Both the position numbers and the translations under genes were made by a program. Positions 1 through 64,000 of a stretch of 64,000 nucleotides of DNA are shown here, piece by piece. Every line of letters begins with the position of its first letter. The first letter of the stretch is position 1. The DNA is from Hericium rajendrae (Eukaryota > Basidiomycota > Agaricomycetes > Russulales > Hericiaceae), in the NCBI GenBank assembly GCA_033439255.1, contig CM065881.1, forward strand, positions 3,162,001 through 3,226,000, given 5' to 3'. The notes beneath the pieces were generated by a model. The model was not told where the DNA came from and did not search any database. It saw only the letters and a list, made by a program, of their open reading frames with translations.

Positions 1-690
1 ATGCATTGCACAGGCACTCGATATCCACGCCGCCCCGTGCGCTTCGGCGAGAACGCGATCAAGACATGGCTAAGGAGCTCGCCGCTCTCCGGGAGGCTCC
101 AAACGTCCAGTCAACACCGCCTCTATGGTGCCTCACGCTGAAGAGACGGATGCGTCGGCGAATGCTCCGTACGCCACCTCGCAGCATCAGGCAATGCTGG
201 GGATCCCGCTAGCCAAGATCTGCTCCCCGTGCTCAATCCATTGCATGTGCCTCTCACAATCCACGCAATGCTGCATGTCACACCGCAGCATTCGCGGCGC
301 GCTCGGCGGGATCGCGAAAAATAGGGCCCACATGCCCCTCCGTCACGACGCAAGGGCAGACGACTGTGCCAATCCAATCTGGCCATCACATGTCGCCGCG
401 GTGTCTCTGTGGTCGAGGCTGCTACTGCCGCGCCACCTTTGCGATCCACACGCTCCTGCCCTCGCCCCCGTCTCGGTTTACTTACGTGCTACGGAGTATT
501 ACATACATGTAAAGATGTCCAACCCCATCAAGTTCCTCTCGCTGTGATGTCTGCTCGCCTGTCTTCGACCGACCAGTTGTTGCAGCCGCACGACATCGCG
601 CAGATAGCATCAATGAATCGTTGAGGTTGACCATGGTCGCTCTGTCCTAGCAACACTGCCGCCGCTCGCTGCGGGGATTAGGATCCTGAG
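1..690. other. Non-coding lead-in of the unit, no feature recognised
   Basis: Matches 12,765-13,455 and 25,517-26,207 with a few percent substitutions. Short open frames on both strands are not conserved as protein. I see no RNA gene or regulatory site that I can support. Confidence 0.5.
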
Positions 691-697
691 TAGTAAC

Positions 698-1661
698 TCG
701 ACTCGGCTAAGTCACGCAGCGAAAACTCACCAGCAAGTGCGGGATCGCGCGCTGGGCTGCGCCCAGCTGCGCGGCGATGCTGACTCCGACAGCATGCCTT
801 TCAAGCCCTCGTTACCGCTCGCCGCGGGGGCCAGGACCTCAAATATTTAGAGTGAAACCCGCTTTTCTCGAGAGCCTCGGTAAGTACAAATTCAAATCGG
901 GTTGATTCACATCGAGACAACTCACCAGCAAGTGTCGAACCGCGCGCTGGGCTTCGCCCAGCCGCGCGTCGACAGCCTCAGCATCAAAGCGATGCTGACT
1001 CCGATAGCGTCCCTTCCACTAGTCGTTGCCGCTCGCCGCGGGGGCCTGAACCTCATAATTTTCGAGTGAAACATGCTGCTTTCGAGAGTCTGAGTGAGTA
1101 CTCTTTCGACTCGGCTAATCCACACCGGAAGAACTCACCCGCGAGCGCAGAAACGTGCGCTGGGCTTCGCCCAGCACGCGGCGATGCCAGCGTCAGCGCA
1201 CCGTTTGCGTTGATTTGCCCTGTGGACCAGCAGGCCGCTCGGCGCGGGCCACTGGATCTCGGGATTTTGGGCGCGGAAACAAGTGTTTCTGCACATTCAG
1301 GTGAGCTTCGAAATGCCTCGGCTAATTCACATCAAAAGCGACTTACCAGCACTCGTAATCGCATCGCGGCGACCTCCAGAAACCGTGTTATGCGCCACAT
1401 GAAGGTCGGTGGGCTGCGCCCGCCTCCCACGACGTGAGCATCGAACCCACACTCACTCCGCTGGCTTTAACCTATGCGCGTGTAGGCTGCTCGCCGCGAG
1501 GCCTGGGACCAGAGAATCTTGCAGCGAAAATCACGGTTTCTGGGAGCCTGGTAAGTGAGATCCTGTATCGACTAATTCTGTGCCAGAGAACTCACCGAAT
1601 GATTTCACGCAGAGGCTAGAATGCATCCACGACATAGCGAGGAAGGTGATGCATGGGCTGT
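698..1661 (-). repeat. Left arm of the intra-unit inverted repeat, unit I
   Basis: Matches the reverse complement of 4,881-5,846 along its full length with moderate divergence. It holds the same modules (CGCGGCGAGCGG-like box, GCTGGGCNNNGCCCAGC hairpin, intron-like segment), here readable on the minus strand. Example hairpin at 752-768. Confidence 0.85.
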
Positions 1662-4454
1662 GAGTCCCAGTTCAACTCGACTGTATTTATCGCAAATCAC
1701 TCACCAGTGCACCCCATAATCAGTCACTGCATGAGCAAAGAGGGACGCAGCAGGCGAATACAGCACCAGGCTTGCTCGACACCTGCACCAGCAGCATAGA
1801 TAATTTGGACCAGCACATCTCTTGCCGAAGATCTGGAGGTGTCACCGCCCTCGCCCTCGCCCGTGTCTGCCTCTCCATCCTCCTTGCGCATGGGCTCACT
1901 CGCGCAGCAGCAGCTTGCACGACACGGTCGGTGACGGCGGGCAGCTGCTCGCGGGCGAGAACATGCCGACGCCTGCAAGGTGCAGCACGCCCTCGCTCTC
2001 CTCGTCAAGCGGCGGCGTGCATGGTTCTGGTTCCGTGTCCGCATCACCGATGACGATGCGCGGTGCAGGCGGCTTGTCGGACGTGACGGCGCTCGTGTCG
2101 CCGAGCGTGGCGCGTGATCACGTATGATGTAACATCCTGCGTGTGTGCCACGAATCATATGAGAAAGACGAGAAGGAGGGGAGATGAAAGGCGCACCAGG
2201 AGCATGAGCAGCAGGCTGGGGAGGATGAGCAACAGCGCGAAGATGCAGAAGGTGCTGGCCGTGCTCGCGACCCAGCCGTCAGGTGTGTAGTTCCAGAGAG
2301 TGTCGACGTACCAGCTCCACAGGAGCGGCGGCAGCGAGGTGGGCGACATTGGAGCTCGCAGCTTACCATATCACCCTGCCCATAACCTGCAGTATCCAGT
2401 TCACTGCTCATCATGTCCACACCCATCTGAGTCCAAACTTGATGCATCGAAGCGGAAGCCTGTAACTTGACGATGACACGCTTGGGCGATGGAATACCGG
2501 GGACTGAGTGACTCGAGCACGTGGTAAGTCAGTGTACAAAATTTTTGTAGGACAACCCGCTCACCTTCTAAAGTTAAGCCGTAGCATGAGCGCGACCAGC
2601 AGATGTTATCGTAGGAGGTAACTTGACAATGACGCCCTTGGTGAGTTGAATTAGTTGCGCAGGTCTGGTAAGCCCAAAAAGATGGTAAAAATTAAATGCT
2701 ACTTACATCTGAGTGAAAAAAATAAATCGAACAAGGAGGGGAGGGGCCTCGAAGATGGGGACAGTGACGTGCAACGGCAGCGGACATGATTAAGTACCAA
2801 AAAGACAGACATGGCATGGACCACTGATACAACCCTGAGACACTCGGAATAATCTTCCGGGCTACGTGGCAAATAATTTGAGTTCTCAGGCTGCCGGGGC
2901 TGGATTGGAATGGAACGTAAAGATCCCCGAAGCGAGGCTTGGCCTCTGACACACTTTACGACAGGATGTCACTTGTAATTTGATGGATAGGACTTCTCCA
3001 TGGTATCCATCTCTTGAAGGCTGATCACACAATAAGATTCAGACTCTAGATCATTTAGATACTTTTTGAGAGAAATCCCAATAGCTTTGAGATCACGGGC
3101 AGAATCCCGTGGATGTGGGATAGGCATGATGAAGGAGCATTTGGCCAGACAGCCCTGAAGTCCAAAGGGCTTGGCAATTAAATCTATTCTTGCAGCGGAG
3201 AATCAGTCAAGCCATTTGACGGAGCAAATGGAGACTTAGCCGTGGATCAGCCACTATGGCTACGCTCGATATCGCGTCGGATTCCATTGGCTTGGTGCGC
3301 TTGAGCGCATGTCAAGTGTTCTGCCCGTAAAAAATAGATACTCACCTCCTTCTACAGGATGGCTATGTTTTGACCTCAGCCTTGTGTATCGACAGAGTGA
3401 TCCGAAGTCTGTAGCACTCAGGGAGAGCGCGAAGTCCTGCATTCAAATGAGATTGCCCGATATGGATCCGTCTGTGTAGTTACTCGCGGCGTGGCATGCA
3501 GCTCTCATTCTCGCAGCGCAAATCAAATAAGCTCGTCTTTTCTGCTGTTCAGATTCGCTTGGACCTATTCAGTTTATAATCAAATAAACAAGCTTTGCAG
3601 CTCCGGGCCATTCCTTTCCAATAGATTTTCGGGTTTGGCTTTCAGCTGCCTAGAGTGTTCGCGGCGTATACATCCCTACGAAAGCTTATCATGCAAACTG
3701 AGTAAGACTTGAAATATACTACATAGAGATTAGAAAAAAAATAGTACGTCCAGTTTCAATATCTAGAATTGGAATCTAAGTACTGAGCCTCAACTTGTCG
3801 AAACTTCGTGAAGCAGTACTTGACAACAACGGCGGGAATATACTTAGTGCCTAGGATGATCGGAAATTGGCTGACCCGTAACACGCACGTAAAGGGTACG
3901 AAAGCGCGGAAGACGGAGCCGGAGACAAGGCCCCGGCACAACGCGCGGAGGAAGAGGGTTCCTCCGTGCGAGCCAATATAAGCATTTGCCTCCGGGACTG
4001 ACCTCTGCCTTTTTGCTCCCCGTCCCCCATTCCCACTGTCCATTAAATCTGTCGCCGCTGTCCACCGTAACTGTCAGCGACTATCAGGATAGCAATGATG
4101 ATAGCGACGCCTTCTACCCAGTCGATTTTCGATCAAGGGGTTCTGTGACGGTCTATGAGTCGAGCTTAAAAGCGAGACGGTCGACTATCAACAGGGAATA
4201 CACAGCGCCGTTGTCCAGTTCTGACAACGTTCACTCCACTTTGCTGCTGTGCTCACGGACGCCATATAGGTGCGCTGGTTTTATTTTCAATTCACAACGT
4301 GATGGGCTTACCTCGTACAGGCTACAGATCGGCAGCGGCATAAGCACTGCGCGTTGCCCCTGCAGTCGAGCAGTTTGTCTATGGGACTTATTGACGCTGG
4401 CGCCGCATCGAATAAGGGCGCGAAATACGTATTTCCCGTGCCAGCAAACACCTG
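1662..4454. other. Inverted-repeat spacer, unit I: no supported gene
   Basis: About 2.8 kb with lower GC than the flanks between 2,500 and 3,850. It contains the minus-strand hydrophobic remnant (2,155-2,349), two reverse-orientation copies of the dispersed CGTCATCGTCAAGTT motif (near 2,466 and 2,619) and an intron-like segment near 3,342. A 95-codon minus-strand frame at 3,756-4,043 is conserved in all units, but the unit III copy has mostly amino-acid-changing differences, so I do not call it a gene. Equivalent spacers are 14,413-17,206 and 27,165-29,985. Confidence 0.5.
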
Positions 4455-6101
4455 GTGAGTTGTACAATTTTGCTGACTCGTCAGGTCATACTCACCGGGC
4501 CTCCAGGAATCTGCTCGAAATCCTGACCTTCAGAGTTCCGCGGCGAGCGGAATTGCGTGCCCATCGACCCGGTCTTCAGCGTCAGCATTCGTCGATGCTG
4601 ACGTGCGCAGCCCATCTTGCCTAGTTCCCTTGCCGGCGCTATTTCTATGTCGCGCCCGACCTGTAGAAGGTGGAGGACATCCTATAGTACGCCGTTCATC
4701 ATATATTTAGCCGAGTCGAAACGGGACTTACCAGGCCGCTAGCAATGTCGATTTTGGACGCCGTTTTTCCAAGGTCCAATGCCCCGCGGCGAGCGGCGTG
4801 CACGTACATAGATCAAGGCTTCGGAGTCAGTGTCGACGGGTGTCCGTCGACGCTGACATCGCTCATGCGATGGCAGCGGGCGCAGCCCGCGCATCGCCTT
4901 CGTCGCCATGTCGCAGATGCATCCTAGCCTCTGCGCGAAATTCTTCGGTGAGTTCTCTAGCGTGGAATTAGTCGATACGGAAACTCACTTATCAGGCTCC
5001 CAGAAACCGTGGTTTTCGCTGCAAGATTCTGGGCCCCAGGCCTCGCGGCGAGCAGCCTACACGCGCGAAGGACAGAGCCAGCGGAGTGAGCGTGGGTTCG
5101 ATGCTCACGTCGCGGGAGGCGGGCGCAGCCCGCCGACCTTCATGTGGCGCATAACACGGCTTCTGGAGGTCGCCGCGACGCGATTACAAGTGCTGGCAAG
5201 TTGCTTTTGATGCAAAATAGCGGAGACATCTCGAAGCTCACCTGGACATGCAGAACCACTTGTTTTCGCGCCCAAAATCCCGAGATCCAGTGGCCCGCGC
5301 CGAGCGGCCTCCTGGTCCCTAGGGCAAATCAACGCGAACGGCGCGTTGTCGCTGGCATCGCCGCGTGCTGGGCGAAGCCCAGCGCGCGATTCTGCGCTCG
5401 CGGGTGAGTTTTTCCGGTGTGGATTAGCCGAATCGAAAGATACTTACTCAGGCTCTCGAAAACAGCATGTTTCACTCGGAAATTTTGAGGTTGAGGCCCC
5501 CGCGGCGAGCGGCAACGACCACTGGAAGGGCACGCTATCGGAGTCAGCATCAGCTTGATGCTGATGGCGTCGACGCGCGCAGCTGGGCGAAGCCCAGCGC
5601 GCGATTCTACGCTTGCTGGTGAGTTGTCTCGACTTGAATTAACCCGAATTGAATTGGTACTTACCCAAGCTCTCAAAAAGCGCGTTTCCCTTCAAATATT
5701 TGAGGTTCAGGTCCGCGCGGCGAGCGGTAATGAGGACGTGAAGGGCATGCTGTCGGAGTCAGCATCGCCGCGCAGCTGGGCGCAGCCCAGCGCGCGATCC
5801 TGCATTTGCTCGTGAATTATCGCTGCATGACTTAGCCGAATCGAGTTGCTACTCACCCAGCTCTCTAAAACAGCGTTTTTCAGTCGAAAGTTCCGAGGTC
5901 CAGGCCCCCGCGGCGAGCGGAAACGAGGGCCTGGAGGACATGCTATCGGCATTGACAACGTCGGTTTGACGCTGACGACGTACTGCGCGATGGGCGAAGC
6001 CCAGCGCGGCCGCTCGCTCGTTCACATGTTGATTGCACGCTAGGTTCAGTCGCGCTTCTCTCACTGCGCTTCTACGAACTATATTCACTCGCAAATTCTA
6101 G
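4440..6101 (+). repeat. Array of about seven intron-bearing modules, unit I
   Basis: Modules of 190-260 bp each hold a CGCGGCGAGCGG-like box (near 4,538, 4,786, 5,043, 5,300, 5,497, 5,715, 5,908), usually a hairpin such as GCTGGGCGAAGCCCAGC (5,367-5,383; 5,582-5,598), then a 48-58 bp segment that looks like a fungal intron: 4455-4506, 4948-4995, 5196-5253 (GC donor), 5404-5451, 5619-5669, 5812-5860, 6044-6101. Most start GTGAGT, and most have an ACTCAC or ACTTAC branch-like element 10-25 bases before the terminal AG. Some exon-like parts share a weak peptide pattern (FEV...AASGN...GMLSES) but stops interrupt it. I infer a spliced, probably non-coding or decayed transcription unit. No known family recognised. 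Confidence 0.6.
4881..5846 (+). repeat. Right arm of the intra-unit inverted repeat, unit I
   Basis: Inverted partner of 698-1,661. The arms are separated by about 3.2 kb and are read outward from the spacer. The innermost shared sequence is a TGCATCC...GCGATG block. The outermost is the ACTTAGCCGAATCGAG element of the last intron-like segment. Confidence 0.85.
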
Positions 6102-6267
6102 AATTCGGACCACCACAGCCGAGTGGCAAGGAGCGGGGACAGGCTAGGCAAACGCGACAGGCATTACCGCAACGCCGGCGACGCGCGACGGATGGAGACT
6201 GGGCGGAGGTGTATGGATATGGAGCGGAGCGATGCGCTCGTGCGATGAAAGCCTGCGATGCCGACAG

Positions 6268-6645
6268 GTGAGTGCGCGAGGAAAGTGGGCCTCGAGTAGG
6301 TACTCACCTACAGTCCTTCCTACAGGCATTCATGCTCCCCGGCAACGCCTGCACGCCGTACCCCTTGCCATCGCCGCGCCATCTATCGCTTCCGCACGCC
6401 TTTCTCCCGTGCGTCTTGCCTTCAGCGCCCCCGACAGCGTGACCAGGGCACTAGCGTCGTAGCCCGCGGCGTGCCGATGTCGCGGTGTGCCGAATCTCAC
6501 GGGCGTGCGCCGTTCGAAGCGTGGGCGAGCGGCTTGAAGATGCGGATGACTCCGCTGATATCTGCGGCGCTGATCTGTAGAAGTCGCAGTGTAAGTCTTT
6601 GAGTGATACGAGATGGCATGGAAACTCACTTGCTGTGCCCCGCAG
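6268..6645 (+). other. Two further intron-like segments downstream of the module array, unit I
   Basis: 6268-6325 (GTGAGT...CTCACC...CTACAG) and 6591-6645 (GTAAGT...ACTCACTTG...CCGCAG) have fungal donor, branch-like and acceptor signals on the plus strand. They continue the series of the preceding array. Exact copies sit in unit II (19,019-19,396) and unit III (31,801-32,178). The exons between them show no convincing protein. Confidence 0.45.
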
Positions 6646-6682
6646 GATCCCTCGCGTCGCCCGATTCTCCGCACCATTTCCG

Positions 6683-7160
6683 ATCTCTCGCGACACATCC
6701 GCGCCTGCGCGCGCGCGCTGAAGGACGACCACAAGGGCGTCATCGTCAAGTTGACGCGGCGCCGATCTCTCGTTGCATGCGCGCCCAGCGCGATTCCGAC
6801 AGCCTCCCCGCCATCTCGGGACGCATCTGCTCGCATCCGCGCCTGCGCGCGCGCTGAAGGACGACCACAAGGGCGTCATCGTCCAAGTTCGACGCGGCGC
6901 CGGTCTCTCGTTGCATGCGCGCCCAGCGCGATTCCGACAGCCTCCCCGCCATCTCGCGACGCATCTGCTCGTATCCGCGCCTGCGCGCGCGCTGAAGGAC
7001 GACCACAAGGGCGTCATCGTCAAGTTCGACGCGGCGCCGGTCTCTCGTTGCATGCGCACCCAGCGCGTCTCCGACAGCCTCCCCGTCATCTCGCGACGCA
7101 TCTGCTCGCATGGCGTCGACCGCGCGGGAGGGTAACGCCAAGGGCGTCATCGTCAAGTTC
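6683..7160 (+). repeat. 137-bp GC-rich minisatellite, unit I
   Basis: Three near-perfect and one partial repeat of about 136-138 bp. Each includes CTGAAGGACGACCACAAGG followed by GGGCGTCATCGTCAAGTT; repeat landmarks fall at 6,733, 6,869, 7,007 and 7,140. Long open frames across it exist on both strands, as expected of GC-rich repeats, and are not convincing genes. Confidence 0.85.
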
Positions 7161-7424
7161 GACGCGCCTTCGACGGCCGTCTTACGTTGGCGCTGCGCCT
7201 CACGGCCCTACGCATCGACCGCTTTCCCGCGCCGTTCCCAGCCTCGCGCGCCATCGGAAGTCGCGCGCATCGTCGCCCACTGCAGTCTGGCGCGCCGAGG
7301 CCCACGGGCGTCATCGTCAAGTTCGATCGGCGTGGCCTTGCGCATGCAGAGTCGCTGTTCCCGCGCATTCCGCCAGGGCTTGGTGCAGGCGGAGGGAAGG
7401 GCAGAGAGGGCTCGGACGCCGGAT

Positions 7425-7890
7425 TCTCGTCGTTCGAGGTGGGCTTGCGCAAGATACGAGGGGACTGAACACTCACGATTTTCCAATGGTAGGCGCTTCC
7501 ATCGACATCGCTGCCCTACGCCACTCCCGCGCATGTAACTCCCACTCGGCGGCGCGTCGGAGGCGTTCCCATCGATTCTGACGCGTCGGGGGGATGTTCT
7601 CATGCATCCGGCCGCATCGTGCGCCGCTCCGGAGCGCACTTTCAGCGGTTGCGGTTGCGCTTTTGGCGTGTCGACGGCGTGCAAAGGCGCAGAAGGACGG
7701 CGAGGAGCAAGTTCGGGCGAGAAAAGGTGGGATTCTCGTCGTTCGAGGTAAGCTGCGCAAGATACGAGGGGACGGAACACTCACGATTTTCCGGTTGCAG
7801 GCGATTCCTTCGCAACGCGACTCCCGCGCATACAGCTCCGTCTGCGGGGCGAACAACTCGGCGGCGCGTCGGTCGGAGGCGGCCTTGTGA
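7425..7890 (+). repeat. Duplicated block with twin introns, unit I
   Basis: Two paralogous segments about 310 bp apart share GGATTCTCGTCGTTCGAG, a donor, CGCAAGATACGAGGGGAC, ACTCACGATTTTCC and an acceptor. The intron-like parts are 7439-7492 and 7748-7800 and are clearly related to each other; flanking exon sequence (GCGCAT, CGGCGGCGCGTCGG) is also shared. Copies: 20,176-20,641 and 32,958-33,423. Either a segmental duplication including an intron or an introner-like element. No coding function recognised. Confidence 0.55.
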
Positions 7891-8014
7891 AGTCTGATGC
7901 GCCGGTTGGACGTTCTCATGCGTCCGGGCGCGTCGTCGTCGTAGTGCGCTGCTTCCGGGCCCGTTTTCAGCGGTTGCGATTGCGCTTGTGAAGGGCGACG
8001 AAGAGCGAGTTTCG

Positions 8015-8185
8015 GGTGGAAAAAGCGGGGGAAAGGTGGAAAAAGCGGGGGAAAGGTGGAAAAAGCGGGAGACGACTTGAACGCGAAGCGAACGGCGCGA
8101 AAAGCGGCCAAAAAATGAGCTCACAGAGGGGAGCTCGGGGGTGAAAACGGACAAGGCGGGCGAGCGTGAAAACGGACAAGTCGCA
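8015..8185 (+). repeat. Purine-rich short tandem repeats upstream of the ATPase promoter, unit I
   Basis: Three copies of a 20-mer GGTGGAAAAAGCGGGGGAAA (8,015-8,074), then two copies of GTGAAAACGGACAAG about 25 bp apart. Strong strand asymmetry (G/A). Copies at 20,766-20,936 and 33,548-33,718. They lie 550-700 bp upstream of each ATPase start. Confidence 0.8.
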
Positions 8186-8572
8186 CGTACCAAAGGAGAG
8201 AGCGCGAAAACGACCAAGTCGACGTGCACAACTGGGTCCTGCGGGGTCCTTAGACAGTAGAAATACGACTATGTTGAAGAATTATCGGCGGTGTCGATCT
8301 CAGACTTTGGTGCAACTGGCGAGGAGCGAGCGAGAGAAATAAGCGCCCAGGACCTGCATCGATGCTATCGGCCGTTATCTTCCAGGGCAGGTGGGAGCAA
8401 AGAGAAGAAAGGGGAAAGCAGCCGGCATTGTCGGATCGATAGATCGACTGGCATCGGCCATTGTTCAGCGAAATATCCCGAAATATCTTTTCCGCCTACC
8501 GTCCGACGAAACGCTCCCGCCCCTCCCTAACTTCGTCTCATTTGTACCTTATTCAGTCCAGCGCAGGCGCTT

Positions 8573-8578
8573 TATATA
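8573..8578 (+). promoter_or_regulatory. TATA element of the unit I ATPase copy
   Basis: TATATA lies 162 bp before the ATPase ATG, in a pyrimidine-rich leader. The same element is conserved in the other units, so the truncated copies keep a complete core promoter. Confidence 0.5.
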
Positions 8579-8739
8579 CGTGGCGTTCTCACACCCGAAC
8601 CACGTTCACAACCCTACATTTCGAATCGCACTTAGGGCGTTGCTGCAGGCCACCGCTTCACACCGCCTGCTGCGGCTGCGGAGCAATCCAATAACTACCG
8701 AAACCACATTTCAAGCAGCTATATCATTATTCTTTCACA

Positions 8740-10547
8740 ATGTCTGCGATATCGACGACGTTCAACAACCTGTGGTCGGGGGGACCCTTGCTTTCGCCGT
8801 CGTCAGGGAAGGGGAAGGTCGAACTGCCGGCGCTAGACGACGAGCCTCTCATTAACAAGCCGGATAGACCAGAGAAATGCGAGCTGAGGATAGAGGGGAT
8901 GACGTGCGGATCCTGCGTCGAGGTGAGTCCTGCTACAGATGTTGTAGTGGGGCTGCTATCGACCGATTGGGTCAGTCCATAGAGGGGATGCTCAGGTCGC
9001 AGGATGGCATTCATTCGGTGAAGGTTGCTTTACTTGCCGAACGCGGCGTGGTAGAGTACGACCCAAATATTTGGGATGCAGATAAGATTATTTCTGTGGG
9101 TATCCAGCCGTTTGTTGTTCGTCAGAGAAACTTATTCTGCTGAATCCAGGAAATCTCGGACATCGGCTTCGATGCTTCGCTCATTCCACCAACACGCTCC
9201 GACGAAGTGACTCTCCGCATATTTGGAATGACGTGCTCGTCCTGCACGTCCACTGTAGAGACTCAGCTAGGCGAGATGCCTGGCATCAGCAGCGTCGCGG
9301 TCTCCCTCGCCACGGAGACCGCCAAGATCACCTTCGATCGCGCCCTCACTGGACCGCGCGAGATGGTCGAACGCATTGAGGAGCTCGGTTTCGATGCGAT
9401 GCTCTCTGACCAGAACGACGTGACGCAGCTGCGCTCGCTCACGCGCACGAAGGAGATCCAAGAGTGGCGCCACCGCTTCCTCTGGAGCATCACGTTCGCG
9501 GCGCCCGTCTTCCTCATCAGCATGATCGCCCCTAAGATACCCTTCACCGAGCGCATCGTCCACCACTTCCTGATACCCGGAATCTGTATCGGCCATACCC
9601 TGGTGCTCATTCTAACGACGCCCGCCCAGTTTTGGATCGGGCGCAAGTTCTACCGCAACGCGTACATGGCTCTCAAGCACGGGACCGCGACGATGGACGT
9701 GCTGGTCATGCTCGGCACGTCCGCGGCGTATTTCTACTCACTCGGCGCGATGTTTTTCGCGATGTTCAATTCGGAGCCCGCGTTCATGCCGCTCGTGTTC
9801 TTCGATACGAGCACGATGCTCATTATGTTCGTCACTCTCGGGCGGTTCCTCGAGAACTCGGCAAAGGGCAAGACGAGCTCCGCCCTGACGGATCTCATGT
9901 CGCTCGCGCCGTCGATGGCCACCATCTACACCGACCCCGTGTGCACCGTCGAGAAAAGGATTCCGACGGAACTCGTACAAGTCGGCGACATCGTCAAGAT
10001 CGTCCCTGGCGATAAGGTCCCTGCAGACGGCACAGTCCTGCGCGGCAACTCCAGCATCGACGAGAGCGCGATCACGGGCGAGCCTGTGCCCGTGCTCAAG
10101 CAGATCGGCGACAGCGTTATCGGCGGGACCGTCAACGCCCTCGGGACCTTCGACATGACCGTCACGCGCGCGGGCAAGGACACAGCGCTTGCGCAGATTG
10201 TGAAGCTTGTCGAGGACGCGCAGACGTCCAAGGCGCCGATCCAGGCTTTCGCGGACCGCGTTGCGGGCTACTTCGTCCCGACGGTCATTACTCTTGCTGT
10301 CGTGACGTTCGTCGGCTGGATGATCTTGTCGAACCTGATGAACCCGCGGCGCTGCCGCCGATGTTCCGCCACCACGCGAGCAAGCTTGCGGTGTGCCTGC
10401 AGCTGTGCATCTCCGTTGTCGTCGTCGCGTGCCCCTGTGCGCTGGGCCTCAGCACGCCGACGGCCATCATGGTTGGCACCGGCATGGGCGCGAAGAACGG
10501 CATCCTTATCAGGGGGGCCGCGCGCTCGAAGCGAGTCGGTCTGTGAC
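8740..10547 (+). pseudogene. 5'-truncated duplicate of the copper ATPase gene, unit I
   Basis: Exons 8740-8922, 8976-9095 and 9150 onward copy the complete gene: promoter, start codon, both CxxC metal sites, the TGE loop and the CPC helix. Homology ends just before the DKTGT phosphorylation site, so the phosphorylation and nucleotide-binding domains are missing and no pump activity is possible. Two one-base deletions relative to unit II (near 10,344 in a C run and near 10,511 in an A/G run) also shift the frame. Both are in homopolymers and could be sequencing errors. Introns 1 and 2 keep GT...AG ends. Intron 2 is only 54 bp. Confidence 0.9.
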
Positions 10548-10622
10548 TTGTGAAACTCGTCGACGACGCGCAGACGTCGACGGCGCCGATCCAGGCGTTC
10601 GCGGACCGTTTCGCAGGCCATT
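10548..10622 (+). pseudogene. Diverged internal ATPase scrap at the unit I/II junction
   Basis: About 70 bp resemble codons found 350 bp earlier in the same gene (10,199-10,271): [19 protein letters not shown] here against [19 protein letters not shown] there. The difference is larger than between the tandem copies, so the scrap is older than the triplication. An identical scrap lies at 23,303-23,376. It sits exactly where the truncated gene ends, so it probably marks the recombination partner that created the tandem array (inference). Confidence 0.75.
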
Positions 10623-11067
10623 TAGAATGTTTTACTTACTTGCATGCAATACACCGTTTCGTCTCATTGCCCTCTGTATTTCCATCGTCAGCAACTGTAA
10701 TCACACATTCGGTGCTTTCCTGGGTTCATCCAATTTATTTGATTTGCAAAGCACTCTGAAACTTTCATGTTGACGAACCTAAAAGCGGCGAAGTCAGTCG
10801 CCGCGCGTCGACTTGATAACTTCACGCGGCGTCTCTCACGGCGACTTCGACATGCTCGCCGTCCCTCGCAACATTTTTCTGCCATCCCGCTCTCTGAATC
10901 CGATGGTGAACATGCGCGATTCAGAAAGGGTGCCGTCGACTGATGCCAGACAGCGAGGCGCAGTGCAGCGCAGCGCTTTTTTGGGTGCGTTCTTTCTCAC
11001 TCACGCGAACCACCCACCGCTCATGTCGCGATGCAGCCAACTTGGCGCAATCCGACGGCTAGCGCGA

Positions 11068-11760
11068 CACGTTTCCTGTCGCTTCACGACTCGGCGCACC
11101 CGATGCTGCCTTTACTTCGGTGTTCCGAGGCGATTTGGCGCATCCCGAGCCATGCACCCCGCCCCCGTTTTCCCGCGATACGGCCCTTTCAGAACGGCAA
11201 GGCTCAACACGCGACCCGTCCCCCGACACTTTGAGATGGACCGCACCGCGCGCTGTCTTTATTACGGAGCTCCGCGGCGTTTAAGTGCACCCCGCATCGC
11301 CGACCCCGGAGCCGACCCCGGGCGATACAACCATTTTGGCATGGTCCGACGTACGGCGCGACACGTTCCCCGACTCACTGCAACTGGGCGCACCCACCGC
11401 TGCCGTTGTTTCGGCGTTTCGAGGCGATTTGGCGCATCCCGAGCCATACACCCCGCCCCCCTCGACGCACGATACCGCCCTTTCGGCACCGAGATCACCA
11501 CCGGGCGACACAGCCGCCGACATGCTGAGATACCACGCACGGCGCGCTGCCTCGGTTATGGCGCTGCGGGGCGTTATGGCGCGTTTTGCTTCCCCACTCC
11601 GCCGCAGAAACACGGCAATCCCGCCATTTCGACACGGTTTGACGATATGCGCGACACATCCCCGTGTCCTTACGACTAGGCGCACCGAACGACGTCCGCG
11701 CTTCGGTGCTCCGAGGCATTTGGGCGCATCCCGAGGAACCCGCCCCCGGCCTTTAGTCCG
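11068..11760 (+). repeat. Degenerate 290-bp tandem repeat in the unit head, unit II
   Basis: Landmarks GCGACACNTTCC..., TTCGAGGCGATTTGGCGCAT and CATCCCGAG...CCCGCCCCC recur at about 11,068, 11,358 and 11,652, a period of 290-294 bp, with heavy substitution. The resulting open frames are compositional. The rest of the head (10,623-11,067 and 11,761-12,764) shows no gene that I can support. Confidence 0.65.
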
Positions 11761-13460
11761 TGGTACAGCCATCGTGACGTGCTCGGATGTTCTGAGCGAC
11801 GGTCACCAGAGTCGCTGCGACAACGCGCACCGAACGCCGCTTTACCTGCGGCGCCACATGGCGTTTGGGCGTACTTTTGCTCGCCTACCCTGGAGCAGGA
11901 ATCCGATGCCATACCCGTTTCCGCACCATCTGACCGACGAGCGTTGCATCTCCGTAGCGCACCGATGGCAGCTTGCGCGCGATCGTATGCATCTCAGCAC
12001 CGTGGGATGACTGACAGGCCGCGAAACGCAGTGCCGCCCCGATACTGGCCCTGCCACATCCCCTTCAGAGATGCTGTAGGCCAGACGAGGCTGTACAGTA
12101 GTAGTCCCCACGATTCCATCGCGCCTCGTTTTGTCTCATCAAGACCACCTGCCGCTCGCACAACGAAGGAGCCACCCGGCGCTGCTGGAGCTGAATGGCC
12201 CCGCCTACGCAAGCCAAGCCGCAAGTTTCCTAACTTGACGATGACGCCGGCGATGTTCCGGGCGCTCGACTGTCTCGTGTGAAGACATACGCCGCTGCAT
12301 CGTGCACATCAAACCCGCTCCCAACATTGACAGCAATCATCCCCAGCATCGACACTATGCTGGGCTGCTGGCATCAGCTCCCCGCTTCGTTGCCCCGAGT
12401 GCGGAAGCTCAGCACGATCCCCAACTCGGATAACACGTTCACAGTTCACCGTCGACTGTGACCGACGTGAAGGCGTGTCCACGGTCGTGCTCAACACACC
12501 GTGGGCATGTCGAGCACTCCATCCTCATGTACGTCGGTGTCAGTTTTTTTCTGAGCTCGCACTCAAAGTTATGTCCTCAAGGACCCGGCCCGTTATCGTC
12601 TTCCAGCGATGTCCCGGCATACCGGCAACTTCATGAATGGCCCGACAAATGCACCCGCCCACTGCCATCACCATCCACGAGCCCACCGTCAGTGCGCCAT
12701 TGATCGTCTGTGCAAGATGTCACCGGCATGATAACACCCGCGTTCCCCGCCCCATCCCTGCTTTATGCATTGCACAGGCACTCGATCTCCACGCCGCCCC
12801 GTGCGCTTCGGCGAGAACGTGATCAAGACATGGCTAAGGAGCTCGCCGCTCCCCGGGAGGCTTCAAGCGTCCAGTCAACACCGCCTCCATGGTGCCTCGC
12901 GCTGAAGAGACGGATGCGTTGGCGAATGCTCCGTACGCCACCTCGCAGCGTCGGGCGATGCTGGGGATCCCGCTAGCAAAGATCCGCTCCCTGTGCTCAA
13001 TCCATCGCATGTGCCTCTCACAATCCACGCAACACCGCATGTCATGCCGCAGCATTCGCGGCGCACTCGGGGGACCGCGAAAAACAGGGCCCACATGCCC
13101 CTCCGTCACGACACAAGGGCAGACGACTGTGCCAATCCAATCTGGCCATCGCATGTCGCCGCGGTGTCTCTGTGGTCGAGGCTGCTACTGCCGCGCCACC
13201 TCTGCGATCCACACGCTCCTGCCCTCGCCCCCGTCTCGGTTTACTTACGCGCTACGGAGTATTACATACATGTAAAGATGTCCAACCCCATCAAGTTCCT
13301 CTCGCCGTGATGTCCGCTCGCCTGTCTTTGACCGACCAGTTGTTGCAGCCGCAGGATGTCGCGCAGATAGCATCAACGAACCGTTGATGTTGACCATGAC
13401 CGCTCTGTCCTAGCGACACTCCCGCCACTCGCTGCGGGGATTAGGATCCTGAGTAGCAAC

Positions 13461-14412
13461 TCGACTCGGCTGAGTCACGCAGCGACAACTCACCAGCAAG
13501 TGCAGGATTGTGCGCTGGGCTGCGCCCAGCTGCGCGGCGATGCTAACTCCGACAGCATGCCCTTCAGGCCCTCGTTACCGCTTGCTGCGGCCGGAACCTC
13601 ATTCGAGTGAAACGCGCTTTTTCGAGAGCCTGGGTAAGTACTAATTCAGCTCGGGTTAATTCAAGTCCAGACAACTCACCAGCAAGCGTAGAATTGCACG
13701 CTGGGCTTTGCCCAGCCGCGCATCGATGCCCTCAGCATCAAAGCTACGCATTTCGATAGCATGCCCTTCCAGTGGTCGTTGCGGCTCGCCGCGGGGGCCT
13801 GAACCTCAAAATTTTTGAGTGAAATATGCTGCTTTCAAGAGCTTGAGTAAGTACCCTTTTGACTCGGCTAATCCACACCGGAAGAACTCACCCGCGAGCG
13901 CAGAATCGCGCGCTGGGCTTCGCCCAGCACGCGGCGATGCCAGCGACAACGCGCCGTTCGCGTTGATTTGCCCTAGGGACCAGGAGGCCGCTCGGCGCGG
14001 GCCACTGGATCTCGGGATTTTGGGCGCGGAAACAAGCGTTTCTGTGTGTCCAGGTGAGCCTCGAAATGTCTTCGCTATTTCGCATCAAAAGCGACTTACC
14101 AGCACCCATAGTCGTGTCGCGACGACCTCCAGAAACCGTGTTATGCACCACATGAAGGTCGGCGGGCTGCGCCCGCCTCCCGCAACGTGAGCATCGAACC
14201 CATGCTCACTCCGCTGGCTTTATCCTATGCGTGTGTAGGCTGCTCGCCGCGAGGCCTGGGGCCCAGGATCTTGCAGCGAAAACCACGGCTTCTGGGAGCC
14301 TGGTAAGTGAGTTTCTGTATCGACTAATTCTGCGCCAGAGAACTCACCGAATGATTTCATGCAGAGGCTAGAATGCATCCACGACATAGCGAGGAAGGTG
14401 ATGCGTGGGCTG
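13461..14412 (-). repeat. Left arm of the inverted repeat, unit II
   Basis: Counterpart of 698-1,661, diverged from it by scattered substitutions and small indels. Confidence 0.85.
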
Positions 14413-14653
14413 TGAGTCCCAGTTCAACTCGACTGTATTGATCGCAAATCACTCACCAGTGCACCCCATAATCAGTCACTGCACGAGCAAAGAGGGACGC
14501 AGCAGGCGAATACAGCACCAGGCTTGCTCGACACCTGCAAGAGCAGCATAGATAATTTGGATCAGCACATCTCTTGCCGAAGATCTGGAGGTGTCACTGC
14601 CCTTGCCCTTGCCCTCGCCCATGTCTGCCTCTCCATCCTCCTCACACACGGGC

Positions 14654-15075
14654 TCACTCGCGCGGCAGCGGCTTGCGCGACACGGTCGGCGACGGCGGGC
14701 AGCTGCTCGCGGGCGAGAACATGCCGATGCCCGCGAGGCACAGCATGCCCTCGCTCTCCTCGTCGAGTGGCGGCGTGCATGGTTCTGGTTCCGTGTCCGC
14801 ATCGCCGATGACGATGCGCGGCGCAGGCGGCTTGTCGAACGTGACGGCGCTCGTGTCGCCGAGCGTGCACGCGATCACGTATGATGTAACATTCTGCGTG
14901 TGTGCCGCGAATCATATGAGAAAGACGAGAAGGAGGGGAGATAGAAGGCGCACCAGGAGCGTGAGCAGCAGGCTGGGGAGGATGAGCAACAGCGCGAAGA
15001 TGCGAAAGGTGCTGGCTGTGCTCGCGACCCAGCTGTCAGGTGTGTAGTTCCAGAGTGTCGACGTACCAGCTCCAC
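14654..15075 (-). pseudogene. Possible remnant of a membrane protein in the inverted-repeat spacer, unit II
   Basis: On the minus strand a frame reads LWNYTPDSWVASTASTF, then a long Leu/Val/Ile-rich stretch that would be one or two membrane helices, then, after one in-frame TGA, an acidic Ser/Pro-rich tail (TSAVTFDKPPAPRIVIGDADT...) ending at 14,654. The pattern of a hydrophobic block followed by an acidic tail looks protein-like. Unit III has the same frame (27,406-27,827). Unit I shares the hydrophobic block (2,155-2,349) but a one-base change shifts the tail. I do not recognise the family. Probably decayed. Confidence 0.3.
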
Positions 15076-17191
15076 AGGAGCGGCGGCAGCGAGGTGGGTG
15101 ACATTGGAGCTCGCAGCTTACCATATCACCCTGCCCATAACCTGCAGTATCCAGTTCGCTGCTCATCATGTCCACACCCATCTGAGTCCAAACTTGATGC
15201 ATCGAAGTGGAAGCCTGTAACTTGACGATGACACGCTTGGGCGACGGAATACCGGGGACTGAGCGACTCGAGCACATGGTAAGTCAGTGTACAAAATTTT
15301 TGTAGGACAACCCGCTCACCTTCTAAAGTTAAGCCGTAGCATGAGCACGACCAGCAGATGTCATCGTAGGAGGTAACTTGACAATGATGCCCTTGGTGAG
15401 TTGAATTGGTTGCACAGGTCTGGTAAGCCCAAAAAGATGGTAAAAATTAAATGCTACTTACATCTGAGTGGGAAAATAAATTGAACAAGGAGGGGAGGGG
15501 CCTCGAAGATGGGGACAGTGACGTGCAATAGCAGCAGACAGGATTAAGTACCAAATGGACAGACATGGCATGGACCACTGATACAACCCTGAGACACTCG
15601 GAATAATCTTCCGGGCTACGTGGCAAATAATTTGAGTTCTCAGGCTGCCGGGGCTGGAATGGAATGGAACGTAAAGATCCCCGAAGCGAGGCTTGGCCTC
15701 TGACACACTTTACGACAGGATGTCACTTGTAATTTGATGGATAGGACTTCTCCATGGTATCCATCTCTTGAAGGCTGATCACACAATAAGATTCAGACTC
15801 TAGATCATTTAGATACTGTTTGAAAGAAATCCCAATAGCTTTGAGATCATGGGCAGAATCCCGTGGATGTGGGATAGGCATGATGAAGGAGCATTTGGCC
15901 AGACAGCCCTGAAGTCCAAAGGGCTTGGCAAATTAAATCTATTCTTGCAGCGGAGAATCAGTCAAGCCATTTGACGGAGCAAATGGAGACTTAGCCGTGG
16001 ATCAGCCACTATGGCTACGCTCGATATCGCGTCGGATTCCATTGGCTTGGTGCGCTTGAGCGCATGTCAAGTGTTCTGCCCGTAAAAAATAGATACTCAC
16101 CTCCTTCTACAGGATGGCTATGTTTGACCTCAGCCTTGTGTATCGACAGAGTGATCCGAAGTCTGTAGCACTCAGGGAGAGCGCGAAGTCCTGCATTCAA
16201 ATGAGATTGCCCGATATGGATCCGTCTGTGTAGTTACTCGCGGCGTGGCATGCAGCTCTCATTCTCGCAGCGCAAATCAAATAAGCTCGTCTTTTCTGCT
16301 GTTCAGATTCGCTTGGACCTATTCAGTTTATAATCAAATAAACAAGCTTTGCAGCTCCGGGCCATTCCTTTCCAATAGATTTTCGGGTTTGGCTTTCAGC
16401 TGCCTAGAGTGTTCGCGGCGTATACATCCCTACGAAAGCTTATCATGCAAACTGAGTAAGACTTGAAATATACTACATAGAGATTAAAAAAAATAGTACG
16501 TCCAGTTTCAATATCTAGAATTGGAATCTAAGTACTGAGCCTCAACTTGTCGAAACTTCGTGAAGCAGTACTTGACAACAACGGCGGGAATATACTTAGT
16601 GCCTAGGATGATCGGAAATTGGCTGACCCGTAACACGCACGTAAAGGGTACGAAAGCGCGGAAGACGGAGCCGGAGACAAGGCCCCGGCACAACGCGCGG
16701 AGGAAGAGGGTTCCTCCGTGCGAGCCAATATAAGCATTTGCCTCCGGGACTGACCTCTGCCTTTTTGCTCCCCGTCCCCCATTCCCACTGTCCATTAAAT
16801 CTGTCGCCGCTGTCCACCGTAACTGTCAGCGACTATCAGGATAGCAATGATGATAGCGACGCCTTCTACCCAGTCGATTTTCGATCAAGGGGTTCTGTGA
16901 CGGTCTATGAGTCGAGCTTAAAAGCGAGACGGTCGACTATCAACAGGGAATACACAGCGCCGTTGTCCAGTTCTGACAACGTTCACTCCACTTTGCTGCT
17001 GTGCTCACGGACGCCATATAGGTGCGCTGGTTTTATTTTCAATTCACAACGTGATGGGCTTACCTCGTACAGGCTACAGATCGGCAGCGGCATAAGCACT
17101 GCGCGTTGCCCCTGCAGTCGAGCAGTTTGTCTATGGGACTTATTGACGCTGGCGCCGCATCGAATAAGGGCGCGAAATACGTATTTCCCGT

Positions 17192-18852
17192 GCCAGCAAA
17201 CACCTGGTGAGTTGTACAATTTTGCTGACTCGTCAGGTCATACTCACCGGGCCTCCAGGAATCTGCTCGAAATCCTGACCTTCAGAGTTCCGCGGCGAGC
17301 GGAATTGCGTGCCCATCGACCCGGTCTTCAGCGTCAGCATTCGTCGATGCTGACGTGCGCAGCCCATCTTGCCTAGTTCCCTTGCCGGCGCTATTTCTAT
17401 GTCGCGCCCGACCTGTAGAAGGTGGAGGACATCCTATAGTACGCCGTTCATCATATATTTAGCCGAGTCGAAACGGGACTTACCAGGCCGCTAGCAATGT
17501 CGATTTTGGACGCCGTTTTTCCAAGGTCCAATGCCCCGCGGCGAGCGGCGTGCACGTACATAGATCAAGGCTTCGGAGTCAGTGTCGACGGGTGTCCGTC
17601 GACGCTGACATCGCTCATGCGATGGCAGCGGGCGCAGCCCGCGCATCGCCTTCGTCGCCATGTCGCAGATGCATCCTAGCCTCTGCGCGAAATTCTTCGG
17701 TGAGTTCTCTAGCGTGGAATTAGTCGATACGGAAACTCACTTATCAGGCTCCCAGAAACCGTGGTTTTCGCTGCAAGATTCTGGGCCCCAGGCCTCGCGG
17801 CGAGCAGCCTACACGCGCGAAGGACAGAGCCAGCGGAGTGAGCGTGGGTTCGATGCTCACGTCGCGGGAGGCGGGCGCAGCCCGCCGACCTTCATGTGGC
17901 GCATAACACGGCTTCTGGAGGTCGCCGCGACGCGATTACAAGTGCTGGCAAGTTGCTTTTGATGCAAAATAGCGGAGACATCTCGAAGCTCACCTGGACA
18001 TGCAGAACCACTTGTTTTCGCGCCCAAAATCCCGAGATCCAGTGGCCCGCGCCGAGCGGCCTCCTGGTCCCTAGGGCAAATCAACGCGAACGGCGCGTTG
18101 TCGCTGGCATCGCCGCGTGCTGGGCGAAGCCCAGCGCGCGATTCTGCGCTCGCGGGTGAGTTTTTCCGGTGTGGATTAGCCGAATCGAAAGATACTTACT
18201 CAGGCTCTCGAAAACAGCATGTTTCACTCGGAAATTTTGAGGTTGAGGCCCCCGCGGCGAGCGGCAACGACCACTGGAAGGGCACGCTATCGGAGTCAGC
18301 ATCAGCTTGATGCTGATGGCGTCGACGCGCGCAGCTGGGCGAAGCCCAGCGCGCGATTCTACGCTTGCTGGTGAGTTGTCTCGACTTGAATTAACCCGAA
18401 TTGAATTGGTACTTACCCAAGCTCTCAAAAAGCGCGTTTCCCTTCAAATATTTGAGGTTCAGGTCCGCGCGGCGAGCGGTAATGAGGACGTGAAGGGCAT
18501 GCTGTCGGAGTCAGCATCGCCGCGCAGCTGGGCGCAGCCCAGCGCGCGATCCTGCATTTGCTCGTGAATTATCGCTGCATGACTTAGCCGAATCGAGTTG
18601 CTACTCACCCAGCTCTCTAAAACAGCGTTTTTCAGTCGAAAGTTCCGAGGTCCAGGCCCCCGCGGCGAGCGGAAACGAGGGCCTGGAGGACATGCTATCG
18701 GCATTGACAACGTCGGTTTGACGCTGACGACGTACTGCGCGATGGGCGAAGCCCAGCGCGGCCTTCGCTCGTTCACATGTTGATTGCACGCTAGGTTCAG
18801 TCGCGCTTCTCTCACTGCGCTTCTACGAACTATATTCACTCGCAAATTCTAG
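17192..18852 (+). repeat. Array of intron-bearing modules, unit II
   Basis: Copy of the unit I array at an offset of about 12,752. All donor, branch-like and acceptor motifs are kept. Confidence 0.6.
17633..18597 (+). repeat. Right arm of the inverted repeat, unit II
   Basis: Essentially identical to 4,881-5,846 in unit I and to 30,415-31,379 in unit III, whereas the left arms differ between units I and II. The two arms of one unit therefore do not homogenise together. Confidence 0.85.
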
Positions 18853-19433
18853 AATTCGGACCACCACAGCCGAGTGGCAAGGAGCGGGGACAGGCTAGGC
18901 AAACGCGACAGGCATTACCGCAACGCCGGCGACGCGCGACGGATGGAGACTGGGCGGAGGTGTATGGATATGGAGCGGAGCGATGCGCTCGTGCGATGAA
19001 AGCCTGCGATGCCGACAGGTGAGTGCGCGAGGAAAGTGGGCCTCGAGTAGGTACTCACCTACAGTCCTTCCTACAGGCATTCATGCTCCCCGGCAACGCC
19101 TGCACGCCGTACCCCTTGCCATCGCCGCGCCATCTATCGCTTCCGCACGCCTTTCTCCCGTGCGTCTTGCCTTCAGCGCCCCCGACAGCGTGACCAGGGC
19201 ACTAGCGTCGTAGCCCGCGGCGTGCCGATGTCGCGGTGTGCCGAATCTCACGGGCGTGCGCCGTTCGAAGCGTGGGCGAGCGGCTTGAAGATGCGGATGA
19301 CTCCGCTGATATCTGCGGCGCTGATCTGTAGAAGTCGCAGTGTAAGTCTTTGAGTGATACGAGATGGCATGGAAACTCACTTGCTGTGCCCCGCAGGATC
19401 CCTCGCGTCGCCCGATTCTCCGCACCATTTCCG

Positions 19434-19911
19434 ATCTCTCGCGACACATCCGCGCCTGCGCGCGCGCGCTGAAGGACGACCACAAGGGCGTCATCGTCAA
19501 GTTGACGCGGCGCCGATCTCTCGTTGCATGCGCGCCCAGCGCGATTCCGACAGCCTCCCCGCCATCTCGGGACGCATCTGCTCGCATCCGCGCCTGCGCG
19601 CGCGCTGAAGGACGACCACAAGGGCGTCATCGTCCAAGTTCGACGCGGCGCCGGTCTCTCGTTGCATGCGCGCCCAGCGCGATTCCGACAGCCTCCCCGC
19701 CATCTCGCGACGCATCTGCTCGTATCCGCGCCTGCGCGCGCGCTGAAGGACGACCACAAGGGCGTCATCGTCAAGTTCGACGCGGCGCCGGTCTCTCGTT
19801 GCATGCGCACCCAGCGCGTCTCCGACAGCCTCCCCGTCATCTCGCGACGCATCTGCTCGCATGGCGTCGACCGCGCGGGAGGGTAACGCCAAGGGCGTCA
19901 TCGTCAAGTTC
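19434..19911 (+). repeat. 137-bp minisatellite, unit II
   Basis: Same repeat number and sequence as in unit I. Confidence 0.85.
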
Positions 19912-20765
19912 GACGCGCCTTCGACGGCCGTCTTACGTTGGCGCTGCGCCTCACGGCCCTACGCATCGACCGCTTTCCCGCGCCGTTCCCAGCCTCGCGC
20001 GCCATCGGAAGTCGCGCGCATCGTCGCCCACTGCAGTCTGGCGCGCCGAGGCCCACGGGCGTCATCGTCAAGTTCGATCGGCGTGGCCTTGCGCATGCAG
20101 AGTCGCTGTTCCCGCGCATTCCGCCAGGGCTTGGTGCAGGCGGAGGGAAGGGCAGAGAGGGCTCGGACGCCGGATTCTCGTCGTTCGAGGTGGGCTTGCG
20201 CAAGATACGAGGGGACTGAACACTCACGATTTTCCAATGGTAGGCGCTTCCATCGACATCGCTGCCCTACGCCACTCCCGCGCATGTAACTCCCACTCGG
20301 CGGCGCGTCGGAGGCGTTCCCATCGATTCTGACGCGTCGGGGGGATGTTCTCATGCATCCGGCCGCATCGTGCGCCGCTCCGGAGCGCACTTTCAGCGGT
20401 TGCGGTTGCGCTTTTGGCGTGTCGACGGCGTGCAAAGGCGCAGAAGGACGGCGAGGAGCAAGTTCGGGCGAGAAAAGGTGGGATTCTCGTCGTTCGAGGT
20501 AAGCTGCGCAAGATACGAGGGGACGGAACACTCACGATTTTCCGGTTGCAGGCGATTCCTTCGCAACGCGACTCCCGCGCATACAGCTCCGTCTGCGGGG
20601 CGAACAACTCGGCGGCGCGTCGGTCGGAGGCGGCCTTGTGAAGTCTGATGCGCCGGTTGGACGTTCTCATGCGTCCGGGCGCGTCGTCGTCGTAGTGCGC
20701 TGCTTCCGGGCCCGTTTTCAGCGGTTGCGATTGCGCTTGTGAAGGGCGACGAAGAGCGAGTTTCG

Positions 20766-20936
20766 GGTGGAAAAAGCGGGGGAAAGGTGGAAAAAGCGGG
20801 GGAAAGGTGGAAAAAGCGGGAGACGACTTGAACGCGAAGCGAACGGCGCGAAAAGCGGCCAAAAAATGAGCTCACAGAGGGGAGCTCGGGGGTGAAAACG
20901 GACAAGGCGGGCGAGCGTGAAAACGGACAAGTCGCA
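20766..20936 (+). repeat. Purine-rich short tandem repeats, unit II
   Basis: Same 20-mer and 15-mer repeats as in unit I, same copy numbers. Confidence 0.8.
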
Positions 20937-21323
20937 CGTACCAAAGGAGAGAGCGCGAAAACGACCAAGTCGACGTGCACAACTGGGTCCTGCGGGGTCC
21001 TTAGACAGTAGAAATACGACTATGTTGAAGAATTATCGGCGGTGTCGATCTCAGACTTTGGTGCAACTGGCGAGGAGCGAGCGAGAGAAATAAGCGCCCA
21101 GGACCTGCATCGATGCTATCGGCCGTTATCTTCCAGGGCAGGTGGGAGCAAAGAGAAGAAAGGGGAAAGCAGCCGGCATTGTCGGATCGATAGATCGACT
21201 GGCATCGGCCATTGTTCAGCGAAATATCCCGAAATATCTTTTCCGCCTACCGTCCGACGAAACGCTCCCGCCCCTCCCTAACTTCGTCTCATTTGTACCT
21301 TATTCAGTCCAGCGCAGGCGCTT

Positions 21324-21329
21324 TATATA
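21324..21329 (+). promoter_or_regulatory. TATA element of the unit II ATPase copy
   Basis: Same TATATA and the same spacing to the start codon as in units I and III. Confidence 0.5.
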
Positions 21330-21490
21330 CGTGGCGTTCTCACACCCGAACCACGTTCACAACCCTACATTTCGAATCGCACTTAGGGCGTTGCTGCAGG
21401 CCACCGCTTCACACCGCCTGCTGCGGCTGCGGAGCAATCCAATAACTACCGAAACCACATTTCAAGCAGCTATATCATTATTCTTTCACA

Positions 21491-23300
21491 ATGTCTGCGA
21501 TATCGACGACGTTCAACAACCTGTGGTCGGGGGGACCCTTGCTTTCGCCGTCGTCAGGGAAGGGGAAGGTCGAACTGCCGGCGCTAGACGACGAGCCTCT
21601 CATTAACAAGCCGGATAGACCAGAGAAATGCGAGCTGAGGATAGAGGGGATGACGTGCGGATCCTGCGTCGAGGTGAGTCCTGCTACAGATGTTGTAGTG
21701 GGGCTGCTATCGACCGATTGGGTCAGTCCATAGAGGGGATGCTCAGGTCGCAGGATGGCATTCATTCGGTGAAGGTTGCTTTACTTGCCGAACGCGGCGT
21801 GGTAGAGTACGACCCAAATATTTGGGATGCAGATAAGATTATTTCTGTGGGTATCCAGCCGTTTGTTGTTCGTCAGAGAAACTTATTCTGCTGAATCCAG
21901 GAAATCTCGGACATCGGCTTCGATGCTTCGCTCATTCCACCAACACGCTCCGACGAAGTGACTCTCCGCATATTTGGAATGACGTGCTCGTCCTGCACGT
22001 CCACTGTAGAGACTCAGCTAGGCGAGATGCCTGGCATCAGCAGCGTCGCGGTCTCCCTCGCCACGGAGACCGCCAAGATCACCTTCGATCGCGCCCTCAC
22101 TGGACCGCGCGAGATGGTCGAACGCATTGAGGAGCTCGGTTTCGATGCGATGCTCTCTGACCAGAACGACGTGACGCAGCTGCGCTCGCTCACGCGCACG
22201 AAGGAGATCCAAGAGTGGCGCCACCGCTTCCTCTGGAGCATCACGTTCGCGGCGCCCGTCTTCCTCATCAGCATGATCGCCCCTAAGATACCCTTCACCG
22301 AGCGCATCGTCCACCACTTCCTGATACCCGGAATCTGTATCGGCCATACCCTGGTGCTCATTCTAACGACGCCCGCCCAGTTTTGGATCGGGCGCAAGTT
22401 CTACCGCAACGCGTACATGGCTCTCAAGCACGGGACCGCGACGATGGACGTGCTGGTCATGCTCGGCACGTCCGCGGCGTATTTCTACTCACTCGGCGCG
22501 ATGTTTTTCGCGATGTTCAATTCGGAGCCCGCGTTCATGCCGCTCGTGTTCTTCGATACGAGCACGATGCTCATTATGTTCGTCACTCTCGGGCGGTTCC
22601 TCGAGAACTCGGCAAAGGGCAAGACGAGCTCCGCCCTGACGGATCTCATGTCGCTCGCGCCGTCGATGGCCACCATCTACACCGACCCCGTGTGCACCGT
22701 CGAGAAAAGGATTCCGACGGAACTCGTACAAGTCGGCGACATCGTCAAGATCGTCCCTGGCGATAAGGTCCCTGCAGACGGCACAGTCCTGCGCGGCAAC
22801 TCCAGCATCGACGAGAGCGCGATCACGGGCGAGCCTGTGCCCGTGCTCAAGCAGATCGGCGACAGCGTTATCGGCGGGACCGTCAACGCCCTCGGGACCT
22901 TCGACATGACCGTCACGCGCGCGGGCAAGGACACAGCGCTTGCGCAGATTGTGAAGCTTGTCGAGGACGCGCAGACGTCCAAGGCGCCGATCCAGGCTTT
23001 CGCGGACCGCGTTGCGGGCTACTTCGTCCCGACGGTCATTACTCTTGCTGTCGTGACGTTCGTCGGCTGGATGATCTTGTCGAACCTGATGAACCCCGCG
23101 GCGCTGCCGCCGATGTTCCGCCACCACGCGAGCAAGCTTGCGGTGTGCCTGCAGCTGTGCATCTCCGTTGTCGTCGTCGCGTGCCCCTGTGCGCTGGGCC
23201 TCAGCACGCCGACGGCCATCATGGTTGGCACCGGCATGGGCGCGAAGAACGGCATCCTTATCAAGGGGGGCCGCGCGCTCGAAGCGAGTCGGTCTGTGAC
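21491..23300 (+). pseudogene. 5'-truncated duplicate of the copper ATPase gene, unit II, frame intact
   Basis: Exons 21491-21673, 21727-21846 and 21901 onward are open without interruption. About 566 residues match the complete ATPase (two CxxC metal sites, TGE, CPC helix); the frame then continues through unrelated sequence to a stop at 23,526, giving a predicted 642-residue product. The catalytic DKTGT, TGD and GDGIND motifs are absent. Most differences from the unit III coding sequence are silent, for example a cluster near 22,683-22,745, so the truncated copy derives from a functional ATPase allele. It keeps the promoter and could be transcribed. The product would be a metal-binding membrane protein without ATPase activity, if it is stable. 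Confidence 0.85.
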
Positions 23301-23302
23301 TT

Positions 23303-23376
23303 GTGAAACTCGTCGACGACGCGCAGACGTCGACGGCGCCGATCCAGGCGTTCGCGGACCGTTTCGCAGGCCATTT
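23303..23376 (+). pseudogene. Diverged internal ATPase scrap at the unit II/III junction
   Basis: Same short ATPase-like fragment as at 10,548-10,622, in the same position relative to the truncated gene. It is followed by the same non-coding head sequence. No equivalent follows the complete gene of unit III within the window. Confidence 0.75.
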
Positions 23377-23820
23377 AGAATGTTTTACTTACTTGCATGC
23401 AATACACCGTTTCGTCTCATTGCCCTCTGTATTTCCATCGTCAGCAACTGTAATCACACATTCGGTGCTTTCCTGGGTTCATCCAATTTATTTGATTTGC
23501 AAAGCACTCTGAAACTTTCATGTTGACGAACCTAAAAGCGGCGAAGTCAGTCGCCGCGCGTCGACTTGATAACTTCACGCGGCGTCTCTCACGGCGACTT
23601 CGACATGCTCGCCGTCCCTCGCAACATTTTTCTGCCATCCCGCTCTCTGAATCCGATGGTGAACATGCGCGATTCAGAAAGGGTGCCGTCGACTGATGCC
23701 AGACAGCGAGGCGCAGTGCAGCGCAGCGCTTTTTTGGGTGCGTTCTTTCTCACTCACGCGAACCACCCACCGCTCATGTCGCGATGCAGCCAACTTGGCG
23801 CAATCCGACGGCTAGCGCGA

Positions 23821-24512
23821 CACGTTTCCTGTCGCTTCACGACTCGGCGCACCCGATGCTGCCTTTACTTCGGTGTTCCGAGGCGATTTGGCGCATCCCG
23901 AGCCATGCACCCCGCCCCCGTTTTCCCGCGATACGGCCCTTTCAGAACGGCAAGGCTCAACACGCGACCCGTCCCCCGACACTTTGAGATGGACCGCACC
24001 GCGCGCTGTCTTTATTACGGAGCTCCGCGGCGTTTAAGTGCACCCGCATCGCCGACCCCGGAGCCGACCCCGGGCGATACAACCATTTTGGCATGGTCCG
24101 ACGTACGGCGCGACACGTTCCCCGACTCACTGCAACTGGGCGCACCCACCGCTGCCGTTGTTTCGGCGTTTCGAGGCGATTTGGCGCATCCCGAGCCATA
24201 CACCCCGCCCCCCTCGACGCACGATACCGCCCTTTCGGCACCGAGATCACCACCGGGCGACACAGCCGCCGACATGCTGAGATACCACGCACGGCGCGCT
24301 GCCTCGGTTATGGCGCTGCGGGGCGTTATGGCGCGTTTTGCTTCCCCACTCCGCCGCAGAAACACGGCAATCCCGCCATTTCGACACGGTTTGACGATAT
24401 GCGCGACACATCCCCGTGTCCTTACGACTAGGCGCACCGAACGACGTCCGCGCTTCGGTGCTCCGAGGCATTTGGGCGCATCCCGAGGAACCCGCCCCCG
24501 GCCTTTAGTCCG
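23821..24512 (+). repeat. Degenerate 290-bp tandem repeat in the unit head, unit III
   Basis: Copy of the 11,068-11,760 array, differing by a single C in a homopolymer near 24,045. The flanking head (23,377-23,820 and 24,513-25,516) likewise holds nothing recognisable. Confidence 0.65.
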
Positions 24513-26212
24513 TGGTACAGCCATCGTGACGTGCTCGGATGTTCTGAGCGACGGTCACCAGAGTCGCTGCGACAACGCGCACCGAACGCCGCTTTACCTG
24601 CGGCGCCACATGGCGTTTGGGCGTACTTTTGCTCGCCTACCCTGGAGCAGGAATCCGATGCCATACCCGTTTCCGCACCATCTGACCGACGAGCGTTGCA
24701 TCTCCGTAGCGCACCGATGGCAGCTTGCGCGCGATCGTATGCATCTCAGCACCGTGGGATGACTGACAGGCCGCGAAACGCAGTGCCGCCCCGATACTGG
24801 CCCTGCCACATCCCCTTCAGAGATGCTGTAGGCCAGACGAGGCTGTACAGTAGTAGTCCCCACGATTCCATCGCGCCTCGTTTTGTCTCATCAAGACCAC
24901 CTGCCGCTCGCACAACGAAGGAGCCACCCGGCGCTGCTGGAGCTGAATGGCCCCGCCTACGCAAGCCAAGCCGCAAGTTTCCTAACTTGACGATGACGCC
25001 GGCGATGTTCCGGGCGCTCGACTGTCTCGTGTGAAGACATACGCCGCTGCATCGTGCACATCAAACCCGCTCCCAACATTGACAGCAATCATCCCCAGCA
25101 TCGACACTATGCTGGGCTGCTGGCATCAGCTCCCCGCTTCGTTGCCCCGAGTGCGGAAGCTCAGCACGATCCCCAACTCGGATAACACGTTCACAGTTCA
25201 CCGTCGACTGTGACCGACGTGAAGGCGTGTCCACGGTCGTGCTCAACACACCGTGGGCATGTCGAGCACTCCATCCTCATGTACGTCGGTGTCAGTTTTT
25301 TTCTGAGCTCGCACTCAAAGTTATGTCCTCAAGGACCCGGCCCGTTATCGTCTTCCAGCGATGTCCCGGCATACCGGCAACTTCATGAATGGCCCGACAA
25401 ATGCACCCGCCCACTGCCATCACCATCCACGAGCCCACCGTCAGTGCGCCATTGATCGTCTGTGCAAGATGTCACCGGCATGATAACACCCGCGTTCCCC
25501 GCCCCATCCCTGCTTTATGCATTGCACAGGCACTCGATCTCCACGCCGCCCCGTGCGCTTCGGCGAGAACGTGATCAAGACATGGCTAAGGAGCTCGCCG
25601 CTCCCCGGGAGGCTTCAAGCGTCCAGTCAACACCGCCTCCATGGTGCCTCGCGCTGAAGAGACGGATGCGTTGGCGAATGCTCCGTACGCCACCTCGCAG
25701 CGTCGGGCGATGCTGGGGATCCCGCTAGCAAAGATCCGCTCCCTGTGCTCAATCCATCGCATGTGCCTCTCACAATCCACGCAACACCGCATGTCATGCC
25801 GCAGCATTCGCGGCGCACTCGGGGGACCGCGAAAAACAGGGCCCACATGCCCCTCCGTCACGACACAAGGGCAGACGACTGTGCCAATCCAATCTGGCCA
25901 TCGCATGTCGCCGCGGTGTCTCTGTGGTCGAGGCTGCTACTGCCGCGCCACCTCTGCGATCCACACGCTCCTGCCCTCGCCCCCGTCTCGGTTTACTTAC
26001 GCGCTACGGAGTATTACATACATGTAAAGATGTCCAACCCCATCAAGTTCCTCTCGCCGTGATGTCCGCTCGCCTGTCTTTGACCGACCAGTTGTTGCAG
26101 CCGCAGGATGTCGCGCAGATAGCATCAACGAACCGTTGATGTTGACCATGACCGCTCTGTCCTAGCGACACTCCCGCCACTCGCTGCGGGGATTAGGATC
26201 CTGAGTAGCAAC

Positions 26213-27164
26213 TCGACTCGGCTGAGTCACGCAGCGACAACTCACCAGCAAGTGCAGGATTGTGCGCTGGGCTGCGCCCAGCTGCGCGGCGATGCTAACT
26301 CCGACAGCATGCCCTTCAGGCCCTCGTTACCGCTTGCTGCGGCCGGAACCTCATTCGAGTGAAACGCGCTTTTTCGAGAGCCTGGGTAAGTACTAATTCA
26401 GCTCGGGTTAATTCAAGTCCAGACAACTCACCAGCAAGCGTAGAATTGCACGCTGGGCTTTGCCCAGCCGCGCATCGATGCCCTCAGCATCAAAGCTACG
26501 CATTTCGATAGCATGCCCTTCCAGTGGTCGTTGCGGCTCGCCGCGGGGGCCTGAACCTCAAAATTTTTGAGTGAAATATGCTGCTTTCAAGAGCTTGAGT
26601 AAGTACCCTTTTGACTCGGCTAATCCACACCGGAAGAACTCACCCGCGAGCGCAGAATCGCGCGCTGGGCTTCGCCCAGCACGCGGCGATGCCAGCGACA
26701 ACGCGCCGTTCGCGTTGATTTGCCCTAGGGACCAGGAGGCCGCTCGGCGCGGGCCACTGGATCTCGGGATTTTGGGCGCGGAAACAAGCGTTTCTGTGTG
26801 TCCAGGTGAGCCTCGAAATGTCTTCGCTATTTCGCATCAAAAGCGACTTACCAGCACCCATAGTCGTGTCGCGACGACCTCCAGAAACCGTGTTATGCAC
26901 CACATGAAGGTCGGCGGGCTGCGCCCGCCTCCCGCAACGTGAGCATCGAACCCATGCTCACTCCGCTGGCTTTATCCTATGCGTGTGTAGGCTGCTCGCC
27001 GCGAGGCCTGGGGCCCAGGATCTTGCAGCGAAAACCACGGCTTCTGGGAGCCTGGTAAGTGAGTTTCTGTATCGACTAATTCTGCGCCAGAGAACTCACC
27101 GAATGATTTCATGCAGAGGCTAGAATGCATCCACGACATAGCGAGGAAGGTGATGCGTGGGCTG
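26213..27164 (-). repeat. Left arm of the inverted repeat, unit III
   Basis: Identical, as far as I compared, to the unit II left arm at 13,461-14,412. Confidence 0.85.
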
Positions 27165-29969
27165 TGAGTCCCAGTTCAACTCGACTGTATTGATCGCAAA
27201 TCACTCACCAGTGCACCCCATAATCAGTCACTGCACGAGCAAAGAGGGACGCAGCAGGCGAATACAGCACCAGGCTTGCTCGACACCTGCAAGAGCAGCA
27301 TAGATAATTTGGATCAGCACATCTCTTGCCGAAGATCTGGAGGTGTCACTGCCCTTGCCCTTGCCCTCGCCCATGTCTGCCTCTCCATCCTCCTCACACA
27401 CGGGCTCACTCGCGCGGCAGCGGCTTGCGCGACACGGTCGGCGACGGCGGGCAGCTGCTCGCGGGCGAGAACATGCCGATGCCCGCGAGGCACAGCATGC
27501 CCTCGCTCTCCTCGTCGAGTGGCGGCGTGCATGGTTCTGGTTCCGTGTCCGCATCGCCGATGACGATGCGCGGCGCAGGCGGCTTGTCGAACGTGACGGC
27601 GCTCGTGTCGCCGAGCGTGCACGCGATCACGTATGATGTAACATTCTGCGTGTGTGCCGCGAATCATATGAGAAAGACGAGAAGGAGGGGAGATAGAAGG
27701 CGCACCAGGAGCGTGAGCAGCAGGCTGGGGAGGATGAGCAACAGCGCGAAGATGCGAAAGGTGCTGGCTGTGCTCGCGACCCAGCTGTCAGGTGTGTAGT
27801 TCCAGAGTGTCGACGTACCAGCTCCACAGGAGCGGCGGCAGCGAGGTGGGTGACATTGGAGCTCGCAGCTTACCATATCACCCTGCCCATAACCTGCAGT
27901 ATCCAGTTCGCCACTCGTCATGTCCACACCCATCTGAGTCCAAACTTGATGCATCGAAGTGGAAGCCTGTAACTTGACGATGACGCGCTTGGGCGACGGA
28001 ATACCGGGGACTGAGCGACTCGAGCACATGGTAAGTCAGTGTACAAAATTTTTGTAGGACAACCCGCTCACCTTCTAAAGTTAAGCCGTAGCATGAGCAC
28101 GACCAGCAGATGTCATCGTAGGAGGTAACTTGACGATGATGCCCTTGGTGAGTTGAATTGGTTGCACAGGTCTGGTAAGCCCAAAAAGATGGTAAAAATT
28201 AAATGCTGCTTACGTCTGAGTGGGAAAATAAATTGAACAAGGAGGGGAGGGGCCTCGAAGATGGGGACAGTGACGTGCAATAGCAGCAGACAGGATTAAG
28301 TACCAAATGGACAGACATGGCACGGACCACTGATACAACCCTGAGACACTCGGAATAATCTTCCGGGCTACGTGGCAAATAATCTGAGTTCTCAGGCTGC
28401 CGGGGCTGGAATGGAATGGAACGTAAACATCCCCGAAGCGAGGCTTGGCCTCTCACACACTTTACGACAGGATGTCACTTGTAATTTGATGGATAGGACT
28501 TCTCCGTGATATCCAACTCTTGAAGGCTGATCACACAACAAGATTCAGACTCTGGATCATTTAGATACTGTTTGAAAGAAATCCCAATGACTTTGAGATC
28601 ATGGGCAGAATCCCATGGATGTGGGATAGGCATGATGAAGGAGCATTTGGCCAGACAGCCCTGAAGTCCAAAGGGCTTGGCAAATTAATCTATCCCTGTG
28701 ACGGAGAATCAGTCAAGCCATCTGACGGAGCAAACGGAGACTTAGCCGTGGATCAGCCGCTATGGCTACGCTCGATATCGCGTCGGATTCCATTCAATGC
28801 CTGGTGCGCTTGAGCGCACATCAAGTGTTCTGCCCGTAAAAATAAGATACTCACCTCTTTCTACAGGATGGCTATGTTTCGACCTCTGCCTTGTGTATCG
28901 ACAGAGTGATCCGAAGTCTGCAGTGCTCAGGGAGAGCGCAAAGTCTTGCATTTTAGTTAGATTGCCCGATATGGATCCATCTGTGTAGTTACTCGCAGCG
29001 CGGCATGCGGCTCTCATTCTCGCAGCGCAAATCAAATAAGCTCATCTTTTCTGCTGTTCAGATTCGCTTGGACCTATTCCGCACCTCATCTCATGGGTAC
29101 CAGATGTCTTTATAATCAGACAAATAAGCTTAGCAGCTCTGGGCCATTCCTTTTCAATAGATTTCCACGTTTGGCTTTCAGCTGCCTAGAGTGTTCGCGG
29201 CGTATACACCCCTACGAAAGTGTATCACACAAACTTAGAAAGACTTGAAATATACTACATAGAGATTAAACAAGAATTGTACATCCAGTTTCAATATCTA
29301 GAATCAGAATCTAAGTACTGAGCCTCGACTTGTCGAAACTTCGTGAAGCAGTACTTGACAACAACGGCGGGAATGTGCTTAGTGCCTAGGGTGATCGGAA
29401 ATTGGCTGACCCGAAACACGCACGTAAAGGGTACGAAAGCGCGGAAGATGGAGCCGGAGACAAGGCCCCGGCACGACGCGCGGAGGAAGAGGGTTCCTCC
29501 ATGCGAGCCGATATAAGCACTTGCCTCCGGGACTAACCTCCGCCTTTTTGCTCCCAGTTCCCCGTTCCCACTGTCCATTAAATCTGTCGCCGCTGTCCAC
29601 CGTAACTGTCAGCGACTATCAGGATAGCAATGATGATAGCGACGCCTTCTACCCAGTCGATTTTCGATCAAGGGGTTCTGTGACGGTCTATGAGTCGAGC
29701 TTAAAAGCGAGACGGTCGAATATCGACAGGGAATACACAGCGCCGTTGTCCAGTTTTGACAACGTTCACTCCGCTTTGCTGCTGCGCTCACGGACGCCAC
29801 ATAGGTGCGCTGGTTTTATTTTCGATTCACAACGTGATGGGCTTACCTCGTACAGGCTACAGATCGGCAGCGGCGTAAGCACTGCGCGTCGCCCCTGCAG
29901 TCGAGCAGTTTGTCTATGGGACCCATCGATGCCGGCGCCGCATCGAATGAGGGCGCGGGATACGTATTT

Positions 29970-31634
29970 CCCGTGCCAGCAAACACCTGTTGAGTTGTAC
30001 AATCTTGCCGAGTCACGGTCATACTCACCGGGCCTCCAGAAATCTCCTCGAAAACCTGACCTTCAGAGTTCCGCGGCGAGCAGAAATGCGTGCCCATCGA
30101 CCCGGTCTTCTGGTGTCAGCATCCGTCGACACTGACATACGTGGCCCATCTTGCCTAGTTCCCTTGCCGGCACTATTTTTATGTCGCGCCCGATCTCTCG
30201 AAGGTGCAGGACATCCTATAGTAAGCCGTTCACCATATATTTAGTCGAGTCGAAACGGGACTTACCAGGCCACCAGCAAAGTTGATTTTGGACGCCGTTT
30301 TTCCAAGGTCCAATGCCCCGCGGCGAGCGGCGTGCACGTACATAGATCAAGGCTTCGGAGTCAGTGTCGACGGGTGTCCGTCGACGCTGACATCGCTCAT
30401 GCGATGGCAGCGGGCGCAGCCCGCGCATCGCCTTCGTCGCCATGTCGCAGATGCATCCTAGCCTCTGCGCGAAATTCTTCGGTGAGTTCTCTAGCGTGGA
30501 ATTAGTCGATACGGAAACTCACTTATCAGGCTCCCAGAAACCGTGGTTTTCGCTGCAAGATTCTGGGCCCCAGGCCTCGCGGCGAGCAGCCTACACGCGC
30601 GAAGGACAGAGCCAGCGGAGTGAGCGTGGGTTCGATGCTCACGTCGCGGGAGGCGGGCGCAGCCCGCCGACCTTCATGTGGCGCATAACACGGCTTCTGG
30701 AGGTCGCCGCGACGCGATTACAAGTGCTGGCAAGTTGCTTTTGATGCAAAATAGCGGAGACATCTCGAAGCTCACCTGGACATGCAGAACCACTTGTTTT
30801 CGCGCCCAAAATCCCGAGATCCAGTGGCCCGCGCCGAGCGGCCTCCTGGTCCCTAGGGCAAATCAACGCGAACGGCGCGTTGTCGCTGGCATCGCCGCGT
30901 GCTGGGCGAAGCCCAGCGCGCGATTCTGCGCTCGCGGGTGAGTTTTTCCGGTGTGGATTAGCCGAATCGAAAGATACTTACTCAGGCTCTCGAAAACAGC
31001 ATGTTTCACTCGGAAATTTTGAGGTTGAGGCCCCCGCGGCGAGCGGCAACGACCACTGGAAGGGCACGCTATCGGAGTCAGCATCAGCTTGATGCTGATG
31101 GCGTCGACGCGCGCAGCTGGGCGAAGCCCAGCGCGCGATTCTACGCTTGCTGGTGAGTTGTCTCGACTTGAATTAACCCGAATTGAATTGGTACTTACCC
31201 AAGCTCTCAAAAAGCGCGTTTCCCTTCAAATATTTGAGGTTCAGGTCCGCGCGGCGAGCGGTAATGAGGACGTGAAGGGCATGCTGTCGGAGTCAGCATC
31301 GCCGCGCAGCTGGGCGCAGCCCAGCGCGCGATCCTGCATTTGCTCGTGAATTATCGCTGCATGACTTAGCCGAATCGAGTTGCTACTCACCCAGCTCTCT
31401 AAAACAGCGTTTTTCAGTCGAAAGTTCCGAGGTCCAGGCCCCCGCGGCGAGCGGAAACGAGGGCCTGGAGGACATGCTATCGGCATTGACAACGTCGGTT
31501 TGACGCTGACGACGTACTGCGCGATGGGCGAAGCCCAGCGCGGCCTTCGCTCGTTCACATGTTGATTGCACGCTAGGTTCAGTCGCGCTTCTCTCACTGC
31601 GCTTCTACGAACTATATTCACTCGCAAATTCTAG
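29970..31634 (+). repeat. Array of intron-bearing modules, unit III
   Basis: Copy of the same array. The first intron-like segment has changed from GGTGAGT to GTTGAGT at its donor (near 29,990). From about 30,290 onward the sequence is essentially identical to units I and II. Confidence 0.6.
30415..31379 (+). repeat. Right arm of the inverted repeat, unit III
   Basis: Essentially identical to the right arms of units I and II although the preceding 2 kb of unit III is diverged. Confidence 0.85.
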
Positions 31635-32215
31635 AATTCGGACCACCACAGCCGAGTGGCAAGGAGCGGGGACAGGCTAGGCAAACGCGACAGGCATTAC
31701 CGCAACGCCGGCGACGCGCGACGGATGGAGACTGGGCGGAGGTGTATGGATATGGAGCGGAGCGATGCGCTCGTGCGATGAAAGCCTGCGATGCCGACAG
31801 GTGAGTGCGCGAGGAAAGTGGGCCTCGAGTAGGTACTCACCTACAGTCCTTCCTACAGGCATTCATGCTCCCCGGCAACGCCTGCACGCCGTACCCCTTG
31901 CCATCGCCGCGCCATCTATCGCTTCCGCACGCCTTTCTCCCGTGCGTCTTGCCTTCAGCGCCCCCGACAGCGTGACCAGGGCACTAGCGTCGTAGCCCGC
32001 GGCGTGCCGATGTCGCGGTGTGCCGAATCTCACGGGCGTGCGCCGTTCGAAGCGTGGGCGAGCGGCTTGAAGATGCGGATGACTCCGCTGATATCTGCGG
32101 CGCTGATCTGTAGAAGTCGCAGTGTAAGTCTTTGAGTGATACGAGATGGCATGGAAACTCACTTGCTGTGCCCCGCAGGATCCCTCGCGTCGCCCGATTC
32201 TCCGCACCATTTCCG

Positions 32216-32693
32216 ATCTCTCGCGACACATCCGCGCCTGCGCGCGCGCGCTGAAGGACGACCACAAGGGCGTCATCGTCAAGTTGACGCGGCGCCGATC
32301 TCTCGTTGCATGCGCGCCCAGCGCGATTCCGACAGCCTCCCCGCCATCTCGGGACGCATCTGCTCGCATCCGCGCCTGCGCGCGCGCTGAAGGACGACCA
32401 CAAGGGCGTCATCGTCCAAGTTCGACGCGGCGCCGGTCTCTCGTTGCATGCGCGCCCAGCGCGATTCCGACAGCCTCCCCGCCATCTCGCGACGCATCTG
32501 CTCGTATCCGCGCCTGCGCGCGCGCTGAAGGACGACCACAAGGGCGTCATCGTCAAGTTCGACGCGGCGCCGGTCTCTCGTTGCATGCGCACCCAGCGCG
32601 TCTCCGACAGCCTCCCCGTCATCTCGCGACGCATCTGCTCGCATGGCGTCGACCGCGCGGGAGGGTAACGCCAAGGGCGTCATCGTCAAGTTC
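32216..32693 (+). repeat. 137-bp minisatellite, unit III
   Basis: Same repeat number and sequence as in units I and II. Equal copy number in three tandem units indicates very recent homogenisation. Confidence 0.85.
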
Positions 32694-33547
32694 GACGCGC
32701 CTTCGACGGCCGTCTTACGTTGGCGCTGCGCCTCACGGCCCTACGCATCGACCGCTTTCCCGCGCCGTTCCCAGCCTCGCGCGCCATCGGAAGTCGCGCG
32801 CATCGTCGCCCACTGCAGTCTGGCGCGCCGAGGCCCACGGGCGTCATCGTCAAGTTCGATCGGCGTGGCCTTGCGCATGCAGAGTCGCTGTTCCCGCGCA
32901 TTCCGCCAGGGCTTGGTGCAGGCGGAGGGAAGGGCAGAGAGGGCTCGGACGCCGGATTCTCGTCGTTCGAGGTGGGCTTGCGCAAGATACGAGGGGACTG
33001 AACACTCACGATTTTCCAATGGTAGGCGCTTCCATCGACATCGCTGCCCTACGCCACTCCCGCGCATGTAACTCCCACTCGGCGGCGCGTCGGAGGCGTT
33101 CCCATCGATTCTGACGCGTCGGGGGGATGTTCTCATGCATCCGGCCGCATCGTGCGCCGCTCCGGAGCGCACTTTCAGCGGTTGCGGTTGCGCTTTTGGC
33201 GTGTCGACGGCGTGCAAAGGCGCAGAAGGACGGCGAGGAGCAAGTTCGGGCGAGAAAAGGTGGGATTCTCGTCGTTCGAGGTAAGCTGCGCAAGATACGA
33301 GGGGACGGAACACTCACGATTTTCCGGTTGCAGGCGATTCCTTCGCAACGCGACTCCCGCGCATACAGCTCCGTCTGCGGGGCGAACAACTCGGCGGCGC
33401 GTCGGTCGGAGGCGGCCTTGTGAAGTCTGATGCGCCGGTTGGACGTTCTCATGCGTCCGGGCGCGTCGTCGTCGTAGTGCGCTGCTTCCGGGCCCGTTTT
33501 CAGCGGTTGCGATTGCGCTTGTGAAGGGCGACGAAGAGCGAGTTTCG

Positions 33548-33718
33548 GGTGGAAAAAGCGGGGGAAAGGTGGAAAAAGCGGGGGAAAGGTGGAAAAAGCG
33601 GGAGACGACTTGAACGCGAAGCGAACGGCGCGAAAAGCGGCCAAAAAATGAGCTCACAGAGGGGAGCTCGGGGGTGAAAACGGACAAGGCGGGCGAGCGT
33701 GAAAACGGACAAGTCGCA
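33548..33718 (+). repeat. Purine-rich short tandem repeats, unit III
   Basis: Same 20-mer and 15-mer repeats as in units I and II, upstream of the complete ATPase gene. Confidence 0.8.
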
Positions 33719-34105
33719 CGTACCAAAGGAGAGAGCGCGAAAACGACCAAGTCGACGTGCACAACTGGGTCCTGCGGGGTCCTTAGACAGTAGAAATACG
33801 ACTATGTTGAAGAATTATCGGCGGTGTCGATCTCAGACTTTGGTGCAACTGGCGAGGAGCGAGCGAGAGAAATAAGCGCCCAGGACCTGCATCGATGCTA
33901 TCGGCCGTTATCTTCCAGGGCAGGTGGGAGCAAAGAGAAGAAAGGGGAAAGCAGCCGGCATTGTCGGATCGATAGATCGACTGGCATCGGCCATTGTTCA
34001 GCGAAATATCCCGAAATATCTTTTCCGCCTACCGTCCGACGAAACGCTCCCGCCCCTCCCTAACTTCGTCTCATTTGTACCTTATTCAGTCCAGCGCAGG
34101 CGCTT

Positions 34106-34111
34106 TATATA
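34106..34111 (+). promoter_or_regulatory. TATA element of the complete copper ATPase gene
   Basis: TATATA 162 bp upstream of the ATG at 34,273. The upstream 4 kb is almost identical to units I and II, so all three copies should respond to the same regulators. Confidence 0.55.
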
Positions 34112-34272
34112 CGTGGCGTTCTCACACCCGAACCACGTTCACAACCCTACATTTCGAATCGCACTTAGGGCGTTGCTGCAGGCCACCGCTTCACACCGCC
34201 TGCTGCGGCTGCGGAGCAATCCAATAACTACCGAAACCACATTTCAAGCAGCTATATCATTATTCTTTCACA

Positions 34273-37200
34273 ATGTCTGCGATATCGACGACGTTCAACA
34301 ACCTGTGGTCGGGGGGACCCTTGCTTTCGCCGTCGTCAGGGAAGGGGAAGGTCGAACTGCCGGCGCTAGACGACGAGCCTCTCATTAACAAGCCGGATAG
34401 ACCAGAGAAATGCGAGCTGAGGATAGAGGGGATGACGTGCGGATCCTGCGTCGAGGTGAGTCCTGCTACAGATGTTGTAGTGGGGCTGCTATCGACCAAT
34501 TGTGACAGTCCATAGAAGGGATGCTCAGGTCGCAGGATGGCATTCATTCCGTGAAGGTTGCTTTACTTGCCGAACGAGGCGTGGTCGAGTACGACCCGAA
34601 GATATGGGATGCAGATAAGATCATCTCTGTGAGTACCTAACCTTCCGTTGTTCGTCAGGCAAACACTGCAGGCGTGACAGTTTTCTTTTCAAACAAGACC
34701 TTGATAAGAGTTTTAGACTCATTTGAGTCCTTTTTCTAAAAAGGATGCTGAAAAAGAAAGAAGTATTATCATGCTGAACATGTTTTCGGACCGATACCAT
34801 GATAATACTATTTCTTTTTCAACATCTTTCTTCAAAAAAGGACATTAATACGTTCAAAACTCTCATCAAGGTCTTTACAGGAAAAATACTGTCGTGCAGG
34901 CAGCGAAACTTATTTTGCTGATCCCAGGAAATTTCGGACATCGGCTTTGATGCTTCGCTCATTCCACCAACGCGCTCCGACGAGGTCACTCTTAGAATCT
35001 TCGGAATGACATGCTCGTCCTGCACGTCCACCGTAGAAACCCAGCTGGGCGAGATGCCCGGCATCAGCAGCGTCGCGGTCTCCCTCGCCACGGAGACCGC
35101 CAAGATCACCTTCGATCGCGCTCTCACCGGACCGCGCGAGATGGTCGAACGCATTGAGGAGCTCGGTTTCGATGCGATGCTCTCTGACCAGAACGACGTG
35201 ACGCAGCTGCGCTCGCTCACGCGCACGAAGGAGATCCAAGAGTGGCGCCACCGCTTTCTCTGGAGCATCACGTTCGCGGCGCCCGTCTTCCTCATCAGCA
35301 TGATCGCCCCTAAGATACCCTTCACCGAGCGCATCGTCCACCACTTCCTGATACCCGGAATCTGTATCGGTCATACCCTGGTGCTCATTCTAACGACGCC
35401 CGCCCAGTTTTGGATCGGGCGCAAGTTCTACCGCAACGCGTACATGGCTCTCAAGCACGGGACCGCGACGATGGACGTGCTGGTCATGCTCGGCACGTCC
35501 GCGGCGTATTTCTACTCACTCGGCGCGATGTTTTTCGCGATGTTCAATTCGGAGCCCGCGTTCATGCCGCTCGTGTTCTTCGATACGAGCACGATGCTCA
35601 TTATGTTCGTCACGCTCGGGCGGTTCCTCGAGAACTCGGCAAAGGGCAAGACGAGCTCCGCCCTGACGGATCTCATGTCGCTCGCGCCGTCGATGGCCAC
35701 TATCTACACCGACCCGGCCTGCACCGTCGAGAAGAGGATCCCGACCGAGCTCGTGCAGGTCGGCGACATCGTCAAGATCGTCCCCGGCGACAAGGTTCCC
35801 GCGGACGGCACGGTCCTGCGCGGCAGCTCCAGCATCGATGAAAGCGCGATCACGGGCGAGCCTGTGCCCGTGCTCAAGCAGATCGGCGACAGCGTTATCG
35901 GCGGAACCGTCAACGCCCTCGGGACCTTCGACATGACCGTCACGCGCGCGGGCAAGGACACAGCGCTTGCGCAGATTGTGAAGCTTGTCGAGGACGCGCA
36001 GACGTCCAAGGCGCCGATCCAGGCTTTCGCGGACCGCGTTGCGGGCTACTTCGTCCCGACGGTCATTACTCTCGCTGTCGTGACGTTCGTCGGCTGGATG
36101 ATCTTGTCGAACCTGATGAACCCCGCGGCGCTGCCGCCGATGTTCCGCCACCACGCGAGCAAGCTTGCGGTGTGCTTGCAGCTGTGCATCTCCGTCGTCG
36201 TCGTCGCGTGCCCCTGTGCTCTGGGTCTCAGCACGCCGACGGCCATCATGGTTGGCACCGGCATGGGCGCGAAGAACGGCATCCTGATCAAGGGCGGCCG
36301 CGCGCTCGAAGCGAGTCGATCTTTGACTCGGGTCGTGCTCGACAAGACCGGCACTGTGACGGAGGGTAAGCTCACTGTTATGGGCGTAGCCTGGGTCGCA
36401 TCGGACGAATTCGACGAGCCGGAGGTGCAAAAGGCTTCTGATGTGAATGCTAGCTCGCTTACATCCACGACGGCCGACGGCACCACCTCGCGCGCAGCAT
36501 TAGTCGCGATGGTCGCGGCCACCGAGGCCAGATCAGAGCACCCTCTCGCTAAGGCCGTCGCTACCTGGGGCAAAACTGTTAACTCCACCAGTGGCCCCGA
36601 GGCGGTCATCGATACCTTCGAAAGTGTCACTGGTCAAGGTGTCACCGCTACCATCACTCTTTCCGACTCGCCCCAGAAGCATTCCGTCTGGATCGGCAGC
36701 GCACGCTTCGTCTCTGAGTACAACGACGGGCAGCTCCCGACCTCGCTCGCTGATTTCGAGTTGGAGGAGGCCAGCCAGGGTCGCACGCTGATCTTCGTCG
36801 CCGTCGCCTCTGGATCGAGGCGTCTTCCCGTCCTGGCGATCTCTCTATCGGATGCTCCGAAGAAGTCGTCTGTGCATGCGATCAGGGCGCTACAGGCCAT
36901 GGGCATCGAGGTGAACATGATGACCGGCGATGGCAAACAGACGGCGCTCGCGGTTGCGAAGCAGGTCGGCATCCCGCCGGAGGGCGTATGGGCGAGTATG
37001 AGCCCGAAGGGCAAGGCCACCGTCGTCACCGAGCTGATGGAGAAGGGCAGCAACGTCGCCATGGTATGTTTTCTGTGTTTGTACAAGCGAGAGGCGAATT
37101 GACGTGTGCACGAAGGTCGGAGACGGCATCAACGACTCTCCAGCCCTGGTCGCCGCGACCGTCGGCATAGCGCTCTCGTCCGGGACATCGGTGGCGATCG

Positions 37201-37625
37201 AAGCCGCCGACATCGTGCTCATGCGCTCCGACCTTCTTGACGTCGTCGCCGCGCTCGACCTCTCGACCTCGATCTTCGCGACGATCCGGCGCAACCTCGT
37301 CTGGGCCTGCATCTACAACGTCCTCGGCATCCCGCTTGCGATGGGCTTCTTCTTGCCCCTTGGCCTGCACCTGCACCCGATGATGGCCGGCGCGATGATG
37401 GCGTTCAGTTCGGTCAGTGTCGTGACGAGCTCGCTGTTACTCAAGTGGTGGGTACGGCCGCAGTCGAGCCTGATGCCGGGCGAGGTGATCGTGCGCGAGA
37501 CGCTCTACGACAGTGCGCGGAATGCGACGGGCGACGCTTGGGAGTCTGTGCGGCGTCTCGTGCGTGGAAGGGTTTCTCGGAATGGATACGACCAGTTGCC
37601 TGTGGAGATGCAAGAGTCTGTATAA
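34273..37625 (+). CDS. CCC2: Copper-transporting P1B-type ATPase, Ccc2/ATP7 family (complete copy)
   Basis: Exons 34273-34455, 34509-34628, 34928-37063 and 37116-37625 join in phase to a 982-residue protein, close to the usual Ccc2 length of about 1,000. Visible motifs: two N-terminal heavy-metal-binding GMTCxSC sites (C56/C59 and C130/C133), TGE 410-412 in the actuator domain, the CPC metal-site motif 529-531 in a membrane helix, DKTGT with the phosphorylated D573, the HP dipeptide 639-640 of the nucleotide domain, TGD 767-769 and GDGIND 815-820. Family knowledge: such pumps use ATP to move Cu(I) into the Golgi lumen to load secreted cuproenzymes such as laccases or multicopper ferroxidases. 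All key residues are present. Intron 2 is unusually long (299 bp) because of a foldback insertion. Exon 1 starts at the only suitable ATG, 162 bp after a TATA element. Confidence 0.95.
34666..34905. mobile_element. Foldback MITE-like insertion in ATPase intron 2
   Basis: The insertion is an imperfect palindrome over nearly its whole length. The left arm from AAGACCTTGATAAGAGTTTT (34,695) matches the reverse complement of the right arm ending near 34,876 at roughly 80 percent over 80 bp, and weaker pairing extends to both ends of the insert. The core loop is near 34,775-34,800. The corresponding introns in units I and II are only 54 bp and lack it. No coding capacity. Confidence 0.75.
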
Positions 37626-37945
37626 GTTGCTACTGACTGACTATGATACATTGATAGATTCGTTGTCCGTGACCGCACTCTTTTCGATTTGGACCTCTAT
37701 GCTTCATCCTGTTCCTTAGGAGGTTTCGAGAATATTTGATACCTTGTGTACTTTACAGTTTTTATCCTGGACAAACGTGTCTTCCATGCTGAGATGTCGG
37801 AAGTAAGCGTGCCTCACGCGCGATGCGTGCGCATCGTTATCACACCAGTGATGACAGACATGATCCAGGAATATCTCAGCTCTAACGACTAACGACCTCA
37901 ACGATCCAGACGAGTACCTAGACAGCGTCGAGCAACGACGGAGCC

Positions 37946-39024
37946 ATGGCGCACATCGGCAGCGTCTTCCTGGGAGACTTCCAGCGCCTTCGCCTGCTGT
38001 CGGGATCCACGCCGCCCTCTTCGCCACCGCCCGTCATCTCGCCAACATCCGGAAGCATGAGCCAGCTCCTCACGCCTGAGCTGCTCGACTCGCCGAAGCA
38101 GGAAGCGGCTGTGCTTGATCCTGCGCCGCCGCCGGCGACCATCGATCCCGTGCAGTCGTTGGAACTGCGCCTGCGATGGCTCGAGGCATTGCTGTATGGC
38201 GTCAAGCAGGATTCAGTCAAGGAAGGCCGCTCGCGGCATTCGCGATTAGTCTCGGGGACACTGGACAAAAGGCATGAGCTCAAGAAGGGCGATACGCTGA
38301 TTCGGAGTGCGGAGGAGGCAAAGCGGAGGATGGACGGGATTGTTGAGGGCAATGATGGACTGAGACGATTTATGGACCACTGTACGTGTCCTCTTTATCC
38401 CATTCGTATAACAAACCACTCGCACTTCTACTTGAGAACATGGAATTGAGATGGTCATTCTTTCAATGTAGACGAGCAGCACGCTGCGCTCCTCACACCC
38501 GCGTTCGCACTATCCGGGACCCTGCCCTCGACGCCGCCCGCGTATCAGAACATGTCCCCAAGCGAGCTCGAGGCCTTCCTTGCAGAGCTCGAACCGGATA
38601 TCCGTGCGGCCGACAGGGACATGCGCGAGATCGACATGCTTGAGAAGAAGGGCGTCACGGCGGCGGGAAAACTACCTGGTGCGCTAAAACTACAGCTCTA
38701 TTCAATTGTAGCCGCCGATTGACCGAACGCTGCAGATTACGAGCAGCTGCAGCCGAGGTTGGAGGCTGTTATTGAGCGACATCACGAGGACGTGAAGACC
38801 GCGGCCGCCCTCGAAAAACGCGTCGCGAATATCATGAAGCAGTACGCGTCACAGGTGCGTGGCTCTTTTGTATTATAAACCTCCGCTCATCTTATGGTGA
38901 TTTACAGGTCGACAATCTGTCAGAATTATTCGTAGCCTGGGATGAGGCGGTCCGAGGAGTGGAGGAACAGGTCGCGAGGATGGAACGCGATCGTGATGAA
39001 CGGATCCGGCTTGGGTATGAGTGA
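37946..39024 (+). CDS. Dynactin p22/p24 (DCTN3)-like subunit
   Basis: Exons 37946-38381, 38472-38678, 38736-38854 and 38908-39024 join to 292 residues. The N-terminus (to about residue 60) is Ser/Pro-rich and probably disordered. Then come ELRLRWLEALLYG, resembling the leucine/tryptophan start of DCTN3 proteins, a largely helical charged middle, and near the end SELFVAWDEAVRGVEEQV, matching the conserved QFVQWDE-type segment of the family. Family knowledge: this subunit sits in the dynactin shoulder, which links dynein to cargo. Helical heptads and length fit; DCTN3 is usually about 190 residues, so the fungal protein has an extended N-terminus. The gene follows the ATPase stop by 320 bp on the same strand. 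Confidence 0.55.
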
Positions 39025-41486
39025 CCATGCCTCATCCTAGAGTTTTCATTTTGATACTCGTACGCTACTGGTGAGTTGTCCTTCTCTACATGGGCTGAAC
39101 ATTTTGAATTGACCTCATACGCAGCTATGCTCTATTCGAGTCGATACCCAAAAGCAATAATCAGATCCCGGCTATTCGCCGTAATACTTATCTTCAGCAT
39201 CCTCATCCTCTTGTACAATCTTGTAGATGTATTGCAGAGAATCGCTTTCCCGACGAAATCCAGGAGTCCAACGCCTTCGAAAGAAAAATGCACGCAAGGA
39301 AATTGAAAGGTGTGCCCATTTGTGCCCATTGAAACACTGAGAGTGGTCTTTAGGTTGGTATCAAAAAGATGATCGTTACGAAGGTGCGAGCTTTCAGTAT
39401 ATCTTTCCGCGAGTATCGCCGTGATTGACAAGCGATACTTTATGGATAGCATGGGGAAAGCCTACTCGCCGTTCCTGCAGGATCCAAGGCATCTCCTCTG
39501 CGCCACGCTCGTGAGTGGACGTAGGTTCTAGGGTAGTTCTATTGTCACATGTATTGACTGCCGCATACAGATCCTGTTACTCACATATACCCTCATCTAG
39601 CTATTGGAGCAAGTTTGAAGGAACGCCACTAATTGCCGTCCTGCGCACAGCGCTATCATATTGCGTATTGAGAGTTGACCCTGCACTGTATTGTCAGTGG
39701 CAAGTTGCGTCCGACTGATCGCATGAAGGGAGCACTTCCTGTCGTCTGAAGCTGCGTCACCTCCGAGACTAAAGAAATCCAATCAATGGCTTCAGCACGC
39801 GTACGGCGTGGTCCACAGTCAGAACCAAAGTTTGGGAAGTTGGAGAGGGCCGCACATTACAGGTGATTCGCGCTCAATGTATTTCCTCGATAGCTGATGA
39901 ATGCCTTGCATCCCCGTCTGTTTGTTATCGTAACACGGCGGCGCGAGGGCAGCGCGCGAGTTGGAGCGGACGAAGAGCGCGCAGGAAATGGAAGCAAACG
40001 ACCTGCTGCACGCAGGAAATACTCAGTAAGTACTAAGACAAGTAATATTTCAAGACGATGAAGCTTTGAAGTCTCAGGCGGCTGCTGCAGCGTCGATTTT
40101 GGCCTTGCCTCAGCGCGCATCTCCACGCAAATGCTCACCTTCGTTCATATCCCAGCCATGCAGTTCGGACACCTTTTCCTGTCACCAATCTGCGACATAT
40201 TGTCATCACCCGCGGTCTCGCCAGCGCGTCCGCGATGAAGGGTCGAAATGCCACATTGCACAAGGTGCGCCAAGAAGGTCACAACTATACGCCCAGGCGG
40301 CGCCGTTGACGTGCTTGATGGTGTCGCACAGGCTCGACATTGAAGATGTCTAGAATGAGCCAGCACATTCATTGTTCGGTTGGATGCATTCTATCTAGCC
40401 TTATCTCCCTGATGCACTTGAGTTATATTTAGACGCAGTCCGGCATGGCTATTCGACTCCCGGACGGACAGCGGAGCGCCCTCCATTATATGGTTCTATC
40501 GGGATTCTGCTTTTATTTCCGTAATAAACGCCCCGGTCGTCCATTCTCAAACAGCTCCTGCGATACTTGGATAGGACGGACTGGCGCCATGGTGGTGTCC
40601 ATATGGTACTACCGCGCTCCAAAGTTCGAGATGTGCCAAACATACTCCATCTGTTTCATCCAGCGGACAGGAGAGGGCTCAGTCTATATTCAATCTATTC
40701 GTCCGTGTCTTTGGATATCCTAGTGCCGTTACATTTGTCAGGGATCGGTATTTGCATATCCTGCATGATTTATTTCTGCCAAATTTCTCATGACAAGCTC
40801 TGCAGATTCACTTGATCCGGGGCTTTCGGGCCAACTGTCCGCAAGACGTGGCTCGATAGATGCTTGCAGCCACGGGCGTCGCGCGCAGGGCCGCGAACTA
40901 CGTTGTCGGAGAGACAAGCATGCCTTTGGACTCGTACTGTGGCAAATTCTCTACGGCTTATGCGTGGTTATCTGGCTACGTCCGGCCCATATGCAACTCA
41001 ACATGTGTCGTGACAATGGATGTCATTCCCTCTGAATGTTCATGCTAGAATCTGGAAGTCTTGACCTGCGTCTACAGTGTTCGAGCTGACGTTCTCTTCC
41101 GACATCAAGTCGGCACTGCCGACCGTAGTTATCCCCTCGGCCCTTTCGACAGCATCAGGATATGGACCGGGGGATCTACCTCTTGGCAAAATATTCATCT
41201 ATCTCCGAGGGTCTGCAAAAAGTGCTAATGAAGCCATTTTTATTGAAGATCAATGAGCTCGAGTTTCCTTGATGACGGATCGCTGTTCGGGGTGTGCTTG
41301 TTTCCGGGTGCGCTGAGATTATCTCGGAGGTACTGACTCATCGACCTAGAGACAGCCAAAGCATTTTGTCTTATATCATGGTCGTCAGGTTTGCTCAAAA
41401 ACCCGGCAGAGTAGTTCAACGAACATCAACGAAGGAGAGCTTCGCTACGAGTTGACTGTTGAATTCAAAAAGATTCACTCTCACTA
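39025..41486. other. Intergenic region with possible coding remnants
   Basis: About 2.5 kb without a gene I can support. Around 41,078-41,245 the plus strand has a protein-like frame (FELTFSSDIKSALPTVVIPS...), and at about 40,870-41,040 another (AANYVVGETSMPLDSYCGKF...) rich in Cys and Tyr, but no start, splice sites or family could be assigned. Both may be decayed exons of an old gene. The rest is AT-rich and shows nothing. Confidence 0.3.
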
Positions 41487-43688
41487 ATGTCTACCCATGC
41501 CCTAGATGTCTTGGTGGTGAGTCCTTGGGCATTTCAAGTTCTTCTTTTGTTAACGACATGTTACGTATCAGGTTGGCGCGGGACCCACCGGTCTCGTCAC
41601 GGCTCTGGTACTAGTGCAGAGTGGAGTCTCCGTTCGCATCATCGAAAAGCTGGAAGTTTTCCCTGCAGGGCAGCGCGGTTCCGGAGTGATGGTTCGTCTT
41701 CGACACTACGGCATGAGGCTAAATTTATGGCTGATGCCTGGTTTTAGCCTAGGACTCTGGAGATTTACAAATTCCTTGGAGTCTTGGACGAAATGAAAGG
41801 TCTGGGAATGCCGATGCCAGACCTTCTGCAGTATGTGGACGGTAAGCCTGGCAAGGCGGTCCCTGTACAGCTCTGTCAAGAGGAAAGTCCTGCGTATCCA
41901 GAGGTGACTGTTACTACTTCGGCTTCCAGAGATGCGCTCTGACTGTCTTCGTTCCTCGTAGCGTATTCCATGGCTGTTAGGTCAAGATACGGCGTGCCGT
42001 GTGCTCCTGAAGCGTCTGAGAGGTAATGGCATTGAAGTGGAAATGTCAACCGAGCTGTATCATTTCGAACAAGGAGAGGATCACGTCACGGCTAGCATCG
42101 CCAAGGCAAATAATGATATCCAATTCGAAAAAGTAAATGCGAAATATCTCGTAGGTGCTGATGGCGGAAAAGGTACGCCATTTTCCAAGCATCCTACTAG
42201 GGCAAAGCTGATATCTGCTCGTTGTGATCTAGGTTTCGTGCGCAAATCCCTCGGTTTATCGTTTGTGGGTGAGACACAAGATACCACACATCTCCTCGTG
42301 GGGGAAGTTCAAGCTTATGGAATAGATCATCAAGTACGCATATGTTTCCTTATTATAATGCTGTTGTGCAAAGTAAATTGATGCAGGATATCTATTTGTA
42401 GCACTGGCACAAATTTGGTGGAGCTCCCCAAGATAGGTATACTATTGAACTTTGTCCGCGGACCACGAGGAATAGACTGAATTTTTTTGATAGCGTTATG
42501 CTCCGCCCAACGAACCGCAGCGATAGCGAACACATCTTCTTCCTCAACTGCACGGGCCCCAATCTTGATATCAAGAAAGGCCGCGAAGACCACGATTACC
42601 TTCGAAAATTTGTCTATGATGTCGCTAGATTCCCAGATCTGAGACTTGGGGAAATCGAGGCAATCACGGACTACAGGTCTGTGATGCGGGGCCTCTGCAT
42701 TTATTATTCCCATTGATTGCATTTATCTAGGCCAAATATTCGCAGAGTCAGGAGTCTCAGAAACTCCAGAGTCTTTATAGCTGGAGGTTCGTTGTTAGTG
42801 TGGCCTGTTTTGTCGCATCATCCAACCTACTCTGCTTTCTTTCCCAGATGCGGCACATGTCCACAGTGTGACAGGTGGTCAAGGGATGAACTCGAGCGTC
42901 ATGGATGCAGTGCGCTCCCTTTCTTGTTGAAACCTTTTACATATCTGACAGATATACTACAGTTCAATCTCAGCTGGAAGATTGCGCTTGCTTGTAAGGG
43001 ATTTGCATCCGATAACCTTCTTGAGACGTACACCATTGAGCGCCTTCCGGTCATCGAGGAGATGCTAGAACGCACAACAACGATCCTAGAGAAGACATTC
43101 AAAGCTATTTCCGTGTGGCCACGCCCGGTCCATTTGGATCAGCTTGGTGTCAACTACCGCTGGAGTCCTATCGTCATAGGCGACGGAGTCGAGAACTTGC
43201 ATGTCTTCGCCGAGGAATCAGGAGGAATGCATACCGGCAGTTCGTATATTATTGATCGGGGTGAGGCTCTACGTCCTGGCGATAGAGCGCACGATGCATC
43301 TGGACTTTTGGATCTCAAGACCGGGGCTACCAAGCGGCTTTTCGACATTGTTGGGGTAACACATCACACCATCCTTTTCTTTGTCGATGTTGGCCACACG
43401 GATTTCTCGAGTTTCGTTCCTTGTTCTCTTGAACGTATCCCAAGGGAGTTGATCCAGACGGTAGTTCTTCGTCGGAGTGGAGCATCGATATCAGACCTCG
43501 ACAACTTCACAGATTTCGTGCTCTGCGATAGTAGAGGGCACGCCCATGCTGCGTACAGGCCCGGAGCCAGTTCCCGCAGCATAGTGATCATTAGACCGGA
43601 TGGTGTTGTTGGCGCTCTGCTAGGAGACATGGCAGGAGTGATTAAGTATTTCTCGGGCGTGCTTTCCCCCGCCTTTCAGTTGATGTGA
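41487..43688 (+). CDS. FAD-dependent monooxygenase (phenol 2-monooxygenase / PheA-TfdB type), copy 1
   Basis: Ten exons (41487-41516, 41572-41691, 41748-41903, 41962-42172, 42233-42333, 42402-42436, 42494-42676, 42731-42786, 42848-42909, 42963-43688) join in phase to 559 residues. Signatures of class A flavoprotein hydroxylases: N-terminal GAGPTG (12-17) for the ADP part of FAD, the DG motif in GADGG (D169), and GDAAH (297-301) binding the FAD ribityl chain. The last 170 residues match the thioredoxin-like C-terminal domain of phenol hydroxylases and end in the usual IIRPDGVVGAL. Family knowledge: NAD(P)H-dependent ring hydroxylation of phenolic compounds in the cytosol. Substrate unknown. 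It lies 2.2 kb upstream of a paralogue with identical intron phases. Confidence 0.92.
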
Positions 43689-43883
43689 CTACTATTTTTC
43701 AATAGACAGAACGATTATCTTATGTCTGAGGTCAGCTACGGGGACTACTACTTTGCTAGATCATGATATCTGTGGCGGTAATTGCGACTACAGATCTGAT
43801 CATCTGTCCCAATGTAAAGAAATTTTCTGTTAGCATATCCCGACATAATCATTTACGCTCCTTGCCATTATACTCAACATCAT

Positions 43884-43912
43884 GTCGCACATCCAATGAT
43901 TGGATGTGCGAC
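43884..43912. other. Perfect 29-bp hairpin between the two monooxygenase genes
   Basis: GTCGCACATCCAAT, one G, then the exact reverse complement ATTGGATGTGCGAC. It lies 196 bp after the stop of the first monooxygenase. It could be a transcript-end structure, a symmetric protein-binding site or a transposon footprint. Confidence 0.8.
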
Positions 43913-45790
43913 TGAGCTGCGACTGGAAATCTTGAAAAGAGCGGAGGCACAGACTCTCACAGACCTGGTCTTCTAAATTAGAGAGATCGACTCATCATCT
44001 CTCTTCTTCAAGGTCTGCCTCTGGGAGACTACCTGGTCTGCGTTGTCGGCAACATCCAAATGAGCTTGATCCCCCACAGCAAACAAACATCTCATCATCT
44101 GAGCAGGGCATCCACTACACACCTCACGTGGCCTCACGCGCCAGCGCGTCACCGGCAGCGCCGCTCTTCGATCTATTGTTGAAATTTACGACGTCTATCG
44201 TACGTATCGGATTGCGTGCAGTGTGCGGCGACTTTTCGTGCGAGGTAAAGGCATTTACTAAGAGGTGAGTGCTTAATTATAGGCCTCTACGACCATAATC
44301 ATTCGCTGAGAATATCCTGATGTATCCCTACTACAGCTGTTTGCTGCACAAGTCGTCAATTTCATTGACTCAGCGCGGGCCGTGCGCTCACTTGGGCTGA
44401 TGCAAATCTTTCTTTGTGTTATCATCTGCCCGTTTTCGTTGAACATTGAAGGGTCGGTTGAAGGTTCACGTTAGTCAAGGCCCCGGTTCGACAGGATCAG
44501 AGGCACGCAAGATGCTGTCCGTTAAGCCCTATCGAGCTTTGAGCCTCATTTGGACGGCCAGAATTGAAGTGCGGTGGATCTTCGTGACGCTCTGCGGCGA
44601 TGTGCTGATATATCCCTTATACGACCAGAAACGAGTCAACGCCCACATTTGTTTTCGATCTCTTTGGCAACAACTAAGCACATACCGGTATTTCAATTGA
44701 CCGTGTTTTCAGGCAGGAAGCTTCAGGCTTCATGTCAACTATCAGGTAGTGCTATCAGTACATCAATGTCACAAGTTCCCGGAGCTGGCAGGTGAGCGCG
44801 CGTGCAGCCTACAAGGATTGTTGTTGGAGATGGATTCCATTACTCGCTAGTGATGTAGATTGACTGGCTTGTAACAACACACAATTCCGGTGAATACTTC
44901 TATCACACCTTCGTAGTAAGCAGGCCAAATTTAAGTTGAGTCTCAAACGTTTTTCTGATAGTTTGCATTCTTTCCATCGACTGAATGCCGAGACGGCTAT
45001 CAGGTTGGATCTATGATCTTCGCAGCAACACAAATCTCAGCAGTCTCCGAAGCATCGATCCTATCTCTCTTTGAACATATCTTAATGCCAGGTTTCTTTC
45101 AATTTTTTGTCTCGCATTTATACCGTCGTTCCTTGTCAATTTTCAATGTAAGCATCATTTGGACGAGGGCTTCATGCCTTCGATTACAGGCTTACAATTG
45201 ACCTCTGACTGGCAGGCACCCTACATTCGTTACAATTGAAAGAATTGGGTCTGCGCCACATTTACAGTATGCTAGTCTGCTGGAGTCATCCCTGCCATGC
45301 GCTAACTTTAATTATGAAGGTATTCGAAATACTTATCTGACCCTGCAAAGTTACTGGCGCCTTAGAATCGACACCGCTCGACGCCCTATCAATCCAGGCA
45401 AACGGAAGCAGCAATCGCTCTATGTTCCCTGGAATCTGGACAAGTACCAAATTCACTCAAATACACTGCCACTTCTGAAACAAAGTGGGGCTCTGATGGT
45501 TCCTGCAAAGACCGTCTCGAAGCATTCGCCGCATCCACCTCCGTCACCCCACAAACATAGCCATTGCGGTTGCGCATGTCATTCTGTCATTCCTTTGAGG
45601 TGATACTTCGGTTGAAGTGGTCTGCATCAGGAATGGCCACGACTCCCTTGATGAAGACGTATCCATTTGACGGCGGCGTTTGCATGCCCAAGTAAGTCGA
45701 TCGCTCTGCACTCTCTTCCGTTGAGGCATTCCTAGTAATTCACAATCGGAACCATAGAAAATGGACCGAATTAGGTTTCATATGACGCTG
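43913..45790. other. Intergenic region between the monooxygenase genes
   Basis: About 1.9 kb. The gap holds small open frames on both strands with no conserved pattern. I see no element ends. The promoter of the second monooxygenase occupies the last part. Confidence 0.4.
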
Positions 45791-45796
45791 GTCAAG

Positions 45797-45803
45797 TATA
45801 TAA
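45797..45803 (+). promoter_or_regulatory. TATA box of monooxygenase copy 2
   Basis: TATATAA 63 bp upstream of the ATG at 45,866, a typical fungal TATA distance. Copy 1 has no comparable element close to its start, so the paralogues are probably regulated differently. Confidence 0.55.
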
Positions 45804-45865
45804 GACGCGATGAAGCGTCCCTGTAATATTGTCCAAAAGACTTCTTTCTCCAGCACAATTCTTCA

Positions 45866-48084
45866 ATGTCGACTTCCATTCCAGACGTTTTCATCGTAAG
45901 TCTCCTCTCCCACAGTGACGTCCCACACACCAACATTTCTTCCCCCTGTATTGAATAGGTTGGCTCTGGCCCGACGGGCCTCGTCACCGCTCTCACTCTG
46001 GCTCAGAATGGCGTCACCGTCCGTATCATCGAGAAGCTCCCCCATTTCCCCGTCGGTCAACGAGGCTCAGGCGTCATGGTATGCGACTCTGCTGTTTACA
46101 TACTTCCGGAGGCATGACTCTTATCTCTGACCCATCTCACTTCAATGGCAGCCGCGTACCCTCGAAGCTTATCATTTCCTTGGGATCCTAGACGATGTGA
46201 AGCGGCGAGGCATACTGATGCCTGATTTGTTGCAATACGAGAACGGCGAACCCGACGAGATAATCCCCATGCAGCCTTTCCAAGAGAATACCCCAGCGTA
46301 TCCAGAGGCAAGTTTAGTTCAACTATGAGCAATTCCATCGAACTAAAAATCGTTATTTGCACAGCGCACCGCGTGGCTTTTAGGCCAGGATGCCGCTGGT
46401 GAAATCCTTCGCGAGCATCTCAAGAAGCATGGAGTTGAAGTCGAGCTTAGCACAGAACTTTGCTACCTCGAGCAGACTGACGACGGTGTTACGGCGACCA
46501 TTAAGAATGCCCAGAGTGGCAAGGAGACGTTGGAGGCCGTTCATGCTAAGTATCTTGTCGGTGCAGATGGCGCTAGAGGTAGATTGCTTCATTTCTGTCA
46601 TTCAGCTCATCTGGATTTGCTCAATTCATTATCTTTGCTATAGGTGTCACTCGCAAGCTACTCGATCTACCATTGGTAGGAGAGACAGAAGAGAAGTTCC
46701 GCATTCTGATTGGGGAAGTGGAAGCGTTTGGGATTAGCGACAAGGTTTGTTTTCCCTGCTTCCTCTCTGCGTTATGAATATCTCTAATAAAATGTAGAAT
46801 TGGCATAAGTTTGGAGGGATGCCTTTCGACAGGTATTTTGCTTTGGTTTTATGTCGTGATTTGCGAATTGAATGCATGTCTACAGTGCCATGCTTTGCCC
46901 CACCGATCGCACCGCTAAAGAGGGACTCTTTTCCCTAATATGCACGGGTCCTGAATTTGACTTCAAACGAGGCATCAAAGACCACGATTATCTACGCCAA
47001 TTTGCCATCAATGTTGCTCAGCTTCCGGAGCTGAAGATCGGGAAAATAGAGACGATGGTCGATTATAGGTAAAGAACCTGTCCGGCAGATCCGTAATCCC
47101 ACATTGATCGCCGCTGTCTTCTTTAGACCAAATATTCGGATCGTCAGTACCTTCCAAGTCGGGAGAGTGTTCATTGCTGGAGGTCAGTCTCGCTCCTTGG
47201 CAGGAAAGACATGACCCCCTGACATGCACCATATACTAGACGCAGCACATGTGCACAGCGCGACAGGGGGCCAAGGAATGAACTCGAGTGTACTAGACGC
47301 TGTCAGTATTTTATTATTTCTGTTGTGTCTAGGCTGCGTGCTCATTAACTCCCTGTCTACGAAGTTTAACCTCGCTTGGAAGCTCGCGCTTGCCTCGAAG
47401 GGGCTAGCCTCTACCTCTCTCCTCGAGACTTACTCCACGGAGCGCATGCCAGTCATCACCGAAATGCTACAGCATACCACAGCTATTGTTTCGAAACTTA
47501 AAAGCGACGACAAGGGCATGAAGACCAGGATCAAAACATTCCCCAGGCCGGTTCATCTCAAACAGCTCGGCGTGAACTATCGCTGGAGCTCCATCGTTGT
47601 CGATGACCAGGAGCAGGACTCCGGCGCGAATGGCGTCGCAGAGCCGGCGAACGCGTACATTGTCGAGGAAGGCGGCAAACTTCACGGAGGAGATCGCGCT
47701 CATGACGCGACTGGACTGGTCGATATCAAGACCAAGAACATCACGAGGCTCTTTAACGTCTTCGGAACAGATCATCATACCATCCTGCTCTTCTGCGACA
47801 GCGCCAACGTGACGCCCTACAACTCCATCCTTCAGCGTCTTCAGCGATATCCGAAGGGACTCATCCAATCCGCGGTCATCTGTAAAGATCCATCGACAGT
47901 GACTGCACTGGTGGGCAGCGCCGATTTCGTGCTCGACGATAGAGATGGACATGCGTATGCCGCATATGAGCCCAACCTCACCTCGTGCAGTGTTGCGATC
48001 ATCAGGCCTGACGGCGTTGTCGGAGGACTTGTGCGTGGTCTAGACGGAGTAGAGAGGTACTTTTCCCGCATACTAGCAGCTTGA
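45866..48084 (+). CDS. FAD-dependent monooxygenase (phenol 2-monooxygenase type), copy 2
   Basis: Ten exons (45866-45895, 45959-46078, 46152-46307, 46365-46578, 46644-46744, 46798-46832, 46886-47068, 47127-47182, 47240-47301, 47365-48084) give 558 residues. Exon lengths equal those of copy 1 except for two (exon 4 three bases longer, exon 10 six bases shorter), so the pair arose by tandem gene duplication. Motifs: GSGPTG near residue 12, GADGARG with D170, GDAAH at 298-302, and the C-terminal IIRPDGVVGGL. Intron 3 (46308-46364) has a GC donor (GAG|GCAAGT). Predicted reaction: flavin-dependent hydroxylation of an aromatic or phenolic substrate. The final base G of GSGPTG replaces Ala of copy 1 by Ser, a common variant. 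Confidence 0.92.
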
Positions 48085-48208
48085 TCACGGGCATTCCAGG
48101 CAACTTAGTCCTACCAGTCTTTCTTGATGATACGCATGCGTCTATGATGATAGATTTTCTGATTGCTGATGTTATACAGTACAACATGCAGTCTCTCTTC
48201 GCTTCCAT

Positions 48209-49010
48209 TCAGAACGCGACCAGCTTAGCGTGCAGGACCTTGACGTCCATGTGCTCGTGCTCCTGTAGCTTGCCAATCAACTCCCGGACATTCTCGGGTC
48301 CGTTCTGGATTGCATCTACATGAGCCTTGGGCGCAAAGATATGGCGGTTCAGCACGCTATTGCTTGAACAACGGGACAAAATTTACGCTCACCTCCGTGG
48401 ACCATCCACTCACTATAACGGCCTGGTTCTCCGCCTCCACGCACCAACCCCACGTCGAACCGACCACGGCATCCGGATTCAACGCGCAGAGCTGATCCAA
48501 GAAGGGCGCGACCTGCTCCTTGGCGTGCCCCTCACGTAGCGTCAAGCGCAAGAGCTCGGTGACCGGCGCAGTCAGTCCCTGAACGGGGTCCTTGTGGAAA
48601 TCGACGTGCTCTACGATCCCCGCTTTCTCAAGCGGTCCGGCCATTACCGAGCCCAGCGCCTCTTTGAGCTCTTCAAACAGTGGCGACTTCGTGAAGTCGA
48701 TGTGCGCCTGCAGTGACACCCAGCCTGTGGATCAGGAGCAAGGACAAACGTTTAACGTGCTGTCATTCCTGCAAGATGAACGCAGCGCACGGATGAAAAT
48801 GTAGCCTTTGGCCGGGTCTTCGACGGTAGGGCCTGCGTAAATGCTGTATTCCGTGTCAGCCACTGAACATTATAATGAACAAGGCACTGACTAGATCAAT
48901 CCGGGGACCTTGCGCAGAACAGCGGCTGTGGGCTTGAATGTCGTTTCCGGCTGCTTGCTATACGCCTCGGTACCGGAGAACGTCACCAACTCTGCGCTCT
49001 CAGTCGACAT
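48209..49010 (-). CDS. Dimeric alpha/beta-barrel (ABM-like) small protein
   Basis: Minus-strand exons 49010-48892, 48843-48791, 48724-48393 and 48325-48209 join to 206 residues. Two repeats of a ferredoxin-like fold are suggested: IYAGPTVEDPAKGYIFI followed by a W..LQAH segment, and later GSTWGWCVEAENQAVIVSGW followed by AHVDAIQNG; the aromatic-Trp...AH pattern is typical of antibiotic-biosynthesis-monooxygenase or stress-response barrel proteins. Catalytic residues cannot be assigned. It lies tail to tail with monooxygenase copy 2 (124 bp between stops), so it may handle the same type of aromatic product. The intron-4 acceptor after GCGCCCAAG was chosen because it alone keeps the frame. Confidence 0.65.
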
Positions 49011-49103
49011 TGTCACGGTAAGGCTCAGATGAGGAGGGGGATATAGATGTGCTGGCAGCTATTGAGAGCTGGGTTGAGCATGCACATCGAGCTCACTTCC
49101 GTG

Positions 49104-49111
49104 TTTTTATA
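49104..49111 (-). promoter_or_regulatory. TATA box of the alpha/beta-barrel gene
   Basis: TATAAAAA on the minus strand, about 95 bp upstream of the ATG at 49,010. Confidence 0.5.
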
Positions 49112-49645
49112 CCTGCCCTGGAATAGCTGCTGTCCAGTTCTAATTTTATTCCGACCATGATCGGTAATTGCTGCGCTAGTGCGCGCTGCGCGTGCGCATG
49201 ATGGTATCACAGCGTTGAGAGACACTTGGCGAACCTATGGATGGAAAGAAGAAGGAACAGCGGATGGATAAACTAAGAAGTCTGTAGACTGACAAATTCT
49301 TCAGAGATTTCCTCAGAATTGCGTCAATCCCGGCGTCATCTTCGTTCGCGAACGTCAACGCATTTCTGGAACCAATTTCATACGCACTTGTTGTGAAAGT
49401 GCCCATTGGATCGTGCAGCGTAGATATCAGAGCAAATACATCGTCACAGGTGATAAGCCATAGATGACGGAGGGTATACGGGTGAATAAAAACAAGAAAC
49501 TAATGCGCGCGCCTCCAAAAGCGATTTGTCAGTCAACCACCATCTTCTCCAGTCCACATCGTCTCCGCTGGTAGCCTTGGTAAGGAGGAGAATCGTTCAT
49601 TGCTAAGTCCACAGACGGGTTGTCAGCGAATTAGTGATGGCTTCC
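49112..49645. other. Intergenic region, nothing recognised
   Basis: About 530 bp between the promoter of the barrel gene and the 3' end of the Mvp1 gene. No open frame, repeat or RNA that I can support. Confidence 0.4.
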
Positions 49646-52229
49646 TTACTCCAGAGGCATGCCCTCGAGCGCCTCCACTAACGACGCCCAGTTCGCCGCG
49701 ACACTGTCTGCGTACTCCTGCTCCTCGCGCGCAAATATTTGCGAAAGCTGTGTCAACAGCGTGTTTTCGCGGTTGTGCAGCACGACACGCAGCTCGTGCC
49801 ACATGCTAATGGCCAGTCAGCACCAGTCAGCACTCCCTCACCAAGGACAGAAAATGGCGCACCATGCACGGATGAACACCCGCCGGTTCAGCTGCGCCGC
49901 GATTGTCGCCTTGTCCTTCTCCATCGCGCCCGCGAGCCTATCCGCCTCCTCCTGCCACCCATCCTTCGCCACGGCCTTGATCCCCTCAAGCCGGAGCGCA
50001 GTCGCGTCGACGCGTTTCTTCAGGCGCTCGACTTGATCTATGGAAAGCCGGTCGTGTCGGACATAGAGGTCGCGCATTGCGATGTACAGATCTCGCTGGC
50101 TCTATCATAGAGATCCCAGTCGCAGATCAGATGTCGATCAACGGGCTGATGGAACAGCACTAACCTTCAGCCCCTCCAACGTCGTAAAGAGCAATGTCCT
50201 TGTCTGCGCGTCAAAAAGTCAGAACCCGCATCTGCGTACTAGCACAACCCACATACCCGTTGTTCCAGCAGATCCGTATGCCTCTGCGTATGCTCCGACA
50301 CACGCCGGATCCCCAGATTCACCCCGTCCGAGAGCTCACACTCCTCGCCCCGCCAACACTGTCCGTTCACCTCCACCAGCGCTTTCAGCGTGTTCGTCAG
50401 ACGCGACAAGTCCGCCTTGACGTCGGGTGCGTGCAGCGGCGCGACCGGATCCACCGCAGATCCAGCGTACATCGACGACGACATCCCCGAGAAGATCGAG
50501 GAGCGGGAGGAGGCGTCCGCATCAGAAGCGATGGACGCAGATGAGGGTGACGGGGAGAAAAGAGGCAATGCGAAGTGAGCCGGGAGGAACCGACGCACTG
50601 GGGGAGGGTTTCGTACCGCTGCGGCCTCGCGCTTCCGGATGATGCGCTCGGCAAGGATGCTGATCTTCTGCCACGCCTCGATCTGCGGGCCCAGCTTTCC
50701 CTTGACGTGTCTGGAGGAGACATGAGACAAATGTGCCGTTCATGACAGGTGCATACGCACGCCAGTTTGTCCTCCAGATCGCTGGGGATTGTCATCTCCT
50801 CGACACGGTCGATGCGTTTGCTGACGGACTCTTCGTCATACGATATGGGTGACTGCTTCCGCCATGTCTCGAAGGAAGGCTCGGTCAGGAAGACAGCCAA
50901 AAGCGCATCTTCTTTGATCACTGGGTGATTACTAGCAACGAGTCAGTTCAGCTCTTGTAAGGATAAAGAGAATACACACATGATGAAATTGAGAAATCGC
51001 TGTAGGCCTTTTCTGCATCGAGGCTGAGTTGAGCTTTGGATTATCATATAAACTCGATGCACACCTTCTCTGTTCCAAAAAGCTCTCGTCGGCTGCATTA
51101 TCGCGGTCAGATTTGACAAGGAATGGAAGACCAGTCAGTACTCACGTCCTAATCGTTTGGGTGGTAGCTGAGGTAGCAACCGGAACGGATATCTCCTGAC
51201 CAACACATCCCACAAAAACACAAACTCAGAGTATCGTCTCGACACCGGCGCTGCCCGCTGCACTCACCCATCAGCACCACTCAAGCCACGCCCATGCAGA
51301 CAGGAGACTCACGTCCGACACGATCTCATACACCATATACCGGTTGAGAATGAACCCCTGCTGCCCGAGGAAGTTCACGGTGACCTTATCTTGTTGTTTC
51401 CACCAGTCGCGCGGCAGTCCGCTCCCCGCGACGCTCGACGACGCACCATTTGTCGTCGTCCCGGTCGCGTCGGTGCTCCCGCGCGCGGCCCATGGGTCGA
51501 CGGACGCGTACGCATTCGTACTCGGACGGAGCGTGTTGGTGGCCGAGCTCTGGCGGGTGTAGGCGAAGGTGGACGGGGCGGCCGTAAGCTCGGCGAGGTC
51601 GAGCTGTGGCTCCGGGAGGGTGTTCTGTTGCGCAAGGGCGGCTACTTGCTCGACGCTAACGTCTGGTCACGCCCGTCGGTCCATGATATATACGTGAAGA
51701 AAAGATAGGGGCGCACCTTTGCCAGACTGTGCAAGCGCAACGAGAGCTAGCGCCACGAAGAACTCCAGCTTAGACACCCGGGGGCGGGAGCTGACAATGT
51801 TCACGATCTAAATACATGTCTTTCAGCCTCCTAGCACGAATACAAAGTGATGATCGATGACATACCTTGTCGACAGTCCCCGCAGGCAGCCCCGACGTGC
51901 TTAGCACTCTAGACAGCGAGTTCACCGACGTCTCGCCAGAATTCGTAGGATCCACCACGGCAAACGCGGTATGGTACACCGCTGGCACCGTCGCGTCCGC
52001 TGCAAACAATGAGCCCTAGACCAAACATATCAGGAAAACACCACGCACCAATAGCAGCATTGAAGATCGAAGGCATCGGCGGCGGCGACGGACTCGGCGC
52101 CGCGCTCCACGGGTCGAGTCCGTCGTACGTCGAGGCGGCGAGCGGGTTCTCGTCGACGACGAAGCTCCCGCCCAAGCTGTTCGTCGATGCGATGCCGTAG
52201 GCCTGTGTCGGCCGGGGCGCGTTGAACAT
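49646..52229 (-). CDS. MVP1: Sorting nexin Mvp1 (SNX8 type)
   Basis: The minus-strand ATG at 52,229 begins MFNAPRPTQAYG, a usual start for this fungal family, followed by about ten short introns. Order of domains: Ser/Pro-rich N-terminus; an EF-hand/EH-like helix region (YHTAFAVVDPTNSGETSVNS); a linker; the PX domain with VNFLGQQGFILNRYMVYEI, RRYSEF and LLPQLPPKR (phosphoinositide-binding RRYSEF and the proline loop); then a long helical BAR-type region ending RVFIRACMWHELRVVLHNRE and a stop at 49,646. Family knowledge: Mvp1 makes tubules on endosomes and retrieves membrane proteins to the Golgi. Estimated length about 700 residues. The stretch near 50,400-50,620 can be read either as exon or partly as intron; I could not decide. 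Confidence 0.9.
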
Positions 52230-52550
52230 CGTGGTCGATGTGGGTGATGTATCGAAGGCGGGTCAATATGATGTGATGGACGTCACGAACGGAAGCAGCG
52301 CCTGCAGCTGGCCGCCCGCGCCTCCAGAGTCTACGCGTTCAATATGTTATCTCGCTTCCCCTAAGCAAATTGTCATTGCAATAAATACATCTCATTCACT
52401 CGACGTCGTACATCGCACGTACGTCTCGTACATGCACACAAGCGAGTAAGCAAGCAGACTAGCATCGCAGACCGGATCCTCTCCAACAGTACTGTAACTA
52501 GAGTCCGAAATCATTTCGTCGCTGTATCTCAATCATCTCCCATTCTAATC
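52230..52550. other. Gap between Mvp1 start and the mannosyltransferase stop
   Basis: 320 bp upstream of Mvp1. It should contain the Mvp1 promoter. I found no clear TATA box or other site. Confidence 0.4.
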
Positions 52551-55401
52551 TCATGAATCGTGCGACGTCTTTGCTGCAAAGTGCAGCGTCCACGACGACA
52601 GCAGCCGCTTCGCGTTCACTGTCTCGCCATCCAACCTACAACACACGCCAATCAGTTACAGGTAACACCATTCAGAGGAGAGTACTCACCCAGGTGTCCC
52701 ATACGTCAACGGCGCAATGTACGCAAACGCAACAAGCAGCATCAGACAGAACACAGCAAAGATCGCCGGCCCGCGGTAACCCAGGTCCGCGTACTGCCGC
52801 GGCTCCGGCTTCGTCTGCTGCCCGCGCACCGAAATAGGGTAGTTCACCGTCTCCGACAAGATGAAACTCAGGACGGCGCCCGCAACAAGTGCGGATGCGA
52901 GATGCGATGGCAGGTAGTGGTGAATGAACAGCTGGCGGTTCATCAGGAAGAATGGGAAGTAGTGGATGAACCACACGAGCAGGAAGAACCCGGCCGAGTT
53001 CCACATGCGGTTGCGCACGGCTGCATGGTGGTCAGTTTCGGGATGCATCAAAACGTATTGTGGGACTTACGTTCAGGCAGCGCATAGACCTCTCGGCGCC
53101 GCGCCAGCAGGTCCGCCCCCATGATGCCCACGTAGATCGACAGCGCGATTGCACACGTCCACCAGCCGACGATGTTCCCAATCAGGTAGATCTGCTTCTG
53201 CGTCCCACTCTCCGTCCAGAAGCTAATACCGCTGATCAGGAACGGCCAGTTGATTGGGTTGCTCGCGTAGGGGTGCGATGCCGTCAGTCCCGCGTTGTGT
53301 GCGAGCATCAGGTTTTGCAGTTCCAGGAACTTCTTGAAGAAGTTCAGCTTCTTCGGCTGCTTGTTCTGCACCGGGCCCGTGCGGTTCAGGAGATCCTCGC
53401 CATCTGCATGCTCGTCAGTCAATGTTTCCAAAGTCGCAATGATGGGAACGCACCGTCGGTAGCCACGATCTCGTCCACATACCAAATCGCCGACTTCTCG
53501 TTCGGGTTCTTGTCACCGTTCACCTCCTGCTGCTTGAACGCCCAGTCCGGAAGCTGCTCCCGATGCGTCCACAGCGACACCTTCGTGGGCACATGCAGCA
53601 ACCGGAAGTGCCCGCTCTTGCTCCGCACCGCCTCGCCCTCATGCGCGCCGCTCAGAATAAGGTGGAACATCGTGTCGTTATACCGCGAGTGGTCATCCTT
53701 CGGCCATGTCGTGAACTCTTGGTTCGTCGGCATCAGCGGCGACGCGACGTCGTGCGTCAGCAGGTACGTCTGCGTGTTGACGTGCAGGAGCTGTACTGTG
53801 TCGTCGTGCCGCACGATGCGCCCGCGCCCGGTCTCCGGGATCGCCTTGGTCGGGACGATCTGCCACCAGTTGTTTTCGTCCGCGTGACCGTAGCCCGTCA
53901 CTTGTTGACCTGTAGCGACAATTAGTCTATGGGTGTTGTCTTACTAGCCTTAACGTACCTTGGCTACTAATGCGGCCGTCGTCGTATCGGAGGGGGTAGC
54001 GCTCTGCATGCGAGTGGAGGAACACCTTGGTATCTTTGTGTCTAAGCGTCACAGTGTCGTAGTAGCGAATTTCTGATTCCGAACACTTCAGCAAGAAATG
54101 AGTAATAGTCTGGTCAAGTGCATACCGTGACTGTTCATGAGCAGCTCGTTATCAAGAAGCGTCTCCTGGAACGCGGGGCTCATGAACGAATCGCCCGGCC
54201 CGGAATGAGTAAGGATCGCGAAATGAATCCAGAAAAAGCTGAGGTAGACGACGATGGGCACGACAATCAAACCAGCGGCGCGGGCCAAGAAATGACGCGT
54301 GAAGTGTTCCTGAGGAAAGAGTTTCAGCTGCCCATCACAGAGCTTGAATGCTCGTGCATACCATCGTGTGGCCCGGCTTCCTAATGTCCAAGATATCCCA
54401 TAGATCCACGAGAACAGCAGCACCGATCGCAAACACGGTCAGGATGCCATTGACCTTGGATCCCCAAGTGCATGCCATAAACACTCCAGTCGCAATCAGC
54501 CAACCCCACCATTCCAAAGAAAACTCACTGGAACGCCGTTAGAAACGAGAGGGAAACAAGAGAGCCAAGCACCTACTGGTAGCGCAGTTTGCGGAAACGA
54601 ATATAAGAGTAGATAGTCAACGACATGAAGAATATCAATGTCGCGTCAAGGAGTATAAGCCGCGACTGCGCGATATGCGCGTTGTCTGTAAGAGACTCGT
54701 GAGCTGGACCGTTCAAAGCCGAGACTTCCACGACAACGCACCGAAGAGAATAATAGCCGCCGAGAACGCCGCGATGATGGTTGAATAGCCGCTCTCCTTC
54801 ATGATCGCATAGACAATAGGTACAGTGAGACTGCCGAGGATTGCTGGCAAGGCCCGCAAGCCAACGTAGGGAACATGGTTCTCCGTGTAGCTGTCGCCGA
54901 TGTTCTCGAAGGAAAAGTGGCCATCGAAGCCGACGAACCAGCCGGCGAGAGCGAACAACAGTTTTGCGAAGGGAGGGTGCACGTCGAAGTAGTATTCCCG
55001 GAGAAGGTAGTACGACGCGAACTTGCCAAAGTGCACTTCATCGAACCTGATACGACGCGTGTGAAGTGAGGATGGGGATCCGGAGGATACGAACAATGCT
55101 CACACTACTTGATCGGGATGGTTGATTTTGTAAAAACGAAGGGCGAAGGCAAGCGCAGTTAGCAATCCAACAACGATGGCACTCGCTCTTGGCGTCTCCA
55201 ACAGCTTGTCCAATTCGTTTCGTGGTCTCTACAATGGGAGTTAGTACGCGTCTTGGCTCAACATACGTGGCTACTCACGCTAATCTCGGGGTTATGGTCA
55301 TCGTCGTCGTCAGAGTAGGCAGGGATGGCGCCGCCAGCGTGTCCAGAGGGTTTCCGATTTCTGAGTCTCCCGCCAGCGGTCGAAACCGAAGGCGCGGACA
55401 T
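52551..55401 (-). CDS. PMT4: Dolichyl-phosphate-mannose protein O-mannosyltransferase (GT39), probably Pmt4 type
   Basis: Minus strand, ATG at 55,401 ([20 protein letters not shown]), many short introns, about 770 residues. After a cytosolic acidic N-terminus comes the first helix, then the luminal loop with the catalytic Asp-Glu pair in [11 protein letters not shown], then [13 protein letters not shown], both hallmarks of PMT proteins. More helices follow ([20 protein letters not shown]), then MIR repeats ([58 protein letters not shown]), then C-terminal helices ([27 protein letters not shown]) and a [10 protein letters not shown] end. Family knowledge: transfers mannose from Dol-P-Man to Ser/Thr of secretory proteins in the ER; essential for fungal walls. 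The Pmt4 assignment is by overall look ([12 protein letters not shown] and C-terminus); Pmt1/2 is less likely. The last intron was placed so that the tail reads [12 protein letters not shown] to a stop at 52,551. Confidence 0.88.
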
Positions 55402-55567
55402 CGTGAATGATGAAGGGGGTAGGAGAGGGTGGGGAAGGATGGTGGTGGGACGTGCTGCTGTTCGACGCGGTCATTATATTTGGCGGCCACGTGGCGCCTT
55501 TGTTAGGATCGGAGGCTCTTGCCAAACAACCGCTTCGCAACTTCACCTCTGCCATCCGCGCGACAAC
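55402..55567. promoter_or_regulatory. Divergent promoter shared by the PMT and PRP4 genes
   Basis: Only 166 bp separate the two start codons, which face away from each other, so both promoters must lie here. No TATA box is visible, as is common for housekeeping genes. Confidence 0.6.
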
Positions 55568-57569
55568 ATGGCAGAGCTCACTTATGACACGCTTATGGAA
55601 GACAGCAGCTATCTGGGCTCCGAGCGAGCCCGGCTCGAGAACCAGGTCATCCTGGATGAGCTCGAGAGGAAGAAGAAAGCGAGGAGCATGGCCGTGCCGA
55701 CCGACGACAATAAGGTGAAGGCACGGCTGCGCGAGATTGGAGAACCCATCACATTATTCGGAGAACGGGTGCGTGCTCGTCTGTCTTGCATATGCATATG
55801 AATCTTGAGTTTTCTGCAGGCTGCAGATCGACGTGACCGTCTCATTTACGTTCTTTCTCAAATTACTGCGGCGAGAGGAGAAATGGTAGAAGAAGAGGAA
55901 GAAGAAGAAGAAGAGGAGGAAGAAGAGGTGAGTGGATACCCTGTTCGATGCGACATGTGTCTCAACTTCTTGTAGGAGGAAGAGTTCTACTCACCGGGAA
56001 CACTGGAGCTCTTGGAAGCACGACGACGAATCGCAGAATTCTCTCTACCCAGGTTGGGCTTTCGCTGCTACCAATAGGTACCACGATCTAGAAAGGTGCT
56101 TACATGTCTCCGTGTCGTCTTTCCTTTATGCAGAGCTCAAAAGCGCGTCGCCCAACAGCGGATAGACAGCAAATTATCCCTCGCGCGAATCATCGACATG
56201 CGCAAGCGGGTATTCGCCGATGTTAAGGTGAGTTTACATACGCTACATCTATGAACTTTACTTGAACCAGGGTATGCTAGACTTTCTCAAATCTTGGCTC
56301 ACAAATTGGCGACGAGCGACCAATATCTCTTGTCCGCTTCTCCCCAAATAACGAGATGCTCGCAACCGCAAGCTGGTCCGGCTCCGTAAAGCTCTGGAAC
56401 ATGCCGGGTTGCACACCGATAAAAACCCTTCGAGGCCACAGCGACCGCGTAGGTGGCGTTGCATGGCATCCAGAGGCCACGCTCTCCCAATCTCCCGACG
56501 CTGTCAACCTCGTTAGCGCGCGCGGGAGACAACTTCGTTCATCTTTGGTCGCTGAACAGGTCTGCTTTCGCCTCTTATCTTGCCTTTCGGTCCTCTCTTA
56601 CGTTCACTATTTTTGTACTTCAGTGAGACCCCATTATCGGTAATGAAAGGCCATCTGGGCCGCATATGCCGCGTCGCATTTCACCCATCTGGCGACTACG
56701 TCGCGAGTGCCAGCTTCGACACAACATGGCGCCTCTGGGATGTGGCCACATCGAAAGAGCTGCTCTTGCAGCAGGGGCACTCGAAGGAGGTGTACGCCGT
56801 CGAGTTCCAGGACGATGGAGCGCTTGTCGCTTCTGGGTGCGTTCTTTCTCCAGCTCATTGAGGATAGGTTGCTGATCGCGGGTCGGAAATCTGTATATAG
56901 AGGCCTGGATGCGATCGGCCGCGTGTGGGACCTGCGCACTGGCCGGACAGCAATGGTGCTAGACGGCCACGTCCAGGGCATCCTCTCCATGAGCTTCTCC
57001 CCAAATGGGTACGTCAATAAACCACGTAGTTTTCATGGGCTAACACACATGCGGATCAACCCAGCTATCAAATTGCAACGGGCGCTGCCGACGACACAAT
57101 CCGCATCTGGGACATGCGCTCACTGAAAGCTCTGTACACGATCCCCGCGCATCTCAACAACGTCTCCGATGTGCGCTTCTTCCGCTCGGAGGGGCACATG
57201 CCCGCGCACCTCGCCAATCCGATCCCGACCGCCGATCTCTCCACCCGCCCCACTCCCACTCCGGGCCCTCCCAATGGCACCCCCACCCGCGCAAGCGGCA
57301 CCCCAGAGCCTGCGGCACAAAAAGACGTGCTTGAGCCCGAACGCCTGCAGCAAGAATGGGCGTACCGCCCCGGGCTGTACCTCGCGAGCGCGGGCTACGA
57401 CGGCGTCGTGAAGCTGTGGAGCGCGGACGACTGGCAGCTGCTCACGACGCTGCAGACGGACGGGAGCAAGGTTATGTCTGTGGACCTGTCGTCCGACGCG
57501 CGTATGCTTGTGTCGGGGACGTACAATCGCAGCTTCCAGGTGTTTACGACGGCGAGTTCGGGCATTTAG
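55568..57569 (+). CDS. PRP4: U4/U6 snRNP splicing factor Prp4 (WD40 protein), with one apparent frameshift
   Basis: Start [12 protein letters not shown] at 55,568; exon 1 ends at 55,768. Domains: a helical N-terminus, the splicing-factor motif [17 protein letters not shown] (about residues 50-66) that binds U4/U6, a run of about 16 glutamates split by an intron, a second helical part ([20 protein letters not shown]), then a seven-bladed WD40 propeller ([10 protein letters not shown] to [10 protein letters not shown]), stop at 57,569. Visible repeats include [28 protein letters not shown] and VVKLWSA. Family knowledge: scaffold of the U4/U6 snRNP needed for the tri-snRNP, essential in yeast. 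A one-base excess in CGCGCGCGGG near 56,516-56,526 shifts the frame between VSA and GDNFVHLWS. As the gene is probably essential this is more likely an assembly error than a mutation. One intron (56,228-56,280) ends at the second of two possible AGs. Confidence 0.9.
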
Positions 57570-57800
57570 GGTGTATGCGTAGCATGTGTAGCATCGGGGT
57601 GACAGAAGAGATTCGAAATATACAGTTGATGAGTGTCATGTCCTGTTGTGTCATGTCATGTTGCATTGTGTCGTCGTACAAGTATGGCATCATTGTACAT
57701 AGTTGATGTAGATTGATCATTGACTGTGACAGCTGGCACCTTAAGTTACAGCCCGTCTCTCAATCATGCCACCACCATCTCTCACCCCATCATCATCACC

Positions 57801-58654
57801 ATGTCCCCCCAGTTATCTGCTAGCGATCTCGTTATGAGCACCCTTCGAGACCTGCTAGATACACCACGGTCAAAGCCGGAGAAGATCGAAGCACTTGACA
57901 AGCTCATGATAAAAACATCGTCGCAGCGCATTCAGCATATGCTGCACATGCTGCAGACACTAGATCTGCTCTCGCTTGAATCGTTACCTGATTCTCAGCC
58001 ATCTAGACTGCCGCATCCCACATATCCTCTGACGGACTTGATCTCAGCCTGGCGAGCGCGAAGGAACAGGGAGATGTCACCCGGTCTAGTGGAGAACCAC
58101 ACAGGAACGAAGAGCGCTGCCCACACGCAACGCCTGCACTCGAGGAATGCATCACCAAGATCTTCGAACTCAATGCGCAGCCAGACGTTCATATCCTTGT
58201 TCTAAATCTTGTTTTATCCTCCACCTTCATCACCACCACCACAACAGCCCCAGGGAAGCACGGAGGCACGTCCACCCAAGAATGCATCTTTCTGAAGGGA
58301 TTCGAGAGGCGCCTTCGGCGTGTCAACCGGTACCACACTCAGGCCCTGATGCTTGTCGAGAGAGGTTTAGTCTTGCTCGAAAGTGCCCTTCGGGCACATT
58401 CCCACACTGGCCTCCGTCGCGACATGGAGATTCGTTGGGTCGCGAACGAGCTGGCGATGCTACGGCGCCACGGCGTCCAGTACGAAATCTTTCGCGCACT
58501 GGACCTTGTGAATGATCGCGCTTTAGAGACCGCTGATGTTTCGTACTTCGGAGGCAGTTTCGACAGGGGCTTACAGACTCGGAAGCGCCGCCTTGCGTCG
58601 GCAGAACCCTTGCTTGCTGATTATGGGCAATGCGTAGGGGTTTTTTTTTTTTGA
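57801..58654 (+). CDS. Unrecognised fungal protein, frame broken once
   Basis: ATG at 57,801 opens MSPQLSASDLVMSTLRDLLD and stays in frame to about 58,040-58,090. A second frame (offset by one base, free of stops from 58,009 onward) then continues with protein-like sequence: NEERCPHATPALEECITKIF, FLKGFERRLRRVNRYHTQAL, RRDMEIRWVANELAMLRRHG, to a stop at 58,652 after a poly-T run encoding Phe. Joined, it would be about 280 residues, mostly helical and without membrane segments or a known motif. No intron donor lies at the junction, so either a one-base indel in the assembly or a real frameshift separates the parts. It lies 230 bp after PRP4 on the same strand. Confidence 0.5.
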
Positions 58655-58685
58655 CTACTTCTCTCTTTTTCTAAGAGGTGTTTTA

Positions 58686-59948
58686 CAGCTGTTTCGGAAA
58701 ACCTTGAACTCCGCCGCGCGACGCGATTCCAAAACTCGAAAAACTCGAAAAATCAAAAACATCTTCTTTGAGAGTCGTAGAAACTTGGCAACAGTATGAA
58801 CTATGTCATATCAATGTCCAGCACTGGTGCTGTAATGAGAAATTGCGAGGATGAGACAAGTTGGCCGTCTGATGGTGTGCCGCCATGCTAAGCGCCCATC
58901 GCCCGATAACGGCGAGTACGTTCGGTCTGCAAGCCATTTCTCAATGCATCTGCTTCTATTTGCTGTTTTTCTTTGTCTCTACGAAGCCATGAAACACACG
59001 ACGCAACACAATGCAACACTGAGACCAGTGCAATTGGACTCGTTGCACCTGCCAGGGAACTTGATGCCAGTGGGTAGGACTAAGCTCGGAGACGTGGTCC
59101 TTCAAAGACATATCAGAGCGGTTGGGCTGAGCATCCAGGTAGAGGTGACTGTGTTTGTTGAGATCATAGCAAGGTATGTCCACTCACCTCGTCCCGAGGA
59201 GGAAGAGTGGGTGACTAGTGCTGGCTCACGACAGGCGGGAGGAAACCTCGCAGTACGATTCTTTCGCTGTGGTGGACTCTGGTGGACTCCGCAAGAAACC
59301 ACGGCCACATGCTGGCAGATACACATCCACTTCGCCACCTTCTCCACCAGAGTCGGCATGCATGTGCACTGCATCTACCGCCGTGAGCTTCATTTCCGCC
59401 TTGGCCTGCATGCCTTTGTCGTCGATCCTCAAAACTTCCTCAACCAGCTCCCACCCGATCTTAGCACTGGTCTGTTCCTCAGCCCACTATCGAAATATTT
59501 GTGCATGCGTGTAGGTGTCGCCACGCCTCTCCGGCGGTGCTCTTTGAAAGAGCCGGACTTCTCGCCCTCGGTCGATCCCTGTTATGTCGATTGCTCCTGA
59601 ATTACTGTACAGCAGCTCGATGACTTGGAATGTACACAGTGTGCTTCAATATATCCTTTCTAATGTACTTGTGCCAGCTCGATGTCCCTTGGTACTAATA
59701 CTAGCGCGGCGTTGCCAGCCTCTCGCTTGCAGTATCAAAATGCGAAAGCTTATTTTTTACCATCTCTAGCTTTCAGATGTGATGTCGGCCACCACTAGTG
59801 CACTTATATAGCCATCTCCAGTCGCCAGAGTGCACGACTGAGGTGTTTCTGGATTTTTTTGAGTTTTTTGAGTTTTTTGAGTTTTTCGAGTTTTTCGAGT
59901 TTTCGAATCGCGTCGCGCGGCGGAATGCAAGGTTTCCCGAAACAGCTG
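58686..59948. mobile_element. TA-flanked terminal-inverted-repeat element (1.26 kb)
   Basis: About 70-bp terminal inverted repeats: the left end CAGCTGTTTCGGAAAACCTT... (58,686) matches the reverse complement of the right end (to 59,948) with about five mismatches in 74 bases, including the shared CGCCGCGCGACGCGATTC core and an inner run of AAAACTCG repeats that is longer on the right side. TA dinucleotides lie directly outside both ends (58,684-58,685; 59,949-59,950), the target duplication expected of Tc1/mariner-like elements. No transposase is visible, so it is non-autonomous. The interior carries exon-like sequence on the minus strand. Confidence 0.75.
58956..59487 (-). pseudogene. Possible captured gene fragment inside the TIR element
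   Basis: Two exon-like frames on the minus strand: about 59,487-59,235 (after an ATAG acceptor; WAEEQTSAKIGWELVEEVLR, then EMKLTAVDAVHMHADSGG) and about 59,142-58,956 (HLYLDAQPNRSDMSLKDHV, SELSPTHWHQVPWQV, stop at 58,956). A GT...CAG intron of about 90 bp joins them in frame. Composition looks coding and unlike a transposase. The family was not recognised. It could be a host gene piece carried by the element. Confidence 0.35.
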
Positions 59949-59956
59949 TATTGCGC

Positions 59957-60986
59957 TTTTCAAAATTCATGAGAATCGCGAAAAGAAAAAAAGAAGCCGC
60001 CGTCTGGATGCCATGAGAGGGCTGGGCGGGCCGGGTGGGCCAATTTCGGATTGGGCCAGAGAACATTTAGCAAAGCGCAATAAATTGTTCAGTGTATCTA
60101 CTCGTACAACGAATCTACCTAAGATCAGCAATTATTGGGTACAAGTTGGTAACTCGTATGTTCGTATGTTTGAAACATGAGTAGTACGCAGGGGTAGCAA
60201 TGTACATCAAGGACATAACGGCGTGGAGGCGTGAGAGAGCGCGCCTGGCGGCGGGGAAGGCTGCGGGCACCGATTCTCAGGCACACTGGCGTCGACACAC
60301 AGGGTGGTGTGTGGAAGCGGCGGAGGCGTGGGGTGCACGGGACAGCTGGCGTCGATGCTCCGGACGCGCGTGTGGCAGAAGCCGAATGCGGGGTGCGTGC
60401 AGGCGCGCAATGGAGGCGGCGAGACTCCGGGCACGCCCGTGGCATTAACTCACCGGGCACGCACATGGAGATGCCGAGTGCACGCAAGGACGCAGCGCCA
60501 AGGGGCAGAGCGCATGCGCTGGTCTCAGCACGGCGCGCTAGGGCTGGAGGTGCGGGGCGCACACGTGGAGGTGGTGGATGCGCGGGGACGCGCGTGGCGT
60601 CCACGCGCGATGCGCTGGATGGGGCCAAGGCATGAGCCGTCGATACGCCAGGCGTGCGGGCATAGGTGCATGGGGCGCGTGAGGCTGCGGAGGAGCGGTG
60701 CGAGGATACGAGGCGCAGGACACCTGCAGGGCGGGGATGCGAACGGCAGGGTATGCTGGCGCTAGATGTACATGCAGGGCACAGTGAACAGTGCACAGTA
60801 CTGGGGGCGCGGAGGGCATGGCAAGCGGCGGAGGGAGGGCGCTGCAGGCGAAATCTCACTCCAGTCAGCATCGCGGCACTTTGTTTGGTCATATTTGTCT
60901 TTCGGCACCGGCCCGTCGTCTCGATGTTCTCTCGATCTCATCCGTCTCTCTTTTTCTTTTTTCGGGATTCTCATGAATTTTGAAAA
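59957..60986. mobile_element. Second inverted-repeat-bounded block, GC-rich interior
   Basis: TTTTCAAAATTCATGAGAAT (59,957) followed by CGCGAAAAG and an A-rich run is matched by the reverse complement at 60,951-60,986. An AGCTG just outside each end resembles the terminus of the neighbouring TIR element, so both may belong to one family or one composite insertion. The interior (60,200-60,880) is GC-rich and locally repetitive (CGCACACGTGG and GGCGCG-type words). Its long open frames on both strands look compositional. No transposase. Confidence 0.5.
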
Positions 60987-61192
60987 CAGCTATAAGGTCG
61001 TGAGTGATATCGAGTGCTTATACTTCCGTGTGTAGGTGCGATGGTGAACAAACTGTGCCGTTCAGAATGTTATTTGAATCGGAGAGGAATCGGAGCCCGA
61101 AATGGTCGCTGTCGCTGCGGATGCCGGAACTATGCCGAAGTCTGTGTCAGCCACCCAAATGCCAGGCAAGGCTTCAATTTCGGCACGGTAAT

Positions 61193-62257
61193 CATGTCTG
61201 TGGTCTTATTACAAATAACTCGAAAAATAACCCACTCACACAAAGAGTCTATCACAAGACTGTCTCGATAGGTAACTTCTGAGCATGTTTATACCATCAA
61301 ATTCCTAGATCTACATATTGCATCTATCAATTGAAGCTAACGGACAGCGGGATGCCAGAAAAGTAAGGTACATAAATAAGTAGTTATGTCGTATGGATGG
61401 TGAGTTCGAGCCTTAGACATTGTGTGCGGGTCCTCGAGCGTCGTCGACAGCTGAATTGCTTAGAGTGGGCACATTAAAAAAACACGGGGATCTCATGCGC
61501 CGCATATGCGGATCACATCAGGTCAAGCAGACTCAACACGAGCCTTGGCAACGATGTACCATGTCCTCCGCTGCCTGCATGCCCGCATCGACTGTCACCA
61601 TTCAGCAGCACATGCTGCAGCCGCAGATCGCGCATATCCGAGCACCTGACACCCGCAGACACGGGGAGCTGTGGCAGCGCTGGCAGCGCCATGAGTACTG
61701 GAGTGTATGTACAGTTCGCCGCTGAGCTCACGGTTCACCGCCCGCGTCCGCGAACAGACACAACGCAGCCGCCAAACACGTCGGCCCATGTAATACTACC
61801 TCTGGGATACCTATCACGGGGATGGCGGGTGCAAAAAATACGGGATTGGATAGAAAATTTGAAAAAAAAAAAAAAAGGGGGCAGTGTGTGCACAATGTAC
61901 AGCGTGCTGGTGAGATTGCTGCTTGAATAGGCACACTCGCTGAAGTGAAGGGGGTGTCAGTAAATTAGACTCACCGTAGACCGGTGTGAATCTCAAGTTG
62001 CGCACTTCGGCGCCATTGATCCTTCCATGGTGCTGATTGGTTGTAGACTCGTTTACCGTGTATGCATATGCCTTGAAGCTCGAAGCTCGAAGCTCTATCT
62101 CAAGTCGAGCAATCCTTCGCAGGGCCGGCAACTCCCGCTAGAGGGTTCGCGATCTTCCGCTAGAGGATTCGGGCTCTTCCGCTAGAGGCCACAGACACCA
62201 GTAGCGTGCCGAGTTGAAACCTGCCTATATTGGTGCAACAGACACCAGTAGCGTGCC
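61193..62257 (+). mobile_element. Non-autonomous TIR element A (about 1.06 kb), forward
   Basis: Begins GCACGGTAATCATGTCTGTGG and ends ...CAGACACCAGTAGCGTGCC, imperfect inverted repeats of each other. It is preceded by CAATTTCG (61,185-61,192) and followed by the same 8 bases (62,259-62,266). The right end is duplicated: the CAGACACCAGTAGCGTGCC terminus occurs at 62,192-62,210 and again at 62,239-62,257. Three CCGCTAGAGG repeats spaced 22-23 bp lie just inside the right end. No transposase frame. An 8-bp target duplication with subterminal repeats fits the hAT group (inference). Confidence 0.75.
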
Positions 62258-62266
62258 TCAATTTCG

Positions 62267-63296
62267 GGCACGCTACTGGTGTCTGTGGCCTCTAGCGGAA
62301 GAGCCCGAATCCTCTAGCGGAAGATCGCGAACCCTCTAGTGGGAGTTGCCGGCCCTGCGAAGGATTGCTCGACTCGAGATAGAGCTTCGAGCTTCGAGCT
62401 TCAAGGCATATGCATACACGGTAAACGAGTCTACAACCAATCAGCACCATGGAAGGATCAACGGCGCCGAAGTGCGCAACTTGAGATTCACACCGGTCTA
62501 CGGTGAGTCTAATTTACTGACACCCCCTTCACTTCAGCGAGTGTGCCTATTCAAGCAGCAATCTCACCAGCACGCTGTACATTGTGCACACACTGCCCCT
62601 TTTTTTTTTTTTTTTTCAAATTTTCTATCCAATCCCGTATTTTTTGCACCCGCCATCCCCGTGATAGGTATCCCAGAGGTAGTATTACATGGGCCGACGT
62701 GTTTGGCGGCTGCGTTGTGTCTGTTCGCGGACGCGGGCGGTGAACCGTGAGCTCAGCGGCGAACTGTACATACACTCCAGTACTCATGGCGCCGCCAGCG
62801 CTGCCACAGCTCCCCGTGTCTGCGGGTGTCAGGCGCTCGGATATGTGCGATCTGCGGCTGCAGCATGTGCTGCTGAATGGTGACAGTCGATGCGGGCATG
62901 CAGGCAGCGGAGGACATGGTACATCGTTGCCAAGGCTCGTGTTGAGTCTGCTTGACCTGATGCGATCCGCATATGCGGCGCATGAGATCCCCGTGTTTTT
63001 TTAATGTGCCCACTCTAAGCAATTCAGCTGTCGACGACGCTCGAGGACCCGCACACAATGTCTAAGGCTCGAACTCACCATCCATACGACATAACTACTT
63101 ATTTATGTACCTTACTTTTCTGGCATCCCGCTGTCCGTTAGCTTCAATTGATAGATGCAATATGTAGATCTAGGAATTTGATGGTATAAACATGCTCAGA
63201 AGTTACCTATCGAGACAGTCTTGTGATAGACTCTTTGTGTGAGTGGGTTATTTTTCGAGTTATTTGTAATAAGACCACAGACATGATTACCGTGCC
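62267..63296 (-). mobile_element. Non-autonomous TIR element B (about 1.03 kb), inverted copy of element A
   Basis: Reverse complement of element A with only occasional differences (for example one base in a CTAGNGGG repeat, one in CTCGACNNGAG, and the length of a poly-A/T run). Flanked on both sides by the exact 8-bp direct repeat CAATTTCG (62,259-62,266 and 63,297-63,304). It forms with element A an almost perfect 2.1-kb palindrome with a 56-bp centre. Confidence 0.8.
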
Positions 63297-63304
63297 CAAT
63301 TTCG

Positions 63305-63734
63305 GGGGTGCGATAACCCTTGCAAGCAAGGGAATGCGTTCCGCGCCAAACTCGCCGGCGGTATCCCATCTGCTCACATCTCGCTGCAAAATCAACCCCT
63401 ACTATGCATGGGTCGCCATCGATCCAAGAACGGGGTATCCACTGTATCAATGGATGTGAATTGAACACACAGCATAATTTCCAAGTGCAATTCCAAGCGT
63501 GGATAATGTATGTTCAGCCCTTCAGAAGACACTCCGATTCGGAACCATACATGGAAAAGGTGCCTGCTTCTGCGGTGCCTCTACTCAATACATATTCCGC
63601 TCGTCATGCCGCAGTGGAGAACCATGACATTTGGTATGTTTTCAGCATAATCGCATACACCATCTGTCCACTATCATGATCACTTCTCGCTGCCAGCACC
63701 CTGCTTCCGTATCATCAAACCATGACCAGAATAA
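63305..63734. other. Sequence after the inverted element pair, nothing recognised
   Basis: About 430 bp between the last target duplication and the partial frame at the window edge. No gene or repeat that I can support. Confidence 0.4.
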
Positions 63735-64000
63735 ATGAAACACGGAGGCCCGTTCCTAGAGTACCCATGGCTTCCGAGTCTGACAGGATCAGTCTTCGAT
63801 GGTCCCAATGATATATCTTCCATGGTCCGGCTGCCTCAGCGCGCTGTCTCGGTCTGCACTCGCCATCCTCTCCAAGGCCAGGACATGGCTACCTTCGGCA
63901 TTAATTCCGCTTTTCTCTTCGCCATCTGGGGTGGCGGCATTTTGTGGGGTAAGCTTTCTAATCTTCTCTACACAAACCAGAATCTTACGTGGATCTTCAG
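63735..64000 (+). CDS. Possible 5' part of a gene running off the window
   Basis: ATG at 63,735 opens a frame (MKHGGPFLEYPWLPSLTGS ... QGQDMATFGINSAFLFAIWG) to the right edge. A GGTAAGC donor-like sequence occurs near 63,949 and an ACCAG acceptor-like one near 63,981. A hydrophobic segment (INSAFLFAIWGGGILW) could be a membrane helix. No family recognised; too short to judge. Confidence 0.25.
   Translation, partial: MKHGGPFLEYPWLPSLTGSVFDGPNDISSMVRLPQRAVSVCTRHPLQGQDMATFGINSAFLFAIWGGGILWGKLSNLLYTNQNLTWIF

Follow-up and report, generated by a model that had tools for sequence, protein, structure and literature searches.

The array at positions 4455..6008 of a 64,000-nt stretch of Hericium rajendrae DNA (the window) consists of tandem noncoding modules built from an A box, hairpins and an intron-like segment, and these modules belong to a family found across the genome. 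The rest of the module drifts, but the splice-like signals and hairpins are kept, a pattern that points to an RNA gene or mobile-element family not described before. We consider it somewhat probable (roughly 55%) that the array forms the body of a TATA-promoted, sense-spliced, structured long noncoding unit of a multicopy family, and that this unit spreads through tandem amplification and by hitch-hiking on a transposon. Transcription, splicing, an RNA-level function and the manner of spread are what we infer from the sequence in this reading.

Modules and arms of the window locus

The window contains three copies of a 12.75-kb tandem unit, as the initial annotation had claimed, and a fourth lies just upstream. 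Unit 1 (1..12764, plus strand) was delimited by self-BLAST and a divergence profile. Units 2 and 3 begin at 12765 and 25517 and are 98% and 95% identical to unit 1, respectively, according to self-BLAST of the window. The right arm (4455..6008, plus strand) was defined by A boxes and repeats. It carries seven successive modules, whose CGCGGCGAGCGG-like A boxes are spaced 193-259 bp apart on the plus strand, close to the 190-260 bp given previously. The A box of module 1, found by the A-box search, is located at 4539..4550 and is accompanied by a degenerate hairpin core. Module 2 has its A box at 4785..4796, hairpin H1 at 4832-4851 and a GNA core at 4878-4888. In modules 3 to 7 the A boxes at 5044..5055, 5296..5307, 5501..5512, 5716..5727 and 5909..5920 go with GNA hairpin cores at 5121-5131, 5370-5380, 5585-5595, 5778-5788 and 5992-6002, respectively. 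The exact GGGCGNAGCCC core starts at the first position of each of these GNA cores (4878 to 5992), that is, in 6/7 right-arm modules, and the hairpin that had been ascribed to most modules was recovered.

Of the seven right-arm A boxes, six have a donor/ACTYAC-type pair ahead of them, at 4455, 4948, 5196, 5404, 5619 and 5812, and no donor was found before the A box at 4785 (module 2) by the search used. The initial annotation had assigned a donor, an ACTYAC site and an acceptor to every module; the pairs stood in these six, and a likelier acceptor is located 9-20 nt past ACTYAC, as in 5404-5465 instead of 5404-5451. The first intron-like segment (4455..4506) reads GTGAGT...ACTCAC...CAG. The segment at 5196..5253 has a GC donor, GCAAGT, where the left-arm copy has GTAAGT, and the segment at 5812..5873 has the donor GTGAAT, where the left-arm copy has GTGAGT. 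At 5619..5669 the expected zone of the plus strand contains AAG only, without YAG, and the end was read from the sequence. Donor-like, ACTYAC-like and YAG motifs were also found on the opposite strand of 4948..5003 and on both strands of two box-zone segments (6268..6325 and 6591..6645). Such opposite-strand motifs occur in 5404..5465 too, where 5451 is an alternative acceptor. All these segments are given on the plus strand.

The left arm (687..1660, minus strand) is a module array with 89% identity to the reverse complement of 4883-5855. Motif search placed its A boxes at 1498, 1246, 1040 and 826 on the minus strand, with a weak one at 673 just beyond the inverted copy. The mirrored arm described earlier was confirmed as an inverted copy, but not as a perfect mirror image: the two arms represent a segmental inverted duplication of unequal module number, seven on the right and five on the left. 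A spacer block (2829..3360, plus strand) showed ~70% conservation with two C8 loci. The promoter-like block (3857..4236, plus strand) contains the TATA-like CAATATAA at 3974-3981, a motif also read in the C1 form of the block. Part of the block recurs in conserved form upstream of the modules of C4, C8, C1, C9 and C2 loci, with 73% identity to the C8 loci and 14 genome matches for segment 3840-4060, conservation among loci being established for the rightward promoter-like block only. At locus L050, too, module arrays on both strands flank a promoter-like block, which means that the window is not alone in its divergent layout.

The modules are followed by copies of an 18-nt box, GGGCGTCATCGTCAAGTT, with exact plus-strand matches at 6735..6752, 7009-7026, 7142-7159 and 7306-7323; motif search gave near copies on the minus strand at 2620-2637, 2464-2481 and 12232-12249. 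A downstream block (8151..8303, plus strand), conserved in C8 and C1 loci, directly precedes the neighbouring gene, a copper-type P-ATPase that is cut short (8740..10623, plus strand; start and end taken from reading of the sequence). In unit 1 this gene encodes HMA and E1-E2 ATPase domains, and in unit 3 an additional hydrolase domain. Self-BLAST similarity between units stops at 10548/36328.

Splice-like signals and exon hairpins

The A-box list contained 115 matches on 17 sequences chosen from loci. The donor/ACTYAC pairing test used 107 A-box modules, shifted duplicates being removed. For information content, 98 modules that had a more stringent A-box match and sufficient sequence upstream were reduced to 88 by removal of near-identical copies. 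Hairpins were counted in 98 modules, GNA loops in 97, and alignment A1 comprised 43 hand-picked modules. Since module copies are related, these counts are not independent.

The donor (1.44 bits) and ACTYAC (1.53 bits) sites rank with the best-conserved columns of the 88 modules, with 1.20 bits for the mid-intron TTAGCCGAG and a mean of 0.72; the A box reached 1.82 bits, being the anchor and hence selected. Between the two arms, 6/181 feature positions differ versus 103/796 other positions. The splice-like signals, called conserved in the initial annotation, decay more slowly than the rest of the module. Searching 87.7 kb of module loci gave 75 GTRAGT...ACTYAC pairs, with length classes of 44-46 nt (56 pairs) and 39-42 nt (17 pairs); neither the reversed control nor 38 kb of other DNA from this genome contained any. 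These pairs came from the same 17 sequences; an exact donor and an exact ACTYAC were the selection criterion, which leaves acceptors and flanks as the only independent tests. A sense YAG acceptor was present in 65/75 pairs versus 10-27 for permuted triplets of the same letters. The splice signals thus appear to be under selection on the sense strand.

Other observations count against sense splicing, namely the donor gap in one of seven modules and the missing expected-zone YAG in one. The branch form does so as well: in 43.7 kb of other DNA of the genome, which was mixed DNA and not annotated genes, CTGAC occurred 18 times versus 6 in the control, CTCAC 5 versus 3 and CTTAC 6 versus 10, and ACTYAC is not a branch form in clear excess in this small sample. 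A companion in-frame intron search yielded 28 candidates; 7 had CTGAC and 13 lacked a branch motif of any kind.

Read in reverse complement, ACTYAC gives the donor GTRAGT, a relation that the initial annotation missed. A stem of the intron ends, as RNA or DNA, was rejected because the donor R and the ACTYAC Y do not covary; they vary independently, and 29/66 combinations are not Watson-Crick.

Most exons contain two covarying hairpins. The first, of changing sequence, lies ~30 nt after the A box, and the second has a 7-bp stem with a GNA loop (67/74). In total, 137 hairpins were counted in 98 modules versus 18 in shuffled exons. Covariation was seen in 75 cells changed on both sides, compared with 29.6 in shuffles and at most 15 in slid controls. 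Two of five covariation measures were less striking: double-change pairs (11 versus 8.2, a level reached in 17/500 shuffles) and further pair types (27 versus 23.8, 33/500 shuffles). On a fixed alignment the stem-core mismatches were G-U 30 versus A-C 13, indicating a mild lean to the sense strand as RNA. An earlier hairpin count (G-U 26, A-C 17) had suggested a DNA-level stem; the notion that the hairpins are equally free of G-U and A-C was dropped after the fixed-alignment core count. G-U pairs make up only ~5% of core pairs, which is low for an RNA helix, and given this share the hairpin may possibly act at the DNA level. Rfam gave 0 matches at the gathering score in the window, L050, L051 and L055 (90,009 bases).

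Genome-wide family and alternative readings

An exact 14-mer of the A box has 59 genome copies versus 1 for the reversed control, and the module family has 89 matches across the genome, supporting the expansion of an intron-carrying repeat that the initial annotation had offered as one possibility. The 18-nt box has 343 genome copies (control, 0). In viral contigs, neither of two motif patterns was matched exactly. Tandem arrays of the family lie beside the copper ATPase in the window and beside an AA9 gene, the latter in seven copies. The arrays on C4, which carries the window, and C1 have units of 12.3-13.0 kb, in the common order promoter-like block, modules, boxes, downstream block and gene. 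Coordinates of A-box and 18-nt box matches suggest more tandem arrays. The boxes are nearly uniform while their flanks are unrelated, and they occur in both orientations around neighbouring genes. A conserved peptide (GVIVKF) was rejected as their basis because box conservation leaves no third-position slack over 79 places, a set with up to four mismatches in which the five places with four look like chance.

Modules and 18-nt boxes are also present inside a dispersed KDZ transposon of 17 copies with 98-99% identity. The initial annotation had mentioned neither this KDZ link nor the 18-nt box family nor the tandem arrays with host genes elsewhere. One copy encodes the KDZ transposase PF18758 (94 bits; cut-off, 26.6), and among the matches listed a KDZ match is located no more than 22 kb from each of the 17 copies. 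One end of the element is marked at query position 267, where 14/19 matches stop; an apparently sharp end at L053:5816 proved to be a break in that single copy. Among the matches listed, of 172, no PF18758 was found near C4:3.15-3.20 Mb (window), and KDZ as driver of the window arrays is unsupported among them.

According to the sense-spliced reading, transcription would start at the conserved TATA-like promoter, ~3974, and the transcript would cross the tandem exon-intron modules. Each intron would be removed from the sense transcript through a GTRAGT-to-ACTYAC core, mostly 39-46 nt, followed by YAG, and most exons would fold into two hairpins. The transcript would then cross the 18-nt box copies and end short of the neighbouring gene. 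The unit may spread with that gene by tandem amplification, and as a passenger of the KDZ transposon. We guess that box and hairpins most likely serve as recognition sites for a protein or small RNA acting in trans.

A possible, if doubtful, alternative is a mobile or satellite-like element acting at the DNA level, in which the look of splicing is secondary. The GCGNAGC-type minihairpins, inward GTRAGT pairs and 18-nt boxes would then be sites for a recombinase or replication protein, and KDZ or another transposase would act in trans. Residence of the family in the 17 nearly identical KDZ copies, the tandem units on C4 and C1 with further ones suggested, the two orientations of the box, the G-U-poor stems and the likeness of the GNA loops to a very stable DNA minihairpin all fit such an element. 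However, no KDZ match lies near the C4, C1 and C8 loci read, among the matches listed, and neither a target-site duplication nor an element end could be defined at the window locus. The order-specific sense acceptor triplets also speak against such an element, and the tolerance of donor R and ACTYAC Y is unlike symmetric pairing.

It is improbable that the introns are two-faced, one segment being removed by splicing from transcripts of either strand. As the reverse complement of ACTYAC is GTRAGT, the locus would in that case yield complementary spliced RNAs. Equally improbable is the extension by which these hairpin-studded RNAs, with the 18-nt box, would act in trans on all other copies, for example by RNA interference, with host genes between the arms being amplified by the locus at the same time. 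The 75 symmetric pairs in two length classes without a control match, and the use of CTYAC instead of CTGAC, agree with two-faced introns, as does a YAG on both strands in 40/75 pairs, seen in 12/16 places. Antisense YAG was found in 48/75 pairs versus 25.5 in shuffles. It failed, however, against composition-matched triplets (GYA, 44), and after removal of similar copies antisense GYA and YAG were equal (25 each), so antisense splicing was not accepted as established. In the accessible part of a paper on symmetric fungal introns, the genuine intron is on the coding strand only (PMC8469720).

An ordinary decaying repeat, a tandem-duplicated noncoding segment without present function, is disfavoured and seems quite improbable: tandem copies do diverge from unit to unit, and no known RNA family was matched by Rfam in the four sequences searched, but selective conservation, covariation and nearly uniform boxes between unrelated flanks argue against it. 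A protein-coding gene with tandemly duplicated exons, to which the TATA-like promoter and single-frame open stretches of up to 117 codons might point, is rejected as very improbable because only 7/83 indels are multiples of three, in keeping with the initial finding of no coherent protein, and 3-base periodicity is absent; no conserved frame was found, and eight non-ATPase ORFs tested had no Pfam match.

Comparison with known systems

If the sense-spliced reading is true, the noncoding genes of this fungus would include a large family, apparently not described so far, that is structured and rich in introns; its members adjoin host genes amplified in tandem (copper ATPase, AA9) and also lie within a recently multiplied transposon. 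Such a family would offer a test system for why almost every module of a noncoding array retains its intron and for the link of noncoding arrays with gene amplification. Other fungal genomes could be probed directly with the box and module motifs. In a literature search, in which subscription papers were mostly beyond reach, no family with such an architecture was recognised.

Tandem-repeat long noncoding RNAs consist of repeated structured modules, and the window array is likewise noncoding with such modules; it differs in having one intron per exon module, an array of 18-nt boxes and no Rfam match. DNA minihairpins of the type d(GCGNAGC), such as d(GCGAAGC), are very stable; like the module hairpins, they have a GNA loop closed by GC, but to our knowledge they are a chemical motif and not a genomic family.

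Kyakuja-Dileera-Zisupton (KDZ) DNA transposons, characterised by the transposase PF18758, target-site duplications of 7-8 bp and defined ends, are mobile elements of Agaricomycetes, and one 17-copy element here carries modules and boxes, whereas the window arrays have no nearby KDZ transposase among the matches listed. The accessible part of a KDZ account makes no mention of such modules or boxes (PMC12730594). The symmetrical stwintrons of Hypoxylaceae are also fungal introns with symmetric ends. In a stwintron, the donor of one intron is split by a second intron inside it. As far as the available part of the source goes, they are nested introns in genes, some with inverted repeats of 45-55 nt (PMC8469720), whereas here complementarity is limited to the 6-nt ends and no nesting was noticed among the listed introns.

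Introners, or introner-like elements, resemble the module introns in being many similar short introns within one genome, and some of their families have terminal inverted repeats, according to the part of the source available (PMC9860276). In the module introns the complementary ends are just 6 nt long, with a variable pair that does not covary. Introners insert alone into many genes, giving similar introns at unrelated gene positions, whereas the module introns accompany homologous exons, intron and exon being copied jointly as a module of a noncoding array.

Arrangement of the modules in the window and in the genome

The first 37 kb of the window contains three tandem units of ~12.75 kb each. 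A fourth unit lies upstream of the window, and the left arms (minus-strand module arrays) are located at C4:3149711, 3162687, 3175450 and 3188202. In unit 1, the left arm (687-1660) has five minus-strand A boxes (a conserved motif of the modules), including a weak one, and the right arm (4455-6008) has seven on the plus strand. The two arms are inverted copies with 89% identity. The array coordinates and the module description of the initial annotation agree with this layout, while the likely acceptor positions differ from those it had proposed.

A piece of the spacer between the arms (1852-2362) recurs with 89% identity at C14:1308697-1309206, the sole match of the spacer on that contig. A 138-bp tandem repeat at 6696-7166 (3.5 copies) has a spacing like that of the 18-nt boxes inside it. 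Two 22-bp tandem repeats, at 62135-62188 and 62289-62339, are 100 bp apart, and their units have a reverse-complementary piece in common (CCGCTAGAGG / CCTCTAGCGG).

Genome-wide counts refer to 46.8 Mb in 19 contigs, in which the window occupies C4:3162001-3226000; the genes and KDZ elements point to an agaricomycete fungus. A 14-mer of the A box occurs 59 times, against once in the reversed control, and the right arm has at least 89 matches. The 18-nt box GGGCGTCATCGTCAAGTT, found downstream of the modules, has 343 copies with no more than a single mismatch, versus 0 in the control; in the loci read (79 places, 76 distinct contexts) it is almost evenly conserved across its positions and its flanks are unrelated. 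The promoter-like block at 3840-4060 has 14 matches: four on C4, two on C8, six on C1, one on C9 and one on C2. The order of elements within a unit is the same on C1 as on C4, namely TATA-like block, modules, boxes, conserved downstream block, gene and boxes in reverse. Module or box coordinates suggest more tandem pairs or triples at C8:2.08-2.11, C8:2.54-2.55, C4:0.52-0.53 and C11:0.90-0.91 Mb, where they recur every 12.4-13.6 kb, a similar unit size.

Genes and transposons associated with the arrays

The gene within the window units is a copper-type P-ATPase, with one copy per unit (8740-10623, ~21491-23374 and from ~34273). In the unit 1 copy, the HMA domain and the greater part of the E1-E2 domain are retained and the hydrolase domain is missing; the unit 3 copy has the hydrolase domain too. 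Unit 3 has ~242 bp extra where unit 1 has position 9125; in this extra DNA lies an imperfect 181-bp palindrome (34695-34875), whose identity to its reverse complement is 75%. On C1 the gene is instead AA9, in seven tandem copies 12.3-13.0 kb apart (C1:4925872-5001653, loci L051 and L052) with which module arrays are interleaved. At the C8 loci, gene pieces adjoin the downstream block. A WD40-like gene is cut off beside it (L050:384-2372 and L049:143-996, weak matches below the cut-off), and in L050 a FAD/NAD-binding gene fragment, presumably FDXR-like, faces the WD40-like gene (0.0028, below the cut-off).

Module-family sequence is also carried by a KDZ transposon family (L053-L064, L066, L067) of 17 dispersed copies with 98-99% identity, 14 spanning the whole 3-kb query and three partial. 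Besides modules and boxes, as read in one copy (L003), the element carries an F-box-like gene (26.6 bits against a cut-off of 24.3) and, on the opposite strand, a 251-codon ORF. Each of the 17 copies has, among the matches listed, one to KDZ transposase no more than 22 kb away; the domain scored 94 bits (cut-off 26.6) in the one copy read. None of the listed KDZ matches is close to the loci read on C4, C1 and C8, and the window locus is therefore not classed as KDZ.

Noncoding modules with splice-like signals

The module array is not protein-coding. Pairwise comparison of the right arm to five sequences (C10, C2, two C8 loci and the left arm) gave 83 indels, of which 7 had lengths divisible by three, and mismatches without a 3-base period. 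Eight non-ATPase ORFs tested in the window unit gave no Pfam match at E up to 1, and 90,009 bases gave no Rfam match.

When 88 modules were aligned by the A box alone, mean information was 1.44 bits at the donor GTRAGT, 1.53 at the branch-like ACTYAC and 1.20 at the mid-intron TTAGCCGAG, against 0.72 overall; the A box reached 1.82 bits but had been selected as anchor. The two arms differed at 6 of 181 positions within features, which had been picked on one arm, and at 103 of 796 outside them. GTRAGT...ACTYAC pairs numbered 75 in 87.7 kb (17 selected module-locus sequences), with none in the reversed control or in 38 kb elsewhere; 56 were 44-46 nt long and 17 were 39-42 nt. Genome-wide there were 818 pairs versus 114 in the control. 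The matches listed were all on C1 below 4.2 Mb, with hardly any in a known module locus, so the pair alone is not diagnostic. A sense acceptor YAG starting 6-17 nt past ACTYAC was present in 65 of 75 pairs, and the other five orders of the same letters in 10-27. This specificity is the best evidence for the sense splicing that we infer.

Introns usable from both strands were suggested by ACTYAC, which reverse-complements the donor and differs from CTGAC, the form in clear excess in other DNA of the genome (18 vs 6 in the control, over 43.7 kb; CTCAC 5 vs 3, CTTAC 6 vs 10). Donor and ACTYAC show no covariation, which rules out a stem between them. Antisense YAG occurred in 48 of 75 (25.5 in shuffles). 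At 12 of 16 places, some of which belong to a single array, YAG was present on both strands. However, the composition-matched antisense triplet GYA was as frequent (44 vs 48, and 25 vs 25 once similar copies were removed), so splicing of both strands is a tentative reading.

Exon hairpins and the proposed unit

Most exons have two hairpins, with 137 perfect stems (6 bp or longer) in 98 modules versus 18 in shuffled exons and a GNA loop in 59 of the 98 (strict count, perfect stems). By a looser criterion the first hairpin, beginning ~30 nt past the A box, was found in 71 of 97 modules with 59 distinct stems. The second, a 7-bp stem, was in 74 of 97, with a GNA loop in 67. Its pairs 5 and 6 were Watson-Crick in 69/74 and 69/73, against 32 and 28 after shuffling; pair 8 stayed at the shuffled level. 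In an alignment of 43 modules, double-side changes filled 75 cells, compared with 29.6 for shuffles and no more than 15 for slid controls. For two further covariation measures, 17 and 33 of the 500 shuffles were as high. Core mismatches were G-U in 30 cases and A-C in 13 (26 vs 17 in an earlier count), a bias that mildly favours pairing in a sense RNA. The main rival reading is a DNA-level element, in which hairpins and boxes would be recombinase or replication sites.

Most likely, this noncoding unit is sense-spliced, hairpin-folding and amplified in tandem. Transcription would begin at the TATA-like block, and the transcript would be spliced on the sense strand, one module after another. The spliced RNA, through which the unit and its boxes may function, would fold into a string of paired hairpins and terminate in the 18-nt box array. 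As a probable route of spread, the unit would have been amplified in tandem with adjoining genes and also picked up by the KDZ element.

In the literature, with a minority of subscription papers covered and absence hence weakly evidenced, no family with such architecture was recognised. Introners (PMC9860276), symmetrical stwintrons (PMC8469720) and KDZ elements (PMC12730594) each have one feature in common with the module family and differ in others.
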